Below are positions 1-63,785 of a stretch of DNA of 63,785 nucleotides, one piece after another (the stretch's first letter is position 1; every line of letters starts with the position of its first letter). Below the pieces are notes generated by a model that ran no database searches, was not told the origin of the DNA, and saw only the letters and a list, made by a program, of their open reading frames with translations. The translations under genes and the position numbers were made by a program. The stretch spans positions 1,083,693-1,147,477 of the forward strand of contig KZ627150.1 in the NCBI GenBank assembly GCA_002917775.1. The letters are read 5' to 3'. The stretch is from Glaciozyma antarctica PI12. Its lineage: Eukaryota > Basidiomycota > Microbotryomycetes > Kriegeriales > Camptobasidiaceae.

Positions 1-3000
1 TTANGGCGTTGCTGGNGCAGTTGACGCAAGTGTTGGCTGGAGAAGACGGTCAGCGATCTCGCTTTCGGTGCGAAGCTTGGAAGGACGTACTGGCAGTGTT
101 GAGGTACTGGTTCGAGGCGCAAGTCGCAGTCGCCTGGCAAGCTCCTCCAACGAGAGCAAAGCCGCTGGAACAGCTGAGGGCTGCGGTGCTCGTGCAGGTA
201 GCCGCGTTTCCAGTGCAGTTGACGCAAGTGTTGGCTGGAGAAGACGGTCAGCGATCTCGCTTTCGGTGCGAAGCTTGGAAGGACGTACTGGCAGTGTTGA
301 GGTACTGATTCTCGGAGCAGGTTGCGGAGGCCTCGCAAGCTCCTCCGACGAGAGCGAAACCGCTTGCGCAGGAAAGCGCCACCGTGGCGGACGAGCATGT
401 TGCGGTGTTCTCAGCGCAGTCCACACAGGCGTTGTCTACGATTTGAGGAGTCAGCGACTTCGCGAAATACGCAGAGTTAAAAGACGCACTGGGTCCGTCG
501 AGGAACTGGTCGTCGGCGCACGAGGTGAGGATGGCGACGCAAGATCCGCTGGAGAGAGTGTAGCCAGTCTCGCAGCCAGTGGCGGCCGTAGACGTGCACG
601 AAGTGGCGTGCGCAGCGCATCCAACGCAGGTGTTGTCTGCGCAGTGCGAAGTCAGCCACCTTGCTTCATCAGAATCGGAAGGAGAAAGCTCACTAGGCGT
701 GTCGAGGTACTCGTTCGCTGCGCAATCCTCCGCCGTGAGGGTGGCTTCGCACGCGTCGTTGATGAGGGAGAATCCTTCCTCGCAGGTCGAAGCTCCCGAG
801 GACGTGCAGGTAAGTGCGTTGGTGGGGCAGGAAGCGCAGACGTTGTCTACGCAGAGGATGTCAGTGAGCCTGATACGAGAACGCAAGATAGAGGGAAACG
901 CACCGGCGACATCGAGATACTGGTTGCTCGCGCAACTGTCTGAGGAGAGAGTCGTCTGGCAGTCGCCGCCGACGAGAGAGAACCCGGTGTCGCAGCTCTC
1001 GATCTGCATCGACCCGTCAAGCATGTTGCAGCTGAGAGCAGGAGCGACGCAGTCCGCGCAGGCGTTCGCTGCGAAGTAAGTCAGCGAGAGAAAGACAAAC
1101 GAGAGAGGATAGAATCATACCGGTCATGTTGACGTATTGACTGGCGGCGCAGTCCGCCTCGCGGAGAGTCGTTTCGCAGGTTCCGTTCGTAGGAGAGAAG
1201 CTGGCCTGGCAACTCGTCGCTCCGTTCATGTCGCAAGACGTAGCGAGAGGAACCTCGCAGTCAACGCACACGTTCGCTGGAACATGATAAGTCAGTGCGT
1301 GTTGCGAGAGAAGAGGAGAAAACTACGCACAAGTCGTGTTGACGAATTGCGCCGTGTTCTCGCACAGCGAGAGGGCGGGTTCGCAGACTCCCAAGGCCTT
1401 GTTGAGCCACCATCCGACGAAGCACTCGGTCGACTTGTCGACGTAGCAGTGAGCTGCGTTCGGGTCGGGGCAGTTCTGGCATAGGTTCGCTGAGAAAGTC
1501 GTTAGCGGGATTCGAGGCCGAGGGGAGCGAAAAAGACGTACTGGTCGTGTTAACGAAGCCGCAGGTCCCTCGCCGCAGGTCCTCAGGTTGATCGAGCAAA
1601 GCCCGTTCGCCATGATGGTGTGTCGACTGATGCACTTCGTCGTCGCCGTCGCCGTACATGAATAGGCCAAAGGATCGGTGCAGTTTTTGCAGGTGTTCGC
1701 TGCGAAGCGACTCGTCAGCTTCGACCACGGGAGAATAAGAAGGGAGAGACGAACTGGCGGTATCGAGGTACTTGGGAAGGTAGCTGCAGCCCGTGAGAGT
1801 GTACTGGCACTTTCCGTCGATGAGCGAGAACTTGTTGACGCAGCCCGTGGCTTCGGTCGCAGTGCACGAGGAGGCGTAGCGATCGGTGCAGCTCTGGCAG
1901 GTGTTCGCTAGGTTTGGACTTTAGTCAGCGTGAGATAGAGCGTGAGAAGATGGAAGGACGCACTGGTAGTGTTGACGAACTTGGCCTCGTCACCGCAGCC
2001 GGTGAGGGACGCTCTGCACCTGCCCGCGACAAGCGAGTATCCCGTTGAGCAGGTCAACGCCACCGAAGCCGTGCAGGTGAGCGCCTTGACGTCGCGGCAG
2101 TTTAGGCACGCGTTCCCTGCAGTCACCTTCGTTAGTCAACAGCGACGGGGGCGGAGGACGAGCGAGCTTACGATTGAGGTACTTGCCGACAGGGCAGCTG
2201 GTGACGAGAGGCACGCAGACCCGACCAATCATCGTGAAGTTCTCCTTGCACGTCAGAGGGACGAGGTTGTTGCACGTCGCAGCGTTTGCGTCGGGGCAGG
2301 GCGAGCATTGGTTCGCTGTACCGAAGGGTCAGTCGCGAGCCTGTGTGGACGAGAAGCAGACTTACTGTTGTAGTTGATAAACTGAGCGCCGCTGCAAGCT
2401 GGCAGGCATCGATATCCCGAGAGATTATAGCCCGGAATGCTGTAGCGGAGGTGAGTTAGCGAAGCTCCGCGGCGCGAAGGAAAATACTCACCAACTCAGA
2501 GGCTGCACCAAATTGTTGCACGTCGCCCACGTAGGCGGACAATCGACACACTGGTTCGCTGAGAGAGAGAAGCGTTAGCGAAAAGTAGGAGAAGCAAAAC
2601 GTCGACGACGTACTGGTGTAGTTGGTGAACTGAGAGCTGGTGCAAGTCTGCAAGCAGCGGTACCCGGAGAGCGTGTAGCCCGAAATGCTGGGAACAAAAT
2701 GGAGCGATTAGTTCATGCGTGCGGAGATGGTAAAAGAGAAGTACTGACCAGGTTGTAGGTCGCTGCAAGTTCGCGCATGTCGCCCAGGTGGCAGGACAGT
2801 CAACGCAAGCGTTTGCTAAGAGAGGACGTTAGCGAAAGGCAGGAGAGACGGGACTGTTAAGCACATACTCGTGAAGTTGGTGAACTGGGAGCTGGTGCAA
2901 GTCTGCAGGCATCGGTACCCCGTGAAGTCGTAGCCCGAAATGCTAAAAAAGCGAAGCGATTAGATCGTGCACGTAGCGTGGCGACTGGGGAAGTCTAACG

Positions 3001-3472
3001 TACCAGCTGAGCGGTCTCGTAGCACTCGAGCACGTAGCAAAGGGAGAGGGGCAAGCAAGGCAGGGTCCAACTGCAACGAAATCGTCAGCAACTCGCGACG
3101 CAGCGATAGCGAAAGAGACGAACCGTAGGAAGGCGCAGGTCCCCTGACACCGTAGTTCCCGGTCGGGCAGGCAGATACGCAACCAGTGCCGTCGAGAGTG
3201 GTGTACCAGAGACGAGGGCAGACGCAGGACGTGCCGGAGGAGTCGGTGACGAAGCTAGCGAGCGCGAACGATCAGCTCGCATATGGGGAGGAGAGAGACG
3301 GCACTCACCCGTTGGTGCAGGCTCCAGGAGTTTGACGACGAACTCGTCGAAGGCGCGAGACGCTGCCGTGGTGGTTGTCGGCGCCATCAACGCGAGTCGC
3401 GACAGCGAGTTGAAGGAGAGTGCCGAAGAAGAGGACTGCGAGGATCCGGAACGAGAAGTCGGAGGCTCTCAT
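1..3472 (-). CDS. Secreted cysteine-rich module-repeat protein, 3' end cut by window edge
   Basis: I do not recognise a named family. The ATG at 3472 opens a signal peptide (MRASDFSFRILAVLFFGTLL) followed by a basic RRVRRQ stretch that may be a processing site, so the product should be secreted or on the cell surface. I place 19 introns (50-61 nt), for example 3255-3308, 2943-3003, 2316-2365, 1069-1120, 436-489 and 37-90, and 20 exons, the last one incomplete. After two N-terminal exons come three modules of two exons each (67 + 74 nt) and then modules of one exon (about 144-165 nt). Each full module has about six Cys, beginning NxCxxC and ending with a QYLNT-like stretch, as in furin-like or growth-factor-receptor-like repeats. 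Intron phases are the same at module borders (phase 1). The exon 1542-1699 is not a multiple of three (see findings). Function is unknown; adhesion or sensing is only a guess. Confidence 0.72.
21..307 (-). repeat. Near-identical duplicated exon-intron unit
   Basis: Bases 21-109 recur at 219-307 (offset 198) without a visible mismatch over about 89 bases. The copy includes the whole intron (37-90 and 235-288) and its exon flanks. Because intron and exon are equally well kept, the duplication or conversion is recent, or the assembly has misplaced reads beside the window edge, where two N also lie (4, 16). Confidence 0.85.
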
Positions 3473-5817
3473 CGCTGGTGGAGTGGGCTGCTGTGGAAAC
3501 AGGAAAGGAGTGAAGAAGGTTGGTAAGAGGGGAAGAGGCGAAGACCGAAATCGTGTCGAGGCACGGAAAGCGATCCAGAGACGAAGGAGGGGAATTCTCC
3601 TCGGGGATCACATTCGCGCCGTAAATGGCTATGAAATCACCCCTTCCCTCCTGGTACACTGGGCAACGTTAAAGGGAATTCTGCAAGCAGCCCACGATTC
3701 GCACAGAAGGAAACGTGCCACTTTTCATCTTCGAGAGCTTTCCAAGGCCGAGAGCGGCGTTTTCGATCGGATCGCCTCGAGGGAACGGGAGGTTCCGTGG
3801 ATGTTTCCTTCGCGCAGAAGGGGGAAGCCTCGAGAGGGACAAGCACCGAGGAGCAGTCTCTCCCTTCGCAAGACCCGAGCAGCGTCGTCACCCCCCCTCT
3901 CGCTCCCTCTCCTTTCGCACTCCTTGAGTGGGCCGCATCGCCGGCCTTTGCGGGAAGTGCAACCCCCCTTAGCGTAGTGCTCGTTATAAAAAAAAAGAAC
4001 GTTTGCCTCGTTCGTTCGCTTGCAGTTCCGGATTCGACGGGGAGAGAAGGTTCGAACGCAAGATATCCTCTACACGCCCACGCGAGCAAGATGTGCTGTA
4101 CGTCAGGGCCACGCCGCTGCTGCTCCCTCCTCGTCTCTCCTTCGTCTCCGGACCCAATCAAGGGAACACAGGCTCGATCTGCTCGAAAAGGAAAGGAACG
4201 CAGAGTCGACGTGGTCACCTGGGCCAAGCAGCTCGAATCGCTCGCCTCAGTCAGCCCCTTCTCCATCTAAAGCCTCCCCGGTCGCCAAAGGCAATCTGGC
4301 GCAAGCAGTATTCCCTAGTGTAGTCCTCCCGCAGGTAGTTGCCCCCCCTGGAGGACCTGGGCCTTCAAGAGCGGGCGCGTGTCTCCTCCCCCTCCTCGTC
4401 TTGGCTGCTGACTGGTGCCTTGCTCCGCTGGGCTTGCGAAGACGGTGTCGAGAGGACGCTGGAGCAGTTCGGTGCGCCTGGAGCAGGCAGAAAGAGGTGG
4501 GGAGAAGAGAGGTCGTCTCGGCGAAAACGGCGAATTCGCACCTCCCCTCGGAGGGGACAGGACGAGCGACAGCACAGCCTTGTGCACGGCTTGAGAGAGG
4601 CACAGCAGAGTAATATTCCTTCTTCTACACCAGTCTACACAGCTCCTTCCACTCGCAGAAGCACCGCAGAATGTCCTCCGCGCAGCTCTGCCAAGGTCCT
4701 GCCCTCGGTCTCGCTGTGTACAATTTTCCTTTCTCGTTCTCTTCGCTCGAGAAAGCTTGGAGGACTCGATGGGATCGAAAGCCGCTTTACAATGAACGTA
4801 GCTCGATAAGAACCAAGGCTGACGCGAAACTGCGTGGCTCTTTCGACGAGGTCGGAGAGAGCAACGCGGAGAGAGAGCTTGACGCGCGCGACTACGCAGA
4901 GCTGTATTTGTCGTCCAGTAGTCACCGAAGGCTCGCGGGGAGGAGCAGAACGAGGGACGTACTTGGCACGAGAGCATTCCGCGGCTGAGCAGGGCTGAGG
5001 ACGAGAAGGATGGGCGAGCCGGACCTCCGAAGGCTCAGTTGAAGCTCTGGAGAGCACCAGGTCCCCCTTTGAACGGCGGAGATAAAGCAGCGGCACGTTC
5101 GAGGTGAATTGAAAGGTTCTGGAGAGGCTGGAGAGGAAGCAAGTGCGCAGGACGAGGATGAAGCAGCGAGAAACGACGCGCTGAAGGCCTTGACGTGCTG
5201 AATCGCGGCGCAAGCAGCTCGTCTTGTTGTCGACGAGAACACCACACAGTAGCTGAGCGCGATTTGTGAGCATCGAGGGACGCAGAACGCAGAGTCGAAC
5301 CGGAGAACGCCACGGAAGATGGGAGCAGGCTCAGCAGATTGAGGGCGATGCGGTCAAGAGAGAGAGCAGCTTCTTCCTGGGCTCCAGAGCCTTACAGGAG
5401 CCTCTGCAGCTAGATCTCCTGCTCCTCGCGAGGCCAGGCGCCTATCCCTCACGTCCTCCCTCCCCACCTCACTCGCTGCGCGCACGCCTTCCTCGCGGCG
5501 TAACCCCCAAGGCGCGAACCAGCCCTTTGCCTCCTCTACGATCCAGCGAGCCATGCCTGCAGCGAGTCGCGAGGTGCTGGCGCTGAGCGTTGGCGAAGCG
5601 GCGCGGTGCCAGTCGGAGGTCGGAAGGTCCGGGGAGGAGGGGAAACGCCAGGTGCAACTGAGTCGGACACGCTTTGCGGATACTCCGTGTACCCTGTGGA
5701 TAATCTCTGCCGGATCGTCGAGGTCGGAGGAAGGGAAGAGAATGACTGTCGCGCTCTCAGCGCTCTTCTCGCGCCGAGGCGACTTGGAGCAGGTTCGTCT
5801 TCCCCCACGCTTCAACG
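3473..5817. other. Long divergent intergenic region, no gene recognised
   Basis: This 2.3 kb lies between the divergent starts of the cysteine-rich gene and SEN1. Open frames of 90-220 codons occur on both strands, but none shows a recognisable domain, consistent frame use or plausible introns. A TATA-like TTATAAAA stands near 3983 on the plus strand and could belong to an unrecognised transcript. The region presumably contains both promoters and 5' UTRs. Confidence 0.4.
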
Positions 5818-8800
5818 ATGGCGACGGCCTCGACGAGCACGCTTCTCCCAACTGCATGCGCCACAGCCCCAGCGCAAGTCCGATCCGACCTCAAAGCAGC
5901 GCGCAACCCCACCTCCGCCTCCGACGAAACCTGGGCCGACGCCACCGAGAGCTCACTCCTCTGGCTCCTCTCGCTCGGAACTACTACGAGGAACGATGGC
6001 AAGGGAAAGGGGAAGGAGGAGATGGTGCATTGGTACTGTGGGAGGGACGGTGCGGAGGAGTGCTGGGAGTCGGCGGTCTTTTCGATCCGGCTTTTGAGCT
6101 TCAAGAGGCAGGGGGAGGTGGGCGTATGGAGGGACGAGTTTGATAGGTAAGCTTTTTGGGAGTGCTCGGAGCTGTGGGCGGCTTGCAGAAGCTCTGGGCA
6201 GCTGATGGAGGAGCTGAGAGCCGGGAGCTCAGCGCGGTGGACACGAGAACGCGCTGGAGCTCGGGGGGACAGCGTAACTGCTATAAACCACTGGGAGTCG
6301 GGAAAGGAGTGTTTCTGCTTGTCTGCTATTCGGTGGCGACAGCGGAGAAGAGCTGGCATGGCTGCTCGCGCGCACCTCCCGCTGACGCAAGGCAGTGGCT
6401 GACAGCTTGACCCCGCAGGATCATGCTCTCGTGCTGCGATTGCGTACGGGAATACCAGAGAGCAAAGATCGAGTTCAAGGAACGGTACGTACACTCGTCA
6501 GTGCCCTTACAGCTTTCAGACGCTGAACCACCTCTCTTCCCTCCCAGGTACCTCCTCGTCCTCAAGACCGACAAAGCCATCGAAGGCTTCATTGACGGAG
6601 TCGAACGATCCGAGTACAACGCCGTCCTCAAAGCCCTCGTCAACGCGGGCCTCTCCACTCCCACACCCTCGCACCCGTCCTACGTCCCATCGCAAACCTC
6701 CTCCCTTCGCGCCGCCCCCGCAGCAGCAATCTACAACTGCCTCGTTAACCCCGCCCTATTCCAACGATACGACATCGTCGATACCCTCGCCTTGGGACTC
6801 CCCATCGCCGCACCCCTCGACCTTCCCCCCATCGTATCACCAGGACTCCTCGCACTCCTCCTCCACTCGTCGCTCGCGCTGAGGGAGTGGGCGCAAATGC
6901 AGCTCGACGCATGCGATGTCGTCTCCGCCGAGCAGTACGCTACGAACAGGCTTAGCGTAGTCATCGACTCGCACCTAGGCGTCTTAGCGAGTCGAGATCG
7001 AGAAGCGGACGGCGAGGCCTCGTCAGGCATCCTCTTCGACTATACCGTGCAGAAACGGCCCTTCTGGCAAGGACTCGCCGCGACGTTTGCAGTCCTGTCG
7101 CCCGACTCGATCAGGGCCAACCTCGTTCGGCGCGGCCCGCTCGACGTCGTCCACTTCATCACGGGCCACGTTGCGGATGCAGGCGATCATCTCGAGGAGG
7201 TCCTCGCAGCGTTCAAGATCCTCCTCAGCAGTCTCGGCGCCCACTTTTGGGCCGCAGGAGACGACGACTACGCCGAGACAGTCCTCCACTCCCTTCTCGA
7301 CAACCCCGACTTTGAGCACGCGTTTGTCGAGCTCTCTTCCGGCTCTCCCGACCAGCCTTTCCTCGATTGGCTCCCTCCCTTCCTCACCTCCGTCGCCCAC
7401 TCTCCCGAACTCTTTCCCAAGACCCTCGCCATCGTCACCAGCACCTTCCTCGACCGCTTCCAAAAGCTGCGGTTCGACCCCTCCCCCCGCACGATCGCCA
7501 TCCAACTCGCCCTCAACGTCCTCACCGAGATCTTCGTCACCGAGACGCGCGCAACGAGCATGACGTTCGAGCCCGTCGTCGTACGCTGGCCGCACGCCCG
7601 CGACGCCGCCAAAGTCCTCGACCTCCACGCTGGCTTTCTGGCGCAGCTCGCCTTTACCTCCGAGTACGCGAAGGAGCCCCTGACGAAGGCTTCGCATGCG
7701 GCGGTCGTCTTTGTCGGCAAGGTCGCGGAGAAGGATAGCCGGGGGCTCGCAGAGAACGTGTATGCGCTAGCGAGGTACGGGCAGGCGGTCAAGGACGAGG
7801 AGGTGCGGGTACGAACCGGGGAGAAAGCGGCGTTGAGGAAGGGAGCGGCGAAGGACAAGGCGTCGACGAGTCGACCAGCGTCGGCTGCTCCGGCGCTGCC
7901 ACCACCGCCACCCCCATTCATCTATGCGCAGGCGATCTGGGATCGGTCCTACGAGCTCATCAAGGACACGGACGCGAGAGGAATTGGCATCCTTTTACGA
8001 GCCGTCTCGTCGTCGGCGCACCTCGAGAAGCTCAGCTCGCGGACCTGGACGATCAAGACGCTCGCTCGGACGCAGATGATGGCCGTCAACGACGCGATGG
8101 AGCACCTTCGCCAACCTCTCATCCCCCTCCTCATGTCCCTCGCCGACGAACGAACCGACCTTCTCCTCAACTTCCTCTCCCAACCCGGCATCGGCGAACA
8201 TCTCGCCCTCCTCCTCCTCTCCCCCATCGAAGACGTCCACAACACGGCTCAAGGCCTTATCAAGCAGGCGTTCGACGTCACGACCCGCCGCGAATGTTTC
8301 CGGTCCCTCCTCTTCCAGCTCCCCGACGCGACCCTTCGAGGTCTCTCGCACGGCGTTCGAGCCTTCGTCAAGACGTCCAAGCTTCTCCCCGAGGCGTGCG
8401 GGATGGCCAAACGCGTCGTACGATGCTTGTCGGACGTTATCGACGTGCTCTGCGGCGCGACGGACGGACTCTTGCGCGACGCGAGCTTTTTGGCGAGGAG
8501 CAAGGACGCCGGAGTCCAGCGGAAGCTCGTCAGCTTCTGGCAGCTCATGTGCGAGGCTCTCGCGCTTCTCTTCAAGATGACCCCCGAGTGGGCGACCTTC
8601 TTCGAGAACGACCAAATGACCGAGTGGATGCGCGACGCGATCCTTTTCGGCGTCGACTTGCTCGACCAGTTCAGGACGTTCGAGATGTCGGCTTCGGGAG
8701 CGATGGTCGCTGGATCGATAGGCTCGCCCGCCAAGATGTCGAACGTCGGGCAAAAGATGATCGCCGCTCTCAACGACCCGCTCGAGGAGCTCATCGCCTG

Positions 8801-11800
8801 GCTGCGACTCAACGACGAGGACCTCCTTTCGAGCAGCTTCGACCTCGTTCGAGCCATGCTCGACCGCTTCGCCAGGTCCTCCGTCGCTCTTCGTCCTACG
8901 ACTCTCGCCAAGATCAGGAGGATCACGGAGCGCGAGACCAAGATTCGAGCGGGGAGCGCGCCCAAGTCGAGCATCCTGCGCGACGATCAGCTGCAGGAGC
9001 TTCTCGCGTCGCTCGAATCGCAGGAAGGCGAAGGAGCGGATTCCGAGGTCGATGCGCGCAAGTCGGACGCGAGCTCGAAGCAGAGCTACAAGGACTGGTG
9101 GGCGAAGGCGTCGGCGTCGACGACGAAGGTCAAGGGGTTCAAGTCGACTTCTCAAATCGAGACCATCGAGATTGACGACGACGACGACGATGAGCCCGCA
9201 CCCTCGAAGAAGAAGGCTTCCTCGTCGAGCAGCAGCAGTCGACCATCTTCATCACTTCTTCCTCACTCAGACGGCTCTTCCCGACTCAACGGCTCTTCCG
9301 GCGTTTTTGTCGCCCCCTCCGTCTCCTACAAGTTTCCCTTCGCATCGTCCGCCGCTGGGAAGCCCCAGTCGAAGCCGCAGGCCAGGCCTCTCGTCGATGC
9401 GAAGCCGAAGGGTCCCAACTTTAGCGTGCCGGCCATGCGGAACGCTGCTCGACCTCGCGGAGTTCCCTGGACGACCTACTCGTCGAAAGCGACCGCCGAG
9501 ACGTCGGAAGAATCGTCGTCGGACGAGGAGGAGGACGGCGACACGAAGGTCAGCGGCCTACAGCTCCTCGCCAAGGCTCAGAAGTCGCCCAAAATCAAGA
9601 AGACCGTCGAACGCCGGACCGTCAAGCTCCTTGACGATCCCAGCATCACCGACGCGCGCGGCGGGAAGCTCTTCGGCGGACGCTCGAGGCGCGACCAGCA
9701 GCAGAACTCGGCTCGCCTGCGCGGCGTCCAGGACTTTGCACCGCTCCATCGCCAGATCCTTCAGTGGGATTGCGAGCACACCGGTTCGCTCCCTCCCAAC
9801 ATGCACCAGCACCCTCGCGGCATCCCCTCCTCCTTCACGTCTCCCGAAGCCTACTTTGCCGCCTTCGAGCCGCTCCTCCTCACCGAGTGCTGGGAGCAGA
9901 TCAAGGTCGCCAAGGCGGACTATTCGAAGGAGACTCAACCCGTACCTTGCGATATCGCTGGACGCCAGGCCGTCGACGACTTTACCGACATCTTCCTCAC
10001 CGTCGACCACGGCAAGATGCCCGACAAGATGTGGTTCGGCGACGCCGATCTCGTCCTCCTCCGGCAAGGCCCTCGCCAGATCCTCGCCAAAGTCCAGACC
10101 TATGGTCGCAAGCGAGAGTTCTGCGAGATTACGCTTCGCTGTCATTTTGGGAACGATCTCTACGACGTCGGATCAGCTCTGAGCGCGCGAACGAAGTGGG
10201 AGATGGTCAAGCTCTACAAGTGCGTCCATTGCTTCTCTCCCGCGTTTCCGCACTAATCGCAACCCTCTTCATCAGCCTCAGCACCATCCATCGCGAGTAC
10301 TCGGCGCTTCAATCCCTGCGCTACCTCGACCTCTTCGACGATATCCTCTCCCCTCGGCCTCCGCCCATCCTCGAGCCCGATCCTCGCGCTATTTCCGACA
10401 CGATGAGGGCTTACGAAGTCAACAAGCCTCAAGCCGCCGCCATCCTGGGGTCGCTCAAGAACCGTGGCTTCTCGTTGATTCAAGGGTGCGTTCTTTCAGC
10501 TTCCCTCCGAGTAACCTTTCTCATGCGAGACTTGTAGACCGCCTGGAACCGGAAAGACCAAGACGATCGTCGGACTCATTGGCGCCTTTATCGACTCTCG
10601 CCCTCGTCCCGCCTCCGCCATTCGCGTCGGCCAAGCCAGCGATCCTCTCGCTGCCGAACCCGTTCCTAAGGTTCTCCTTTGCGCGCCGAGTAATGCAGCC
10701 GTCGACGAGGTGGCAAAGCGACTCAAGGACGGGATTCGAGGCTCGGACGGCAAGCTCTTCATGCCCAAGATCGTACGCATCGGCGCCGACTCGTCGGTCG
10801 ACATTAGCGTCAAGGACATCTTCCTCGACGAGCTCGTCGAGCGCGAGATGAGCGGGACGTCGGCCGGAGCTTCTTCGACGGCGACGGCGGCGCAGGCCAG
10901 CATGCACGCTATGCGGGCCGAGGTCGACGCGCAACGCGCAGAGCGAGATTTGAAGCGCACGGAGCTCGACATGATGGACAACAACGACGCGCGCAAGGCT
11001 CAGCTCATCGTCGAGTTCAAGAAGACCAAGGCGCGCATCTTCGACCTTTCGCAGCGTCTGGACCAGGAGAAGGACAAGGCGCAGCAGTCGCGGCGAGCGA
11101 TGGACGCCCAGCAGCGCAAGATTCGACTCAAGATCCTCTCAGAGGCGGATGTTATCTGCGCGACGCTCTCGGGTTCAGGCCACGACTACATGGCGCAGCT
11201 CCCGTTCGATTTTTGAGACGGTCATCATCGACGAAGCCGCTCAGTCGATCGAACTCAGTTCTCTCATTCCTCTCAAGTACGGCTGTCGACGCTGCATTCT
11301 CGTCGGAGGTTCGTCCTATTCCTCTCGACCGGCTTCGCGAAGCTGACTCACTTCTCTCGCAGATCCCCTGCAGCTTCCTCCGACCGTCATCTCCCGCGCT
11401 GCCGGCTCGGCTGGCTACGAGCGGTCTCTCTTCGTTCGGGTCATGGAGCGTGGCGGAGCAGGCGCGGTCCATCTCCTCTCGTGCGTCGCCACTCCCCTCC
11501 CTCTGCCTTCACTGACTCGCTCTCGCGCGTAGAATCCAGTACCGAATGAACCCTCACATCTCTGCCTTCCCTTCGACCGCCTTCTACCACTCGCGCTTGA
11601 CCGACGGCCCAGGGATGGAAGCCAAGACTCTCCAGCCCTGGCACGCCAACTCGCTCTTCCCGCCTTACGCCTTCATGCACGTTCGCGGTGGAAGCGAGGT
11701 TGCAGGACGGCACCACTCGTTGACGAATCCGCAGGAGGCGTCGACGGCTTTGGCGATCTACGAGCGGCTTCTGAGGGAGTACCCTGCGATCGACTTTGAC

Positions 11801-12787
11801 TATCGCATCGGAGTCGTCACGCCGTACAAGGGGCAGGTTGTCGAGCTCAAGCGGCAGTTCCGGAATCGTTTTGGACTGGACGTTCTCACGAAGGTTTCAT
11901 TCAACACCGTCGACGTGCGTCCCTCTCTCGTTTTCTCCTTCAGGGTGACCGTTGCTGATTGGGAGGTGACCGCAGGGCTTCCAAGGGCAAGAGAAGGACA
12001 TCATCATTCTCTCCTGCGTACGAGGAGGATCGGCTGAAGGCTCAGTTGGATTCCTGGCCGATATTCGGTGCGTTTCGACTCCTTCGCTCCCGTCTCCTGC
12101 TGACCTTTTCTGGCTTCCCAGTCGCATGAACGTCGCTCTCACCCGCGCCCGATCTTCCCTCTTCATCCTCGGCGATTCGCAGAAGCTTCGCAGCAACCAA
12201 TATTGGGCGAACCTCGTCGGAGACGCTGAAGCTCGCGGTCTCCTCACCCAGGTTCGTCTCCTCGCTTCTATCTGCTGAGCCTCCTAACCGAGGTCACCAG
12301 GTGAATCCCTCGACCTTCCGCTCCCTCGCTCCTTCCGCCCCTCCCGTCATCCGCGCCTCCGCCAGCACCTCCCACGCCACGCCGATCACGATTGCTCCTC
12401 GCGCCGTCGCCCCTCTACAAACGCCCAAGCAGATATCTGCGCAGTCAGTGAGAACGGGGACGGGAGGAGGAATCAAGCGGCGCGTATCGGAGATGATGGA
12501 GCTCAACGGCGGAGGGAAGAAGAAGAAGGTCGAGGAGCTCGAGGAGGGGGAGGTGGGACCGAATGGCGAGGTGGGGGGGGCGACGGTCGTGGCTCCTCCT
12601 GCGCTCGCTGTCCCAGCAGCTGCGCCGGTTGTGCGGAAGAAGAAGCCTGCGTCGCTATTCGTCCCGAAGAAGGTGCGCACCAAGCTTCGGCATCTTCGAC
12701 TTGGAAGCTGACTTGAGGTTGATACTGCAGCGTCCTGCGGGTGGAACCTCTGCAGGTGGGACAGCAAAGAAGCCTTTTGGATCTTGA
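5818..12787 (+). CDS. SEN1: SEN1-type superfamily 1 RNA/DNA helicase
   Basis: Sen1/senataxin unwinds RNA and RNA:DNA hybrids in the nucleus and acts in transcription termination and R-loop removal. Eleven exons fit: 5818-6146, 6419-6484, 6548-10219, 10276-10485, 10538-11308, 11363-11480, 11533-11914, 11976-12067, 12122-12251, 12301-12672, 12731-12787. The long N-terminal half is the helical Sen1 N-domain, followed by an acidic/Ser-rich linker (about 9000-9560). The helicase core shows NKPQAAAILGSL (Q motif), GPPGTGKT across the 10485/10538 junction (Walker A), DEAAQ at 11230 (Walker B), QYRM, VDGFQGQEKD and NVALTRAR. The C-terminus is basic and low-complexity. Exon lengths sum to one base more than a multiple of three, matching one extra T in the run 11210-11214; without it the protein would be 2065 aa, normal for the family. 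An indel error in the draft is more likely than decay. Confidence 0.93.
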
Positions 12788-12965
12788 GCAGACGGGCGCG
12801 CCCAATCTCCCTATTTCATCGCCGTTCCCGTGTATACCACCACAGCATTTGCATCCCTTTCGCAATCAACGCACTCGCAACCATTTGGCCTCACATCGCA
12901 GCAAGTTCCAAAGCACGCTGCGAGTGTATCCCCCAGAAATTAAAGCATGTCCTCTACACCTCCCT

Positions 12966-13970
12966 CTACACGAAGCTCCCCAATCCCGCCAACACATCAA
13001 TCATAGCTCCTAACCCGTCCCTAACCTCCCTCTTCTCGACCCTCTCCTCCCTCCTCTCTCCCTCCTCCCACCTCTCCTTCCTCCTCAGATCTCCCGCACT
13101 TCTCGCTCTAAAGTACTTGCCCAACTCTCCTCCTCCGCTCTCCTCGATCTCAACGTCCTCCGACCCCAAGGCGTAGCTCGACCCGACCCTCGACAACGCC
13201 GGCGTCGCGTACTCGGACTTGACGGTGGGAGAAGCCGGAGCGGAGGCGAAAGGGAATTCGAGGACGGCTTCGACGAGAGCGAAGAGGCCGAAACGGTCTT
13301 GCGAAGCGAGGAACGCGTGTGCAAAGGCGTCGATGTCGGGAGATTCGGTGGGGGTTGTGGGAGGGAGGGAGGAGTGGGTGGATTCGGGAGAGGTGTTGAG
13401 GGATGGAAGGGAGGAGCGAGGGGAGAGGGGAGGGGCGTGCTCGTTTGCATCATGGAATACAGCGAGAGAGCTTTGGCGCCTGGCGTCCTGCAGCGATGGA
13501 CGAGCGTGGACGGCGTCTTCTTCGTCCTCGTCCTCGTCCTCGACCTTCCCTCCCTCCCCGCTAGACCAAGCTTGGATCCGCCGCTCGCCCTCCCAACCTC
13601 CGAGCATGCTAGCCGTCGCCCCCATCCGCGTAAAGAACCCGTCCTCCTGCATCACTCTGCACGCCGCCTTACTCCCTCCAACTCCTTTACTATCAGCCCT
13701 CTTAACCCTCGGCCTCCGCTCGCCTTCGAACGGATCCAGGCGGAGCTCGAACCCACGCGCCGAGTACGTCGTATCGAAGGGCCAGTCGTGGGTTGCTTCG
13801 AGAGGGGCCGACTGGGAGATGGTGCGGATTGCGGGCTCGGAGGTGGAGGAGGAGCGCGGGCGGGAGGGAGCGAGAGGGGTGAAGGAAGTGTGGAGGGTGG
13901 AGAGGGAGCCGAGGGAGCGGACACGCTGGGAGCGGTCGAGGCGGTCGTTTGCTCGGTCGGTGGTGGCCAT
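12966..13970 (-). CDS. Uncharacterised Ser/Pro-rich protein
   Basis: A single uninterrupted frame of 334 codons starts at the ATG at 13970 (MATTDRAND). A frame extension to 14018 has no ATG. I do not recognise a family. The N-terminal half is rich in Ser, Arg and Pro and probably disordered; the middle has an acidic run (EDEDEDEED) near 13520 and Ser/Thr/Pro-rich stretches; the C-terminal part has a short possibly folded segment (AFLASQDRFGLFALVEAV) and a charged helix near the end. No signal peptide or membrane segment is visible. It converges tail to tail with SEN1 (179 bp apart) and diverges from the exostosin gene. A regulatory or scaffold role is conceivable, but nothing in the sequence proves it. 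Confidence 0.6.
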   Translation of the reverse strand: MATTDRANDRLDRSQRVRSLGSLSTLHTSFTPLAPSRPRSSSTSEPAIRTISQSAPLEATHDWPFDTTYSARGFELRLDPFEGERRPRVKRADSKGVGGSKAACRVMQEDGFFTRMGATASMLGGWEGERRIQAWSSGEGGKVEDEDEDEEDAVHARPSLQDARRQSSLAVFHDANEHAPPLSPRSSLPSLNTSPESTHSSLPPTTPTESPDIDAFAHAFLASQDRFGLFALVEAVLEFPFASAPASPTVKSEYATPALSRVGSSYALGSEDVEIEESGGGELGKYFRARSAGDLRRKERWEEGERREERVEKREVRDGLGAMIDVLAGLGSFV

Positions 13971-14440
13971 GGTGAAGAGTGGGGAGTGGGGAGAGGGTGT
14001 GCTGGGGCAGGCTGGCAACTGTTGGAGTCTGGTGGGAAGGTCAGCTAGAGTGCGGGGTAGCTGCTCGAGGTTGGACGAGATCGTACCTGGAGTCGCTCTG
14101 GCGGCTGTGCCGTTCCTCGCTCCTAGTTTTCCCGTACGAGGGCAGGCGGCGGGGAAATACCCAAGCTCGATACTCAGGCTCGCTCTCAGGTAGGTCTCAG
14201 GTCGCGCAGAGCTCGCTCCTCGTCGAGGGTCAACTCTTTTTGGAATTTACGTCTGAGAACCATTCGGTCTGAGCTGCGTTTGATCTCATTACTGCCGAAC
14301 AAGCTGGACGAGCCCGAACGCTGGGACGCGCTCACTCGGGGGCAAGCCTCAGGGCCTCCTCTGCAGCAACCCGGTTTAACGTTGAACTTCGCTTAGGTAG
14401 GTCGAACCTTCCTCCTTTCCTCTGCTCGTACTCAGAGGGG

Positions 14441-16151
14441 ATGGTCCCTGCGAGCGGCTCACCGGGAAGCCTTATCTCGCGCTCGGTCGAGAGCCAGCAC
14501 AAGGCAGGCCCCGCTCCATCTCGCCGCTCCACCGTCGTCGTCTGGGGGTTCCTCCCGCTTGCCGTCCTCGCCGTCTGCTCAGCCCTGCTCGCGGTGCATC
14601 ATGAGTGAGTGCTCTCCCCTTGGCAAGGAAGCAGCTAAGGTTGACTTTGACAGCTTCCTTCCTAGCGTCACCCGCGTCGCGCCTTTCCTTCGGCTCCGCT
14701 GGACACGCCCCCTTCCCTCCGCCTCGCCCTCCGACACTCTCAAATTCCCTGCAATCCACGTCGTCTATCCTCCGCGACAGCTCGCACAGCAGCTTGCCGA
14801 GTGTGCAAGCTTTTGCTCGGGAACGCCCCCCGCTGAGGAGGTGGAGAGGCTTCTCCCGTTCGTGCGAGGAGACGATGACGCGTTCCTGCTGGCTTCGGAA
14901 AGAGCCTACGGTCCTCCCCTTCCGTTTGCGGATCTCTACCCCGGTGTGCGTGTTCAGAATCACTCTTCTTTCTTACCGAGCTCACCACCCTCTCCCGGAA
15001 GGACTGGCCCTTTATCCTCCGCCACACCGACCAATTTGCCCTCAACAACATCGTCTCCCTTCGCATGCAAGCGCTTGCGTCCTCTCAACACTTGCTTTCC
15101 GCCGCGTCTTCCGCCGACTTTCTATTCCTCTCCCTAGACACCCTGCAGATCGCACGCTGCATTCGAGCCTGCCGATACGCCAGCGCCCTCCCCTCCTCCT
15201 TCGACCGCAAGGCTCTCAACCAGTCCATCACTGACTGGCTTGTGACCACCGTCAAATCGAATCATGGACGCCGTCCCTATCCCTCCATCATCTTCTCTCT
15301 TTCCTTGATCGACCACGACTACGAGGAGAATCTCCTCGCCGAGGATGTGCAGGAGGTCATCAAGGACGACGTTATCGTTTTAGGCATCGAGCGACAGCCC
15401 TGGCAGACGGTCAACAAGCTCGCAATCTTCCTCCGGGTGCCCTATCCGTCGACCCTGCACCTCCCTCTCCGAGCTTTGCCGCACAGCGACCTCGGTGACT
15501 GGCAGCTCGCTCAAAATCGATCCTACCTGTCCGTTCATCTCGCCTCCCCTGTAACTCCCTGTTCACTGACGCTTCCATCTCAGCATCTCATTTGGCGGCA
15601 AACGCGTTCCCAGCAGCCCCACCTCCGGCCAAGGCCCCTTCAACGGCTTTCCCCTCCGCGCACACCTCGCCAATTCCCTCCTCTCGCACCACCTCTCCCA
15701 CCCTCTCTACCTCCACATCTTCTCTCTGCACTCCCATCACACCGAGATTGCCGCACTCCACCTCGCCATGTCTCACAGCACATTCTGCCTCCAACCCCCC
15801 GGCGACTCGCCCACTCGAAAGGGATTCTGGGACTCGATACTCCTCGGCTGTATTCCCGTCATTTTTCGGCGGGGGACATACTCGCGCATCTTTGAGGGAT
15901 CGCTCACGGAGGATCTGGATCTGGAGGAGGCGGTGGCAGTGGTGCTGGATGAGAAGGAGGTTCTGGAAGGGAGGTTGGATGTAGTGGAGTGGTTGAGCGG
16001 GATAGGGGAGGAGGAGGTGAGGAGGAAGAGGGAGGGGATCGCGGGTGTGGCGGAGAGGCTTCAGTATGGGGTTCCGCCAGAGTTGGGGGAGCTTGGGAGA
16101 GGGGGAGATGGACGAGTGATGCGTTCGGGGAGATTATGCGGCAGCTTGTGA
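14441..16151 (+). CDS. Exostosin-family (GT47-like) type II membrane glycosyltransferase
   Basis: Exon 1 (14441-14604) encodes a short cytosolic tail and one hydrophobic segment (WGFLPLAVLAVCSALLAV), a Golgi/ER signal anchor. Exon 2 starts at 14654, exon 3 ends at 15528, and exon 4 runs 15584-16151. The C-terminal part has the exostosin hallmark: SYLISFGGKR followed by HSTFCLQPPGDSPTRKGFWD and SILLGCIPVIF, the nucleotide-sugar-binding region of GT47 enzymes. In animals the family makes heparan sulphate; in fungi the substrate is unknown, and a cell-wall or capsule-like glycan is inference. The intron between exons 2 and 3 is uncertain: 14946-14980 (35 nt) or 14911-14957 (47 nt) both keep the frame. 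A DAFGEIMRQLV segment typical of the family end lies in another frame after a G-run at 16099-16104, so the annotated end at 16151 may reflect a missing base. Confidence 0.8.
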
Positions 16152-16569
16152 AGATCAAGAAGCGAGGAGAGCGGAGTGTGGCGGGGTTGTAGAGCCGTGA
16201 GAGAAGGGGTGGAAGCCGGCCGCATGGTGCGCAGCTGGGGATGGCTCGGATGAGTTAACTTGTGCAGTGCCTTGAGGTCCTTATGGTCGGCGAAAGTAGG
16301 GATGTGAGGTGATGCAAAGGATAGTGTGAAAATGGGAGAGGGGGGCACAAAGATGAGCTGTGTGGAGCGAGGTAGTGAGGGCCATCTCTTTGCACGGTAG
16401 CTCACGCTGAAGGTTGGAACAAGCTGAGTTTGAGCTTGCTGTGGTCTGAGAGAGGATAATCTGGGGAGGTATTGGGAGGAGAAGGTCCTGAACGAGACTT
16501 TGGCCAGCAAGGGCCGAAATTAGCTCGGTAATAATGGGAAGCCCATCTTGGATATGGAAATCAAAAATT

Positions 16570-16667
16570 GCCCAAATAGTTTAGTGGCATAATACGCCGT
16601 TCGGGATTTCCCGGCTCGATGAGCCTCAATTTCGGCGAGGTCCTGGGTTCGAATCCCAGTTTGGGCC
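16570..16667 (+). tRNA. tRNA-Pro (anticodon CGG) with intron
   Basis: GCCCAAA at 16570 pairs with TTTGGGC at 16660-16666. The T arm is CTGGG-TTCGAAT-CCCAG. The anticodon stem CGCCG/CGGCG encloses a loop reading TTCGGG, giving anticodon CGG, followed by an intron of about 26 nt next to position 37, as in nuclear tRNAs. The discriminator base is C, which is usual for eukaryotic tRNA-Pro. A run of seven T follows at once, a polymerase III terminator. Confidence 0.85.
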
Positions 16668-17501
16668 ATCTTTTTTTCGACCGCGCACCAGCCTTCCTTG
16701 TTTCTGGAAAGTGGGCGAGAGAAGGCGGCGGGCCAGATGAGGCTCCCCAGGGGCTTGACGCGGGCGAGCAAGCGGCCTGGCATGTTTGCAAGACTAGGCG
16801 AACCTCGTTAGGAATGGATGGCATGGATCACACTGGGCTCGACTCGAGCACATGGCCAGTGTAAGGATGACTCTCCGTGCCACCACGTGGACCCGTATAC
16901 AGGCCAACCAGAAACAATTCGTCATCTATGAATTGCGTTTCCTTTTAGGAGGTCAGTGGTTAAGCTGTGGTTGGTTGTAACTCCTGCACTCACCTCAAAC
17001 ACCTACTCCACAAGGATCTCTCGCACAATCTGTCCCTCTGACTCCGCTATCACTTTGAGCGCTGTTGACTTCCTTTCTCCTCGCAGGAGTCTCCGATACG
17101 CAAGCAAGCAGATTAGAGCCGGCGCGTTCTTGACGGTGGCCGGCAATCACGCGAGTTGGATTCTCAATGAACTTTTGGGACCTTGGCATAGCTTCTCCTC
17201 CTCGTCTCTCCCCATCAACCTCTCCTCTCGACCTTCCTCCCCCACTCCCTCACTCCCCCCTCAGTCTTTCGAAACCTAGACTCGATTCTCTGTTACTCCT
17301 CGAAAGAAACACCTAGATTCACCCCCGCCAGACTCCCTCCCGCGTTCGCCTCCTCACCTCCTCGTTCCCCAAGCCGGTATCCTAGACTCGCCCACTGCGC
17401 TGAGACTGGTGGTTCCTGCACGCGTCTTGCAATCAATGCTATTCATTGATTGTCCTTTGCTTTTGTAGCCTAGCGGTCAAGCCGTTTAGAGAAACACACG
17501 A
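16668..17501. other. Intergenic region, no gene recognised
   Basis: Between tRNA-Pro and the 3' end of the minus-strand gene at 17502. Only short frames without recognisable features occur. A tRNA-like GTAGCCTAGCGGTCAAGCCG begins near 17465, but no matching 3' half follows. Confidence 0.4.
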
Positions 17502-18720
17502 TTAGACGCAGTTAGACGCCGTGTCTTGTAAAGCTAGTTTCCGCAACCGAATCACCAGAGTCTCCCGCTTCGCAGACACCTTCCTCAGTTGACAACGATG
17601 ACCTCATGCTTCTCCCAGATAAATGCTTTGTCCCCATTCCCGCCAACCTCTCCCCCAGTTTCACCATTCTGCTCCAACGTCCCAACCTCATCATCAATCC
17701 TGCCAGGCTGTTCCCTGCCCCCACTTGAAAACCCCGACCCCTCATTCTCACTAGCCGCCGANNNGCAGTTAGACGCCGTGTCTTGTAAAGCTAGTTTCCG
17801 CAACCGAATCACCAGAGTCTCCCGCTTCTCCCTCGCAGACACCTTCCTCAGCTCCTCCTTGACAACGATGACCTCATGCTTCTCCCACTCCTCCGATAAA
17901 TGCTTTGTCCCCATTCCCGCCAACCTCTCCCCCAGTTTCACCATTCTGCTCCAACGTCCCTCCTCCCTCCTCCCAACCTCCCCTCCCTCACTCCTCTCAT
18001 CAATCCTGCCAGGCTGTCCCTCCTCTCCCTGCCCCCACTTGAAAACCCCGACCCCTCATTCTCACTAGCCGCCGAACCACCCGTCGAACTTGCACCCCGC
18101 TCAATTCTCACGAATTTGTCCTTCGCAGCACTCAGTGAGTCAATGCCGATTCGGATGCACGCCTCGCATCCCCTCTGCAGCTCCAGTGGAGCCGGAAGAT
18201 GCAGAGATAGGTCGAGGGAGGGTCGGAGAGGGATGAAAGTGATTCGGCCGTCGGGGGAGGAGAAATAAGGGCGGGTAGGGCGGATGAGGGAGCGGAGAGA
18301 GTGAGGTCGAGGTGGAGGGGGAGGGGAGGGATGGCTGGGCTGGAGAAAGCGGATGGCAAGGAATGGGTGGGGGAGAGGTGAGGAGCGGAGGGAGGAGGGT
18401 GCGCGGGGGCGGAGGGTGATGATGAGGCAGGGAGGAGGGGAGGGCTTGCTGCTTGGTGAAGGAGGTGTTGGAGGTCGATCCACGTCGGCCAAGTGCTCTG
18501 CTTCTTCGAAAAGGCAAGTAAAGCTGTCGGCTGGATGCGTTCGTTGCTGAAAAGAGGGGAGGAAGGGGAGGGACTCGACTCGGGCAAGGGAGGGAGGTTG
18601 GCGGCTGGGAGGCTGCGGGTTGGAGAGGAAACGGTTCTGGAGGATTACACCTGGTCCGAATCTTGAGGCATCCTCATCGTCGTCTTGATCGTTAGCAGTC
18701 GAGTCGCCGAGTGGGAACAT
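17502..18720 (-). CDS. Uncharacterised protein with C-terminal charged coiled coil
   Basis: The frame opens at the ATG at 18720 (MFPLGDSTAN); an acceptor-like AG lies just before it, so a further 5' exon is possible. The first 200 residues are Ser/Pro-rich with a few conserved-looking segments. The C-terminal part (KLGERLAGMGTKHL, then EEWEKHEVIVVKEEL) is a strongly charged helix that ends LQDTASNCV and TAA at 17502. I do not recognise a family. The coding region is disturbed by the local assembly duplication at 17502-18070: the copy at 17766-18070 keeps the helix frame but has a frame jump in a purine-rich stretch near 17965, while the copy at 17508-17760 is contiguous there but lacks short pieces elsewhere. 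The true gene is probably one merged copy. Confidence 0.5.
17508..18070. repeat. Direct duplication flanking a 3-N gap
   Basis: The sequence starting GCAGTTAGACGCCGTGTCTT at about 17509 is repeated from about 17765, directly after NNN (17762-17764). The first copy lacks several 7-9 base pyrimidine pieces (TCTCCCTC-type and CTCCTCC-type) present in the second, each next to a similar short repeat. This looks like an unjoined contig overlap, with one end of low quality, rather than a biological repeat. Confidence 0.7.
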
Positions 18721-19341
18721 GCCTGCTGGTGGAAGCGAGGAACGAGCGCGTCAACGAGAAGCTCCTGACTGAGCTGCCTGGCGGCGACTGAGGATCCAAG
18801 CGGCTTTGCTAGAGTGCCTGTCTCCACCGCAAAGCCGGTCCGTCGAGCTGAAGGTAAACAAGTGAGCGGAGAGAGAGAGAGACGGAAATCATGGATGGAC
18901 TGAAATATTCAGTATTGACCTCCTGTTCCAAAGTGGCCGGCAGATGAGCAGAGCCGTAGCTGAGATTTCGGAAGAGGGAACTGCAGAGCATTAGGAACGA
19001 GCAGGAGGGGTTGGTTATGCGAGAGTAAGGACGAGCGAGCCAGCGCGCTTAGAAGAGCAGTACCGTAAGCCTTCGTCGGGGAGAACGCTGGAACCGCAGT
19101 GTTCAATCGCTGCAAGCGCAGAGTTCTCGAACAGCTCCCACATCCCAGGTCGAAGTACGGAAGGAGCAGTCTCCGAAACGACCGTCTCCTTGAGCTCCGA
19201 GGACGAGGGTTCCTCCTTGCGACCTGGTATCGACTTCCTTGGTATTTGCGTCACTGCTGCTTGATCCCAGTCCTATTCTGCACACGCACGAGGCGAATCA
19301 GCTCCCTCTCTCGCTCCAGCAACAATAACCGACTCACAGGC
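18721..19341. other. Intergenic region, no gene recognised
   Basis: Upstream of the minus-strand gene at 18720 and downstream of the small gene ending at 19342. Short open frames occur on the minus strand (for example 18909-19115), but none has recognisable features. It may hold 5' UTR exons of the gene at 17502-18720. Confidence 0.35.
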
Positions 19342-19745
19342 TCACTCCGCTGCCTTCTTGTCCGCCTCCTCGCGCTCCACCACCGCCTTCCTCTCTTCCA
19401 AGCGAACCTTGTTCCTCGCTCCAAGTACCCTCAGCACCCTACTATCCCTCTCGGCCTCCCCCATCTCTGCCCAGTTCCCGATCCTAGAGAGCGTCTGCGA
19501 CCAGAGCTGGATCAGCTGCACGCTCAGTGTCGGACAGAGAGGGGACGCACGCCGTCGGAGCTGACGATGGAAGGTCCCAGGCGATCGTACAGCGAGACGG
19601 GTTCTGCGGTGGTTACGTTCAGCTTGATGGGCGCCTCGGGGTCGGAGATGGCTGGAGACTGTTCGAGGAGCAGTGGTTCGGTGCTCGCTGGTGTTGCTGC
19701 TTCGCTAGGCTCCTCGGTCGTCTGCGCTGGATATTGGGTCGCCAT
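19342..19745 (-). CDS. Small acidic protein with C-terminal helix, unknown function
   Basis: Exon 1 (19551-19745) begins MATQYPAQTTEEPSEAAT and ends with LYDRLGPSIVSSDG. Exon 2 (19342-19515) continues LIQLWSQTLSRIGNWAEM and ends in a charged helix, EREEADKKAAE, then TGA. The total is 122 aa without signal peptide or membrane segment. The intron 19516-19550 is only 35 nt (GTGCGTCC...GTGCAG), unusually short for this window; joining at these sites gives one continuous frame. The acidic, probably disordered N-terminus followed by a tryptophan-containing helix suggests a subunit of a larger complex, but I cannot assign a family. Confidence 0.55.
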
Positions 19746-20167
19746 CGTAGGCCCTATGCTCAAGGTGGAGGAGCGAGGAAGCGTAGGAGGGAGAAAGACC
19801 TCCGCTCCTCCTCGCGTCTCTGCTCCTTTGCTCTCCCCCGTCGTCCCGCCAACTCGCTCCCACCTCAGCTCACCTTGACGACTTCCCAGAATCGCCACAG
19901 CACGTCCTCTGTGCGTCAGCCCGCGAACTTCCCTCGGGAGACGAAACACCTCGCCTTCCCGCCTCCTCGAGATGGCTGGTTCAATCTCAGCCAGCCTTCT
20001 CCCCGGGCTCATCTCTCTAGCCTGTCTTGACTTAGCGTAGATACCGCTGCTATAAGTACTGCTCCTTTCTCCCTTCGCCCTTCATCTGCTTGGCCCCACT
20101 CCCCTCCCACCGCTCCCTCAAGGTTTCCTGCTCCCACCGCCCCACCAACTTCCCTCCAGCACCAGCA

Positions 20168-20855
20168 ATGCACCTCCCCCTTAACCTCCTCCTCCTCTCC
20201 CTTCCCCTCCTCCTCTCCGCCCTTGCCATCCCTCCCCAACAAATCCCCCTCCTCACCCCCGCCATCCTCCGCATCATCGACTCCGACGACCCCTCCCCTC
20301 CTCAGACCACGCACGCCGCGCAAACGGCGTACGACGCTTCGGTCGGCAAGGACAGCATTTTCGCGGACTTGTTTGTGGAGGAGAAGGCTCGGAAGAGGAT
20401 CAAGTCGAAGAGGGCCAAGGCGGGGCGTAAGATCAAGAAGACGCAGACGGACGTCGTGAGCCTCACTGGGGACCTAACCTGTTCGTTCTCCTCCCTACTC
20501 TCCCCCTTTCACCTACTGACAGCCGCACGCAGATTCGGCACCAGGAACCACGGCTTGCGGAACCCCCTCCTCCTCCACCTCCATCACCCTCCCCGCCTCC
20601 CTCTTCGACTCCCTCCCCTCTCCCTGCGGCCGACTCGTGCGTGTCCTCTTCGGCGAGAACACCTTTGATGGAATCGTCAGTGATCGGGGAGAGGAGTTCG
20701 AGGAGAAGGATGTGGGAGTGAGCGGGGAGGCGTTCGTTGAGCTGGGAGGGTCGTTGGAAGAAGGTCGTGTAGCTGGCGTAGACGTGCGTTTCCTCTCCCT
20801 TCTCTCCATCTCCCGCTTATGCTGACGAGGTTAGCAGTGGATCTACCTCGAGTAA
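20168..20855 (+). CDS. Secreted double-psi beta-barrel (RlpA/expansin-like) protein
   Basis: Exons 20168-20480, 20533-20783 and 20838-20855 give 193 aa with an exact reading frame. The start MHLPLNLLLLSLPLLLSALA is a clear signal peptide. A basic linker (KARKRIKSKRAKAGRKIKK) precedes the barrel domain, which opens GDLTYSAPGTTACG, continues with ITLPASLFDS and CGRLVRVLFG and contains a SDRGEEF segment; these fit the small DPBB proteins that fungi secrete (related to RlpA, barwin and the expansin N-domain). The usual second cysteine region is short. Such proteins are thought to bind or loosen wall glycans; enzymatic activity is not shown. The last exon is only 18 nt (WIYLE-stop). Confidence 0.75.
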
Positions 20856-20949
20856 AACCTCGCTGCGCGACTTTCGACAATCTGGCTCGACGCCGCACGA
20901 GATTCCAAGGCCTTGATGGCCTCTCGAAGGACAACACAAAAGCTGCTTC

Positions 20950-21300
20950 GTGAAGCGGCTAGCATTTTGCGCGTCCTGGTGGCGCGGAGGACGGGACGAT
21001 TGAGCTAGCTCTCGTTCTCGTGCCTCGGAGGAGCTTCGAGAGCGTTTCGGGCGAGGGAGGGATGGAGGATGTCAATATCAGTGNNNNNNNNNNNNNNNNN
21101 NNNNNNNNNNNNNNNNNNNNNNNNNNNNNNNNNNNNNNNNNNNNNNNNNNNNNNNNNNNNNNNNNNNNNNNNNNNNNNNNNNNNNNNNNNNNNNNNNNNN
21201 NNNNNNNNNGGTGGCGCGGAGGACGGGACGATTGAGCTAGCTCTCGTTCTCGTGCCTCGGAGGAGGGGGCGCTTCGAAAGCGTTCAATAGGAGGGGAGGG
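20950..21300. repeat. Assembly gap of 126 N with repeated flanks
   Basis: N run at 21084-21209. The left flank (GGTGGCGCGGAGGACGGGAC from about 20971) recurs right after the gap (from 21210), with small differences: an extra GGGGGC in the second copy, and GAGAGCG versus GAAAGCG. It is probably one locus present on two contig ends. Confidence 0.7.
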
Positions 21301-21449
21301 AGATGTCAATTCCAGTGCTGTTTGCTGTTCGTTCGGTTTGTTCGGGGAGGAGTTCGCCTCGAAAAATAAACACGGACTCCGGGCTTCCCCCCCCCCACCT
21401 TCCTTCCCGCTCCTCACAAGCAAAGGGCAGAGCCACCAGCCAAATTGAA

Positions 21450-23377
21450 TCAATACCCCAACTCTAACTTGCGAAACTCGGGTGCCGCAACCCTCAACCT
21501 CCTCCGCTCCTCCTCCACTCTCTCCCACTTCCCCTCTCCCCCCTCCCCTCCCTCTCCAATCGCCTCCAAAAACGCATCCGCATTCTCAAACTCCTGCGGC
21601 GCGCCCATCTTCATATCCTGCGGGTCTTCCGTCATACGCCGGAGAGGGGGGAGAGGGGGAATGGCACGGCGGAGGTAGGAATGGGAGATGAGGCGTGCGG
21701 TGATCTCATTTAGAGGCCAGGGGTTGACGTTGTACCCTGCGGTGGGAGTCAGCGAGGGAGGAAGGAGGGGAGCGAGGACGTACAGAGGCCGATGAAGCTT
21801 AGGGTTGGGTCGGGAGAGTAGAAGATGTCCGAGGGATCGAGGTTGTTGAGGCGTGAGCTGCCGGGAGGGGGGAGGGAGTCGGTGACGAGAGAGGAGGGAG
21901 GATGGAGAGAGGATGCTGGTGCGGTGAGAGGAACAATGATAGGGCGCTCGTTAAATGGTGCGCTCTTGTTGGAGAAGAAAGGGTAGCTAGCGCACACATG
22001 AGCGTCAGTGTTGAAGCGGCAACTCAGAGAAAAGACTCACCTGTACAAATAACCCGTCGCAAACACAATCACTTCCACCCCCTCCAAGCTACTCCCATCC
22101 TTCAGCAGCAGTCGTCCTCCTTCAACCCTCTCCACCTCCCCAACGACCTCAATCCTCCCCGCCCATCCCCGCTCCTCTCGCACAGCTCCCTCCACCTTGC
22201 CCCGCACAGACTGGTAGATCCTCCTCCCCTTGCCCTCCTGCGGATGGAGCTCATCATGCATGGCTAGCTCACGCGCGATATCCGAGCCCGAAGCACGAGA
22301 CCCGATGACAAGGACGTTTTGGCCTGCAAAGGGAGCAGGGTTGCGCCACCATCGACTGGGAGGCGGTCGGTGAGAGTGATCGATGGGCAAGAGGGAGGAC
22401 GGACCTGTGGAGGAGCTTGCCGGGGTAGGTCCAGAGTCCTTGGAGAGCGGGAATGTAGGGCTCGTTGTAGTGACCATTCGTGACGACAACGAGAAGTTGA
22501 ATGTTAGCGTTGGGATGCAGGAAGAGCAGGAAGAGTGGAAGAAAAAAAGCGACGCACTGACATGGGAGAACAGCTCAGATCTCCGAACCTGCTCTCCACC
22601 AATACCAGGAGAGTCGATTTCGACCGTCCATCGTTCCGCGTCACTGGTAGGAGAGTGCGTGTGGTAGACGGCGCGCACGAGAGACGAGAAGCTGATTAAA
22701 GGCGAGAGGCTGGCATGGAGACGGTTAGTGTGGCTCATGAGAGACCAGAAGACAAGAAGCATGTACCTGTGCTCGCTGGCGTAGGAGCGAAGATAGCTGG
22801 CAGCTTGTTGATGCGAAGGGAACACCGGTGTTGTTGGAGGAAACGACGTGCCGCGGAGCGCCATCCTGAGGACGAGGCCTGGTCACTGAAAGATTCTGGC
22901 GGGGAGCAAGCAACGTACGCACACCTTGTCTGGTAGATTTGTTCGCAGCTGGTCATACATGGCTACGATAAGAAGGTAGTCAGTCTCCGAGGGCAAGAGT
23001 GCGCGAATTGAAATGACGAACGCGTTGGGCCAGGGACGCCAGGATCGGCAATCTCGGAAGCAGTGCGAGCAGCTGGGAGGCCATCTGCACGGAACGAGAT
23101 CTCGCAAGATCCTGGATCGGCCTCGTAGTTCCTGCGGTTGAGGGAGGAATTTGGTGAGCCAGCGGACGCGTGGCCGCCGAGTGAACAGAGAACGCACCAG
23201 ACGCCTCCCACCTCCTGCCTGGCCTCGTACGCCTGTATAGAGTCGCGAGGAACTCCCTTGTCGAGCAGCTGGCGGATCGCAACGAGGCCGGCGGGACCGT
23301 CCACCCCCGACGTCGATCGCCACGCGCGAGAGGACTGCGAGGAGCGTGCTCGTGCTGGCTTGTCGGAAGCTGGCCAT
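21450..23377 (-). CDS. Flavin-containing monooxygenase, possibly decaying
   Basis: FMOs use FAD, NADPH and oxygen to oxidise soft N or S atoms. Nine exons fit (upper ends 23377, 23131, 22962, 22865, 22709, 22496, 22355, 21986, 21736). Seen in order: an FAD-binding region with GPAGLVAIRQLL and EARQEVGGVW; PMYDQLRTNLPDKVMA; FPSHQQAASYLRSYA; VTNGHYNEPYIPALQG; the NADPH-binding GSRASGSDIAREL; FATGYLYR; and a C-terminal GLWYNVNP. Two oddities stand out. The first glycine-rich motif is out of frame with its upstream part by one base (23291-23320). The acceptor before VTNGHYN lacks AG: the intron should end near 22497 but reads TTCAA, although a CTAAC branch site lies just before it. Exon lengths sum to one base over a multiple of three. 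The gene may be a recent pseudogene or carry draft errors. It is divergent from the aldehyde dehydrogenase. Confidence 0.82.
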
Positions 23378-23734
23378 CGGTGGAGCGTGCTGCGCTGCTT
23401 TGTAGCTTGGTTCGAGCGAGCGAGCTGAAGAGGGAAGCGGTGGAGGAAGGAGAAAGGCGCCGAGGTCAAACGTCCGCGCGTCCGCGTCAAAGCGGAGCAC
23501 GCGTTCTTCGTTTCCAGCGTTCAGCAGCTTCTCCAAAGTAACGAGCGGTCGTCTATGTGCTTTGTTACGTACACTGTTTACTGAGCTCCTTTACGCGCTG
23601 TTCACTCTGCGGAAGTCATCTTCCCAGCCCAAGTCAGCTCTCACGGAGGGAGTTGGGCCGGGAGAACTTCGTGCCTAGTCCCTTCCCCAGACTGGCGCCT
23701 TTCTCTCTCCTACTCCAACGCACCAATATCAACC

Positions 23735-25823
23735 ATGTCCTTCCTATCAGCCTCTCCTGTTCCCTGCTACGTCGATGGAAAGGCGTTCATCGGCAGCAAC
23801 ACCTACGACGTCGCCGACCCCCATTCTCCTGACAAGGTCATCCACACCGTCTCCTCCGTCTCCTCAGAGGACGTGTCCCAGGTGATTGCAGCTGCCGCGA
23901 AGGCCTTCCCCGCCTGGAAAGCTGTGAGTTGCGCGCGTCCGTTTCGAGGAGGAGGAGGAAGCGGGAGGAAGAGGAGGACGCAAGCTGATCCGTCCGTCGC
24001 TCGCAGACCTCTGTCCTTGAGCGCCGCAACATCTTCCTCAAGGCCGCCGCACTCCTCCGCGAGCGCACGGCCGAGTACGCCGCCATCGAGTTCACCGAGA
24101 CGACGTCCTCGCAAGGCTGGGCTGGCTTCGAGATGACTCTCGCGGCGGATTCTCTGGAGGAGACGGCCGCAGCTGCCACGATGGCTCTGCGAGGAGATAT
24201 CGCTACGACCGAGTCGAACCAGCGCGCGTACGTTGAGCGTTGCCCCTACGGAGTCGTCTTTGGCATGGTGCGTGGGCCGTTACCCCGCATGGTTAGTTGG
24301 GGTTGCTAATCTCCGCCCCTCGCAGGCCCCTTGGAACGCTCCCGTCACGTTGGGACAGCGCGCGTGCACCCAGCCCATCATGGCTGGAAACACCTGCATT
24401 CTCAAGGTACCTTTCCTCCGACGCCTCTCGCAGCAAAGCTAACTTGGAGTGCAGACCTCGGAAATGTCTCCCAAGGTGCGCTTTTCGTAGCTCAGCTCAG
24501 GACCTAGCTAACGACCTGCTCGCGTTTAGACCCATATGTTTATCGCTCAGATCTTTGCCGACGCTGGACTCCCTGCTGGCGTCCTCAACATCATTCACGT
24601 CGCTCCTCAGGACGCCGCGGTGGTTCGTCTCGCCCTCCTCCTTCCCTCCCGGGTCGCGCTCACGCCGCTCTCCTCCAGATTGTCGAACAGATCATTGCCC
24701 ACCCTGCTGTTGGCAAGGTCAAGTACGCTTTTCGCATCTTTCCTGAAAGCAATCGCTGATCCTCTCAACGCAGCTTTACTGGTTCCACGCGCGTCGGGGC
24801 AATCGTCGCCGCCTCTTGCGGACGCCACCTCAAGCCTGTTGTCCTTGGTGCGTCCTATCCAGCCCTCCGGTGTTCACGTCGACTAATACGATTGAATCAC
24901 AGAGCTCGGAGGCAAGGCCCCCGCCGTTGTCTGCGCTGACGCAGACCTCAAGTTTGCGACGTCGGGAGTCATGTTCGGAGCCTGGTTCCACTCGGGCCAG
25001 TACGTCCTCTCTCTCATCTCTCCATACTGCCGCTAATCTCCTCAAAAACAGGATCTGCATGGCGTCTCAAACCGCCATCGTTCACGAATCGATTGCCGAG
25101 GAGTTCCTCGCCCTCATCAAAGCTCACTCTCCCAACGTCGCCGCCTCCGCCACCTCCGAGACGGACGGAGCCTGCCTTCGCGGATTGTTTACCCGAGACG
25201 AGCGCCAACAGGGTGCGTGAGATCGTCGCCGACGCGCTGGCGAAGGGAGCCAAGGTCGCTGCTGGGTCAGCGGACGTCAAGGGCAACGTCGTTCAGCCTC
25301 TCCTGCTCAGCGGCGTCACGAGCGACATGAGGATTTACAAGGAGGAGATGTTTGCGCCCGTCTTCAGCATGCTCACTTGTGCGTCCGTGCTCGCTTTTCT
25401 CGCAGACGGAGCTAACGGGTCTCGTTCATCGCGCAGACAAGACCGAGGAGGAGGCCATCTTCATCGCCAACGACCACGATTACGGACTTGCCGCTGCGGT
25501 CTGGACTCAGGATACCGCAGCTGGTTACCGCATCGCTCGCGGCATCAACGCCGGCATGGTCCACATGTCCGTCCCGCTCTCCCTCGCTCCAACAACCTCT
25601 CGCTGACGAGATTTTGCAGCAACGGCGCGACGGTCCACGATTCGGCTCAGATGCCTCACGGTGGATGGAAGCACAGTGGATTCGGAAGGTTCAACGGATT
25701 CGAGGGCATCAGGTGCGTTCGTTTCGTGGCTGCGACTTTGCGCCGGAGCTGATTCGTGCGAGCAGGGAGTTCACCCAGACCAAAGTCATCACCATTAACG
25801 ATCCTTACCCTTTCTCTATCTAA
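23735..25823 (+). CDS. NAD(P)-dependent aldehyde dehydrogenase
   Basis: The enzyme oxidises aldehydes to acids; the sequence resembles the salicylaldehyde/vanillin dehydrogenase branch, but the substrate is inference. Twelve exons fit: 23735-23923, 24007-24267, 24326-24406, 24455-24475, 24530-24622, 24679-24722, 24774-24847, 24903-24999, 25052-25378, 25437-25566, 25620-25712, 25766-25823. Visible motifs are APWNAPVTL (cofactor site), NFTGSTRVG, ELGGK with the general-base Glu, HSGQIC with the nucleophilic Cys, and HINGATV...MPHGGWKHSGFGR near the end. Exon lengths sum to one base too many, matching a CCC at 25192-25194 where CC would restore LRGLFTETSANR; the protein would then be 488 aa, the family norm. 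Exon 4 is a 21-nt microexon (TSEMSPK). Its 5' end is 357 bp from that of the divergent FMO, so shared control is possible. Confidence 0.92.
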
Positions 25824-26709
25824 GTACCTACCGCACTGGAATATGGAATGTATTGTCGAGATCTCGTATCGACGTTCGCAAACTCGGCTCGGCAGTTCAT
25901 CGTCGCTTCTGCGCTTTTACTTGCGCCGCGTTCCCTCGTCGGCTCGAGCTCTTCAGAACTGCTTTTCCCCCTCTCCGAGCTTGTCCTTACGGACCCCTCC
26001 CTTATCACGGAGACTGCCACGCGGGGAGGGCCAGCGTGTCGGGGTTTGGGATCGGGGACACGCGAGGTGAGCTCGCAGTGGAGCTGGTGAGGGAGGAGAG
26101 AGTGTGGAAAACGTCAGAGAGGGAGGATATATAACTACTTTGAAAGAGAGGGTGGGCTGGTTGTGCGTTATTGAGGTACACCGTCGCAAGCAGGGCGAGG
26201 TTGCCCTTCGCAATGGATTTTTTCGCTTGTCGACTTCAGCGAGGATGCCAAAGCGATTGAGAATATCGATACTGGCAACAGGTCTGTCCTCGGACGCCGA
26301 ACGATGTGGGAGATCGCAGGGGAAGTAAGCTGCGATGCAGGTGCGAGAGGAGCTGATTCGGTAGCGAGGTTGGTAGCGGAGCTCACAAGAGCTCCACCTC
26401 CTTTCAGAGGACTTCCCTTCCAAGCTCATAAACCTAAACCTGAAATCTGGGGGTGCATCTCACTGCCAAAAGGACCAATTCAAGACCGCCACCGATAATG
26501 GGACTTCGCTGCCGAAAAATCGACCGTCCGATTTATCGGCTTTTTTTGAGCCATCTCACACCGATGAAAGCCGATTTATCGGTCCCAGTTCCGACTGACT
26601 TTTTGTGGAGATCTTTAAGGTTGAGGTTTTCGTGGAAGAAGAAAACTCTGCAACGACGTCGAGTCGGTGAGACGAAGTGCTCCTTCCTCCCAACCAAACT
26701 CTCGTCGGC
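25824..26709. other. Intergenic region containing a palindromic motif pair
   Basis: Between the aldehyde dehydrogenase stop and the start of the next plus-strand gene. No coding sequence was recognised. The part near the downstream gene carries two copies of a 12-base inverted repeat, listed separately. Confidence 0.4.
26528..26582 (+). promoter_or_regulatory. Paired palindromes CCGATTTATCGG
   Basis: CCGATTTATCGG occurs at 26528-26539 and again, identically, at 26571-26582, 43 bases apart start to start. Each is an inverted repeat (CCGAT...ATCGG, 2-base spacer). They lie 128-182 bases upstream of the ATG at 26710. A partial relative (CCGATAATGGG) is at about 26493. Spacing close to four helical turns suits a dimeric regulator. 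The regulator is unknown. Confidence 0.45.
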
Positions 26710-27997
26710 ATGTCGCGCTTTGATCCTCCGCCTCACGAACCACGTCCACAGGAGTCCAGTAGCACCCAAGCTCTCACCCAGTCAACCCACAGCAAGGCGA
26801 GCCACAGCAGCGATACCGAAGCAGTCCCCTCCTCCCTCCCCAGCGAAGTCATCGCCAAAGCCCGCCCCAACCTCTCCCCCGAAGCCTTCTGGAAGCTCTT
26901 CGAATGCACCATTGCTTCCCTCATCGACAACCTCCCTCTCGACCAAGCCAGGAGCCTTTGCTCGGCGTTCGCGGAGCCGACGGCGCGCAAGGAGGCTCAG
27001 ATTAGGTCGGCTGCGCGGGTCGCGTACGAAGAGCACGCGAGGGAGTTTGAAACGCGGCTGAAGGATCTTAAGCTGGAGGTCAGGAGGGACTCCAAGTGCG
27101 AGTCGCTGGTGCGTTCGTTCCCTCGCGCAGTGACCGTCGCCGGGCGCGTGGTGGAGGTCGCTGACGGTCCGTACAGCTCTCGTTGATGAACGTCCTGGAG
27201 GAAGTGGTGACGAACTTCATAGTCCTGCTGTTCGACATCGCTATCGTGCAGGGGGAGGAGCTCGCGCTGGTCCACAAGAGCCTCATCTTGGTCGACAAGA
27301 TGGTTTCGGAGCTGCACGACTGTGGATCGGCGTGAGTCCTCCGCGCGCGAAGCCAGATTAGCGTGCTGAAGGACTATTCTCTCGCAGTTATCCGTTCGAA
27401 GACGAAAGGTGCAGCTGGGCTCCCCTACCTCGAGCGAGGCTTCAAGCTCGCGAGGAGGAGGATCGAATACGAGATGGAGAAGGTCTTCCCGGAGCTCGCC
27501 GGCGCGTACTCGATCCTCCAGGAGAAGATTGATGAAGGATTGCCGACGACGGAGCCCGAGGACGTCCTTTCGAAGGAGGGCGGGGCTTGGGACGATGCGC
27601 TGGAGGACCTGGTCGCCTGCGCTGTTGAGAGGATCGAGGAGTACTACGACGACGAGGAGACGGACAGCGACGAGGAGAGGGGAGGACCCCCTGACTTGGC
27701 GGGACCGCTCGAGGCGTGGGCGGCAGTGCTCGGGAGCTGGCCTGATCAGCAGGAGGTGAGGGCGATTGCTGGAGATCTCGATTCGCCGTTCTTGACGATG
27801 GACGGAGTGGCGGACAGGCTTGCGGCCAGGTTCGTGCTGGAGGTTGAAGTGGTCGAGCGGAGCTGACGAGGGCTTGCAGGTGCAGCTGGGAGTGGGATCA
27901 CTCTGACAAGAACGAGTTCATCTCCGACGGGATCCTGGCGCTTTATTCGGAGTTGGTGGGATGGTGCGAGGTCGGAGAGGTTGTGGTGGAAGCTTGA
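26710..27997 (+). CDS. Uncharacterised acidic helical protein
   Basis: The ATG at 26710 (MSRFDPPPHEPRPQESSS) follows the paired palindromes. Exons are 26710-27108, 27177-27331, a third ending at 27829, and 27880-27997. With a 30-nt intron (27332-27361) all exons join in one frame of 379 aa; with a more usual intron ending at 27387 the frame breaks by one base. After a disordered N-terminus come helical segments (EAFWKLFECTIASLIDNLPL, then LMNVLEEVVTNFIVLLFDI), a basic stretch and a strongly acidic region (YYDDEETDSDEERG). I see no known domain, signal peptide or sure membrane helix. It converges on pyruvate kinase, with 190 bp between the stops. Confidence 0.6.
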
Positions 27998-28187
27998 GGG
28001 TGCCTGAATGTCGCAACGATGGCTTGAGACTCGCTTGATCAGTTCGCCGAGTCGTCGACGAGAGGATGGGAGGAATCGGGAGCCACGAGAGTGACAAAGC
28101 AGAGTGGCCGACGTTTCGAAAGCATGAACGAGGACGCCTCTATTGCTCCTCTGCACAAAAACACAACACAGAATACCCCACGAGTGA

Positions 28188-30617
28188 TTATCTCTCGACA
28201 GGCTTGAGGACCAGCCCACTGTCGGCGGTGGGAACGCTGAGGACACGCATCTACCGTCCCGCAACTAGATTAGCCAAGCTCGCGCGCCGAAAGTAAGGAA
28301 AGCGACGCACGGTGTTGGTGGATCCTCCTCCAGAGCGCCATCCCTGAATCGCGACGATGGTGTCGCCCTTCTTGAGGATGCCGAGCTCGAGTCCGCGCGA
28401 GAGTCCATAGCGGATACGGTTATCAATCTGCAAGTCGCTCGGTCAGTACCTCGCAGCGGAGAGGAAGCGAGAGAGCGAGAACGCACATCGATTTGCCATC
28501 CCTCGTCCGACTCGGGGCGGGGCTGGTCGTAGAACATGGGGTAGCAGCCTCGGTTCAAGTGGATCTGGCGAGCCGTCTGCTCGTTCCTCGTGACTGCGGT
28601 ACGCGCGTCAGCTCCGCTCCTTTGCGCGAAAGGAGAACGCAAGACGCACTGGTGATGACGGGGCAAGGAGGGCGGTACTTGGAGACGAGGCGCGCGGTGT
28701 TACCGCTGGTGGACATGACGAGGATCGCACCGGCGTTCTGCTCGAGAGCGGCGGCGACGGCGGAGATGGCGACCGTCTCGGAGGTGGAAGTGGGGCGGGA
28801 GACGAGCGCGCGGAGCTCGTTGAAAAGGGGAGGGTAGCAGATGGCCGACTCGGCGAGGTAGCAGGTCTCAGCCATCATCTCGACTGTCAAGAGGCATGGA
28901 AACGTCAGCGAGAGTTCCAGAGCGAGACACGGAAGAACGCACCAGCTGCGATGGGGTAAACACCCTTGGCGGTCTCTCCAGAAAGCATGACGCAGTCGGC
29001 TCCATCGAGGACGGCGTTGGCGACGTCTGAGACTTCAGCACGAGTGGGGCGGGGGTTGTACTGCAAAAGCGAGGTGGAGGTCAGTCCTGGCTCAAGGGAA
29101 TCGAGAAAGCGAACGCACAGTCATGGACTCGAGCATTTGGGTGGCGCAGATGCAAGGCTTGCCAGCAAGGTTGCACTTGGCGATCATCATCTTCTGCGCC
29201 ATGAAGACCTGACTGGCGGGGATCTCGATACCAAGGTCGCCGCGAGCGACCATGACTCCATCCGTCTCGCGAAGGATCTCGTCAAAGTTGGCGACTCCCT
29301 GGAGGTTCTCAATCTTCGCGATGATTTTGATGTTCTTGCCGTCGGGGCCGAGGTGCGCGCGGATGTCCTTGATGTCCTGTCCGCGACGGATAAAGGACGC
29401 GAAGATCATGTCGACGCCGTTCTTGACTCCGAAGGTGAGGTCGTCCTTGTCCTTCTGGGAGATGGCGGGGAGGTCGACGTCGGTTCCGGGGAGGTTGACA
29501 CCCTTCTTGGAGGAGAGGGTACCGGCGTTGATGGCCTCGACCTCGAGAGTGGTGCCGTTGATCGCGAGGACGTTGAAGGAGAGAACTCCGTCGTCGACGT
29601 AGATGGGGTTGCCGACCTTGATCGCGCTAGGGAGGTTGGTGTAGTCGACGTACATGACCTTGTCGTCGCAGGCGTCGAAGTACTTGGGGTCAACGCTGAT
29701 CTGCATGCGGTGACCGGCAGGGATCTTGATCTGCGAGAGGGACGGAGGTCAGCTTGGGGGAGGTGTGAAGGCTCGAGGAGGGCGTACGTCGACGTCGTTG
29801 ACCATGTTTCCGGTACGGATCTCGGGTCCCTTCTGCAGAGGGGAAGATACATCAGCTCGTGGCCCTTTGCTCGGGTGCAGCAGCTCTCAACGTACGGTGT
29901 CGAGAGCGATAGCGAGGGGGCGGCCATCCGCCTCTGCAAAACGCACAGAGCTTGGTCAGCTCTCCCTCCTTGCTCCAGCGTATACACACAACGTACCGGA
30001 AGCAGCAGCGCGCGTGTTGTCGATGACCGACTGGTGGTACTCGTGAGATCCATGGGAGAAGTTCATGCGGACTGCGAAAAGGCGGCGCTCGTCAGCTGGG
30101 GGTCCTCCTGCCTCCATCTAAAGCGCCTAGGACGCACCGACGTTCACTCCAGCCTTGCGAAGCTGCTGGATCATGTCGGCGCTGTTGGTCTTGGGTCCTG
30201 GAAAGAGAGAACGCGGCCGAGTGGGTCAGCTGGGGCTCTTCCATCAAGCGAGATCGCGGCGCTGCAAGCTCACCAATGGTGGCAATGATAGAGGTCTGTA
30301 CAAAGGCGCATGATCAGCTCCCATCCTTCCTAGATCGCGTCGCCGCTGCCGCCAGCCCCCTCACGACGCCGAACGCACCTTGCGCAAGAACTTGGCGTTG
30401 AGCGTGTTCTCAACCTTGGGGGGGATGGCGAGGGTGGTGAGCCATTCAAGTTGGGAGGAGACCTGCGTTGGGAGACGGCGCGATTGGGTTAAGGGGTTGG
30501 TTGGGGAAGAGGGGAGCAAGGAACGTGGAGCGAGGGTGATAAGGCGCGGGGTGAGATCAGCGTGGCTCTTGAGCTCAAACGAGCAGGAGACGAGCTTACA
30601 CCGTCAGTGTTGAGCAT
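28188..30617 (-). CDS. PYK1: Pyruvate kinase
   Basis: Last step of glycolysis in the cytosol: phosphoenolpyruvate plus ADP gives pyruvate and ATP. Thirteen exons fit exactly (30600-30617, 30379-30462, 30274-30295, 30138-30197, 29997-30071, 29896-29933, 29788-29832, 29119-29730, 28943-29060, 28650-28883, 28487-28593, 28311-28427, 28188-28250), giving 530 aa. Motifs in order: [96 protein letters not shown] and the C-terminal [16 protein letters not shown]. The catalytic lysine and metal-binding residues are present. Short exons are packed in the 5' half (18, 22, 38 and 45 nt). Part of exon 2 and intron 1 recurs at 36530-36651. Confidence 0.97.
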
Positions 30618-31268
30618 GGCTGTAGGATTGATTAGAGTCTAGGAGAGGGAGGAGAGGAGGAAGGAGACGAGCGAGCAGACTTCTCCCGCTGAGCCAAAGT
30701 TGGGCACATCGATCTCGGCGGACTTCGACTCGTCCGCTAGACAGGCGTTGTTGGGGCGCTCCTTCTTCTCTGTGTGCGCCTTTCGTGACGTGAATCACTG
30801 CTGGTGTACCCCTTGGAAGATTGAGCCTGCTCCGCCTTCCCTGCGGTCCTTTGTCGCCGTCATCTGCTCTCATCTTCGCTGCTCCCCAAGAGTCCGGCCC
30901 GGATCTCGCTCAGCGCGTACCTCACTGCTTCGTCGAGTCTTTTGACAGGATAATTATGTGAGGAATCTCCGGCTGCACACTTTTCCGCAGGCTCACCGGA
31001 GGGCGTCAAGCAATCCCACATTCCGACGAGTCTCTTCTTGCCAGACCTCGCTCTTCGCTTGGAAGGCGACTGCTTCTGACTTGTTCAGCTATCTGAACAC
31101 CGCTGCAATTCACGAGTCACGAATTATCGAGAACAGCCTTGGGTCGAGCGAGATCCTCCCTCACCGCGCTATCCAAGCCAAATCTCTCCCCTTCGCAGCA
31201 ACTTCGCACATTCCGCACGACGAACGACGACTCATTACGCGCCAAATAAAACCCAGCCACTCCGACCA
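30618..31268. other. Promoter region of pyruvate kinase
   Basis: Between the pyruvate kinase start (minus) and the 3' end of the next minus-strand gene. No gene recognised. A possible 5' UTR intron acceptor (CCTACAG) lies directly before the ATG. An AT-richer stretch (GGATAATTATGTG) is at about 30949. Confidence 0.35.
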
Positions 31269-32276
31269 TCAACCCATATACCCTGTCCTGCCATCCAGCT
31301 CCTCCGCCGCTCCACCTGCGTCACATCTACCACTCGCCTCCCGTTTCTCCGCCCACTGCTCCCTCCCCATCCCACTCCCCACCCTCGTCGTCCCACCATT
31401 CGCACTCCAACCTCCTTCCACTTCCCACTTCTTCGCCTCTCCCCCCAACTCACTCGCGAAACTCGACTCGTCCCCCTCATTCCCGTCCATCTCTGACGTC
31501 TCCGCCTTCCCCTCGCTCTCCGCCAATAACCTCGCCAATTCGTCCGGCGGGATCCCATGCCGATCTTGAAGCTGTCGCGCGAGGGTACAGATTTGTGACC
31601 GGAGAGAGGAGATTTCGGTGGCGACGGAGGAGGGGCAAATGGATGGGTAGGGGGGGGAGGATCTTGGGAGGTCGAGGCGTTCTGCGATAGGAAGGTTAGC
31701 GGAGAGTGGCTTGATTCAAAGAAGGAGGGAGAGGGAGACGAACTCGGGGAAGGAGGAGGGTGCCCATTCGCAAGCTTCTTTTCGGAGGAGGCATTGGTTG
31801 CCGTTGAGAGAGCGGTCGCACCTGAGGAGAAGGCAGTTCTACACTCCTTTTGTCGACAAACTGAGTAGCGCACTTAATTTTGCGAGCTCTGGTAAAGCGG
31901 GAGAGGCATCAGCAAACCTGCTCGAGTCATCCTCCCCGCAGAGGGAGAACTCACCGACAGTTATCGCACGAGACAGTCTTACGGTTCCGCTTCCTCTTCT
32001 CCTTCTTCACCACCTTCTCCTCCTCACTAATTTCCTTCGACAGTCCCGCCAACGGTCTCGTCCGCCTCCTCATCGACGCCTCGGGGAGCGACGGCGGTTC
32101 AGAGCGAGAAAGGTCAAAGGGGACTTGAGCGGGGTAGAAGTGTGGCTGATGCTGTGAGAAACGGGTGAGGAGGCATAGATGGGGAAGTAGGAGGGGTCTG
32201 GCGGAGGGTAGGGCGGGTGCGCACTCCGAGAGCGTGGCAGCGAGGGGAGAGGGCGATGTATCGTGTTGAGCGTCAT
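31269..32276 (-). CDS. Fungal zinc-cluster (Zn2Cys6-like) regulator, gene model incomplete
   Basis: The recognisable core is a basic region and half of a GAL4-type zinc cluster, KRNRKTVSCDNCRARKIKC, split by an intron (31889-31954) after CDNC-R. A third exon (31269-31681) encodes a likely dimerisation helix (EISSLRSQICTLARQLQ) and an acidic tail. Such proteins bind CGG-type DNA sites in the nucleus. The second half of the cluster is not found in the same frame: a segment with two Cys (CRQKECR) stands in another frame just after KIKC, near 31860. Another frame change is needed near 32165, between the N-terminal MTLNTIHRPLPSL frame and the one leading to the cluster. Missing bases or misjudged introns could explain both. 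Family assignment rests on the CxxCRxRKIKC half motif alone. Confidence 0.55.
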
Positions 32277-33202
32277 CAAGTCGCGGCACTCTTCTGTAGC
32301 GAAGAGCAAAATCGTTCTACGTCGAGTAGATACGATCAGGAGAGCAGGAGAAAACGTCTGCTCTGTCGAGAAGATGCACATGTCGAAGGGAACCTCAAAC
32401 AGGAGCAGCGACCGGATGAGGAGCCGTGTACGATGTCTCATTCGGGTAAAAGCGGCGCGTCCTTCAAGCTTGAACTGCGGGCACCGATTAAGGAGAGCGG
32501 GGTGCAGCACGTCGTCGTCAGCTGTTCGCACGAAGGAAGCAAGCGCGATCGATGCCTCGTACAAGCCAGGGTCAGCTGAAAGCCAACGTGCTGCCGCCCC
32601 CGTCGTCCTTCCCACTATGCAAAGCCGAAGCCCTCTCGAGGGAATGGAAGGGCCGAGGGAGCGGCGAGGTGAGGTGGCGAGGAGGAGGGCAAGGACGAGT
32701 AGCGAGGAGCTTCGAGGTCCGTGTTGTCGTCCGTGAGCTCCCTCGAGTCGTATTGAAAGCTGATTCCACATGCAAAGAGCAGAGTGGTCGCTTTCAAACG
32801 TCGGAGAGCCGAAGACTCATGCTTTCGGAGAAAGGGGCCGCCGGCGAAGAGGGGGGAGAGGAGGTTGACACAGAGAGCGCCTCGAGCTGGCACCTCGCGC
32901 CCAGACGGATAACAGTCAGTCCAGATGGTGCAAGGCGGTGCGTTAGTCCATACTGGCGTTCGACAGTTGTTGCGGGCGGGAGCAGAGCTGCGAACGGAGG
33001 GGTCAGCCTACCTCGTCGAGGCCTTTGTCCTCTGAGCAACCTGGCACACCTGGTCCTTCGGATCTACACGCGGGACCGCCTCGAGTAAAGCAGAGGACCA
33101 CACGACGAGAGGGAAAGCAGGAGGACAACCTGCGAACGCTCGAGCATCGAGCAAGCGCGTCTCTTCCTCCGCCACGCCGCCGTCCAGGCCCAGCGGCTCG
33201 AA
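32277..33202. other. Divergent intergenic region, no gene recognised
   Basis: Lies between the start of the zinc-cluster gene (minus) and the DLT1-like gene (plus). Open frames on both strands lack domain signals. Probably two promoters and UTRs. Confidence 0.35.
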
Positions 33203-34197
33203 ATGTCCTCCCACCCCTTCCGCCGCACTCCCACAGGAGGGACGACCGTCTTCCCTCGGTACCCTCACGTCGCCGTGCGGCAGCTCGCCTCCCTCGCCTC
33301 GCGCGTCTTCCTCTGCCTCCTCATCCTCCTCATCCTCTCCGCCCTCTTCGCAGCGTTGTACGATGTCTCCCAGCAGCTCATTAACAGCAATCGGTCGAGC
33401 AAGATCGCCGACGTGGCTATCACGTTCGGAACGTACTTTGTCATCGTGCGTCGCGCGCTTCGTTTGGGGAAGGAGGGGAGCTGACACGCTGGACAGGCGG
33501 TAGTGGGGATCTCAATCATTATTTCCAGGACTTTGACGGACCGAGGAGCGGTGGCGTCTATCCCCAAAGCCTACGTCCCAGTGAAGAAGGAGGACGTGCC
33601 CAAGGTGAGCCAGGGTGCAGCTGTTGGAGAGGGAGGGACGCTAACAGGACTTGCGCAGCCTGCTCACGAGCTTATTTCGAACGAGTACGACCGCGCGTCT
33701 GTGATTGCGCACATCTCTCAGCCCGAAGGACGGACGCAGGAGGGTCTGGGGAGACCAGGTGCGTCCTTCCTCCCCCCGCGCCGGCGCCACGGTGTGCGCC
33801 TGTAGTTGTCGCTTACGATTATCCCCATCAGGAACCGAGTCCGAGAACGTTCGTTTCCGCAGCGCAATTCTCTCGACCATCCCCGTTCTCCGTACGCCCT
33901 CCCTCCCCCCGTTCTCCCTCCCCGCTAACCCCTCGCACAGGAACCGTCCTGGCCCCCTTCCACCCTCCCACCCCTCACGCTCCCCGCGCCGCTCCTCTCT
34001 CTCCCCTCGCCCCACTCCTCGTTCTCTCGCCCTCTCCTCTCCCTGAAGCACTCGCGCCGCTGGCAGAGCTGTATGAGCAATACCTCGTGAGAGCCAAGTA
34101 TGGGAAGGAGGAACCAAGGGAGGAGGATTGGGATAATGTGGTCAAGATTGTGGCGGTGTTTGTGGGGGTGTTGGGGGCCGCAGGAGGGAGGGCTTGA
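33203..34197 (+). CDS. DLT1: DLT1-like membrane protein (defect at low temperature)
   Basis: Five exons (33203-33445, 33497-33604, 33659-33758, 33832-33891, 33941-34197) give exactly 255 aa. Two membrane helices lie near the N-terminus (RVFLCLLILLILSALFAAL and an IVAVVGISIII segment across the first junction), followed by the conserved cytosolic motif KAYVPVKKEDVPK, EYDRASVIAHI and FRSAILSTIPVL. This layout is that of the fungal DLT1 family, known in yeast only from a cold-growth phenotype, with unknown biochemistry. The C-terminal helix (LAELYEQYLVRAKYG) matches the family end. The start was chosen as the first ATG before the first helix. It converges with IST3. Confidence 0.85.
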
Positions 34198-34774
34198 TGG
34201 GGTGGGGGCTTTAGCGAGACTTGTTGTTTATCTACGCAGGCTTTGAATGCAAGGACGGATCGGCTGGAGAGTGTGTTGCGAGGTCGTTCTGCGCATTTTA
34301 CGTCTGCTTCAGCTCTTCTATCCTCCCGTTCGGTGGCCTCGCTGCTTCCCCAGAGCCGTCTTTAGCGCTTCCCCGCCGTCGACTTTCGAGCTTTCAGCAT
34401 CGCTCCCGAGGGGTCTCTGCCTCCACCGCCTAAAGCTTGGCGATTCTGCTTGCAAAGGACGACATGGTCGCAGCAGCTGCGAGATTGAGGCGGGCGTCGA
34501 CGCCAATCCAAACCTCGCAGCACGTTCGCACCACGCGACCCGTTCTGCGTCGAGGAACCGCACCAGAAGCTCGAATGTCGCTCAGGGATTTCGCATTCGA
34601 GAGTTAGAAATGCAGTCAAGCCAGCGGGAGAGAAACGGGGAGCCACGGAAGGGAGACGCGACCCGAAGCAGTGAGCGGTTTGATTCGACCAGTCCTTGAG
34701 AGAGAACGGAGATGGAGCAGACTGAACGAAGCAGTTTCCTGTTACCGCACTTCGAGGATCTCGCCCAAATGCAT
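34198..34774. other. Convergent intergenic region, no gene recognised
   Basis: Between the stops of the DLT1-like gene and IST3. It contains 3' UTRs and terminators; no gene recognised. Confidence 0.4.
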
Positions 34775-35942
34775 TTAACGTCCTCCCGTAGCCCACTTCT
34801 CCAGGTCCGCAAATGCCGAACTCCCCCCTCCGCGCGCAGGCTTGCGATCTTCGTCCCTGTCCCTTCCCCGGTCCCTCTCTCGCTCTCCACCTCGTCGTTC
34901 GTCCTCCCGTCGTCGATCGTCCCTCGGGCGCTCCTCCCGCCTGTCCTCCCTCTCCTTCGGACGCTCCTCCCTCTCCTTCGGACGCTCCTCCCTCTCTTCG
35001 GNNNTTCTCCCTCTCCCTCGGACGCTCCTCCCTCTCCCTCGGACGCTCCCCTTTCTCCTTCTTCTCCCCACTTTCAACCCTCTTCCGCTCCTTCCCCTTC
35101 CCCTTCTCCTCCTTTGCCCTCCTCTTCTTCTCCCTCCGCTCCCTCCGCTCCTCCTTACTCTCCCCCTCCCTCCCGCGCTTCTTCCCCTTGTCCTTCTTCC
35201 CCCCAGCCTTCTTCGCTTCCTTGCGCTCGCGAATGAGGTAGTCCCGCATCGGGTCGTCCAGGTCGATAGAGGCGTGCGAGTCGTCGGAATCCGAGTCCGA
35301 GGAGTCGGCAGCTGCTGGGGCGCGGAACTTGTCTGGGTGTGCAGCGAGGCTGTAGGTCGGCGGTATCAGCTTCCTCCTTTGGCACAGCGGAGAAGGGAAG
35401 AACGTACCTCTGCGCATCCCGCTCGACCATCTTGCCCGTCTCCTTATCCCGCTCCAACTGCTTGTAGTTGAGCACATGATCGACCCTCAGCGTCCGTTCC
35501 AACACCTTGGCTCCACCGAGGTTATCGACCGCCAGTACCGTGCTCCTTTGATCGGCGTACATGAGGAACGCGAACCCCTTGGGCTTCTGCGTCGCCGGGT
35601 CGCGCGGGAGGGAGACGTCGACGACTTCGCCGTACCTGCTCTCGTGCGTTAGCGTGCTTCTTCTTAGGTCGGCGAGAGAGACGGACTGGGAGAAGATGGT
35701 GATCACGTCGCCTTCTGTGAGTTGGTGGGGGAGGCCACCGACGTAGATGTAGGCCGAGTCTTTGTACTGCGTTAGGAGTTAGCGGGGGAGGGAGTAATGG
35801 GGAGAGAAGCGTACCTGGTCGTGCCAGGAGGCGGAGGAGCCTGATTCGAGCTCTCGGGCGTTGATACGGTGGATCTCTTGCACGACGCTGTGAGAGGAAG
35901 TGAGCTGGCGTCGCGGCAAGGCGGGGAGAGGACGCACTTCAT
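34775..35942 (-). CDS. IST3: IST3/SNU17 (RBMX2) RRM splicing factor
   Basis: Ist3/Snu17 is a U2 snRNP protein and core of the RES (pre-mRNA retention and splicing) complex in the nucleus. Exons: 35938-35942 (only 5 nt, ATGAA), 35815-35887, 35687-35766, 35408-35635, 34775-35349. The start MNVVQEIHRIN and the RRM are typical: AYIYVGGLPHQLTEGD (RNP2) and GFAFLMYADQRSTVLA (RNP1), followed by RVDHVLNYKQ. The last exon encodes an acidic Ser/Asp patch and a long Arg/Glu tail built of short repeats (ERPRERE, EEREERPKERE). NNN at 35002-35004 lies inside these repeats and the frame changes across it, so the gap is of unknown size. The protein ends FADLEKWATGGR. Confidence 0.93.
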
Positions 35943-37024
35943 GGCGGTGGCGTGCGCTGCTGCAGCTGGCTTGTGGTGGTGGTCGGCCTGGAGGAGCGGA
36001 GGAGAAGGAGGGAGAGCGGCGCGCTGGGCGATTTAATTTGGGCCGGACCTAGGTTGGGCCAGCGATTTTAATTAATCGGCACGGAGCTCTTCATTCCGCC
36101 CTCCTCTTCTCCCAGCCTCGTATGTGCGCGTTGAATCAGTGTTAGATGCTGGAATCGAGCTGGTACTTTTAGTTCTCCCACTTTTTTTTTATTTTTTTAA
36201 CGGGAATCAATCTTCAACCTCGGCAGCGAGCTGCTCGCGTTTCTCGCTCTTCCGTCTCCTGAAAGCTCTGCTCCGAAAGAGACGCGATGCACTAACGCGA
36301 GAGCTACTTTTCCTCGTGAACGCCGTCTCTGAAACCCTGTGGACAGGCCGGAGGGCAGGCATTCCTCGGCGCAAGCTGTCTGGGTTCCGTTCCGATGAGG
36401 GTGTTCTTGGACTTCACGCTAAGGTCACCAAGCTCACAAGATGATTGGCTTGCAAAACAAACTTTGGTGAACAGCCTGGAGACTGAACCAGGAGCTGCAC
36501 TCATACATAGCGGCCTCAGCTATTTTTGACTTGGGAGGAATGGCGAGGGTGGTGAGCCATTCAAGTTGGGAGGAGACCTGCGTTTGGCAGACGGCGCGAT
36601 TGATTGAGGGGTTGGTTAGGCAAGAGAGGAGGAAGGAACGTGGAGCGAGGGACTCTTGAGCAAGCGGCCCGCTTCAGATTATCCCCACACCGTGTAACCT
36701 CCTTGGTTCAGCGATGGGCACAGGCTAGTGGCTGAGAGTCACATTGCTGACAGTAAGGATTGATTTGCTTCTGTACAGATTCTGCAAGCGCCCTGGCGGC
36801 GGTTGTCTGGTCTGCGGAAGTGGTTGTATGTGATGTTGGGATAGCTCCAAACACTATGCAAGTTTGCTTGTTCAGAGGGTTGGACTTGCTAAGTGTTCAG
36901 AAAGCCTGCCCGAGGGAGCCTGCAACGGTGACTTGGCTTCGCAAGCTGCGGGGGGAAGGCTATCCTCCAGATTAAGGCTGTACAAGTTGGAAACTGTCAA
37001 TTTCAGAGACCTTAACATCAAAAA
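35943..37024. other. Intergenic region with a copied gene fragment
   Basis: Upstream of IST3 and of the tRNA-Thr gene. No intact gene. It contains an A/T-rich run near 36180-36200 and the pyruvate kinase-derived segment at 36530-36651. Confidence 0.4.
36530..36651 (+). repeat. Diverged copy of pyruvate kinase exon 2 and intron 1
   Basis: About 122 bases match 30414-30537 in the same orientation, beginning in GGCGAGGGTGGTGAGCCATT and running through the exon-intron border into the intron (GGCGCGATT, GGGGTTGGTT, AAGGAACGTGGAGCGAGGG). There are scattered substitutions and small indels. Because intron sequence is included, this is a DNA-level copy and not a retrocopy. Confidence 0.85.
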
Positions 37025-37110
37025 GCCCTATTGGCTCAGCGGTAGTAGCGTCTGCCTAGTAACTAAGCTTTCACAGCAGAAGGTCGTCTGTTCGATTCAG
37101 GCATAGGGCA
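37025..37110 (+). tRNA. tRNA-Thr (anticodon AGT) with intron
   Basis: The acceptor stem GCCCTAT/ATAGGGC, discriminator A, T arm GTCTG-TTCGATT-CAGGC and anticodon stem TCTGC/GCAGA are visible. The loop CTAGTAA gives anticodon AGT, followed by about 13 intron bases. The length of 86 nt fits 73 plus the intron. T-rich CGTTCTTTTT follows, a polymerase III terminator. Confidence 0.85.
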
Positions 37111-37300
37111 CGTTCTTTTTGTCGATTTTGCGTGGTGAGACCAAGAACTGTCTGGGGGTGGCGACGGTGAGGAGGTGAGGGAGAGGGGGGAGGGGGCGAT
37201 TGATGTACGTACGTGAGGCCCGAGACGATTACCCGACATTGTTTATTACCTTTGCGTCCTCCCATCTTTTTCTTGTTACAGCTTCGTGCAACTTGTACAG

Positions 37301-39258
37301 ATGATCCCATTTGTTGTGCAGGCGAGCTGTACTGTTGCAAGTCAGCGACTGATTAATCACGCCACGAAACGATTCGCCTCCTCAAAAACTCCCTCGCGTG
37401 CACGGCACTCTTCCTCTCCCTCCCTGCGCCCACCGCACAACGCCGCATTCAAGCTGGCACATCAACGCCCGTCCAGCTTCACATTGCAGGACGTCTTCTG
37501 CCCCGCCTTCTTCCCTTTCATCCCGCTCAACGACAACGGCCACGCACCCCCTCGGCACGACCTCTTCAGCTCGCCTGCCGCCTCCACCAGCTCGGGCGAC
37601 AGCAACCATGCGACCACCTTACTCCCCACGATAGTCCCACCCTCGCCTGTATCGAACGCCCCACCACCTCTCTCAGCCGCAAGCTCGAGCTCCTCCACCG
37701 ACGCGGATGCAGAGGGCCACTCGAAGACGCCTTCAGTCTGGGCAGGCATAACGAGGGCTCTTGCAGGAACCCTGGCGTTCCTCTTCAAACGGCCCGTTCG
37801 GCTCTTCCGACCCGTCAAAAGTGCGTGCTGCCAGACAGTTGCGAGAGGGACGGGAGCTGATTGCACGCGCACAGTATCGACGTGGACTGGCCTACAGGCT
37901 ATAGCAGAGGAGCAAGGCCGTACAGTCTCGCCCTCGTGGGTGCGAGCCCTCATTCGAAAAGAAGGCGTACGTCCCCTCGGCACGAGCGACGGACGCGACC
38001 TAACGACGACAACAGTGGCGCTTCTTCCCCAACCACATCCTCCCACCTCTAGCTCTCAACGCCAGCATCGGTTTCCTCCTCTTCACCGTCTACACTTCCT
38101 CCTCCTCCCTCTTCTCCACCCTCCTCCCCCCCTCTACAACCTCCGAAACGCTCCTCATCCCCTTCCTCTCCGGATCCCTCGCCGGCGCTTCCCAATCCCT
38201 CATCTCCGCACCCCTCGATAACGCCCGTCTACTCCTCCTCCGCCGCCAACGCCTTCTACGCATGCACGGTCGCTCATCGATTCACATCCGACGAGGACCG
38301 ACGGCCCCTTTCGTCAACTGGTGGAGACTCTTGCGCGATGCAGTCTTCAAGGGATCGAATCGCGTTAACGCCGTGAGCGGAGTTCCGGAGGATAGGATGC
38401 TTCAAGCGAGAGAATGGGCGCGGAGAGGCTGGAGTCTCTGGGGATTAAGTGTGGGGAAGGACGCTGTGGCTTTCGGGCTGTTCTTTACGGTCTTTGAGCT
38501 CGGGAGGAACCTAGCGAGGAATGTTGGGCTTGCGTGGGATGGGAGAAGTGTGCGGGAGGAGAGGGAGCGAGTGGGGGAGGGGAGGGAGGATGCCGAGAGG
38601 AGGAGGAGCAAAGGGAGCCTGGTCGTTCAGAGCTTCCTCATCCTCCTTGCGGGCGGGATGGCAGGATGGACTTTTGGGATCGTAGGCCGGCCGTTTGAGC
38701 GAGCGCGGGGAGCGATTTGGGAGGGGAGAGCGATTTGGGCGGCGAAGCTGGCGACGGACGAGGGTGTTGTCGTCGAGGATATAAAACTGCGCGTGAGGAG
38801 GGCGAGGTGGAAGAGGACTCGGGGAGTCGGACGCACTTTCGTTATTCGCAGGACGCGGATCGCGAGGGAGAACAACGTCAAGAACAAGGTCGACACCAAG
38901 CTTCGACTCGCTCAGACGCTCAAGACCGCCCGAACCCTACCCCCTTCCTCGCTCGCCAACCCATGCCCTCCTCCCTCTCCCTCATCCGCGCCGCGACGAC
39001 GCAACACGGCTTCACCACTTTCTTCCTCGCTCCTCCCGTCCTCGATCGCAAGTCCCGGACGACTCTCCCGACGACGCTCGAGCGCGTACCGCCGAGGAAA
39101 GTTGGGCCGACTAGGCTTTCGGCGAGGGGGAAAGTGGCGGAGGAGGCGATTAGAGGAGGGAAGGTGTCCGATTAACGGTGTCGAGGGTGCTGGCGTATGT
39201 CCCGCCGTACGCGCTGGGCTTCGTCGTCTATGCTTTGATGAGCGGGGATCTGAAATAG
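37301..39258 (+). CDS. Mitochondrial carrier family-like membrane protein
   Basis: Exons 37301-37820, 37875-37966, 38016-38792 and 38852-39258. After a long Ser/Pro-rich N-terminus the protein shows carrier-type helices: VWAGITRALAGTLAFLF, then HILPPLALNASIGFLLFTVY, then SGSLAGASQSLISAPLDNAR with the PxDxxR signature, VGKDAVAFGLFFTVFELGR, LLAGGMAGWTFGIVGRPFER and the final VLAYVPPYALGFVVYALMSG. The carriers exchange metabolites across the mitochondrial inner membrane; the substrate cannot be told. The last helix is out of frame with the preceding part by one base near the G-run at 39158-39160 (the frame would otherwise end at 39175). With the missing base restored the length would be about 599 aa, long for the family because of the N-terminus and loop insertions. 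The initiator ATG is the first in the frame. Confidence 0.75.
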
Positions 39259-39910
39259 CACGAAACCAGTCCGCTTGCATCTCTTCTCCCTAGCTACTAC
39301 AACCGAGACGGAACTGCAGGCTCTGGCCGAAGCTCTCTGCACCTCTTCTCGCGCGCCAACGTCGCTGCTGCTCCATCCTGCCGAGCTGCGTATATCGCAC
39401 GTCTCGGAGCTCATAATGCGACACGAGAAACTGATTGAGCGAAGGATCAGTGCGAGAAGAAGAGAGGAGAGGAAGAATGGAGCACGCCGCGCGCAGGATT
39501 CATCTCGCTCTGCGTTCGTCGCTTTCATCCGTTACTATCACTGTGAAGCCGCAACGCGGTACAGAAGAGCCGCGATGACGAACTACTCGCTCTGAAAGCA
39601 GGCCTTCAGAATTCGAGAGAGTTTCGCGAAGTGAGAGAAGCGAAGCGTCGCAGGAAACGCGCTCGAAGAACTCACATCGTCGCTCGCTCTCCACTTCTCT
39701 CCTCCTTCTCTCTGCGGATTAAGTCAAAGCCAATGGATTTGTGCAAGAAAGGGAGTGTCAAGTCTATGGAAACGGCGAGGTGACATGTGAGGAGGAATGG
39801 GAGGGTAGAAAGCGGTGACGAGGGGAGGAAGCTAAGCAAAGCACGAAGGGTAGGGGAGGGCAAGTAGAACTAAAAGGGGAATGAACAATGAGCGCAGAGA
39901 GCTAAGCCAT
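39259..39910. other. Convergent intergenic region, no gene recognised
   Basis: Between the carrier and bZIP gene ends; no gene or RNA recognised. Confidence 0.4.
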
Positions 39911-41527
39911 CTACAGGAGCCCAACACTTCTAAGCACCTTCTCCAACTCCTCGACCCTCGTCCTCAACCCCTCATTCTCCTCTTCCAGCCCCTTGTTCGC
40001 CTCCTCCAATTCTCCCAACCTCGCCTGCTTCCTCAGCCTACTCCTCCTCGCCGCTACCGTGTTCTGCAACCTCTTCCTCTCGACAGCAGCCTTCAAATCC
40101 GCCGGGATCTCCTCGTCGTCCTCCTCACCATCCTCAGTGGGCGTCGCGGCCTTCTTGCGCTTGGCTAGAACGCGCTCGATAGGGACTGTTTTGCGCTTGC
40201 GAGATGTGGTGGAGGGGAGGACGTAAGTGCGGCTTTGGATAGGCGCGTCGACGGGGGTGAGGGAGGTGTCGCCGCTGCGAAAGCCGGTGGGTCGGGGGGT
40301 GCGGGTGGAGGGAGGAGTGGGAAGGAGGGAAGGGGTAGGAGGGAGGTAGGGGGTGGAACGGGTGCTGGGAGGAGGGTTCGGGCGAACGGAGGTCGTGGGG
40401 AGGGGAGGGGAGGGGAAGAGGGAGGGGTAGTCGGCGTCGAGGGCTGGGAGCGCCTCTTCATCGAAAGTGGGCGTTACGAGGTACTCGGTGAAGGGGCTCT
40501 CGAGATCGGACGCCCGGAGGGGAGAGTCGAGAGTCTTGTACGAAGGAGTAGGCCGTGACGTGATTTTGGGTGGAGACGAGGGTCGAAGACGACGACAACG
40601 ACGTCGCAAAGTCGTACGCATAGGTCTGTACGGATGGGTCTGGATTAGGATAGGGGAAAGGCGGTGAGATCAAAGTGCATTCCGAAGAAGTCGCCTGCAG
40701 AGAAGCCAAGGTTAGCTCTCATTCGATGCAAAATGGAGCGCAACGAACGCACCAGAGTCAAGGACCTTTCGATCTAAAGCTTGGGGTCCGACGTGCTGCT
40801 TGTACGTGTCGAACTCGAAAGAGGACGTGGCAGCCGCCGAATAGTCGAGACCGCCGTCAAGCTCGAAAGCTGTAGTAGTCTCAAACGCAAAGGGGTTGTC
40901 GGCAAGTCCGTACGGCGCGGTCGAAAGCGCTGCAGAGGGAAAGGACGAATATGGTGAACCGGTGGTAGGGGCGTGAGCACGCGTGGTGGTGCTGCTCGAG
41001 TTGGTAGAGTCGAAGGCGGCCGAGAACGGCGGCACCGTGTCGAAGAGTGAGCTGGACGTTGGAGCGACTAGTTGGGCGCCTCCACTACTCGACGACGACC
41101 TCGGGTGGCCGTGAGTGGAAAATCCATCAGGTCGGGGCATTGGGAAGGCAGAGGAGAGAAGGTCGCGGAGAGAGTCGAAGGGCTGGTCATCGGATGGGGT
41201 AGATGTGAAGGCGCTGCGTTCGGCGACGGAGACGTTCGTTAGCTGGGGATGCTGTGTGGACAAGGGGAAAGCGACGTACGTGTAGTGGGACTCTGGGATG
41301 GCGGCGGTGAACGGTTCGAGATGGGGAGCGCGGCGAGGTGTGGTTGGAATTGGTTCGTGTGCTGGCTGGTGGAGAATTGGCGAGGGTGGGGGGTGGCGGG
41401 AGTGCTTGTGAGCGCTGGCTGCAGGCTGGGGCAAACTCTGAGGTGCCTCGAAGTTCGTCGAGTGTGAAGTAGAAAGGAGAGCCGCGCGCCTGCCGTGAAG
41501 AACTTCGCTCCTCGGCGTTAGCAAGAG
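39911..41527 (-). CDS. bZIP transcription factor (GCN4-like)
   Basis: The C-terminus has a clear bZIP: basic region ERKRLQNTVAARRSRLRKQ (39990-40090) followed by a leucine zipper (LGELEEANKGLEEENEGL) up to TAG at 39911. The N-AARRSR core is that of Gcn4/ATF-type factors, which bind TGACTCA-like sites and often control amino-acid metabolism. Upstream, Ser/Thr/Pro-rich activation-type sequence is spread over further exons: 41280-41527, then from about 41215 to 40754 or so, then about 40705 downwards. The intron before the bZIP exon and the first exon are unresolved: the frame at 41280-41527 has no ATG, and the exon at 40458-40705 joins the bZIP frame only with weak splice sites. Either a small 5' exon exists or bases are missing. 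Confidence 0.75.
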
Positions 41528-41634
41528 CTGCCGATCCGGTTAGCCCGTAGATGTCGAGTCACTTTGTCGAGTTCCCCCGTCGTCGTGCATTGCCCGAGCA
41601 GACGAAGCACGAACGTGCAAGCCACAGAGAATTC

Positions 41635-44600
41635 TCAACGACCTCGCTCCCCAAGTCCTACCCTCCATCCCCTCCTCCCGACCCTATTCCTCACCAACTC
41701 CATCTCCACCAATACCGCCTCCTCGTCATCCCCCGTCTCCTCTCCTTCGTCGACTTTCGCACGCTTCGATCCTTCGTCGACCGAAGTCGCTACCGACGCC
41801 TCCCTCCTCCGCTTCTTGGTAGGCGCGAAAGGGTCGTCGTCGATCTTGTGGCGGTCGGAGGACGATGGGCGAGATTCGAAGGGCTTTGAGTTCGCCGAAA
41901 TGGTCGAAGGGGAGGACTCGGTCGTCGTTTCGCGATTCGGAGGTGACGGAGAATCGCAGGAGTGGGTCGACGTCGTTCCGCGCGAAGCCTCGATGATGAG
42001 TGGGCGAGAAAGATCGGTGTCGGTAGTGGCGTCCGGAGCTCCGTCGTCGTACGCCGCCAGCTCCGCCTCGAGAGAGATCGAGTAGGCCTCCGTATCCATC
42101 GCTTCGAGCTCTTCTGCGGCAGTGAGGTTGGCGGAAGAAGCGGAGGAGGCGGCGACAATTGAAGAGGCGTCGACCTGCGACGATGAGGGAGCCACGACGT
42201 CCTCCTCCGTCTTGACGACCTCGCTCGTCATCTCGGTGCAAGGTTCCTCCCTCGTCGAGAACGAATAGATGGCGTCCTTAGGATCCTCGAAATCCGCCCT
42301 TGCGTCGAGCTGCGAATCCTGCAGCGGCTCCCTGGACTTGACGACCTCGTGCTGCGAGGGCTTCGCGTCCTCCTCGACGGCGACCCCGATCTGGGAGAGA
42401 TTGTCGCAGTCGTTCCCGTGCTCGTAGATTCCGTCAACGTCCAACTGGAGGGCAGGAGGGATCGAGGGAGCGTCGACGTCGACGTCGAGATCTTCGTGCG
42501 AGGGAGCGACGCCGAGATCGTTCGAAGGCTCTTCAGCGTCGAGGTCGTGCGAAGGCGACGGCGAGCGTTGCTGCGTCGAGGTAGATGGGTTGCGATTCGT
42601 AGAGGCGTCGCGCTGGTGAGGGAGGGGGGAGGGGGATCGAGTCGGGCGACGCGAGACCGAGTGAGATCCCGAATCGTCCGTCCTCGCATGATCTCCAAAC
42701 GAATGGTCGTCCTGCTCCTCCTCGCCCTCGTACCTCTCCAACCCCTATTTCCTCTCCTCCTCGTCCTCCCGCCTACTCCCACTCTCCGACTCTCCCCTCC
42801 TTTCTCGCTCCCTCATCTCCCCCTCCATCCTCGCCATTTCCGTCTCCAACCCCTCCCTAAACCTCCCCCAAGAATGCCTGACCTCCCAGAACCCCTTGTA
42901 CTCCATCCTATGCGCCCTCCGATCGTTGTCCTTCCAATACTGCAGCATCGGCACCAACTTGTCTTCCCACGCCGCGTCGCGCTCCCTGCGACTCTCGAAC
43001 GCGACCCAGAAATGGGTGATCCCCTGCGAGACGAACGAGTTGAGACCGACCGCACTGGGGAAGTTGGCGGCGGCAAAGGCGATACGCTTAGCTGGGTCGA
43101 GGAGGGCGGTTGGGACGGTGGCGAAGGAGATGTGGAAGTGCCAGAGTGAGACGACGAGGGAGCTGGGGACGCGTTTGTGGCTTCGGAAAGAGGAGTTAAA
43201 GGGTTTGATCATCGGAAGGGGGGCAAAACAGTAGGGGACGCTGGGGCGGGATCGGGGCGGAGGGGAGAAGTCACTCGGGAGGGGAGGCGAGATGGGGAGT
43301 GGGCGGGGTGGGAGAGGGTAGGTCGCTGGCAGGTTGACGTGGGAGTGGTTGAAAGGAGCTGTGGATGTGTTGAAGTTCGAAGGGATGAAGGAGGGGGCGG
43401 GAACGTAGTGAGAGGAACGCCTCAAACGCCTCCCTCGGCGGTCCTCGCTCGTACTTTCGCGTCGTCCCTGCTCCCGACGATCCGAACGATCCTGATAGTC
43501 GAACCTCGCCTCCTCGATCCTCCGCCCACCGCCCGTTTCGATCCCACTACTGTCGTCCCTCAGCTCGTCCCTCAGCTTCGCCCACTTGTCCTCCCGAACG
43601 GACGCCGCCAAATCCCCCCACTCCCATTCAATCTTCCCTTCGCCCACCTCCGATTCCTTGAAGACGTCAAATCCCTTCCCTCGCAGGATTCGCAGCGCCC
43701 CTTCCCTCCTTCCCTGTCCCTGGAGCGCCAGATGCGCCAGGCGCGGAGCTCCGGGATCCTTCGACTCCCAGACTGCCGCGGCGTCGGGAGCCAGTTCCAG
43801 CGGGAGGAGGTCGGCGAGAGAGTGGCGAGTGTGGTAAGAGGGAGGGAGAGAGGAGAGGAGGAGAGAATGGAGAGTTATGGCGACGGGGAGAGGGAGAGGC
43901 TCTCCGAGAGGTGGACCGGAGGAGAGAGCGGAAGATGAGGGGGCGGCGGACGGGGCGGGAGAGGTGGGGCTGTGCAAGCTGCCGTGGATGATACTGGAGG
44001 GGGAGGGAAGACCCGCATCGTTCTGTTCGCGCGGTCCCGAGATCGACGAGTCGAGCCAGTCGAATCCGCGTGAGGGTCGGTCGGCGCTGATGCGCTGGTG
44101 CCAAATCGCCTCGATTCGTCCAAAGAGGGGCGAGCTGTCACGCGCTTCCTCGTCTTCGTCGTCCGGGAAGTTGGGGTGGAATTGTAGGAGGAGGAGGTCG
44201 TCCGAGGGGAGGGTGCGAAGGTGCTCTTTGGTGGTGTTGGCGGGGAAGGAGATGGGGGCGAGGTGAAAGGGCTCTCGCGTCTGTTGAGAGTTGCAGGAGA
44301 TTGAGGACGACGGCGAGTGGAGCTGCATCTCTTGTTAGCTACCTCCTTCCCTCCTTGCGCCACGGAGAGCGTGCTCACCTCGCCTCGACCACCACGCTCG
44401 CGCTTCCCTCCTAGAGCTCCGCCACCTCCATTACTCGTCCCTGAAGTCGAAAAGACCGACGAAAGACCTCCCCCAGCGCTCCGTGCAGTTCCCAAGGCGT
44501 CCCTCCCAGCTCCCCCCGGTACTAGGCGAGCCCCACCTCCCTCCTTCGCCGCCGCGTTCCGTCTGCGATGGAAAGCGATCCGCGCGTGGTGAGTGAGCTT

Positions 44601-44810
44601 GAAGGTGGTGTCCTCGTGAAACTGGACGAGGGCGAGCTCTTCAGAGGTGAGCGAGGGGATGCCGCTCAAGGACAATGGGAAGTCCAGGGGGTGCAGATGA
44701 ATGTACGCGCGGGTGCTCGCAGGCGGGTAGTGAGCTGGGAGAGGAATTGCTGATACGGGAGGTGCTCGTGGAGATGGGGAAGTGAAAGAGGCGAAGTCAA
44801 ACTCCCTCAA
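41635..44810 (-). CDS. QFH-family protein A (tandem paralog, with in-frame TAG)
   Basis: I know no named family for this protein. Exon 1 (44379-44810) holds motif copy 1 (IPSLTSEELALVQFHEDTT, then ARIAFHRRR); exon 2 starts at 44328 and opens MQLHSP, then motif copy 2 (LLLLQFHPNFPDDEDEEARD, FGRIEAIWHQRISADRP), an RRM-like segment (about 43920-43690), charged stretches, a second possible fold (LWHFHISF, FWVAFESRRERDAAWEDK) and an acidic, Ser-rich tail with PTKKRRRE. The neighbour at 45173-47669 has the same order. Two oddities occur. TAG at 42747-42745 interrupts a frame that stays open for 368 more codons and there contains the tail shared with the neighbour. No ATG exists in the exon 1 frame after an upstream TGA. 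It may be a decaying duplicate, use an unseen first exon, or be misread. Confidence 0.6.
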
Positions 44811-45172
44811 AGCTCAAAGTCGGGTCAACGAGGTTCGTGCGTGATTCGATCTGGAGGCGAAGCGCGTGCAGGCTCCTCGCGCCTGCTTTTACGCTGACCG
44901 CCCCTCTAATATTGGAGCACTGGGAAGTTAGAGAGGGCGTACAACTACGAAAGGCTGAGATCCATCGTTGCCGAAGAGAGCAGCGAGGTCTCGCCTGCGA
45001 GAATCGACGTTTTTCGAGCTTCCTGCTGGAGTGGATGCAGGTCTCCCTTCGTTGTGTACTGGATACAAGCAACGCTCTCACTTGCCACCAGCCAGTACTC
45101 AAAGCGGTCAAGCACGTATGTTTCTCATTCCGAAGCGAACTGCACACCCACTCCCTCTCAGTCCCCGCTCGC
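44811..45172. other. Short spacer between tandem paralogs
   Basis: 362 bases between QFH genes A and B, both minus. No gene recognised; it must contain the promoter of A and the 3' UTR of B. Confidence 0.4.
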
Positions 45173-47669
45173 CTACTTCTCCTCCGACCCCCTCTCCACC
45201 CCCTCCATCGCCAAATGCAGATCCCCGAAATCATCCCCGCCCCCCGCAGCCAGCCTCGACCTCTTCGCGTTCCCTCCCTCGCCATCAATCCCGACCTCGC
45301 TCCTTTCCGCACCACGTTCGCTGCCTCCGTCCTCCCTCCTCCGCTTCTTCGTCGGACCAAACACATCCTCCTCCGATGCCATCGTGTAATCGACGGATGG
45401 AGCGTTGGTGTCCGCTGGGACGTCGTTGGCGACCTTGTTCGCCTCGGTCGCCTCGATCGACTCGGTGCTGAGTGGAAAGGCGGCTTTGATCGAGATAGGG
45501 AATGCGAAGGGCAGGGGAGAGAAGTTGGAAGGTTGATCGACTCGAGACGGAAGCTCGATATCGTCCTCGACGCGAGATGTCGTTCCGGCAGCGACCTGGT
45601 CGACCGTGGCCTGCTTGCTCGGGTCCTCCGTCGTCGCCGATCCCTCCTCCGCCTTTTCGACCTTTGGCATCCTCGTCGAACCCTTCCGCGATTTCGCTCC
45701 CTCCGCAGCGTCGCCCGCCGACGTCTTGAAGCCCTTCGCACCGCTCGCCGCGCCATAATCGAGATCCATCCTCACGTCCGGGACGCGATCAGGATCGTCG
45801 TACTGCGCCGCCTCACGACGCTCCTTCGCGCGCTCCTGATCGACCGAGCTCTGGCGCGGACGAGGGAGAGCAAAGCGAGTGGCATCCCCGAGCGACTCCT
45901 TCACCTTCTCCCTCAACAACCTCTCCTCGATCCTCTCCAACGCTCCCTCCCTGAAATCCCGCACCTGCCATCCGTACCGACAAGCGTCGAACCCGATGAT
46001 GACGCCGCGTCCCCACCACTCTCCCAACAATGCGTTCCCCTTGTCCCTCACTTCGTCCCGCGCGCGCAGGTCGGGAAAGCCGATCCAGAAATGAAGGATC
46101 CCGTCGCGGGTAACGAAAGCTTTGCTACCGATCGAGTGGGGGAAAGTCGTGCGGAAGAAGGAGGTGTGCGAGATGAGGGAGAGGGCGGGGGGAGGAGAGG
46201 CGAAGGAGATGTGGAGCTCCGAGACGTGGGCTTGGAGGGAGGGAGAGACGCGGTCGTTTAGATGGCGGAAGTTTGGCGGGATGAAGGTAGAGAGAGGGGG
46301 AGGAGGAGGGCGCCAGGTGGGAGGGTTGCGAGGCGGAGAGAAATCGTAGGAGCCTGTGCGGTGGTCCCTGACTGGCTTGAACGCGGGCGGGCTCGTCGAA
46401 GGGGGGTGCGAGTAGCAGGCGGAGGGAGTTGGAGTCGCGGGAATGGAGAGCTGGGAGTGGGAAGTCGGGGTTTCGTCGCAAGAGCGATGAGTCGAGCGAG
46501 AGTGGCGATTCCTTCGCTCGTCGTCCTTGCGATCCTGGCGGCTCCTGCGATCCTCCTCTCGCGAACGATCCCGGCGAGCTTGAGGTTCGTCCTCGTGCGA
46601 GCGATGAGTTCGGTCACTCTTGTCGTTCCCGCGCGACCGGTCTTGACCGTCCCTCGACGCATCCTTGCTCTTCCTCTCCTCGCACCTCCCCCACTCCTCC
46701 TCCCTCACCTCGCTCCTCAAATCCTCCCAAACCCATTTGATCCTCTCCTCATCCTCCTTCTTCTCCCTCACAGCCTCCACTTTCTCAGCCTCCAGCACCT
46801 CGAGCGCGTCGTCCCTCCTCCTCCTCCTCTGGTACGCGATGTGCGCCTTGCGCGCTCCGACCTTGGAATCCCATTTCCAGATCGCCGTCGCGTCGGGGAC
46901 GAGGTCCGGAGGGAGGTGAAGAATGGCGTGGAGCTGGTCGGAAGTGATGGAGGAGGGGGTGAGGCCGGAGATGCGGATAGAGTGAAGAGTGCGTGCGACG
47001 GAGGAAGGCAAGGGACCGGAGATGGCGGTAGAGGGGGAGACTTCGCTCTGCGGCGTCGGGAGGTCCTGCTTCGGCTCGGGCGAGGCTCGGGCGAGGGACG
47101 GGTCGACCCAGCGGAGTCCGAGGGGCCTGTCGGCGCTGATCCGCTGGTGCCAAACTGCCTCGATTCGGCCGAAGAGGGGAGAGCTGTCCCGGGCGGACTC
47201 GTCGGCGTCGTCGGGAAAGTCGGGGTGGAATTGGAGGAGGAGTAGCTCGTCGGAGGGGAGGGTCTTGAGGTGGTTCTTGGTGAGGTTCGAGGGGAAGGTG
47301 AGGGGGGAGAGGTGAAACGGCACGAGTGGCGGGACGGGAGAGGTCGAAGGAGGTGGAGTGTGGAGCTGCTGCAAATCGTTTAGCTAGCCCTCCTGTTCCT
47401 CCAACGTCGAGAGCGAGACTGACCTCCTGCAGCCGAGACCTCTGCTTGCGCAGCTCGTCGTCCCGTCGGCGGTGGAAGACGATCCGCGCGCGGTTGGTGA
47501 GCTTGAAGGTGGTTTCCTCGTGGAACTGGACGAGAGCGAGTTCTTCAGAGGAGAGCGAGGGGATGCCGTCGAGGGATAGTGGGAAGGTAAGTGGGTGCAG
47601 GTGGATGAGAGCGCGAAGCGACGGCGAAGGCGAGTTCGGGTCGTCTGGCAGCTGAGGGGGTGCGGCCAT
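45173..47669 (-). CDS. QFH-family protein B (intact member)
   Basis: Exons 47424-47669 and 45173-47368 give an intact 813-aa protein. The ATG at 47669 starts MAAPPQLPDDPNSPSPSLRA. Motif copy 1 (IPSLSSEELALVQFHEETT, ARIVFHRRR) ends near the intron; copy 2 follows (LPSDELLLLQFHPDF, PLFGRIEAVWHQRISADRP). Residues about 160-230 look like a divergent RRM: IRISGLTPSSITSDQLHAIL, then ATAIWKWDSK, then KAHIAYQRRRRRDDALEVL. A long Arg/Asp/Ser-rich region (45 basic/acidic repeats of the RSREEDRR kind), a second globular segment (VSELHISFASPPPA, ILHFWIGFPDLRARDEV) and an acidic tail with PTKKRRRED follow. The RD-rich linker and RRM-like fold hint at RNA work in the nucleus; this is inference. It is the best reference for the broken or odd members A and the LOTUS gene. 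Confidence 0.75.
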
Positions 47670-48440
47670 GCTCTAGGGTGGGCGGGTGTTGGAAGTCGCG
47701 AGCAGCGTTGAGGGGAGAAGAGAGAGAGCGCAGCGGAGCTGAGCGGAGACCTCGCACCCAGGGGAGGGACGAGCGTGATTCATCTTGCAGCGCTCCAGCG
47801 TTCCGTTGGTGTCCCAGAGGAGTGAGTAACGGCGTGGATTGCAAGGCTGTGACTACCAGGAACGGGTCTGCTGTCGAAGGGAGAGAAGGGCCAGACACGA
47901 GGGAAGAGGAGCTGCCTCAGCCTCAGGTCCCTCCGGCGAGGAAGCGAACGAGGTCGACTGGGCGGGAAGTCCCTCTACGCCTATACAGAGCGCATACGCA
48001 GGTCAGCTCACTATCCCCTTCCCCCGCAAGACGAGACCTGCCATACCTTCAAGCTGAGACCGAGTCCCCCCTCCTCCTCTCCCAACCGCCCTTCTCCCTC
48101 TTCACGCCAGTCAATCGCCACGCCACCAGGTGGTCCCTCCCTTTCCTGTTGTGCAGCTGTAGGTTCGAAAGGGGAGTCGTTGGTCGAAGGTATCGACTGA
48201 GGGAGTCGCCTGAGTGGGGTCGGGCCGGCAAAAGGTGCGGCAGCTGCGTACTGAGTCGGCTGAACGGCGTTGAGCGGTCTCACCGGTGCTCAACGCCGGT
48301 CTCTTTGAGCGGTGCAATAACGAGGACGTGGCAGAGGGCCAACGAACGACGCCAAGGCTGTTCCCGTCATCAATCAGGCGCCGCTCTTCTTTCGTCCTTC
48401 GTCCTCTCCCTCCGCCTCGCAAAAAAGTTACCAGAACAGC
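47670..48440. other. Divergent intergenic region, no gene recognised
   Basis: Shared upstream region of QFH gene B (minus) and the acetyltransferase gene (plus). No coding or RNA gene recognised. Confidence 0.4.
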
Positions 48441-49661
48441 ATGTCCGACTCCCAGCTCGCCGAACAAGCTCTCACTGAGCGCGCAAAGATGCTCGCAGGC
48501 CTGGCGTGCGTCTCCCTCCTCTGAACCCCACACTTCCTCTCCGCGGCTGATGACAGAAGTTTCTGCTAGGTACGATGCGATGAGTGATCAGGGACTGCTC
48601 GAGGGACGTCTGAGGGCAAGGAAGTGCCTCAAGGTGCGTTGCTCTGCGGCTCAGGAAGTGCGGGGTAGGAGCTGACCCCTCACAGGCGTACAACGTACCT
48701 CCCTTCCCTCTCCTCTCCTCTCCTCTGCGAAAGCTAACACGCAGCATAGGACTACCCTGCTCCGTTGTACAAGGAGGGAATGGCTGCTGCAGACTACTTT
48801 GGCCCCGACGAGCGGTTCCAGATCCTAGCGGACTTGTTTGAGATCCCTCTGGAGAAGGCGAAGCTGCTCGCGATTGAGCCCCCATTCTGGTGCGACTATG
48901 GAACGAACATCAAGTTCAAGGGAGAGGTGCGTTTGCCGGCATTGCTGAGGGAAAGGAGGCTGATACGTGTTTGCAGTTCTACTGCAACTTCAACACGACC
49001 GTACGGATCCACCTTCCAGTCCCGTTGCTCCTAACCTAACGCAGCCACTCGATTCCAGATCTTAGGTACGTCGTCACCACCACATTTCTACCCGCGCTAA
49101 CCTCCAGCCCAGATTGCGCCGATGTGACTTTCGGCGAGCGAGCCATGCTCGCTCCCGGTGTCCAAGTACGTCCTCCCTTCCTCCCTCTCGCACCACTGAC
49201 CCCCGCACAGATCTACAGCGCGACCCACTCTGTCGACGTGGCTGAGCGTCGCGCAGGCCTCGAGCGCGCCTACCCCGTCACTGTGCGTCGCTCCCTCCTT
49301 CCGCTATACGACGTACTGACCTCCCCTCTAGATCGGCGACGACGCACGTCCCTCATCTCCTCCTTCTGAGCTCCACTAAATATCTTGCAGTGCTGGATCG
49401 GCGGAAACGTCAGCATCGTCGGACCCTGCACAATCGGCAACGGTTCGTCCCCTCTCCCTCCCTCTGCGGTCCCACTAAATTCGTTCAAACAGGATGCACC
49501 GTCGCCGCCGGCGCCGTCGTTAGTCCCCCCCTCTACTTCCCGTGACGAGACAGTACTGATACACAGAGCAGGTCAAGGGAGTCTTCCCTGATAATGTCGT
49601 GATTGGTGGGATTCCAGCGAGGATTTTGAAGACGTTGGTACCGCCGCCGGAGGAGAAGTGA
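48441..49661 (+). CDS. Maltose/galactoside O-acetyltransferase-like protein, left-handed beta-helix
   Basis: These enzymes move acetyl from acetyl-CoA to sugars; the physiological substrate in fungi is unclear. Twelve exons join in one exact frame of 216 aa: 48441-48505, 48570-48633, 48686-48694, 48750-48926, 48977-49000, 49059-49065, 49113-49165, 49211-49282, 49332-49343, 49391-49442, 49493-49518, 49572-49661. The N-terminal MAT domain (ERAKMLAGLAYDAMSD, RARKCLKAYNDYP) leads to PFWCDYGTNIKFKGEFYCNF, then the hexapeptide-repeat helix: TILDCADVTFGERAMLAPGV, IYSATHSVDV with the catalytic His, DDCWIGGNVSIVGPCTIGNG and VFPDNVVIGGIPARIL. Exons of 7, 9, 12 and 24 nt are required to keep the conserved sequence, and the intron after the 12-nt exon starts with GC (GCACGT). 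Confidence 0.93.
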
Positions 49662-50156
49662 GCGGTAGAACGAAGCGAGAGATAGAAACTATGGACGAGA
49701 TTAGAGTGCGTAGACTGCGAGCGGGGGTTGGGTGAGCTGGTGTCGTGCTCTCTTCGCTTGGTCTCTCTCACGCGACGTCGAGAAGTTGAGGATCTGAGCA
49801 GGGAACGTGCGATCATTAAAGACGCTGCGGAAGTGCTGGACCGCAGGAAGCATGGAGAGAAGCAGGCACGGAGCAGAAAAGGCGAGCCAGCTTCGACTCC
49901 AGTTCCCAGACTCGCTCCCCTACACTGCGCCCGAACGATGTGGTGGTGTGTTGCGTTGTAAACTAGGTACACATTACTGGAGTGTAGCTGCTGGGGAAGG
50001 GGAGAAATTCGACGAGTGAAGGCGGGATGGGTGATAGGGACGGCGAGTCGAGCGAGTTGATGCCGAGGAGCTCAAGAGTAACGCCACTCCAGATCTGTGC
50101 TTAGGCACCGTCAGCACCAAACAAACACCAGCGAAGCAAAAGGCAGGAACGCACTC
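49662..50156. other. Convergent intergenic region, no gene recognised
   Basis: Between the acetyltransferase stop and the 3' end of the minus-strand F-box-like gene. Nothing recognised. Confidence 0.4.
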
Positions 50157-51757
50157 TCAATCCTCGTAATCCCTTTTCGCAACCCGCAGCCCCTCAACCT
50201 GCGCCAACAGCTGCCTCATCCCCGCCCGATCCTCCACCACCTTCAACCTCCTCTTCATCTCCCTCCCACACTCCAGCGCCTACTCCACCTCCCGCTCCAC
50301 CTCCTCCCCATCTCCCGCACCCCGGAGCCGCGCGTGATCATTCCCCAACTCGCTGTGCGGCGCCCGGCGACGTTCGTACGCTATTACAAGTTGGTCGCAC
50401 TGTCGTACCAGCGCCAATTGCGCAGGTTCGCGCGCGAAAGGCTTGGGTGAGACGAGAGTGAGTTGACGGAGTGTGCTCGAGTGGTCGGCGACGAAATTGC
50501 CGAGGCTGTTGAGGAGGTTTGAGAGAAAGGGGATGGTGAGGGGATAGAAAGCGTAAATGGTTAGGTGGATGGTGAGCGAGGAGATGGGGGAATGGAGGAA
50601 GAAGTTGAGGAAAGGGGTGAGGTTGGCGTCGATTCCGCGAAGGTCGAGAGAGGAGAGGCGAAGGAAGTGCTGGGGAGGAGTCGAGTGCCGGCTCGGGGCC
50701 GGTGGAAGGTTGAGGTGGAGTACGGTAAGACGTTCGAGGGTTGTCGAGAAGGACGCGAAAGAGGCCAGGTCGGTGAAGGTGAGCTGTGTGCCGGCGCGGT
50801 CCCATGTGAGGTCGGTGATGGGTGATTTCCAGTCGTCTTTCCAAGCCCACGAATCGACGAGTTGGAGTGGCGGAAGTTGATTGGCGTCGGAAGGGGTGGA
50901 AGGTTCGCAGAAGGTGATTGAGAGATGTTGAAGGAGAGTGCAGCCAGCCAACGCGACTCGTAGCTCGTCTGATTCAGTCGAGCTCTCCAAAGGCATGTCG
51001 AAGATGGCGATCGGGGAGACCCCAGCGAAAAGGCGTTTGGCGTCTGCGATTTGAACTGGAGAGAAGTTGTGGAAAATAATGCTGGAGAGAGGGAGCTTCT
51101 GCAGGCACATTTCAAAGAAAGCGCGCCTCGTGTCTCGAAGGTAGTAGAGATCGGCGATAGGCGAGCTGAGTATAGCCGAGGTGAGGTTGGGAAGATGGGG
51201 GAGGATGCTCAGGGCGCGACAGATCTCGAGCTCGCGAGCTTGACGACTGTGCACACACTCGTCCCCTCGCAGTCCTTGGTCGTCCGCAAATTCGATCGAG
51301 GTGAATAATCCAGCTCGGTGCGGAAGGATGCGATTCTGGAAGATGATTTCGCGCCGCACTCGGCACGACTTGAGGTGCTGAGGATGATTCGTCAGTCCGC
51401 CTGCCGACGAGGAGAGAGAGAGGCCTTGCGTACCTTGAAAAGGTACGGTGCCGCCAGGAAGTTGAATTCCCAGCTGACCTTGAACAAAGCCGATACTCCG
51501 CGCCCGCCGTAATACAGCGCCCTTCCCGTCCTCGAGTACTCCTCATCCTCAGGGTCGCTCGCCGAGTCCGACGATTCGGGTTCGGATCCTGAGTATTCGA
51601 AAGGAGGTCGAGCACGCTTCGGAAGCCGTTCCACTCGCGCTTGGTCTTGTAGATTGACTTGTTTGAGGATCAGAGCCTTGACTTGGCGAGGGAGGGTCGA
51701 GAGGGAGGCGCGAGGAGGAAGAGGGCCCGTCGTGGGTGATGGAGCAGCGGAGGACAT
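50157..51757 (-). CDS. F-box-like protein with leucine-rich C-terminal half, paralog 1
   Basis: Exons 51434-51757 and from 51377 downwards. The N-terminal RASLSTLPRQVKALILKQVN looks like a degenerate F-box as found in large basidiomycete families; the rest alternates LxxLxL-type segments (LSILPHLPNLTSAIL, LQHLSITF, LERLTVLHLNL, LSSLDLRGID), suggesting leucine-rich repeats. F-box proteins recruit substrates to SCF ubiquitin ligases; here that is inference. A TAG at 50280-50282 ends a 473-aa frame, but the same frame continues to TGA at 50157-50159, and the extension (GMRQLLAQVEGLRVAKRDYE) is conserved in the paralog at 59017-60582 after its own TAG. The segment before the TAG could also be an intron (GTAATAG...GAGTAG) with a poor acceptor. 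Confidence 0.7.
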
Positions 51758-52140
51758 GGAGCGTGTTCGCAGCTACTCTGCGCAAGGCGGGACGTCAGTT
51801 TGGTTCTCTACGCCTTCGCTGTATCGTCTTTTCCGCTCCCCAAAGCCAGAGGGGAGTCGGCAGGTCGTCCGACGCGACGTGGCTCCTCCTCCTCCTCCAG
51901 CGGAACGCCGTCACGCCTGAGTTCGCCGTCGACGTAGCTGGTCTCTCCTAATTACTTACCGCTGAGTTACGAAAGAGCAGAGTTTGAGCGCAGAGGAGAG
52001 AGTCGCCCTGTTCGAAGAGAGCTCACCAAGAGGGCCAAGTAGTAGTTACTATCAACTTGGCTCAGCTTCTCTCCTCCCACTGCTCCCCTTGAGCCGCCTC
52101 ACTTCACCACCTCCCGCCCTCCCCTCCTCCTCCCGTAGCG
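51758..52140. promoter_or_regulatory. Divergent promoter region, F-box-like gene / NDUFS1
   Basis: 383 bases separate two divergent ATGs. The half next to NDUFS1 is pyrimidine-rich (TTCTCTCCTCCCACTGCTCC), as is common before fungal housekeeping starts. No defined site was recognised. Confidence 0.4.
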
Positions 52141-55100
52141 ATGCTTCGTACCCGCCTCGCTCGCCTGCCGTCCCGACCTCTCTCCCTCTCCTCATCCCGA
52201 CCCTTCGCTTCGACCTCTCACCGCGCCGCAGAAATCCAACTCGAGGTCGATGGAATCCCCGTCTCAATCGAGCAGGGCAGCTCCATCATCCAGGCGTGCG
52301 AGAAGGCTGGTACGTTCAGCTCGGTCAACCTGGGGTGAACGCGTTGAGGAGGAGCTGGAGGAGGAGAGGGAAGCTGCTTTCTAGCGAAGCCTATTGGCCC
52401 GCTTGGAGGTGTCGGCGCGGGGGAACGAGTCGAGCTGTCGCCTCGGTTGAGCTCAGCATAGATTGGCAGATACCCTGGGATGATTCTTGGGAGAAGCTGT
52501 CACTCTCATGTGGATCTCAACTGCTCGGCGCATCGCGTTCTCGCTCGGCGTGTGCGGGCTGGGACGGAGGAGGGCCGGTGGGGTCAACTGGATTGTGGAG
52601 CGGGTTAGCAGTAGGCCATCGTTTGGAGAGGCTTGTTGGACTTTGGGGGAAACTCTCAGTGGAGCTTGGGCGGGACGAGTGACGAGGGAGGACAGCGTTG
52701 GTCTTCGGCGGGGCAGTGGCAGCTTGCTCGAGCTGTCGTGCCTGTCGATGAAGGGACGTCGATTCGCCCTCGTCTCACCGCACTGTGCAGCACGCTCCAG
52801 ATTGCACAGCACCAGACCCCGCCCTCCTCGGCCCAAGCATCGAACTTGCCGAGTTGCTCTCCGGCGCGACTGGTGCCTGCGGCCGCTGAGGGGGAGATTT
52901 CCAGGCTTGATGAGCTGCTCTACAGGAGCAGGATGGACTCCTTTGCGCTTATGTCAATACCTCGAACATCGTCTGATTCAGCCACTGACATGTCTCCCCA
53001 CCCGCAGGCGCGACGGTCCCTCGTTTCTGCTACCACGACCGACTAAACATCGCTGGTAACTGCCGGTGAGTTGGCGTCTTTCAGAGCTCAGGAGCTGCCA
53101 TGAAGCTGACGAGCGACTGCAGAATGTGCCTCGTCGAAGTCACCCCCGGTCCTCCCAAGCCCCAAGCCTCTTGCGCCATGCCCGCCATGTTCGTCCCAGG
53201 TCCTCCTTCCACCTCCACCCCCGGCTAATCACGACGAACGCAGGCCCGGCCAGAAGATCAAGACCAACACTCCTCTCATCCACAAGGCCCGCGAAGGCGT
53301 CATGGAGTTCCTCCTCGCCAACCACCCTCTCGACTGCCCCGTCTGCGACCAAGGTGGCGAATGCGACCTGCAGGACCAATCGATGCGCTACGGATCGGAC
53401 CGCTCTCGTTTCCACGAGATTACGGGCAAGCGCGCGACGGAGGACAAGGACTTTGGACCGCTCGTCAAGACGGTCATGACGAGGTGCATTCACTGCACGC
53501 GTTGCGTTAGGTTCGCGAACGAGATTGCCGGGATCGACGATTTGGGAACGAGTGGACGAGGGAACGACATGCAGATCGGGACGTACATCGAGAAGACGCT
53601 CAACTCGGAGATGTCGGGCAACATTATCGACCTCTGCCCCGTCGGAGCTCTCACCTCCAAGCCCTACGCGTTCGAGGCGCGTCCTTGGGAGCTCAAGAAC
53701 ACCGAGTCGATCGACGTCCTGGACGCCGTCGGATCCAACATTCGCATCGACTCTCGCGGCCTCATGCGTCATCCAGCATCCAGCCCCGCCTCAACGAAGA
53801 TATCAACGAGGAGTGGATCTCGGACAAGACGCGGTTCGCCTACGACGGTCTCAAGACCCAGCGCCTTACGACTCCCCTCGTCCGCGAAGGCGACCGCTTC
53901 GTCCCCGCTTCGTGGCCTCAAGCCCTCGCCGCCATCAAGGCCGGCCTTGAGAGCTCGGGCGCGCAGGGGAACGAGATTCAGGCGATCGCAGGACACCTCG
54001 CCGACGCGGAGAGTCTCGTCGCCCTCAAGGACCTCGTCAACACGCTCGGATCCGATAACACGGTTCTCGACCAGCCGCTCGGCGAGTTTGCGCCCGCGCA
54101 CGGAGTCGACTTCCGCTCCAACTATGCGTTCAACTCGACTCTCGCTGGAGCCGAGGAGGCGGATCGACTCGTCCTCATTGGCACGAACCCGAGGCACGAG
54201 GCGGCGATTCTCAACGCGCGGTTACGTAAGGCGTACCTCGCTGGAGGAATGGACGTCGCGCTCGTTGGGGAGAAGTTTGATTCGACGTTCGGGTACGAGC
54301 ACCTCGGAACGGATCTCGCGAGCGTCAAGGAGTTGTTCAAGAGTGGGAGCAAGTGGGCGAACGAGCTCAAGGGCGCCAAGAAGCCCATGATTGTCGTCGG
54401 GAGCGCGTTGGCGGAGCACAAGGATGGCGCGGCCGTCTTTGCTGAGGTCGCAAAGTTCGTCGAGGCGAACAAGGCGACGTTCGTTACCGATGAGTGGACT
54501 GGGTACAACGTTCTTCAGCGGGTGCGTTCCCTTCCTTCTTCCTTTCCGACGGCGCAGCAGCTGACTTTGTTCCTCGATGATACAGGCCGCATCCCGAACA
54601 GCAGCCTACGATATCGGCTTCACCCCCTCCTCCTCCGCCTCCTCGACGACCGCCAAGTTCGTCTACCTCCTCAACGCCGACGACTTCTCCCCCTCCCAGA
54701 TCCCCCGCGACGCGTTCGTCGTCTACCAAGGCCACCACGGCGACGTCGGAGCGCAGTACGCCGACGTCTGCCTCCCCGGTTCGGCCTACACGGAGAAGAG
54801 CACGACCTGGGTCAACACCGAGGGTCGGACTCAGCTCGGTCGTGCGGCCGTCCCCCCGCCCGGCGCGGCGAGGGAGGACTGGAAGATCGTTCGTGCGCTC
54901 AGTGAGGTCCTTGGAGCCAAGTTGGAGTACGACGATACGGCGGCGATGAGGGATCGCATGTGGGACGTTAGTCCTACGTTGGCGAGGTACGATGTCGTCG
55001 AGAAGCCCTCGGCGGTCTTGGTGGGATTGCAGAGCTTGAGGAAGACCGCCGAGAGGGTCGCCAAGGCTGCGAGGAAGGGAGGGAACGAGGGAGCGTTCAA

Positions 55101-55296
55101 GAAGCCTATCGCCAACTTCTACCAGTCGGATCCGATCTCGAGGTCGTCCGTCACGATGGCCAAGTGCACTGTGCGTTTTTCCCTCTCTCGTTGTGCGACA
55201 GTGGCTGACGTTGGGGATTCGCAGCGCGCGTTTGTGGACGAGTACTACCCGAAGGGAGAGCGCGAGCAGGACCTCCCTCTCGCTTCGCACGCATAG
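52141..55296 (+). CDS. NDUFS1: NADH dehydrogenase (complex I) 75-kDa subunit, NDUFS1/NuoG
   Basis: The iron-sulphur subunit passes electrons through the peripheral arm of complex I in the mitochondrial matrix. Exons: 52141-52309, 53008-53065, 53123-53188, 53244-54521, 54586-55170, 55225-55296. The Arg/Ser-rich start ([16 protein letters not shown]) is a mitochondrial presequence. Cluster-binding motifs are visible: [19 protein letters not shown] (2Fe-2S), [18 protein letters not shown], and [16 protein letters not shown] with [15 protein letters not shown] (4Fe-4S). The C-terminus ends LPLASHA-TAG, about 740 aa, family-normal. Intron 1 is 698 nt, more than ten times the local norm. Around 53760-53790 the frame slips between IDSRGLMR and [13 protein letters not shown] at a 7-base tandem repeat (CATCCAGCATCCAG); the exon sum is two bases over a multiple of three. 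Confidence 0.95.
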
Positions 55297-55674
55297 AGGG
55301 TGAGGGACGCGGTATCGAGATGTAATCAGACGCGGTTGAATCAGGATGCTATTGCTGTGGGTGCGAGGGGGTACGGAGAGAGGGAGCTACTGCTGTTCTG
55401 AATTCGGTTGGAGCTGCGAACGCGAGGAGAACGTTAATCGTCGGAGCGGAAGAGAGCGAAAGGACGTACCGTGCGTGCGTTCGCTCCCTCGTCAGGCGCC
55501 GAACCGCTCGAGAAGCCCAGGGGACGCTTCGCTCGTCCGAGCGTGTTCGGGGCGAAAGCTCGAAAGCTCTCGATGACGAGTCCCATTCTCGAAGCTCGAG
55601 TCCGTCCGATCGGCGTGCGGCAACTGAGCTCGACCGTTCGTTGTGCTCGTCGAGAGGGAGCCGTTCGAGGAGAG
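55297..55674. other. Convergent spacer, no gene recognised
   Basis: Between the NDUFS1 stop and the annotated end of the LOTUS/QFH gene. The frame of that gene stays open past its TAG (55677-55675) for about 60 codons, but I see nothing conserved there. Confidence 0.35.
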
Positions 55675-58641
55675 CTACGACGACCAGGCGACTGCTCCAT
55701 CGTTCCTCGTCCCGCCGGCGCGCGAGGCTTCCAAGGTCGCCCACGAAGGTCCCTCAGACGACGACGCGGTCGACGCGGCTCGGGCACGTCCTTTGATCGA
55801 TCCGAATCCGTTCTTGAAGGGCTTAGGCGCTGGAGGAGGTTGCGAGGTCGAGGATGTCGATGGACTGGGACCGTTGGACCAGGTCTTCGACGGCGTGAAC
55901 CTCGAGTCAGACGGCGTGGAAGGCGTGAGTCGAGGAGGATTGAACGAAGATGACGACGGGGTGGCGAGTGCAGAACTGGTCCTGCGCGCGTCGAAGGTCT
56001 CGCTTGTTGTCCGTGCTCGCTTGGCGGGTTCCGATCCCTCGACGTCTCCGGCGCTCGTTGTTCGCGATCGCGCTGGAGATGCTCGAACGTCGTTGGTAGC
56101 AGGCGTGCTAGGCAACCAGGGGAAGCTGGCTTGCGCAGGGCGACTTGCCGGCGCAGGGCGTTCTCCGTTCGATGGCGCTCGGCTCACGAGTCGCTCGTCG
56201 CTAGCGGCGTTCAGGTGCGAGCGTCGGCCTGCGTAGAGAGGTACTGGGGCGGACGTAGGTGCTGCTGAAGGAGGCGCAAAGTCTGCGGTAGCGACGTCGA
56301 CTCGGCTCCTCTTGAGGTCCGACCACTCGCCGCTTGACGAAGGCGCTTCGACGGCTCCCCACTCGACTCGACGCTTCCTTCCTGCTTCGACAGGTACGGG
56401 TGGTGGCTCGTTCGGTCGCCTCGGCTCGACGGGGTCAAAGCTCCTCTGCGCGAAGGGATCGAAGCTCCTCCGTTCGGCGACGGGCTCGAAGCCCCTCCGC
56501 TCCGCGACGAAACCAAAGCTCCCACGTTCGGTCGGCAGAGAGGCCTTCCTCATGCTCGCGACGACCGCGGCCCTCTTCGTCTCCATCGCCAGTTCCGAAG
56601 TCTTTCGATCCGCATCCTTTCTCCGCCCCGCTTCCATCTCGCTCGCCCTCCTCTCCCGCGCGCTCGCCTCCCTCCTCTCCTTCTCGCTCCAGTCGATCCA
56701 CATCTTCTTCCTCAATTCGCTCCTCACGTCTCCCCACTCGACCTTGACTTCCCCGACCGCTCGATCGTCCGTAATGATCCTCCACCTCTTCTCAAACTCC
56801 CTCCTCGCTTCCTCCGCAGCTCTCCTCGAGCGGTACGCGACGTTGGCTGAGCGCGCACCCGAGGGCGAGGCGAGCTTGTAGAGAATCGTACACTCTGGCG
56901 CGAGGGATTGCGTTGGAGGACGTTGGCGACGTGGGAGCGCGAGGTGATGGAGAGGGGAAGGTTGGCGAGGAAGAAGGTCGTGGGGGTGTTGAGGAGGTCA
57001 GAGGGAAGGACGTCGTTGAGAGGTGCGGTGGACGAGAGCGGAGGAGAGGGGGCGCGAGCGCGGCTCATGGCAGGTGGGGAGGAGCGTCGAGGAGCGTCGT
57101 TGTGTCGTGGAGGAGATTGCTGGCGGAGAGGAGAGGGTCGACGGTAGCGTTCTTTCGGGCGAGAAGAGGTACTGGGATAGGTCGGGGCGGGTAGGTTGGG
57201 GTAGACCGGTGCGCGAGGTGCTGGACGAGGTTGAGTTGGCCGAGGCGAAGCTGAACGTCGCGGTTCCGGTGCCTGAGCTTGTGCGGTAGCGAGCGAAGCA
57301 GCGACCACTGCTGGCTCGGCATTCTGACGTTCCCAGTCTCTTGAGCGGCGGGTCCAGAAAATCGTTTCAGCCTCGGCGTTGAGCGCGCTGTCCTTGTCGA
57401 GCTGAACAGCTTCGTGGAACTGAACGAGAGCGAACTGAGCTGAGCTGAGCGCTTTGAGGTCGGAGAGGGAGAAGGAGAGGTCGGAGGAGTGGAAGTCGTC
57501 TTGAGGGGCTGCTGCTGAAGGAGGAGTAGGGGACCGCGGAGGCGGGGTCGACTGCCGCGATCCTGAATCAAGCGTGAGAAGATAGGAGAGTTCGTGATCC
57601 TGCACGGTGAAGGTAATCAGTGCGTGCGCAAGCTGACGACCCCCGAAGACCAACTCACGTTAATGCTCGCTGTCTCGTCCAAGGCAATCCAATCCTTTCC
57701 GCCCTCGTCACCTCTCCCGAGCATAACTAATCCTAGATCCTGCGCTGCCAGCGCGTAATCCTTGAACGCGTCGAAGCCGACGTCGCGATACAGAGTCGGG
57801 TAGGCCAGCTTGAGGCCAGCGCCGACTTGCGAACGAAGCGGACGAGACTCGCCCTCCTGATGTCGCAGGGCTAGGAAGTCGAGGAGAGGGCGAAATTGGG
57901 ACGGGGAATTCGAGTGGGGCAGCTGCTGAGGAGCAAAGGTGTGACTGCCGAGGGAAGGGATGGGCGCAGGCAAGGCAGATTGCGGCTGAGGACCGCAAGT
58001 GTTAGTTGCGACGCATCCACGTAGTCGAGGCGACGTACAGTAACAGGAAGAGAGATCCAATCTCGCCCGGCAACATCTCCACGCCCTTGATCGACAACGC
58101 CACGGTCGTACGCCCTCTGAGAGTAGGCAGCAAACGAGCTCACGCCAGCATCTCGGTAGGCGTTGGGGTACCGCTGCTTGCAGGAGCTTCCGATTGCACT
58201 CTTGAGTGGCCTCGGTATCCCTGTTCGTGCACCCTCTTCGAGGATGTTGACGAGGGGTTGGAAGACGGGGTCAACGCGCCGAGCTTGAGGTCGACTGGGG
58301 AGTTGGTGGGAAGGCGCGGGAACGGCGGAGGAAGGTGATCTGGTGCGGGTCGCTAGAGTCTTCTCCATATCCTCCCAGAAGCCCTTCGGGACGACCTCAC
58401 CGACCTGGGCTGGGACCGGGACGGCGCTCGTCGAGGCGGTGGGGTCCCTCCTGCTGCCCTCCTTCGCTGCTGCGCGTCGCTTCCACTATAGAGCTCGGGC
58501 GTTGGCAGTGATGGCCGTAGTCGATTCGTAGTTGTACTGAGTGAGGGCGAGCTGAGTGGACGAGAGCTGGGCGAGGTCCTCAAGGGCGAAGTCCAGCTCT
58601 GCAAGATGGAGAGAATCGCTCGCCGGGCTTGAGTCGGCCAT
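55675..58641 (-). CDS. QFH-family protein with two LOTUS/OST-HTH-like domains and an RRM-like segment
   Basis: Exons 58039-58641, 57659-57985 and 55675-57599 link what first looks like two genes; both introns are ordinary (53 and 59 nt) and phase 0. Order: ATG at 58641; QFH motif 1 (LSSTQLALTQYNYESTTA, 58474-58599); GFWEDMEKT; repeat 1 (VFQPLVNILEE, YPNAYRDAGVSSFAAYS, GRDWISL; 58042-58266); repeat 2 (FRPLLDFLALR, YPTLYRDVGFDAFKDYA, GKDWIAL; 57670-57898); QFH motif 2 (LSSAQFALVQFHEAVQLD); an RRM-like part (FFLANLPLSITSRSHVANVL, ARSANVAYRSRRAAEEA); an Arg/Glu helix; a Ser/Pro-rich tail. The two repeats match the LOTUS (OST-HTH) pattern known from RNA-regulating proteins. Oddities: TAG at 58488-58486 inside motif 1, flanked by homologous sequence, and a one-base frame slip at 56899-56912. 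RNA regulation is inferred. Confidence 0.65.
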
Positions 58642-59016
58642 GCCAGAAGCAAGTAACGTGGTGACCGTGGAGAGAGTAGGTCGAGGGTGGTTGCCGGAGG
58701 CTGGTGGAAGAGGAGAAAGGGCAGAGGAGACGAGTCTCTCACTCTTGTCCTCCTGCTTTCGCCTCGAACGTCTCGGACAGCTCTCCGCGCTCTGCCAGCG
58801 AGTGCCAGGTACTTGTAAGTACTGTCGTACCTCTTCAGGGAGCACTCGCCCAGCGCAACTTCTTGACGCCGTCGCCTTTCGTTCACGAGGTGCCTCCCAC
58901 ATCCATCGACGGTGACAGTGGCACGAGGAGTCCTGCGGGCACGTCAAACGAGTCTGTAATAGTAAGAGCTGTAGCTGACTAGCTCTAACCTCCTCAGGAA
59001 CGCGCGCAACGACACG
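58642..59016. other. Divergent promoter region, LOTUS/QFH gene and F-box-like paralog 2
   Basis: 375 bases between divergent ATGs (58641 minus, 59017 plus). No gene recognised. Confidence 0.4.
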
Positions 59017-60582
59017 ATGTCTTCGCAACTACGTCCCCCTCACCGCGCTTCCCTCTCGACCCTCCCTCGCGAAGTCAAGGCCCTAATCGTCGAGCAAGTG
59101 CATCTTCAGGATGTGACCAACATCCGCAGCAGGTCTTCTAGGCGCAAGCATCTGCAACTGCGGGAGGACTCGGACGTCGAGGACGACCCTTCGCGTCCCG
59201 AGTTGGACTTTGGAGAGTTCCCCGGAACGCTTAGGGAACACTACTGGGGAGGTATCGGAGGTACTAGTCTGTCCCAGACCAATTGGTAGTTCAACTCTCT
59301 TGCTGCGCCGTTCATATTTCAGGTGAGCACCGAGTGGGAGGAACGCGAACGTCCGTACTGACGAACGCCCTCAAGCACCTCGAGTCGAATCGCGTTCGCT
59401 ATCGCATCTTTCAAGAGCGAATTCTTCCTCGCAGAGGCCACCTCTTCACGACGCTCGAGTTCAAGGATGGTCCGAGGAGGGCGGAGGACTCTCTCAAGAT
59501 GCGCGAACTCGAGATCTCCCGAACGCTGGCGGTGCTGTCGGAGCTCCCCAACCTCGCTTCCGTTATTCTCGGCAGTTGCGTTGCGGACGTCTACTACTCC
59601 GGATCGCCCAAACGAGCTCAATTCGAAGGACGCCTGGCGAAGCTCCGCTTGCTGGACCTCACCTTCCGCAACTTCACCGCTCGGCAAGTCGCAGAAGCCA
59701 AGGCGCTCTTCCTCTCCGCCCACTCGATCAGCATCTTCGACATTCAGGTTACGGGATCCATCGTCCTTCGGGATACCCTCGCCTCCTGCACCAGCCTTCA
59801 ACGCGTCGCCCTCGCCTTCGCAGCCCCGACTCGCGCAGCTGGGAGGCAGCCCCTTCCTCGAGCGGATTCGGGCCTCTGGTCCAATAAGCCGCAGGAATGG
59901 AGGTCAGCGTTAACTCACCTTACGCTCGTGGTCGACGCCTTCTCCTTTCCGCGACCTCACCTTCGTCTCCCTCTTCTCCAAGTCCCTCGAGCACCTCAGC
60001 ATTCGTACCGTCGGCAGCCGCCTCTCGTCCACGACCTCAAATCCTATCTACCATTCCGACTTCCCAAGACTTACTACTCTCACCATCGACGACCCCGTCA
60101 GCGACTCCCCCTTCCTCACTTCCTTCCTCCGATCCCCCATCTCGCACCTCTCCATCTCCGCCCCCTCCACCAGCTCACCTCACGTCATGAATTTCCTCAC
60201 GAACCATTGTCTCACTCTCCGCCACCTCGTCTTCACGTCGTCGCAAAACCAGTCATTCCCGTACAAATCGGACGACGACAAGCTTTCAGCGCGCTGCGCC
60301 ACTCTCGGGATCGAGTACCTCCGACAGCTCTCTAGCCCAAGGGTAAATGGCTACGAAGGAATGGAGGTGGAGAACTGGCTGGCTTTCGAGCGGTTCGACG
60401 AGGACGGGGAGGAGGACAGGGAGTAGTATGTTGCTGAGGTCGCGAGAGAGGTTGAGAGGACGTTGGCGTGGGGAGTCGCACATGCGCAGAGGATGATGCT
60501 GCTCAAGGACGATTTGGGGATGAGGCAGTTGCTCTTGGTGCTTGGTGGGCTGCGGGTTGCGAGGAGGGATTATGAGAGGTGA
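59017..60582 (+). pseudogene. F-box-like protein, paralog 2 (disrupted)
   Basis: Paralog of the gene at 50157-51757, in opposite orientation. Exon 1 (59017-59322) opens MSSQLRPPHRASLSTLPREV and ends NSLAAPFIFQ; exon 2 (from 59376) begins HLESNRVRYRIFQERILPRR, the same intron position as in paralog 1. Leucine-rich segments follow (LAVLSELPNLASVILGS, LTHLTLVVDAFSF, LEHLSIRTVG). Three irregularities: TAG at 59287-59289, where paralog 1 has a Glu codon (WEFNFLAAP versus W-stop-FNSLAAP); a one-base slip at 59943-59950 (TCCTTTCC) before RDLTFVSLFSKSL; and TAG at 60424-60426 followed by the conserved GMRQLLLVLGGLRVARRDYE up to TGA at 60580-60582. It is either a young pseudogene or affected by draft errors. 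Confidence 0.6.
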
Positions 60583-61116
60583 TGGCGAGTACGTCATTTC
60601 GCGTTGTTCGTGCTCGAAGCTAATAACTGAGTTCTCCCAGACGCTCTGAGCGGCGCTTAACGTCGTCTCACTCGTCGGCTATCGACTTCCTCAGCTTCGT
60701 CAAGTCCTCTCCCTTTCGAACAGAACCCCTCCGTGCACCTCGCTTTCGTCCTCCGCCTTCCCCCCAGATTCAGTACCCTAGCTTCTTGTAAATTCACAGA
60801 TAGCCCAGAACTACCGCGGCGTTCAGTGCAAGGCGAGAGGAGGGTTGAGGAGGGTTGCGGAGCGAGATCTCGACCGAGTCCAGTTCGCGTCGCGCCGTGC
60901 TTTGGATCTTGCTGTTCGGGGAACACGTTCAGGCCTACTTGAGCTCCAGCTGCACTCTTTCTTGCACCCTTCTGCTCCCGTCTTTCTCCAGCTTCTTCGT
61001 GCGGCGTCTCGATTGGCCGAAGATTTCGGAGAGCAGCCCGAGAGAGAGACGCTTCACCCTCAACCAAGCGCCGCCAGCTCTTTGAAAGGGAGCAGGAGCT
61101 GTAGGCAGCACTTCCG
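60583..61116. other. Intergenic region, no gene recognised
   Basis: Between F-box-like paralog 2 and the J-protein gene, same strand. Open frames of up to 136 codons exist on the minus strand but show no features. Confidence 0.35.
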
Positions 61117-62626
61117 ATGAACAGGGAGCTCTACGCCGTCCTCGGTCCGTCCCTCCATCCTCTCCCCGACCACACCAGCTCACTTTTCTCCAGAGGTCCA
61201 CTTCAGCTGCTCCGTCCGCCCCGCTCCCTTCTCCCCATACCCCGCTAACGCCCTCACGCTAGGCAGAAGAGCTTAAGAAGAGCTACCGCCGTCTCTCCCT
61301 CGTTCACCACCCCGACAAGCAAGCCGCCGGCACTTCCTCCTCTGCCGCGTTTCAGGAGCTCAATAACGCGTATCAGACGCTCTCGGATCCGAAGAAGCGG
61401 GCAGATTATGATGCGGACAGGTTGATGCCTGCGAAAGGGAGTGGGAGGAGCGGGATGGGTCGACAGGGAGGGATGGAGAGGGGAGGGCCGATGAGAGGGA
61501 TGGAGGGGATGCTGATGAATGATCAGTTTGCGGATATGTTTAAGGGACAGTATGAGCGTAGAGGAGCCGGGGTGGGAGGGAGGGAGGTGCCGAGGAGGAA
61601 TAGGTCGGACGTGATGATGACCTCGGTCGAGGTGACGCTCGAGGAGCTGAGTGAGGGATGTACGAAGATCTTTGGGATACCGAGGGTTAGTAGGTGTGGG
61701 GGGTGCGATGGGTGAGTTGCTTGCATGGGAGGGAAGAGGTGCTGGAGCTGATGGGTCCGCGAGCGAGCAGGTTGGGCCACCGACGGGGGGCTTTGAAGAC
61801 GCAGAGCTGCAAGACCTGCACTGGGATGGTGAGTACTATCTCGTTAGCGGCGGTGCTAGCTTCAGCACGCTGATGCGCGTTCTCAGGGCCTCCTCTCTCG
61901 CGGCGGCAAGGTGTACAGGTGCTCTCTTTGCTTCGGCAGAGGAACAGTCCACCGCATTCAAGATCGGTGAGTCAGTCGTGCTCGTAGCCGTGTGGTCTAC
62001 TTACATCACCGTATTGTTGCAGCTGCCAGAGATGCGCAGGCACGGGGCTTCATCCAGAAACTCAGCTCCTCGGGTTCTTCTTCGACGGGTCCAACACCTC
62101 TGGCGAGATCTACTCCTTCCCCGGTGAAGCTGGATTGGATACCAACACCTTAGGCGTACGTCCCTCGCTCTCTGTCGCCGCCACACGCAGCTTGCTGATC
62201 CACTCGCAGCTCCCCTCCCCTCTACGCGACCTCGAAGTCCACTTCAAAATTCTCCCCCACCCCCGCTACTCCCTCGACCCTCTCCGCCCCTTCAACCTCC
62301 GCGCCCGTACCTACCTCTCCCTCACCGAGCTCCTCTTCGGCTTCTCCCGTCTCTGGCCCCTCCTGAACGGCCGGCGCGTTCGCATCACTCATAACCCGCA
62401 CGCACGGCTCTCTAAAGCCCTGATGCCGTATTGGTCGGAATTACCGTTGAGAGGATGGGGGATGATGAGTGGGGAGGGGGAGAAGGGGGATTTGGTATTG
62501 AGGATTGGGGTGAGCTTGGAGGGGGTCTTGCAGGCGGGTGCGGTGGCGGTGGCGTATTGGGCGATTAGGTGGGGGGCGAGAGGGGCGAGGAGTTTGGTAG
62601 GGAGGATGATGAGGAGACTGTTTTGA
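61117..62626 (+). CDS. Class A J-protein (DnaJ/Hsp40 co-chaperone)
   Basis: J-proteins hand unfolded clients to Hsp70 and trigger its ATPase. Exons 61117-61144, 61194-61213 (20 nt), 61263-61711, 61771-61828, 61887-61966, 62023-62155 and 62210-62626 join in an exact frame of 394 aa. The J-domain reads [20 protein letters not shown] then [10 protein letters not shown] (HPD present). A Gly/Arg/Met-rich linker follows ([14 protein letters not shown]). [13 protein letters not shown] starts the client-binding domain, which contains four zinc-binding repeats: [32 protein letters not shown]. The C-terminal domain ([22 protein letters not shown]) is divergent, and the end is a fairly hydrophobic helix ([16 protein letters not shown]) with basic residues after it, so a membrane tether or organelle form is possible. 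It is more diverged than YDJ1. Confidence 0.88.
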
Positions 62627-63785
62627 GTAGGGGAGGGAGGAATGTTGACACGTTTGAGGATTGGGAGGCGAGTGAGCGATGTGGTGAGCTTGTGCGATGG
62701 ACGTCTTCTCGGCCTGAATTTCTTCGCATCTACTCGTTCCTACTTCTGTGCCATCGTGCCAGCTTTGTACACCCGCACTCCTGCTCCGCCACGCCACGTT
62801 CGCGCCAGCAGAACAAGCGCGCTCGGCACCCCGATTTCGCTCAACCTGCGTCCAGCTGGTACTGACAGCGTCTCAATCACGTTCTTCTCTCTCTAGGACC
62901 GTTCCTCTGATTTCTGAGAGGAAACGTGGAGATCTCGCGAGGCTAGGGAGGGAGGACGCGAGGGAGGTGGGGGAGTTGAAGTCTGCTCTGAAAGCTGTGC
63001 GAGGTCACTCAGTTGAGCCAGTGAGAGAGGTGCGAGAATTTCTTGAGGTATCGAGTTGCTGTGGCAGGCGCTTTGTGATTTGGGCCTTATGTGCTTATGT
63101 CTTGCGAAGAGGAGTGCGAGAGCGAGGAGGAATGAGCTGGCGGACGAATCCGAGGCCAGTACCGCAAGTGGCGCCAATAACGAGAGTCTATCGAACGAGC
63201 TATTAGGCTTAGAAAGCTTCGTGGGAAGAAGGACGAGAAGGAACGACTGCAACAGCGAGGAGTCCACCTTGCCCGACTTGAGGAATGCTTCGGCCAGCGA
63301 GGTGAGCGGATTTGGAGATGTCGCCTCATCAGGTTCACCCAGCACTACTTTGCTCCCATGAAAGACAGAAGGAGTGGAGCAGAGAGCGAGAGGAAGAACG
63401 GCGGGATCGAATCGAAAGACGCAAAAGACGCAAGCTCAGGAAGTAGTAAAGTAGCAGCCTCAGCTCGGTGGGCTCAGCTTGACCTTCTCCTCGGCTCCCT
63501 CGACTTGAACAGCAACGACCCCAGCCCAGCAAGTGAGTGAATCCTGTACAGGGACAAGAACAGCCAGACCCTGACCAGGACGGCGGCGCAGTGTTCCGCC
63601 TCAGTACTCGCCCCAGCAGCCACGCCCTCTTCGATCGACGACCAGCCGACCTCTCTCAGCCCTCGCCCTCTCCCATCCACCCCGCTGCACCTGCGCCCGC
63701 TGTTCTCCATCTCCTACCCCGCCGCCCTCCCGCCCCATCACCCGCCCCTACTCGATCCTGAACCACCCGAAGGCGTGCGCCTGCG
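62627..63785. other. Window end: possible unfinished plus-strand gene
   Basis: On the plus strand, coding-like pieces appear from about 62905 (ERKRGDLARLGREDAREVGE, KSALKAVRGHS), 63067 (ALCDLGLMCLCLAKRSARAR, then an acidic Ser-rich part) and 63358-63540 (KDAKDASSGSSKVAASARWA, LDLLLGSLDLNSNDPSPAS). Joining them needs a 20-nt intron (63048-63067) and a frame change near 63357, so the model is weak. A leucine-rich minus-strand frame (62893-63345) overlaps and is probably its shadow. I do not call a gene. Confidence 0.25.

Follow-up and report, generated by a model that had tools for sequence, protein, structure and literature searches.

Here, we ask whether a motif that recurs in three genes of a 63,785-nucleotide stretch of DNA from Glaciozyma antarctica PI12 marks a peculiarity of one locus or a larger protein family, and what the proteins that carry it might do. 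This stretch, the window, is part of a contig of 1,386,270 bases (C5) in a genome of 20 Mb and 18 contigs and has a G+C content of 60%. The three genes, here called A, B, and L, all lie on the minus strand, as do all of their features described below. A preliminary description made from the window alone had proposed that they form a local family with two motif copies per gene, a degenerate RRM, and, in L, LOTUS-like domains, and had suggested RNA binding from these parts.

All six proposed motif copies were located at the sites given for them. Those of gene A lie at 44541-44711 in exon 1 and 44074-44277 at the start of exon 2, separated by an intron at about 44378-44323; those of gene B at 47445-47615 in exon 1 and 47123-47326; and those of gene L at 58456-58620 and 57327-57497. 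The two copies in A and the second copy in L score 80.2, 69.3, and 70.7 bits, respectively, against a motif profile that all three helped to train, while the first copy of L is broken by an in-frame TAG (58488-58486) where several other copies have an aromatic residue. Aligned, the six copies share seven invariant columns. The motif spans ~50 residues and consists of a short apolar start, a helix with the pattern SSxQLAxxxFH, a loop, and a helix that ends in WxRRR. Thus, the core is shared as proposed; the fixed spacing of about 10 residues to the basic end is not, because the gap varies: in both A and B, the second copy has 10 additional residues between QFHP and the final helix.

The preliminary description knew of no named family for the motif, and we found none in Pfam or the PDB. 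No family reached the Pfam cut-off at the motif in the members scanned, and a sequence search of the PDB with the motif gave zero matches at E≤10. Across the exons of A, B, and L, Pfam at E≤10 returned the sub-threshold matches CDC45 (E 4.7), DUF5647 (E 0.17), and DUF2397 (E 0.22), all in frames of B. In an AlphaFold2 model of B, the motif forms helices at residues 31-47 and 57-79 with a loop between them, the last helix being basic; the pLDDT of these blocks is 54-65, so that the motif is predicted with low confidence to be helical, and the model is too weak to define its fold. Loop-separated helices with a basic end would also fit a divergent version of a known small helical fold of the helix-extended-loop-helix or SAP/LEM-like kind, or a part of a known domain, whose target would be DNA, chromatin, or some nuclear protein. 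Two sub-threshold matches overlap the motif and would agree with such an origin, i.e. DUF5647 in B (12.1 versus 27 bits) and Med26_M in the gene at locus L007 (E 0.027; 15 versus 27 bits). However, these are different families, neither recurs in the other members scanned, and the empty PDB search speaks against a known fold as well. We consider this explanation improbable. Because the motif is common to ~12 genes and its Pfam matches are sub-threshold only, we regard it as a candidate new domain.

The family is not local. By profile and BLAST searches, about 12 genes in this genome carry the motif, and they are partly clustered and spread over several contigs. The profile detects 15 copies in 11 genes, and the twelfth gene (L009) was found by BLAST alone (E 4e-5). 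A first profile built from 8 copies recovered 5 copies outside its training set at 18-40 bits. With a second profile, built from 13 copies, the 15 copies score 31-80 bits, including the two that did not train it (L012, 30.7 bits; L013, 50.8 bits). Reversed reading frames, taken from the window and from loci L001-L013, scored 6.8 bits at most, and chance is therefore excluded as the source of the motif matches. In a genome-wide search, the motif consensus gave 13 matches, the weakest with E 0.007. Loci L001-L013 were chosen for their BLAST matches in whole-genome searches with single proteins and are not an unbiased scan; six of the 13 (L002, L003, L004, L009, L010, and L011) have no profile match. 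A search with gene B in viral and prokaryote contig collections, to which yeasts do not belong, found no relative. All gene models other than that of B were read by eye from open frames.

In six of these genes, all on the same contig, the motif is joined to RRM-like domains, i.e. in A, B, and L, in gene D ~210 kb from the window (L001), and in genes E and F ~14-17 kb beyond it (L008). The remaining members lie on contigs C1 (L006, L007, L012, and L013) and C3 (L005 and L009). We saw no RRM in the parts of these genes that were read, nor did Pfam detect one in L005, L006, L007, L012, or L013, which argues against a tie between RNA and the motif as such. The C1 members share one C-terminal part and the C3 members a different one. 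Each of the four C1 genes has a single motif copy and resembles the others in its later part, and three of them begin with MAHxWL; apparently, they form a subfamily of their own in which no RRM is visible.

Genes A and B adjoin each other and are paralogues (35% identity over 536 columns between their second exons; E 5e-73). Both encode, in this order, two motif copies, an RRM-like domain, a charged or low-complexity linker, a second RRM-like fold, and a basic tail. Gene B has two clean exons (47424-47669, with the first motif copy, and 45173-47368) that encode 813 amino acids. Its first RRM-like domain, identified by profile-profile comparison and a PDB profile search, is at 46691-47011; an RD/RE/RS-rich linker read from the translation follows at 46481-46690, the second ferredoxin/RRM-like domain at 45923-46249 (residues 383-462 in the AlphaFold2 model), and the tail KKRRRE...KRSRL at 45251-45355. 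By eye, this tail looks like a nuclear localization signal. In gene A, the first RRM-like domain (43582-43896), recognized from the comparison with B and by profile-profile alignment, has a W-x-W-G-D-L strand 4, and the second (42817-43170) is paralogous to 46249-45923 of B. The KKRRRE tail is shared between A and B (19 of 42 positions identical; E 0.002). No ATG lies upstream of the motif in the frame of exon 1 of A, and exon 2 ends at an in-frame TAG (42747-42745). Beyond this stop, the same frame is open for 369 codons down to 41635 (41635-42747), and in every interval it has the highest codon-use score of the three frames, with B being part of the training set.

The other members vary this theme. 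Gene D encodes two motif copies, an RRM-like domain, a WW-like domain, and an RGG tail; the WW-like match covers profile positions 1-31 of 31 with E 8e-4 and reaches 19.8 bits against a Pfam gathering score of 26.9. Gene E has one motif followed by two RRM-like domains, and gene F a motif, a possible second copy, an RE/RS-rich stretch, and an RRM-like domain; at 9.4 bits and E 4.8, the possible second copy in F is no better than chance. Gene L encodes a motif, two LOTUS-like domains, the second motif copy, and an RRM-like domain.

What the preliminary description took for a degenerate RRM and a separate W-x-D motif behind it is indeed RRM-like; the two are one domain, in which these motifs are strands 3 and 4. 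In profile-profile comparison, the RRM-like domains of A, B, and D together with the second one of E match, in full register, a set of 12 RRMs from this genome that exceed the Pfam cut-off (96% probability; E 4.4e-9); the partial segment of L was omitted. Reversed, the alignment gave 0.1%, and against LOTUS 0.0%, and the best of 40 column shuffles had E 0.011. All eight RRM-like domains jointly match the RRMs at 95.7%. Because smaller groups reach only 23-70% (A and B, 32%; D, 34%; F, 24%; the first domain of E, 23%; the second, 70%), the signal is carried by the group and above all by E. Homology of the first RRM-like domain to RRMs is therefore established for the group. The Pfam gathering score of RRM_1 was reached by none of the members scanned, and a genome-wide RRM_1 search placed all of its 68 matches outside A, B, L, D, E, and F; the best match among the members scanned is that of E, its sole Pfam match (E 0.064; 13.6 versus 20.7 bits). 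In the PDB, a profile of the first domain, built with A, B, D, and a portion of L, found seven chains, six of which belong to three RRM proteins, CstF64, MIP6, and PUB1 (E 0.2-0.73). Used singly, the second RRM-like domain of E gave one chance match, and the RRM-like domain of F seven weak ones, the best to the RNA-binding protein HRB1 (E 0.19) and the others mostly unrelated.

No profile match to RRMs was obtained for the second domain shared by A and B (1.1%). Structure prediction of B gave it the strand and helix order beta-alpha-beta-beta-alpha-beta, and to this extent agrees with the RRM-like model that had been anticipated. However, the mean pLDDT of the whole model is 51 and its pTM 0.25, the first RRM-like domain is left without a defined fold, and within the second domain the blocks have pLDDT values of 54-78 but of 44 and 28 where they hold the last strand. 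A Foldseek search with the whole model returned 1257 matches and no E value below 0.001; those at the top are mostly what we take to be ferredoxin-like folds, and RRMs (Fox1, MEC-8, and Hsh49) appear from rank 5 with E 0.05-0.08 beside other folds. For this domain, the RRM-like fold is thus a prediction from the model of B.

Certain positions of RNP1 and RNP2 in RRMs are usually aromatic, and these residues usually stack on RNA. By eye, they are mostly absent from the first domain of A and B. For this reason, a serious rival to a role in RNA binding is that the RRM-like domains have lost it and serve protein-protein contacts, as in UHMs and other atypical RRMs, which would make the family one of protein scaffolds. 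The sub-threshold RRM_1 scores and the members on C1 and C3 that have the motif without a visible RRM are consistent with such a loss. On the other hand, the second RNP1 position, also judged by eye, has kept an aromatic residue in D, E, and F and, within A and B, in their second domain, and the RGG, RS/RE, and LOTUS-like partners of the domains point to RNA. On balance, we hold this rival to be somewhat unlikely. As for the RNA binding originally suggested, the RRM-like and LOTUS-like parts are there; the binding itself continues to be inferred, and the first domain of A and B mostly lacks the residues that would stack on RNA.

In gene L, two LOTUS-like domains lie between the motif copies, at 58042-58263 and 57674-57895. 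The second was modeled as a winged helix. The best model has a pLDDT of 79 and the other four 56-63, all from a two-sequence alignment. Among 609 matches of a structure search with this model, none below E 0.001, the LOTUS domain of Oskar ranks 4 and 11; at rank 4 (5cd7; TMt 0.63; E 0.18), it stands amid many unrelated winged helices. The LOTUS-like assignment is thus partly supported, by a modeled fold of the right type and by Oskar among the matches; Pfam OST-HTH (PF12872) at E≤10 has no match in L or in the rest of the genome. A PDB sequence search with the LOTUS profile gave one chance match (E 5.2). Together, the Pfam results suggest that the OST-HTH and RRM_1 models may miss divergent fungal forms. 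Related LOTUS-like sequences occur at L003 and, as a pair, at L002. In the gene at L002, the second of the pair contains an in-frame TAG (L002:4243-4245) at a position where the LOTUS-like copies of L have a tyrosine. The RRM-like domain of L is split over two frames, with a first part (FFLANL...) at 56913-56987 and the remainder (...VEWGDVRSEL) at 56698-56904, which matches B (E 1e-8); the frame changes between 56912 and 56905.

In total, the family has five apparent breaks: the TAG in A, the TAG and the frame change in L, and one frame change each in D and E, both near a motif. Two readings of these were rejected. The stops of A and L probably are not introns, as no acceptable splice pair was found by eye, and TAG probably is not reassigned in this genome: only one of the 68 RRM matches has a stop, which is a TGA, four stretches read from CCT matches have their stops in or beside apparent introns, and a short join proved to be an intron. 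Of 816 stops with open frames on either side, a scan singled out two, each a TGA, that have coding-like codons before and after them; it is a weak test because it is too strict, and it flagged neither A nor L. Similar breaks occur in other genes. The NDUFS1-like complex I gene of the window (~52141-55296) changes frame inside Fer4_NDSU1, with profile positions 1-23 in one frame and 29-51 in another, and an HSP70-family gene by Pfam (G000:C9:178937-180514; L026), which we take to be Hsp110-like, has an apparent frame change with no room for an intron. Because these two genes are broken likewise, some of the breaks in A, L, D, and E probably are assembly errors.

Alternatively, the family may be fast-evolving and partly decaying, with A, L, D, and E being pseudogenes or copies broken in this strain, and B and a few others working. 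The count of five apparent breaks in the family versus two in ~18 comparison genes is in its favor. The comparison genes are NDUFS1, seven genes of the HSP70 family, and ten that we grouped as CCT/Cpn60, all read at suspicious joins alone. Among 27 HSP70 and 38 CCT matches, two joins and four stop-bearing stretches were read, of which introns explain all but that of the gene on C9; the remaining matches with stops were judged by length alone. The family accounts for 37% of the codons and for five of the seven breaks (binomial 0.068, a rough value, since codon numbers were estimated for its six genes and for NDUFS1). Breaks may thus be commoner in this family, but 0.068 is not decisive. Decay is also at odds with the coding-like stretch of A past its stop and with the breaks in NDUFS1 and the Hsp110-like gene, which make errors in the assembly probable, and no member has the many stops of ordinary decay. 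We consider decay rather unlikely.

Other genes of the window were noted in passing. A gene at 35485-35640 (-) has an RRM_1 match above the Pfam cut-off (E 1.2e-8), and one at 39911-40669 (-) encodes a bZIP transcription factor (bZIP_1, E 1.3e-10). A pair of similar genes at 50280-51772 (-) and 58975-60426 (+) flanks NDUFS1 and L; both open with SLSTLPR(E/Q)VKALI and by eye may be F-box-like, while a Pfam search of their open frames (50280-51542 and 59268-60335) was empty at E≤0.01.

Based on these observations, we suggest, with a probability of roughly 50%, that A, B, and L are members of a diversified set of adaptors, probably nuclear ones, in which the motifs dock a partner and the RNA-type parts contact RNA or RNPs. 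In the six members on C5, one or two motif copies, mostly near the N-terminus, precede a single divergent RRM-fold domain or a pair of them, and many of these proteins also have a charged or low-complexity stretch; LOTUS-like domains are added in L and a WW-like domain and RGG tail in D. The helical motifs may dock a common protein partner or one another, while the RRM, LOTUS, RGG, and RS/RE parts would contact RNA or RNP partners, comparable to multi-domain adaptors in splicing or mRNA decay. The basic tails and the RD/RE/RS stretches would agree with this reading. As read from their sequences, the proteins probably act on RNA, the case for RNA binding being weak for A and B. RNA-type domains adjoin the motif in half of the ~12 genes. 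More boldly, the motif could be an undescribed eukaryotic docking domain that founded a fungal RNP system, in which about a dozen adaptors, six of them on one contig, plug RRM, LOTUS, WW-RGG, and RS parts into one hub; we hold this to be unlikely.

Compared with the RRM family (PF00076), the first RRM-like domain is alike in its full-register profile match, and the second domain of B has the same order of strands and helices in the model. The differences are the scores below the Pfam cut-off, the RNP aromatics mostly missing from the first domain of A and B, and a conserved W-x-W-x-D-[LV] extension after strand 4. With the LOTUS/OST-HTH domains (PF12872) of Oskar, TDRD5/7, and MARF1, the second LOTUS-like domain of L shares the modeled winged helix; however, L fails the Pfam model, and other winged helices rank equally high or higher. 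A literature search for LOTUS domain, fungal, and basidiomycete in combination found no paper. The available parts of two reports leave open which role LOTUS domains have outside animals (PMC5458760, PMC6168497), and a fungal LOTUS-like protein with an RRM would bear on this question. Two animal systems invite comparison with L. Caenorhabditis elegans MIP-1 and MIP-2 are reported to have two LOTUS domains in one protein (PMC8331183), as L has two LOTUS-like ones. Similarly, MARF1 (Limkain b1) combines an RRM with several LOTUS domains in one protein (PMC6168497), as L combines its RRM-like and LOTUS-like domains. In MARF1, the RRM precedes the tandem LOTUS domains, whereas in L the LOTUS-like pair precedes the RRM-like domain, and L, in contrast to MARF1, bears the unnamed motif twice.
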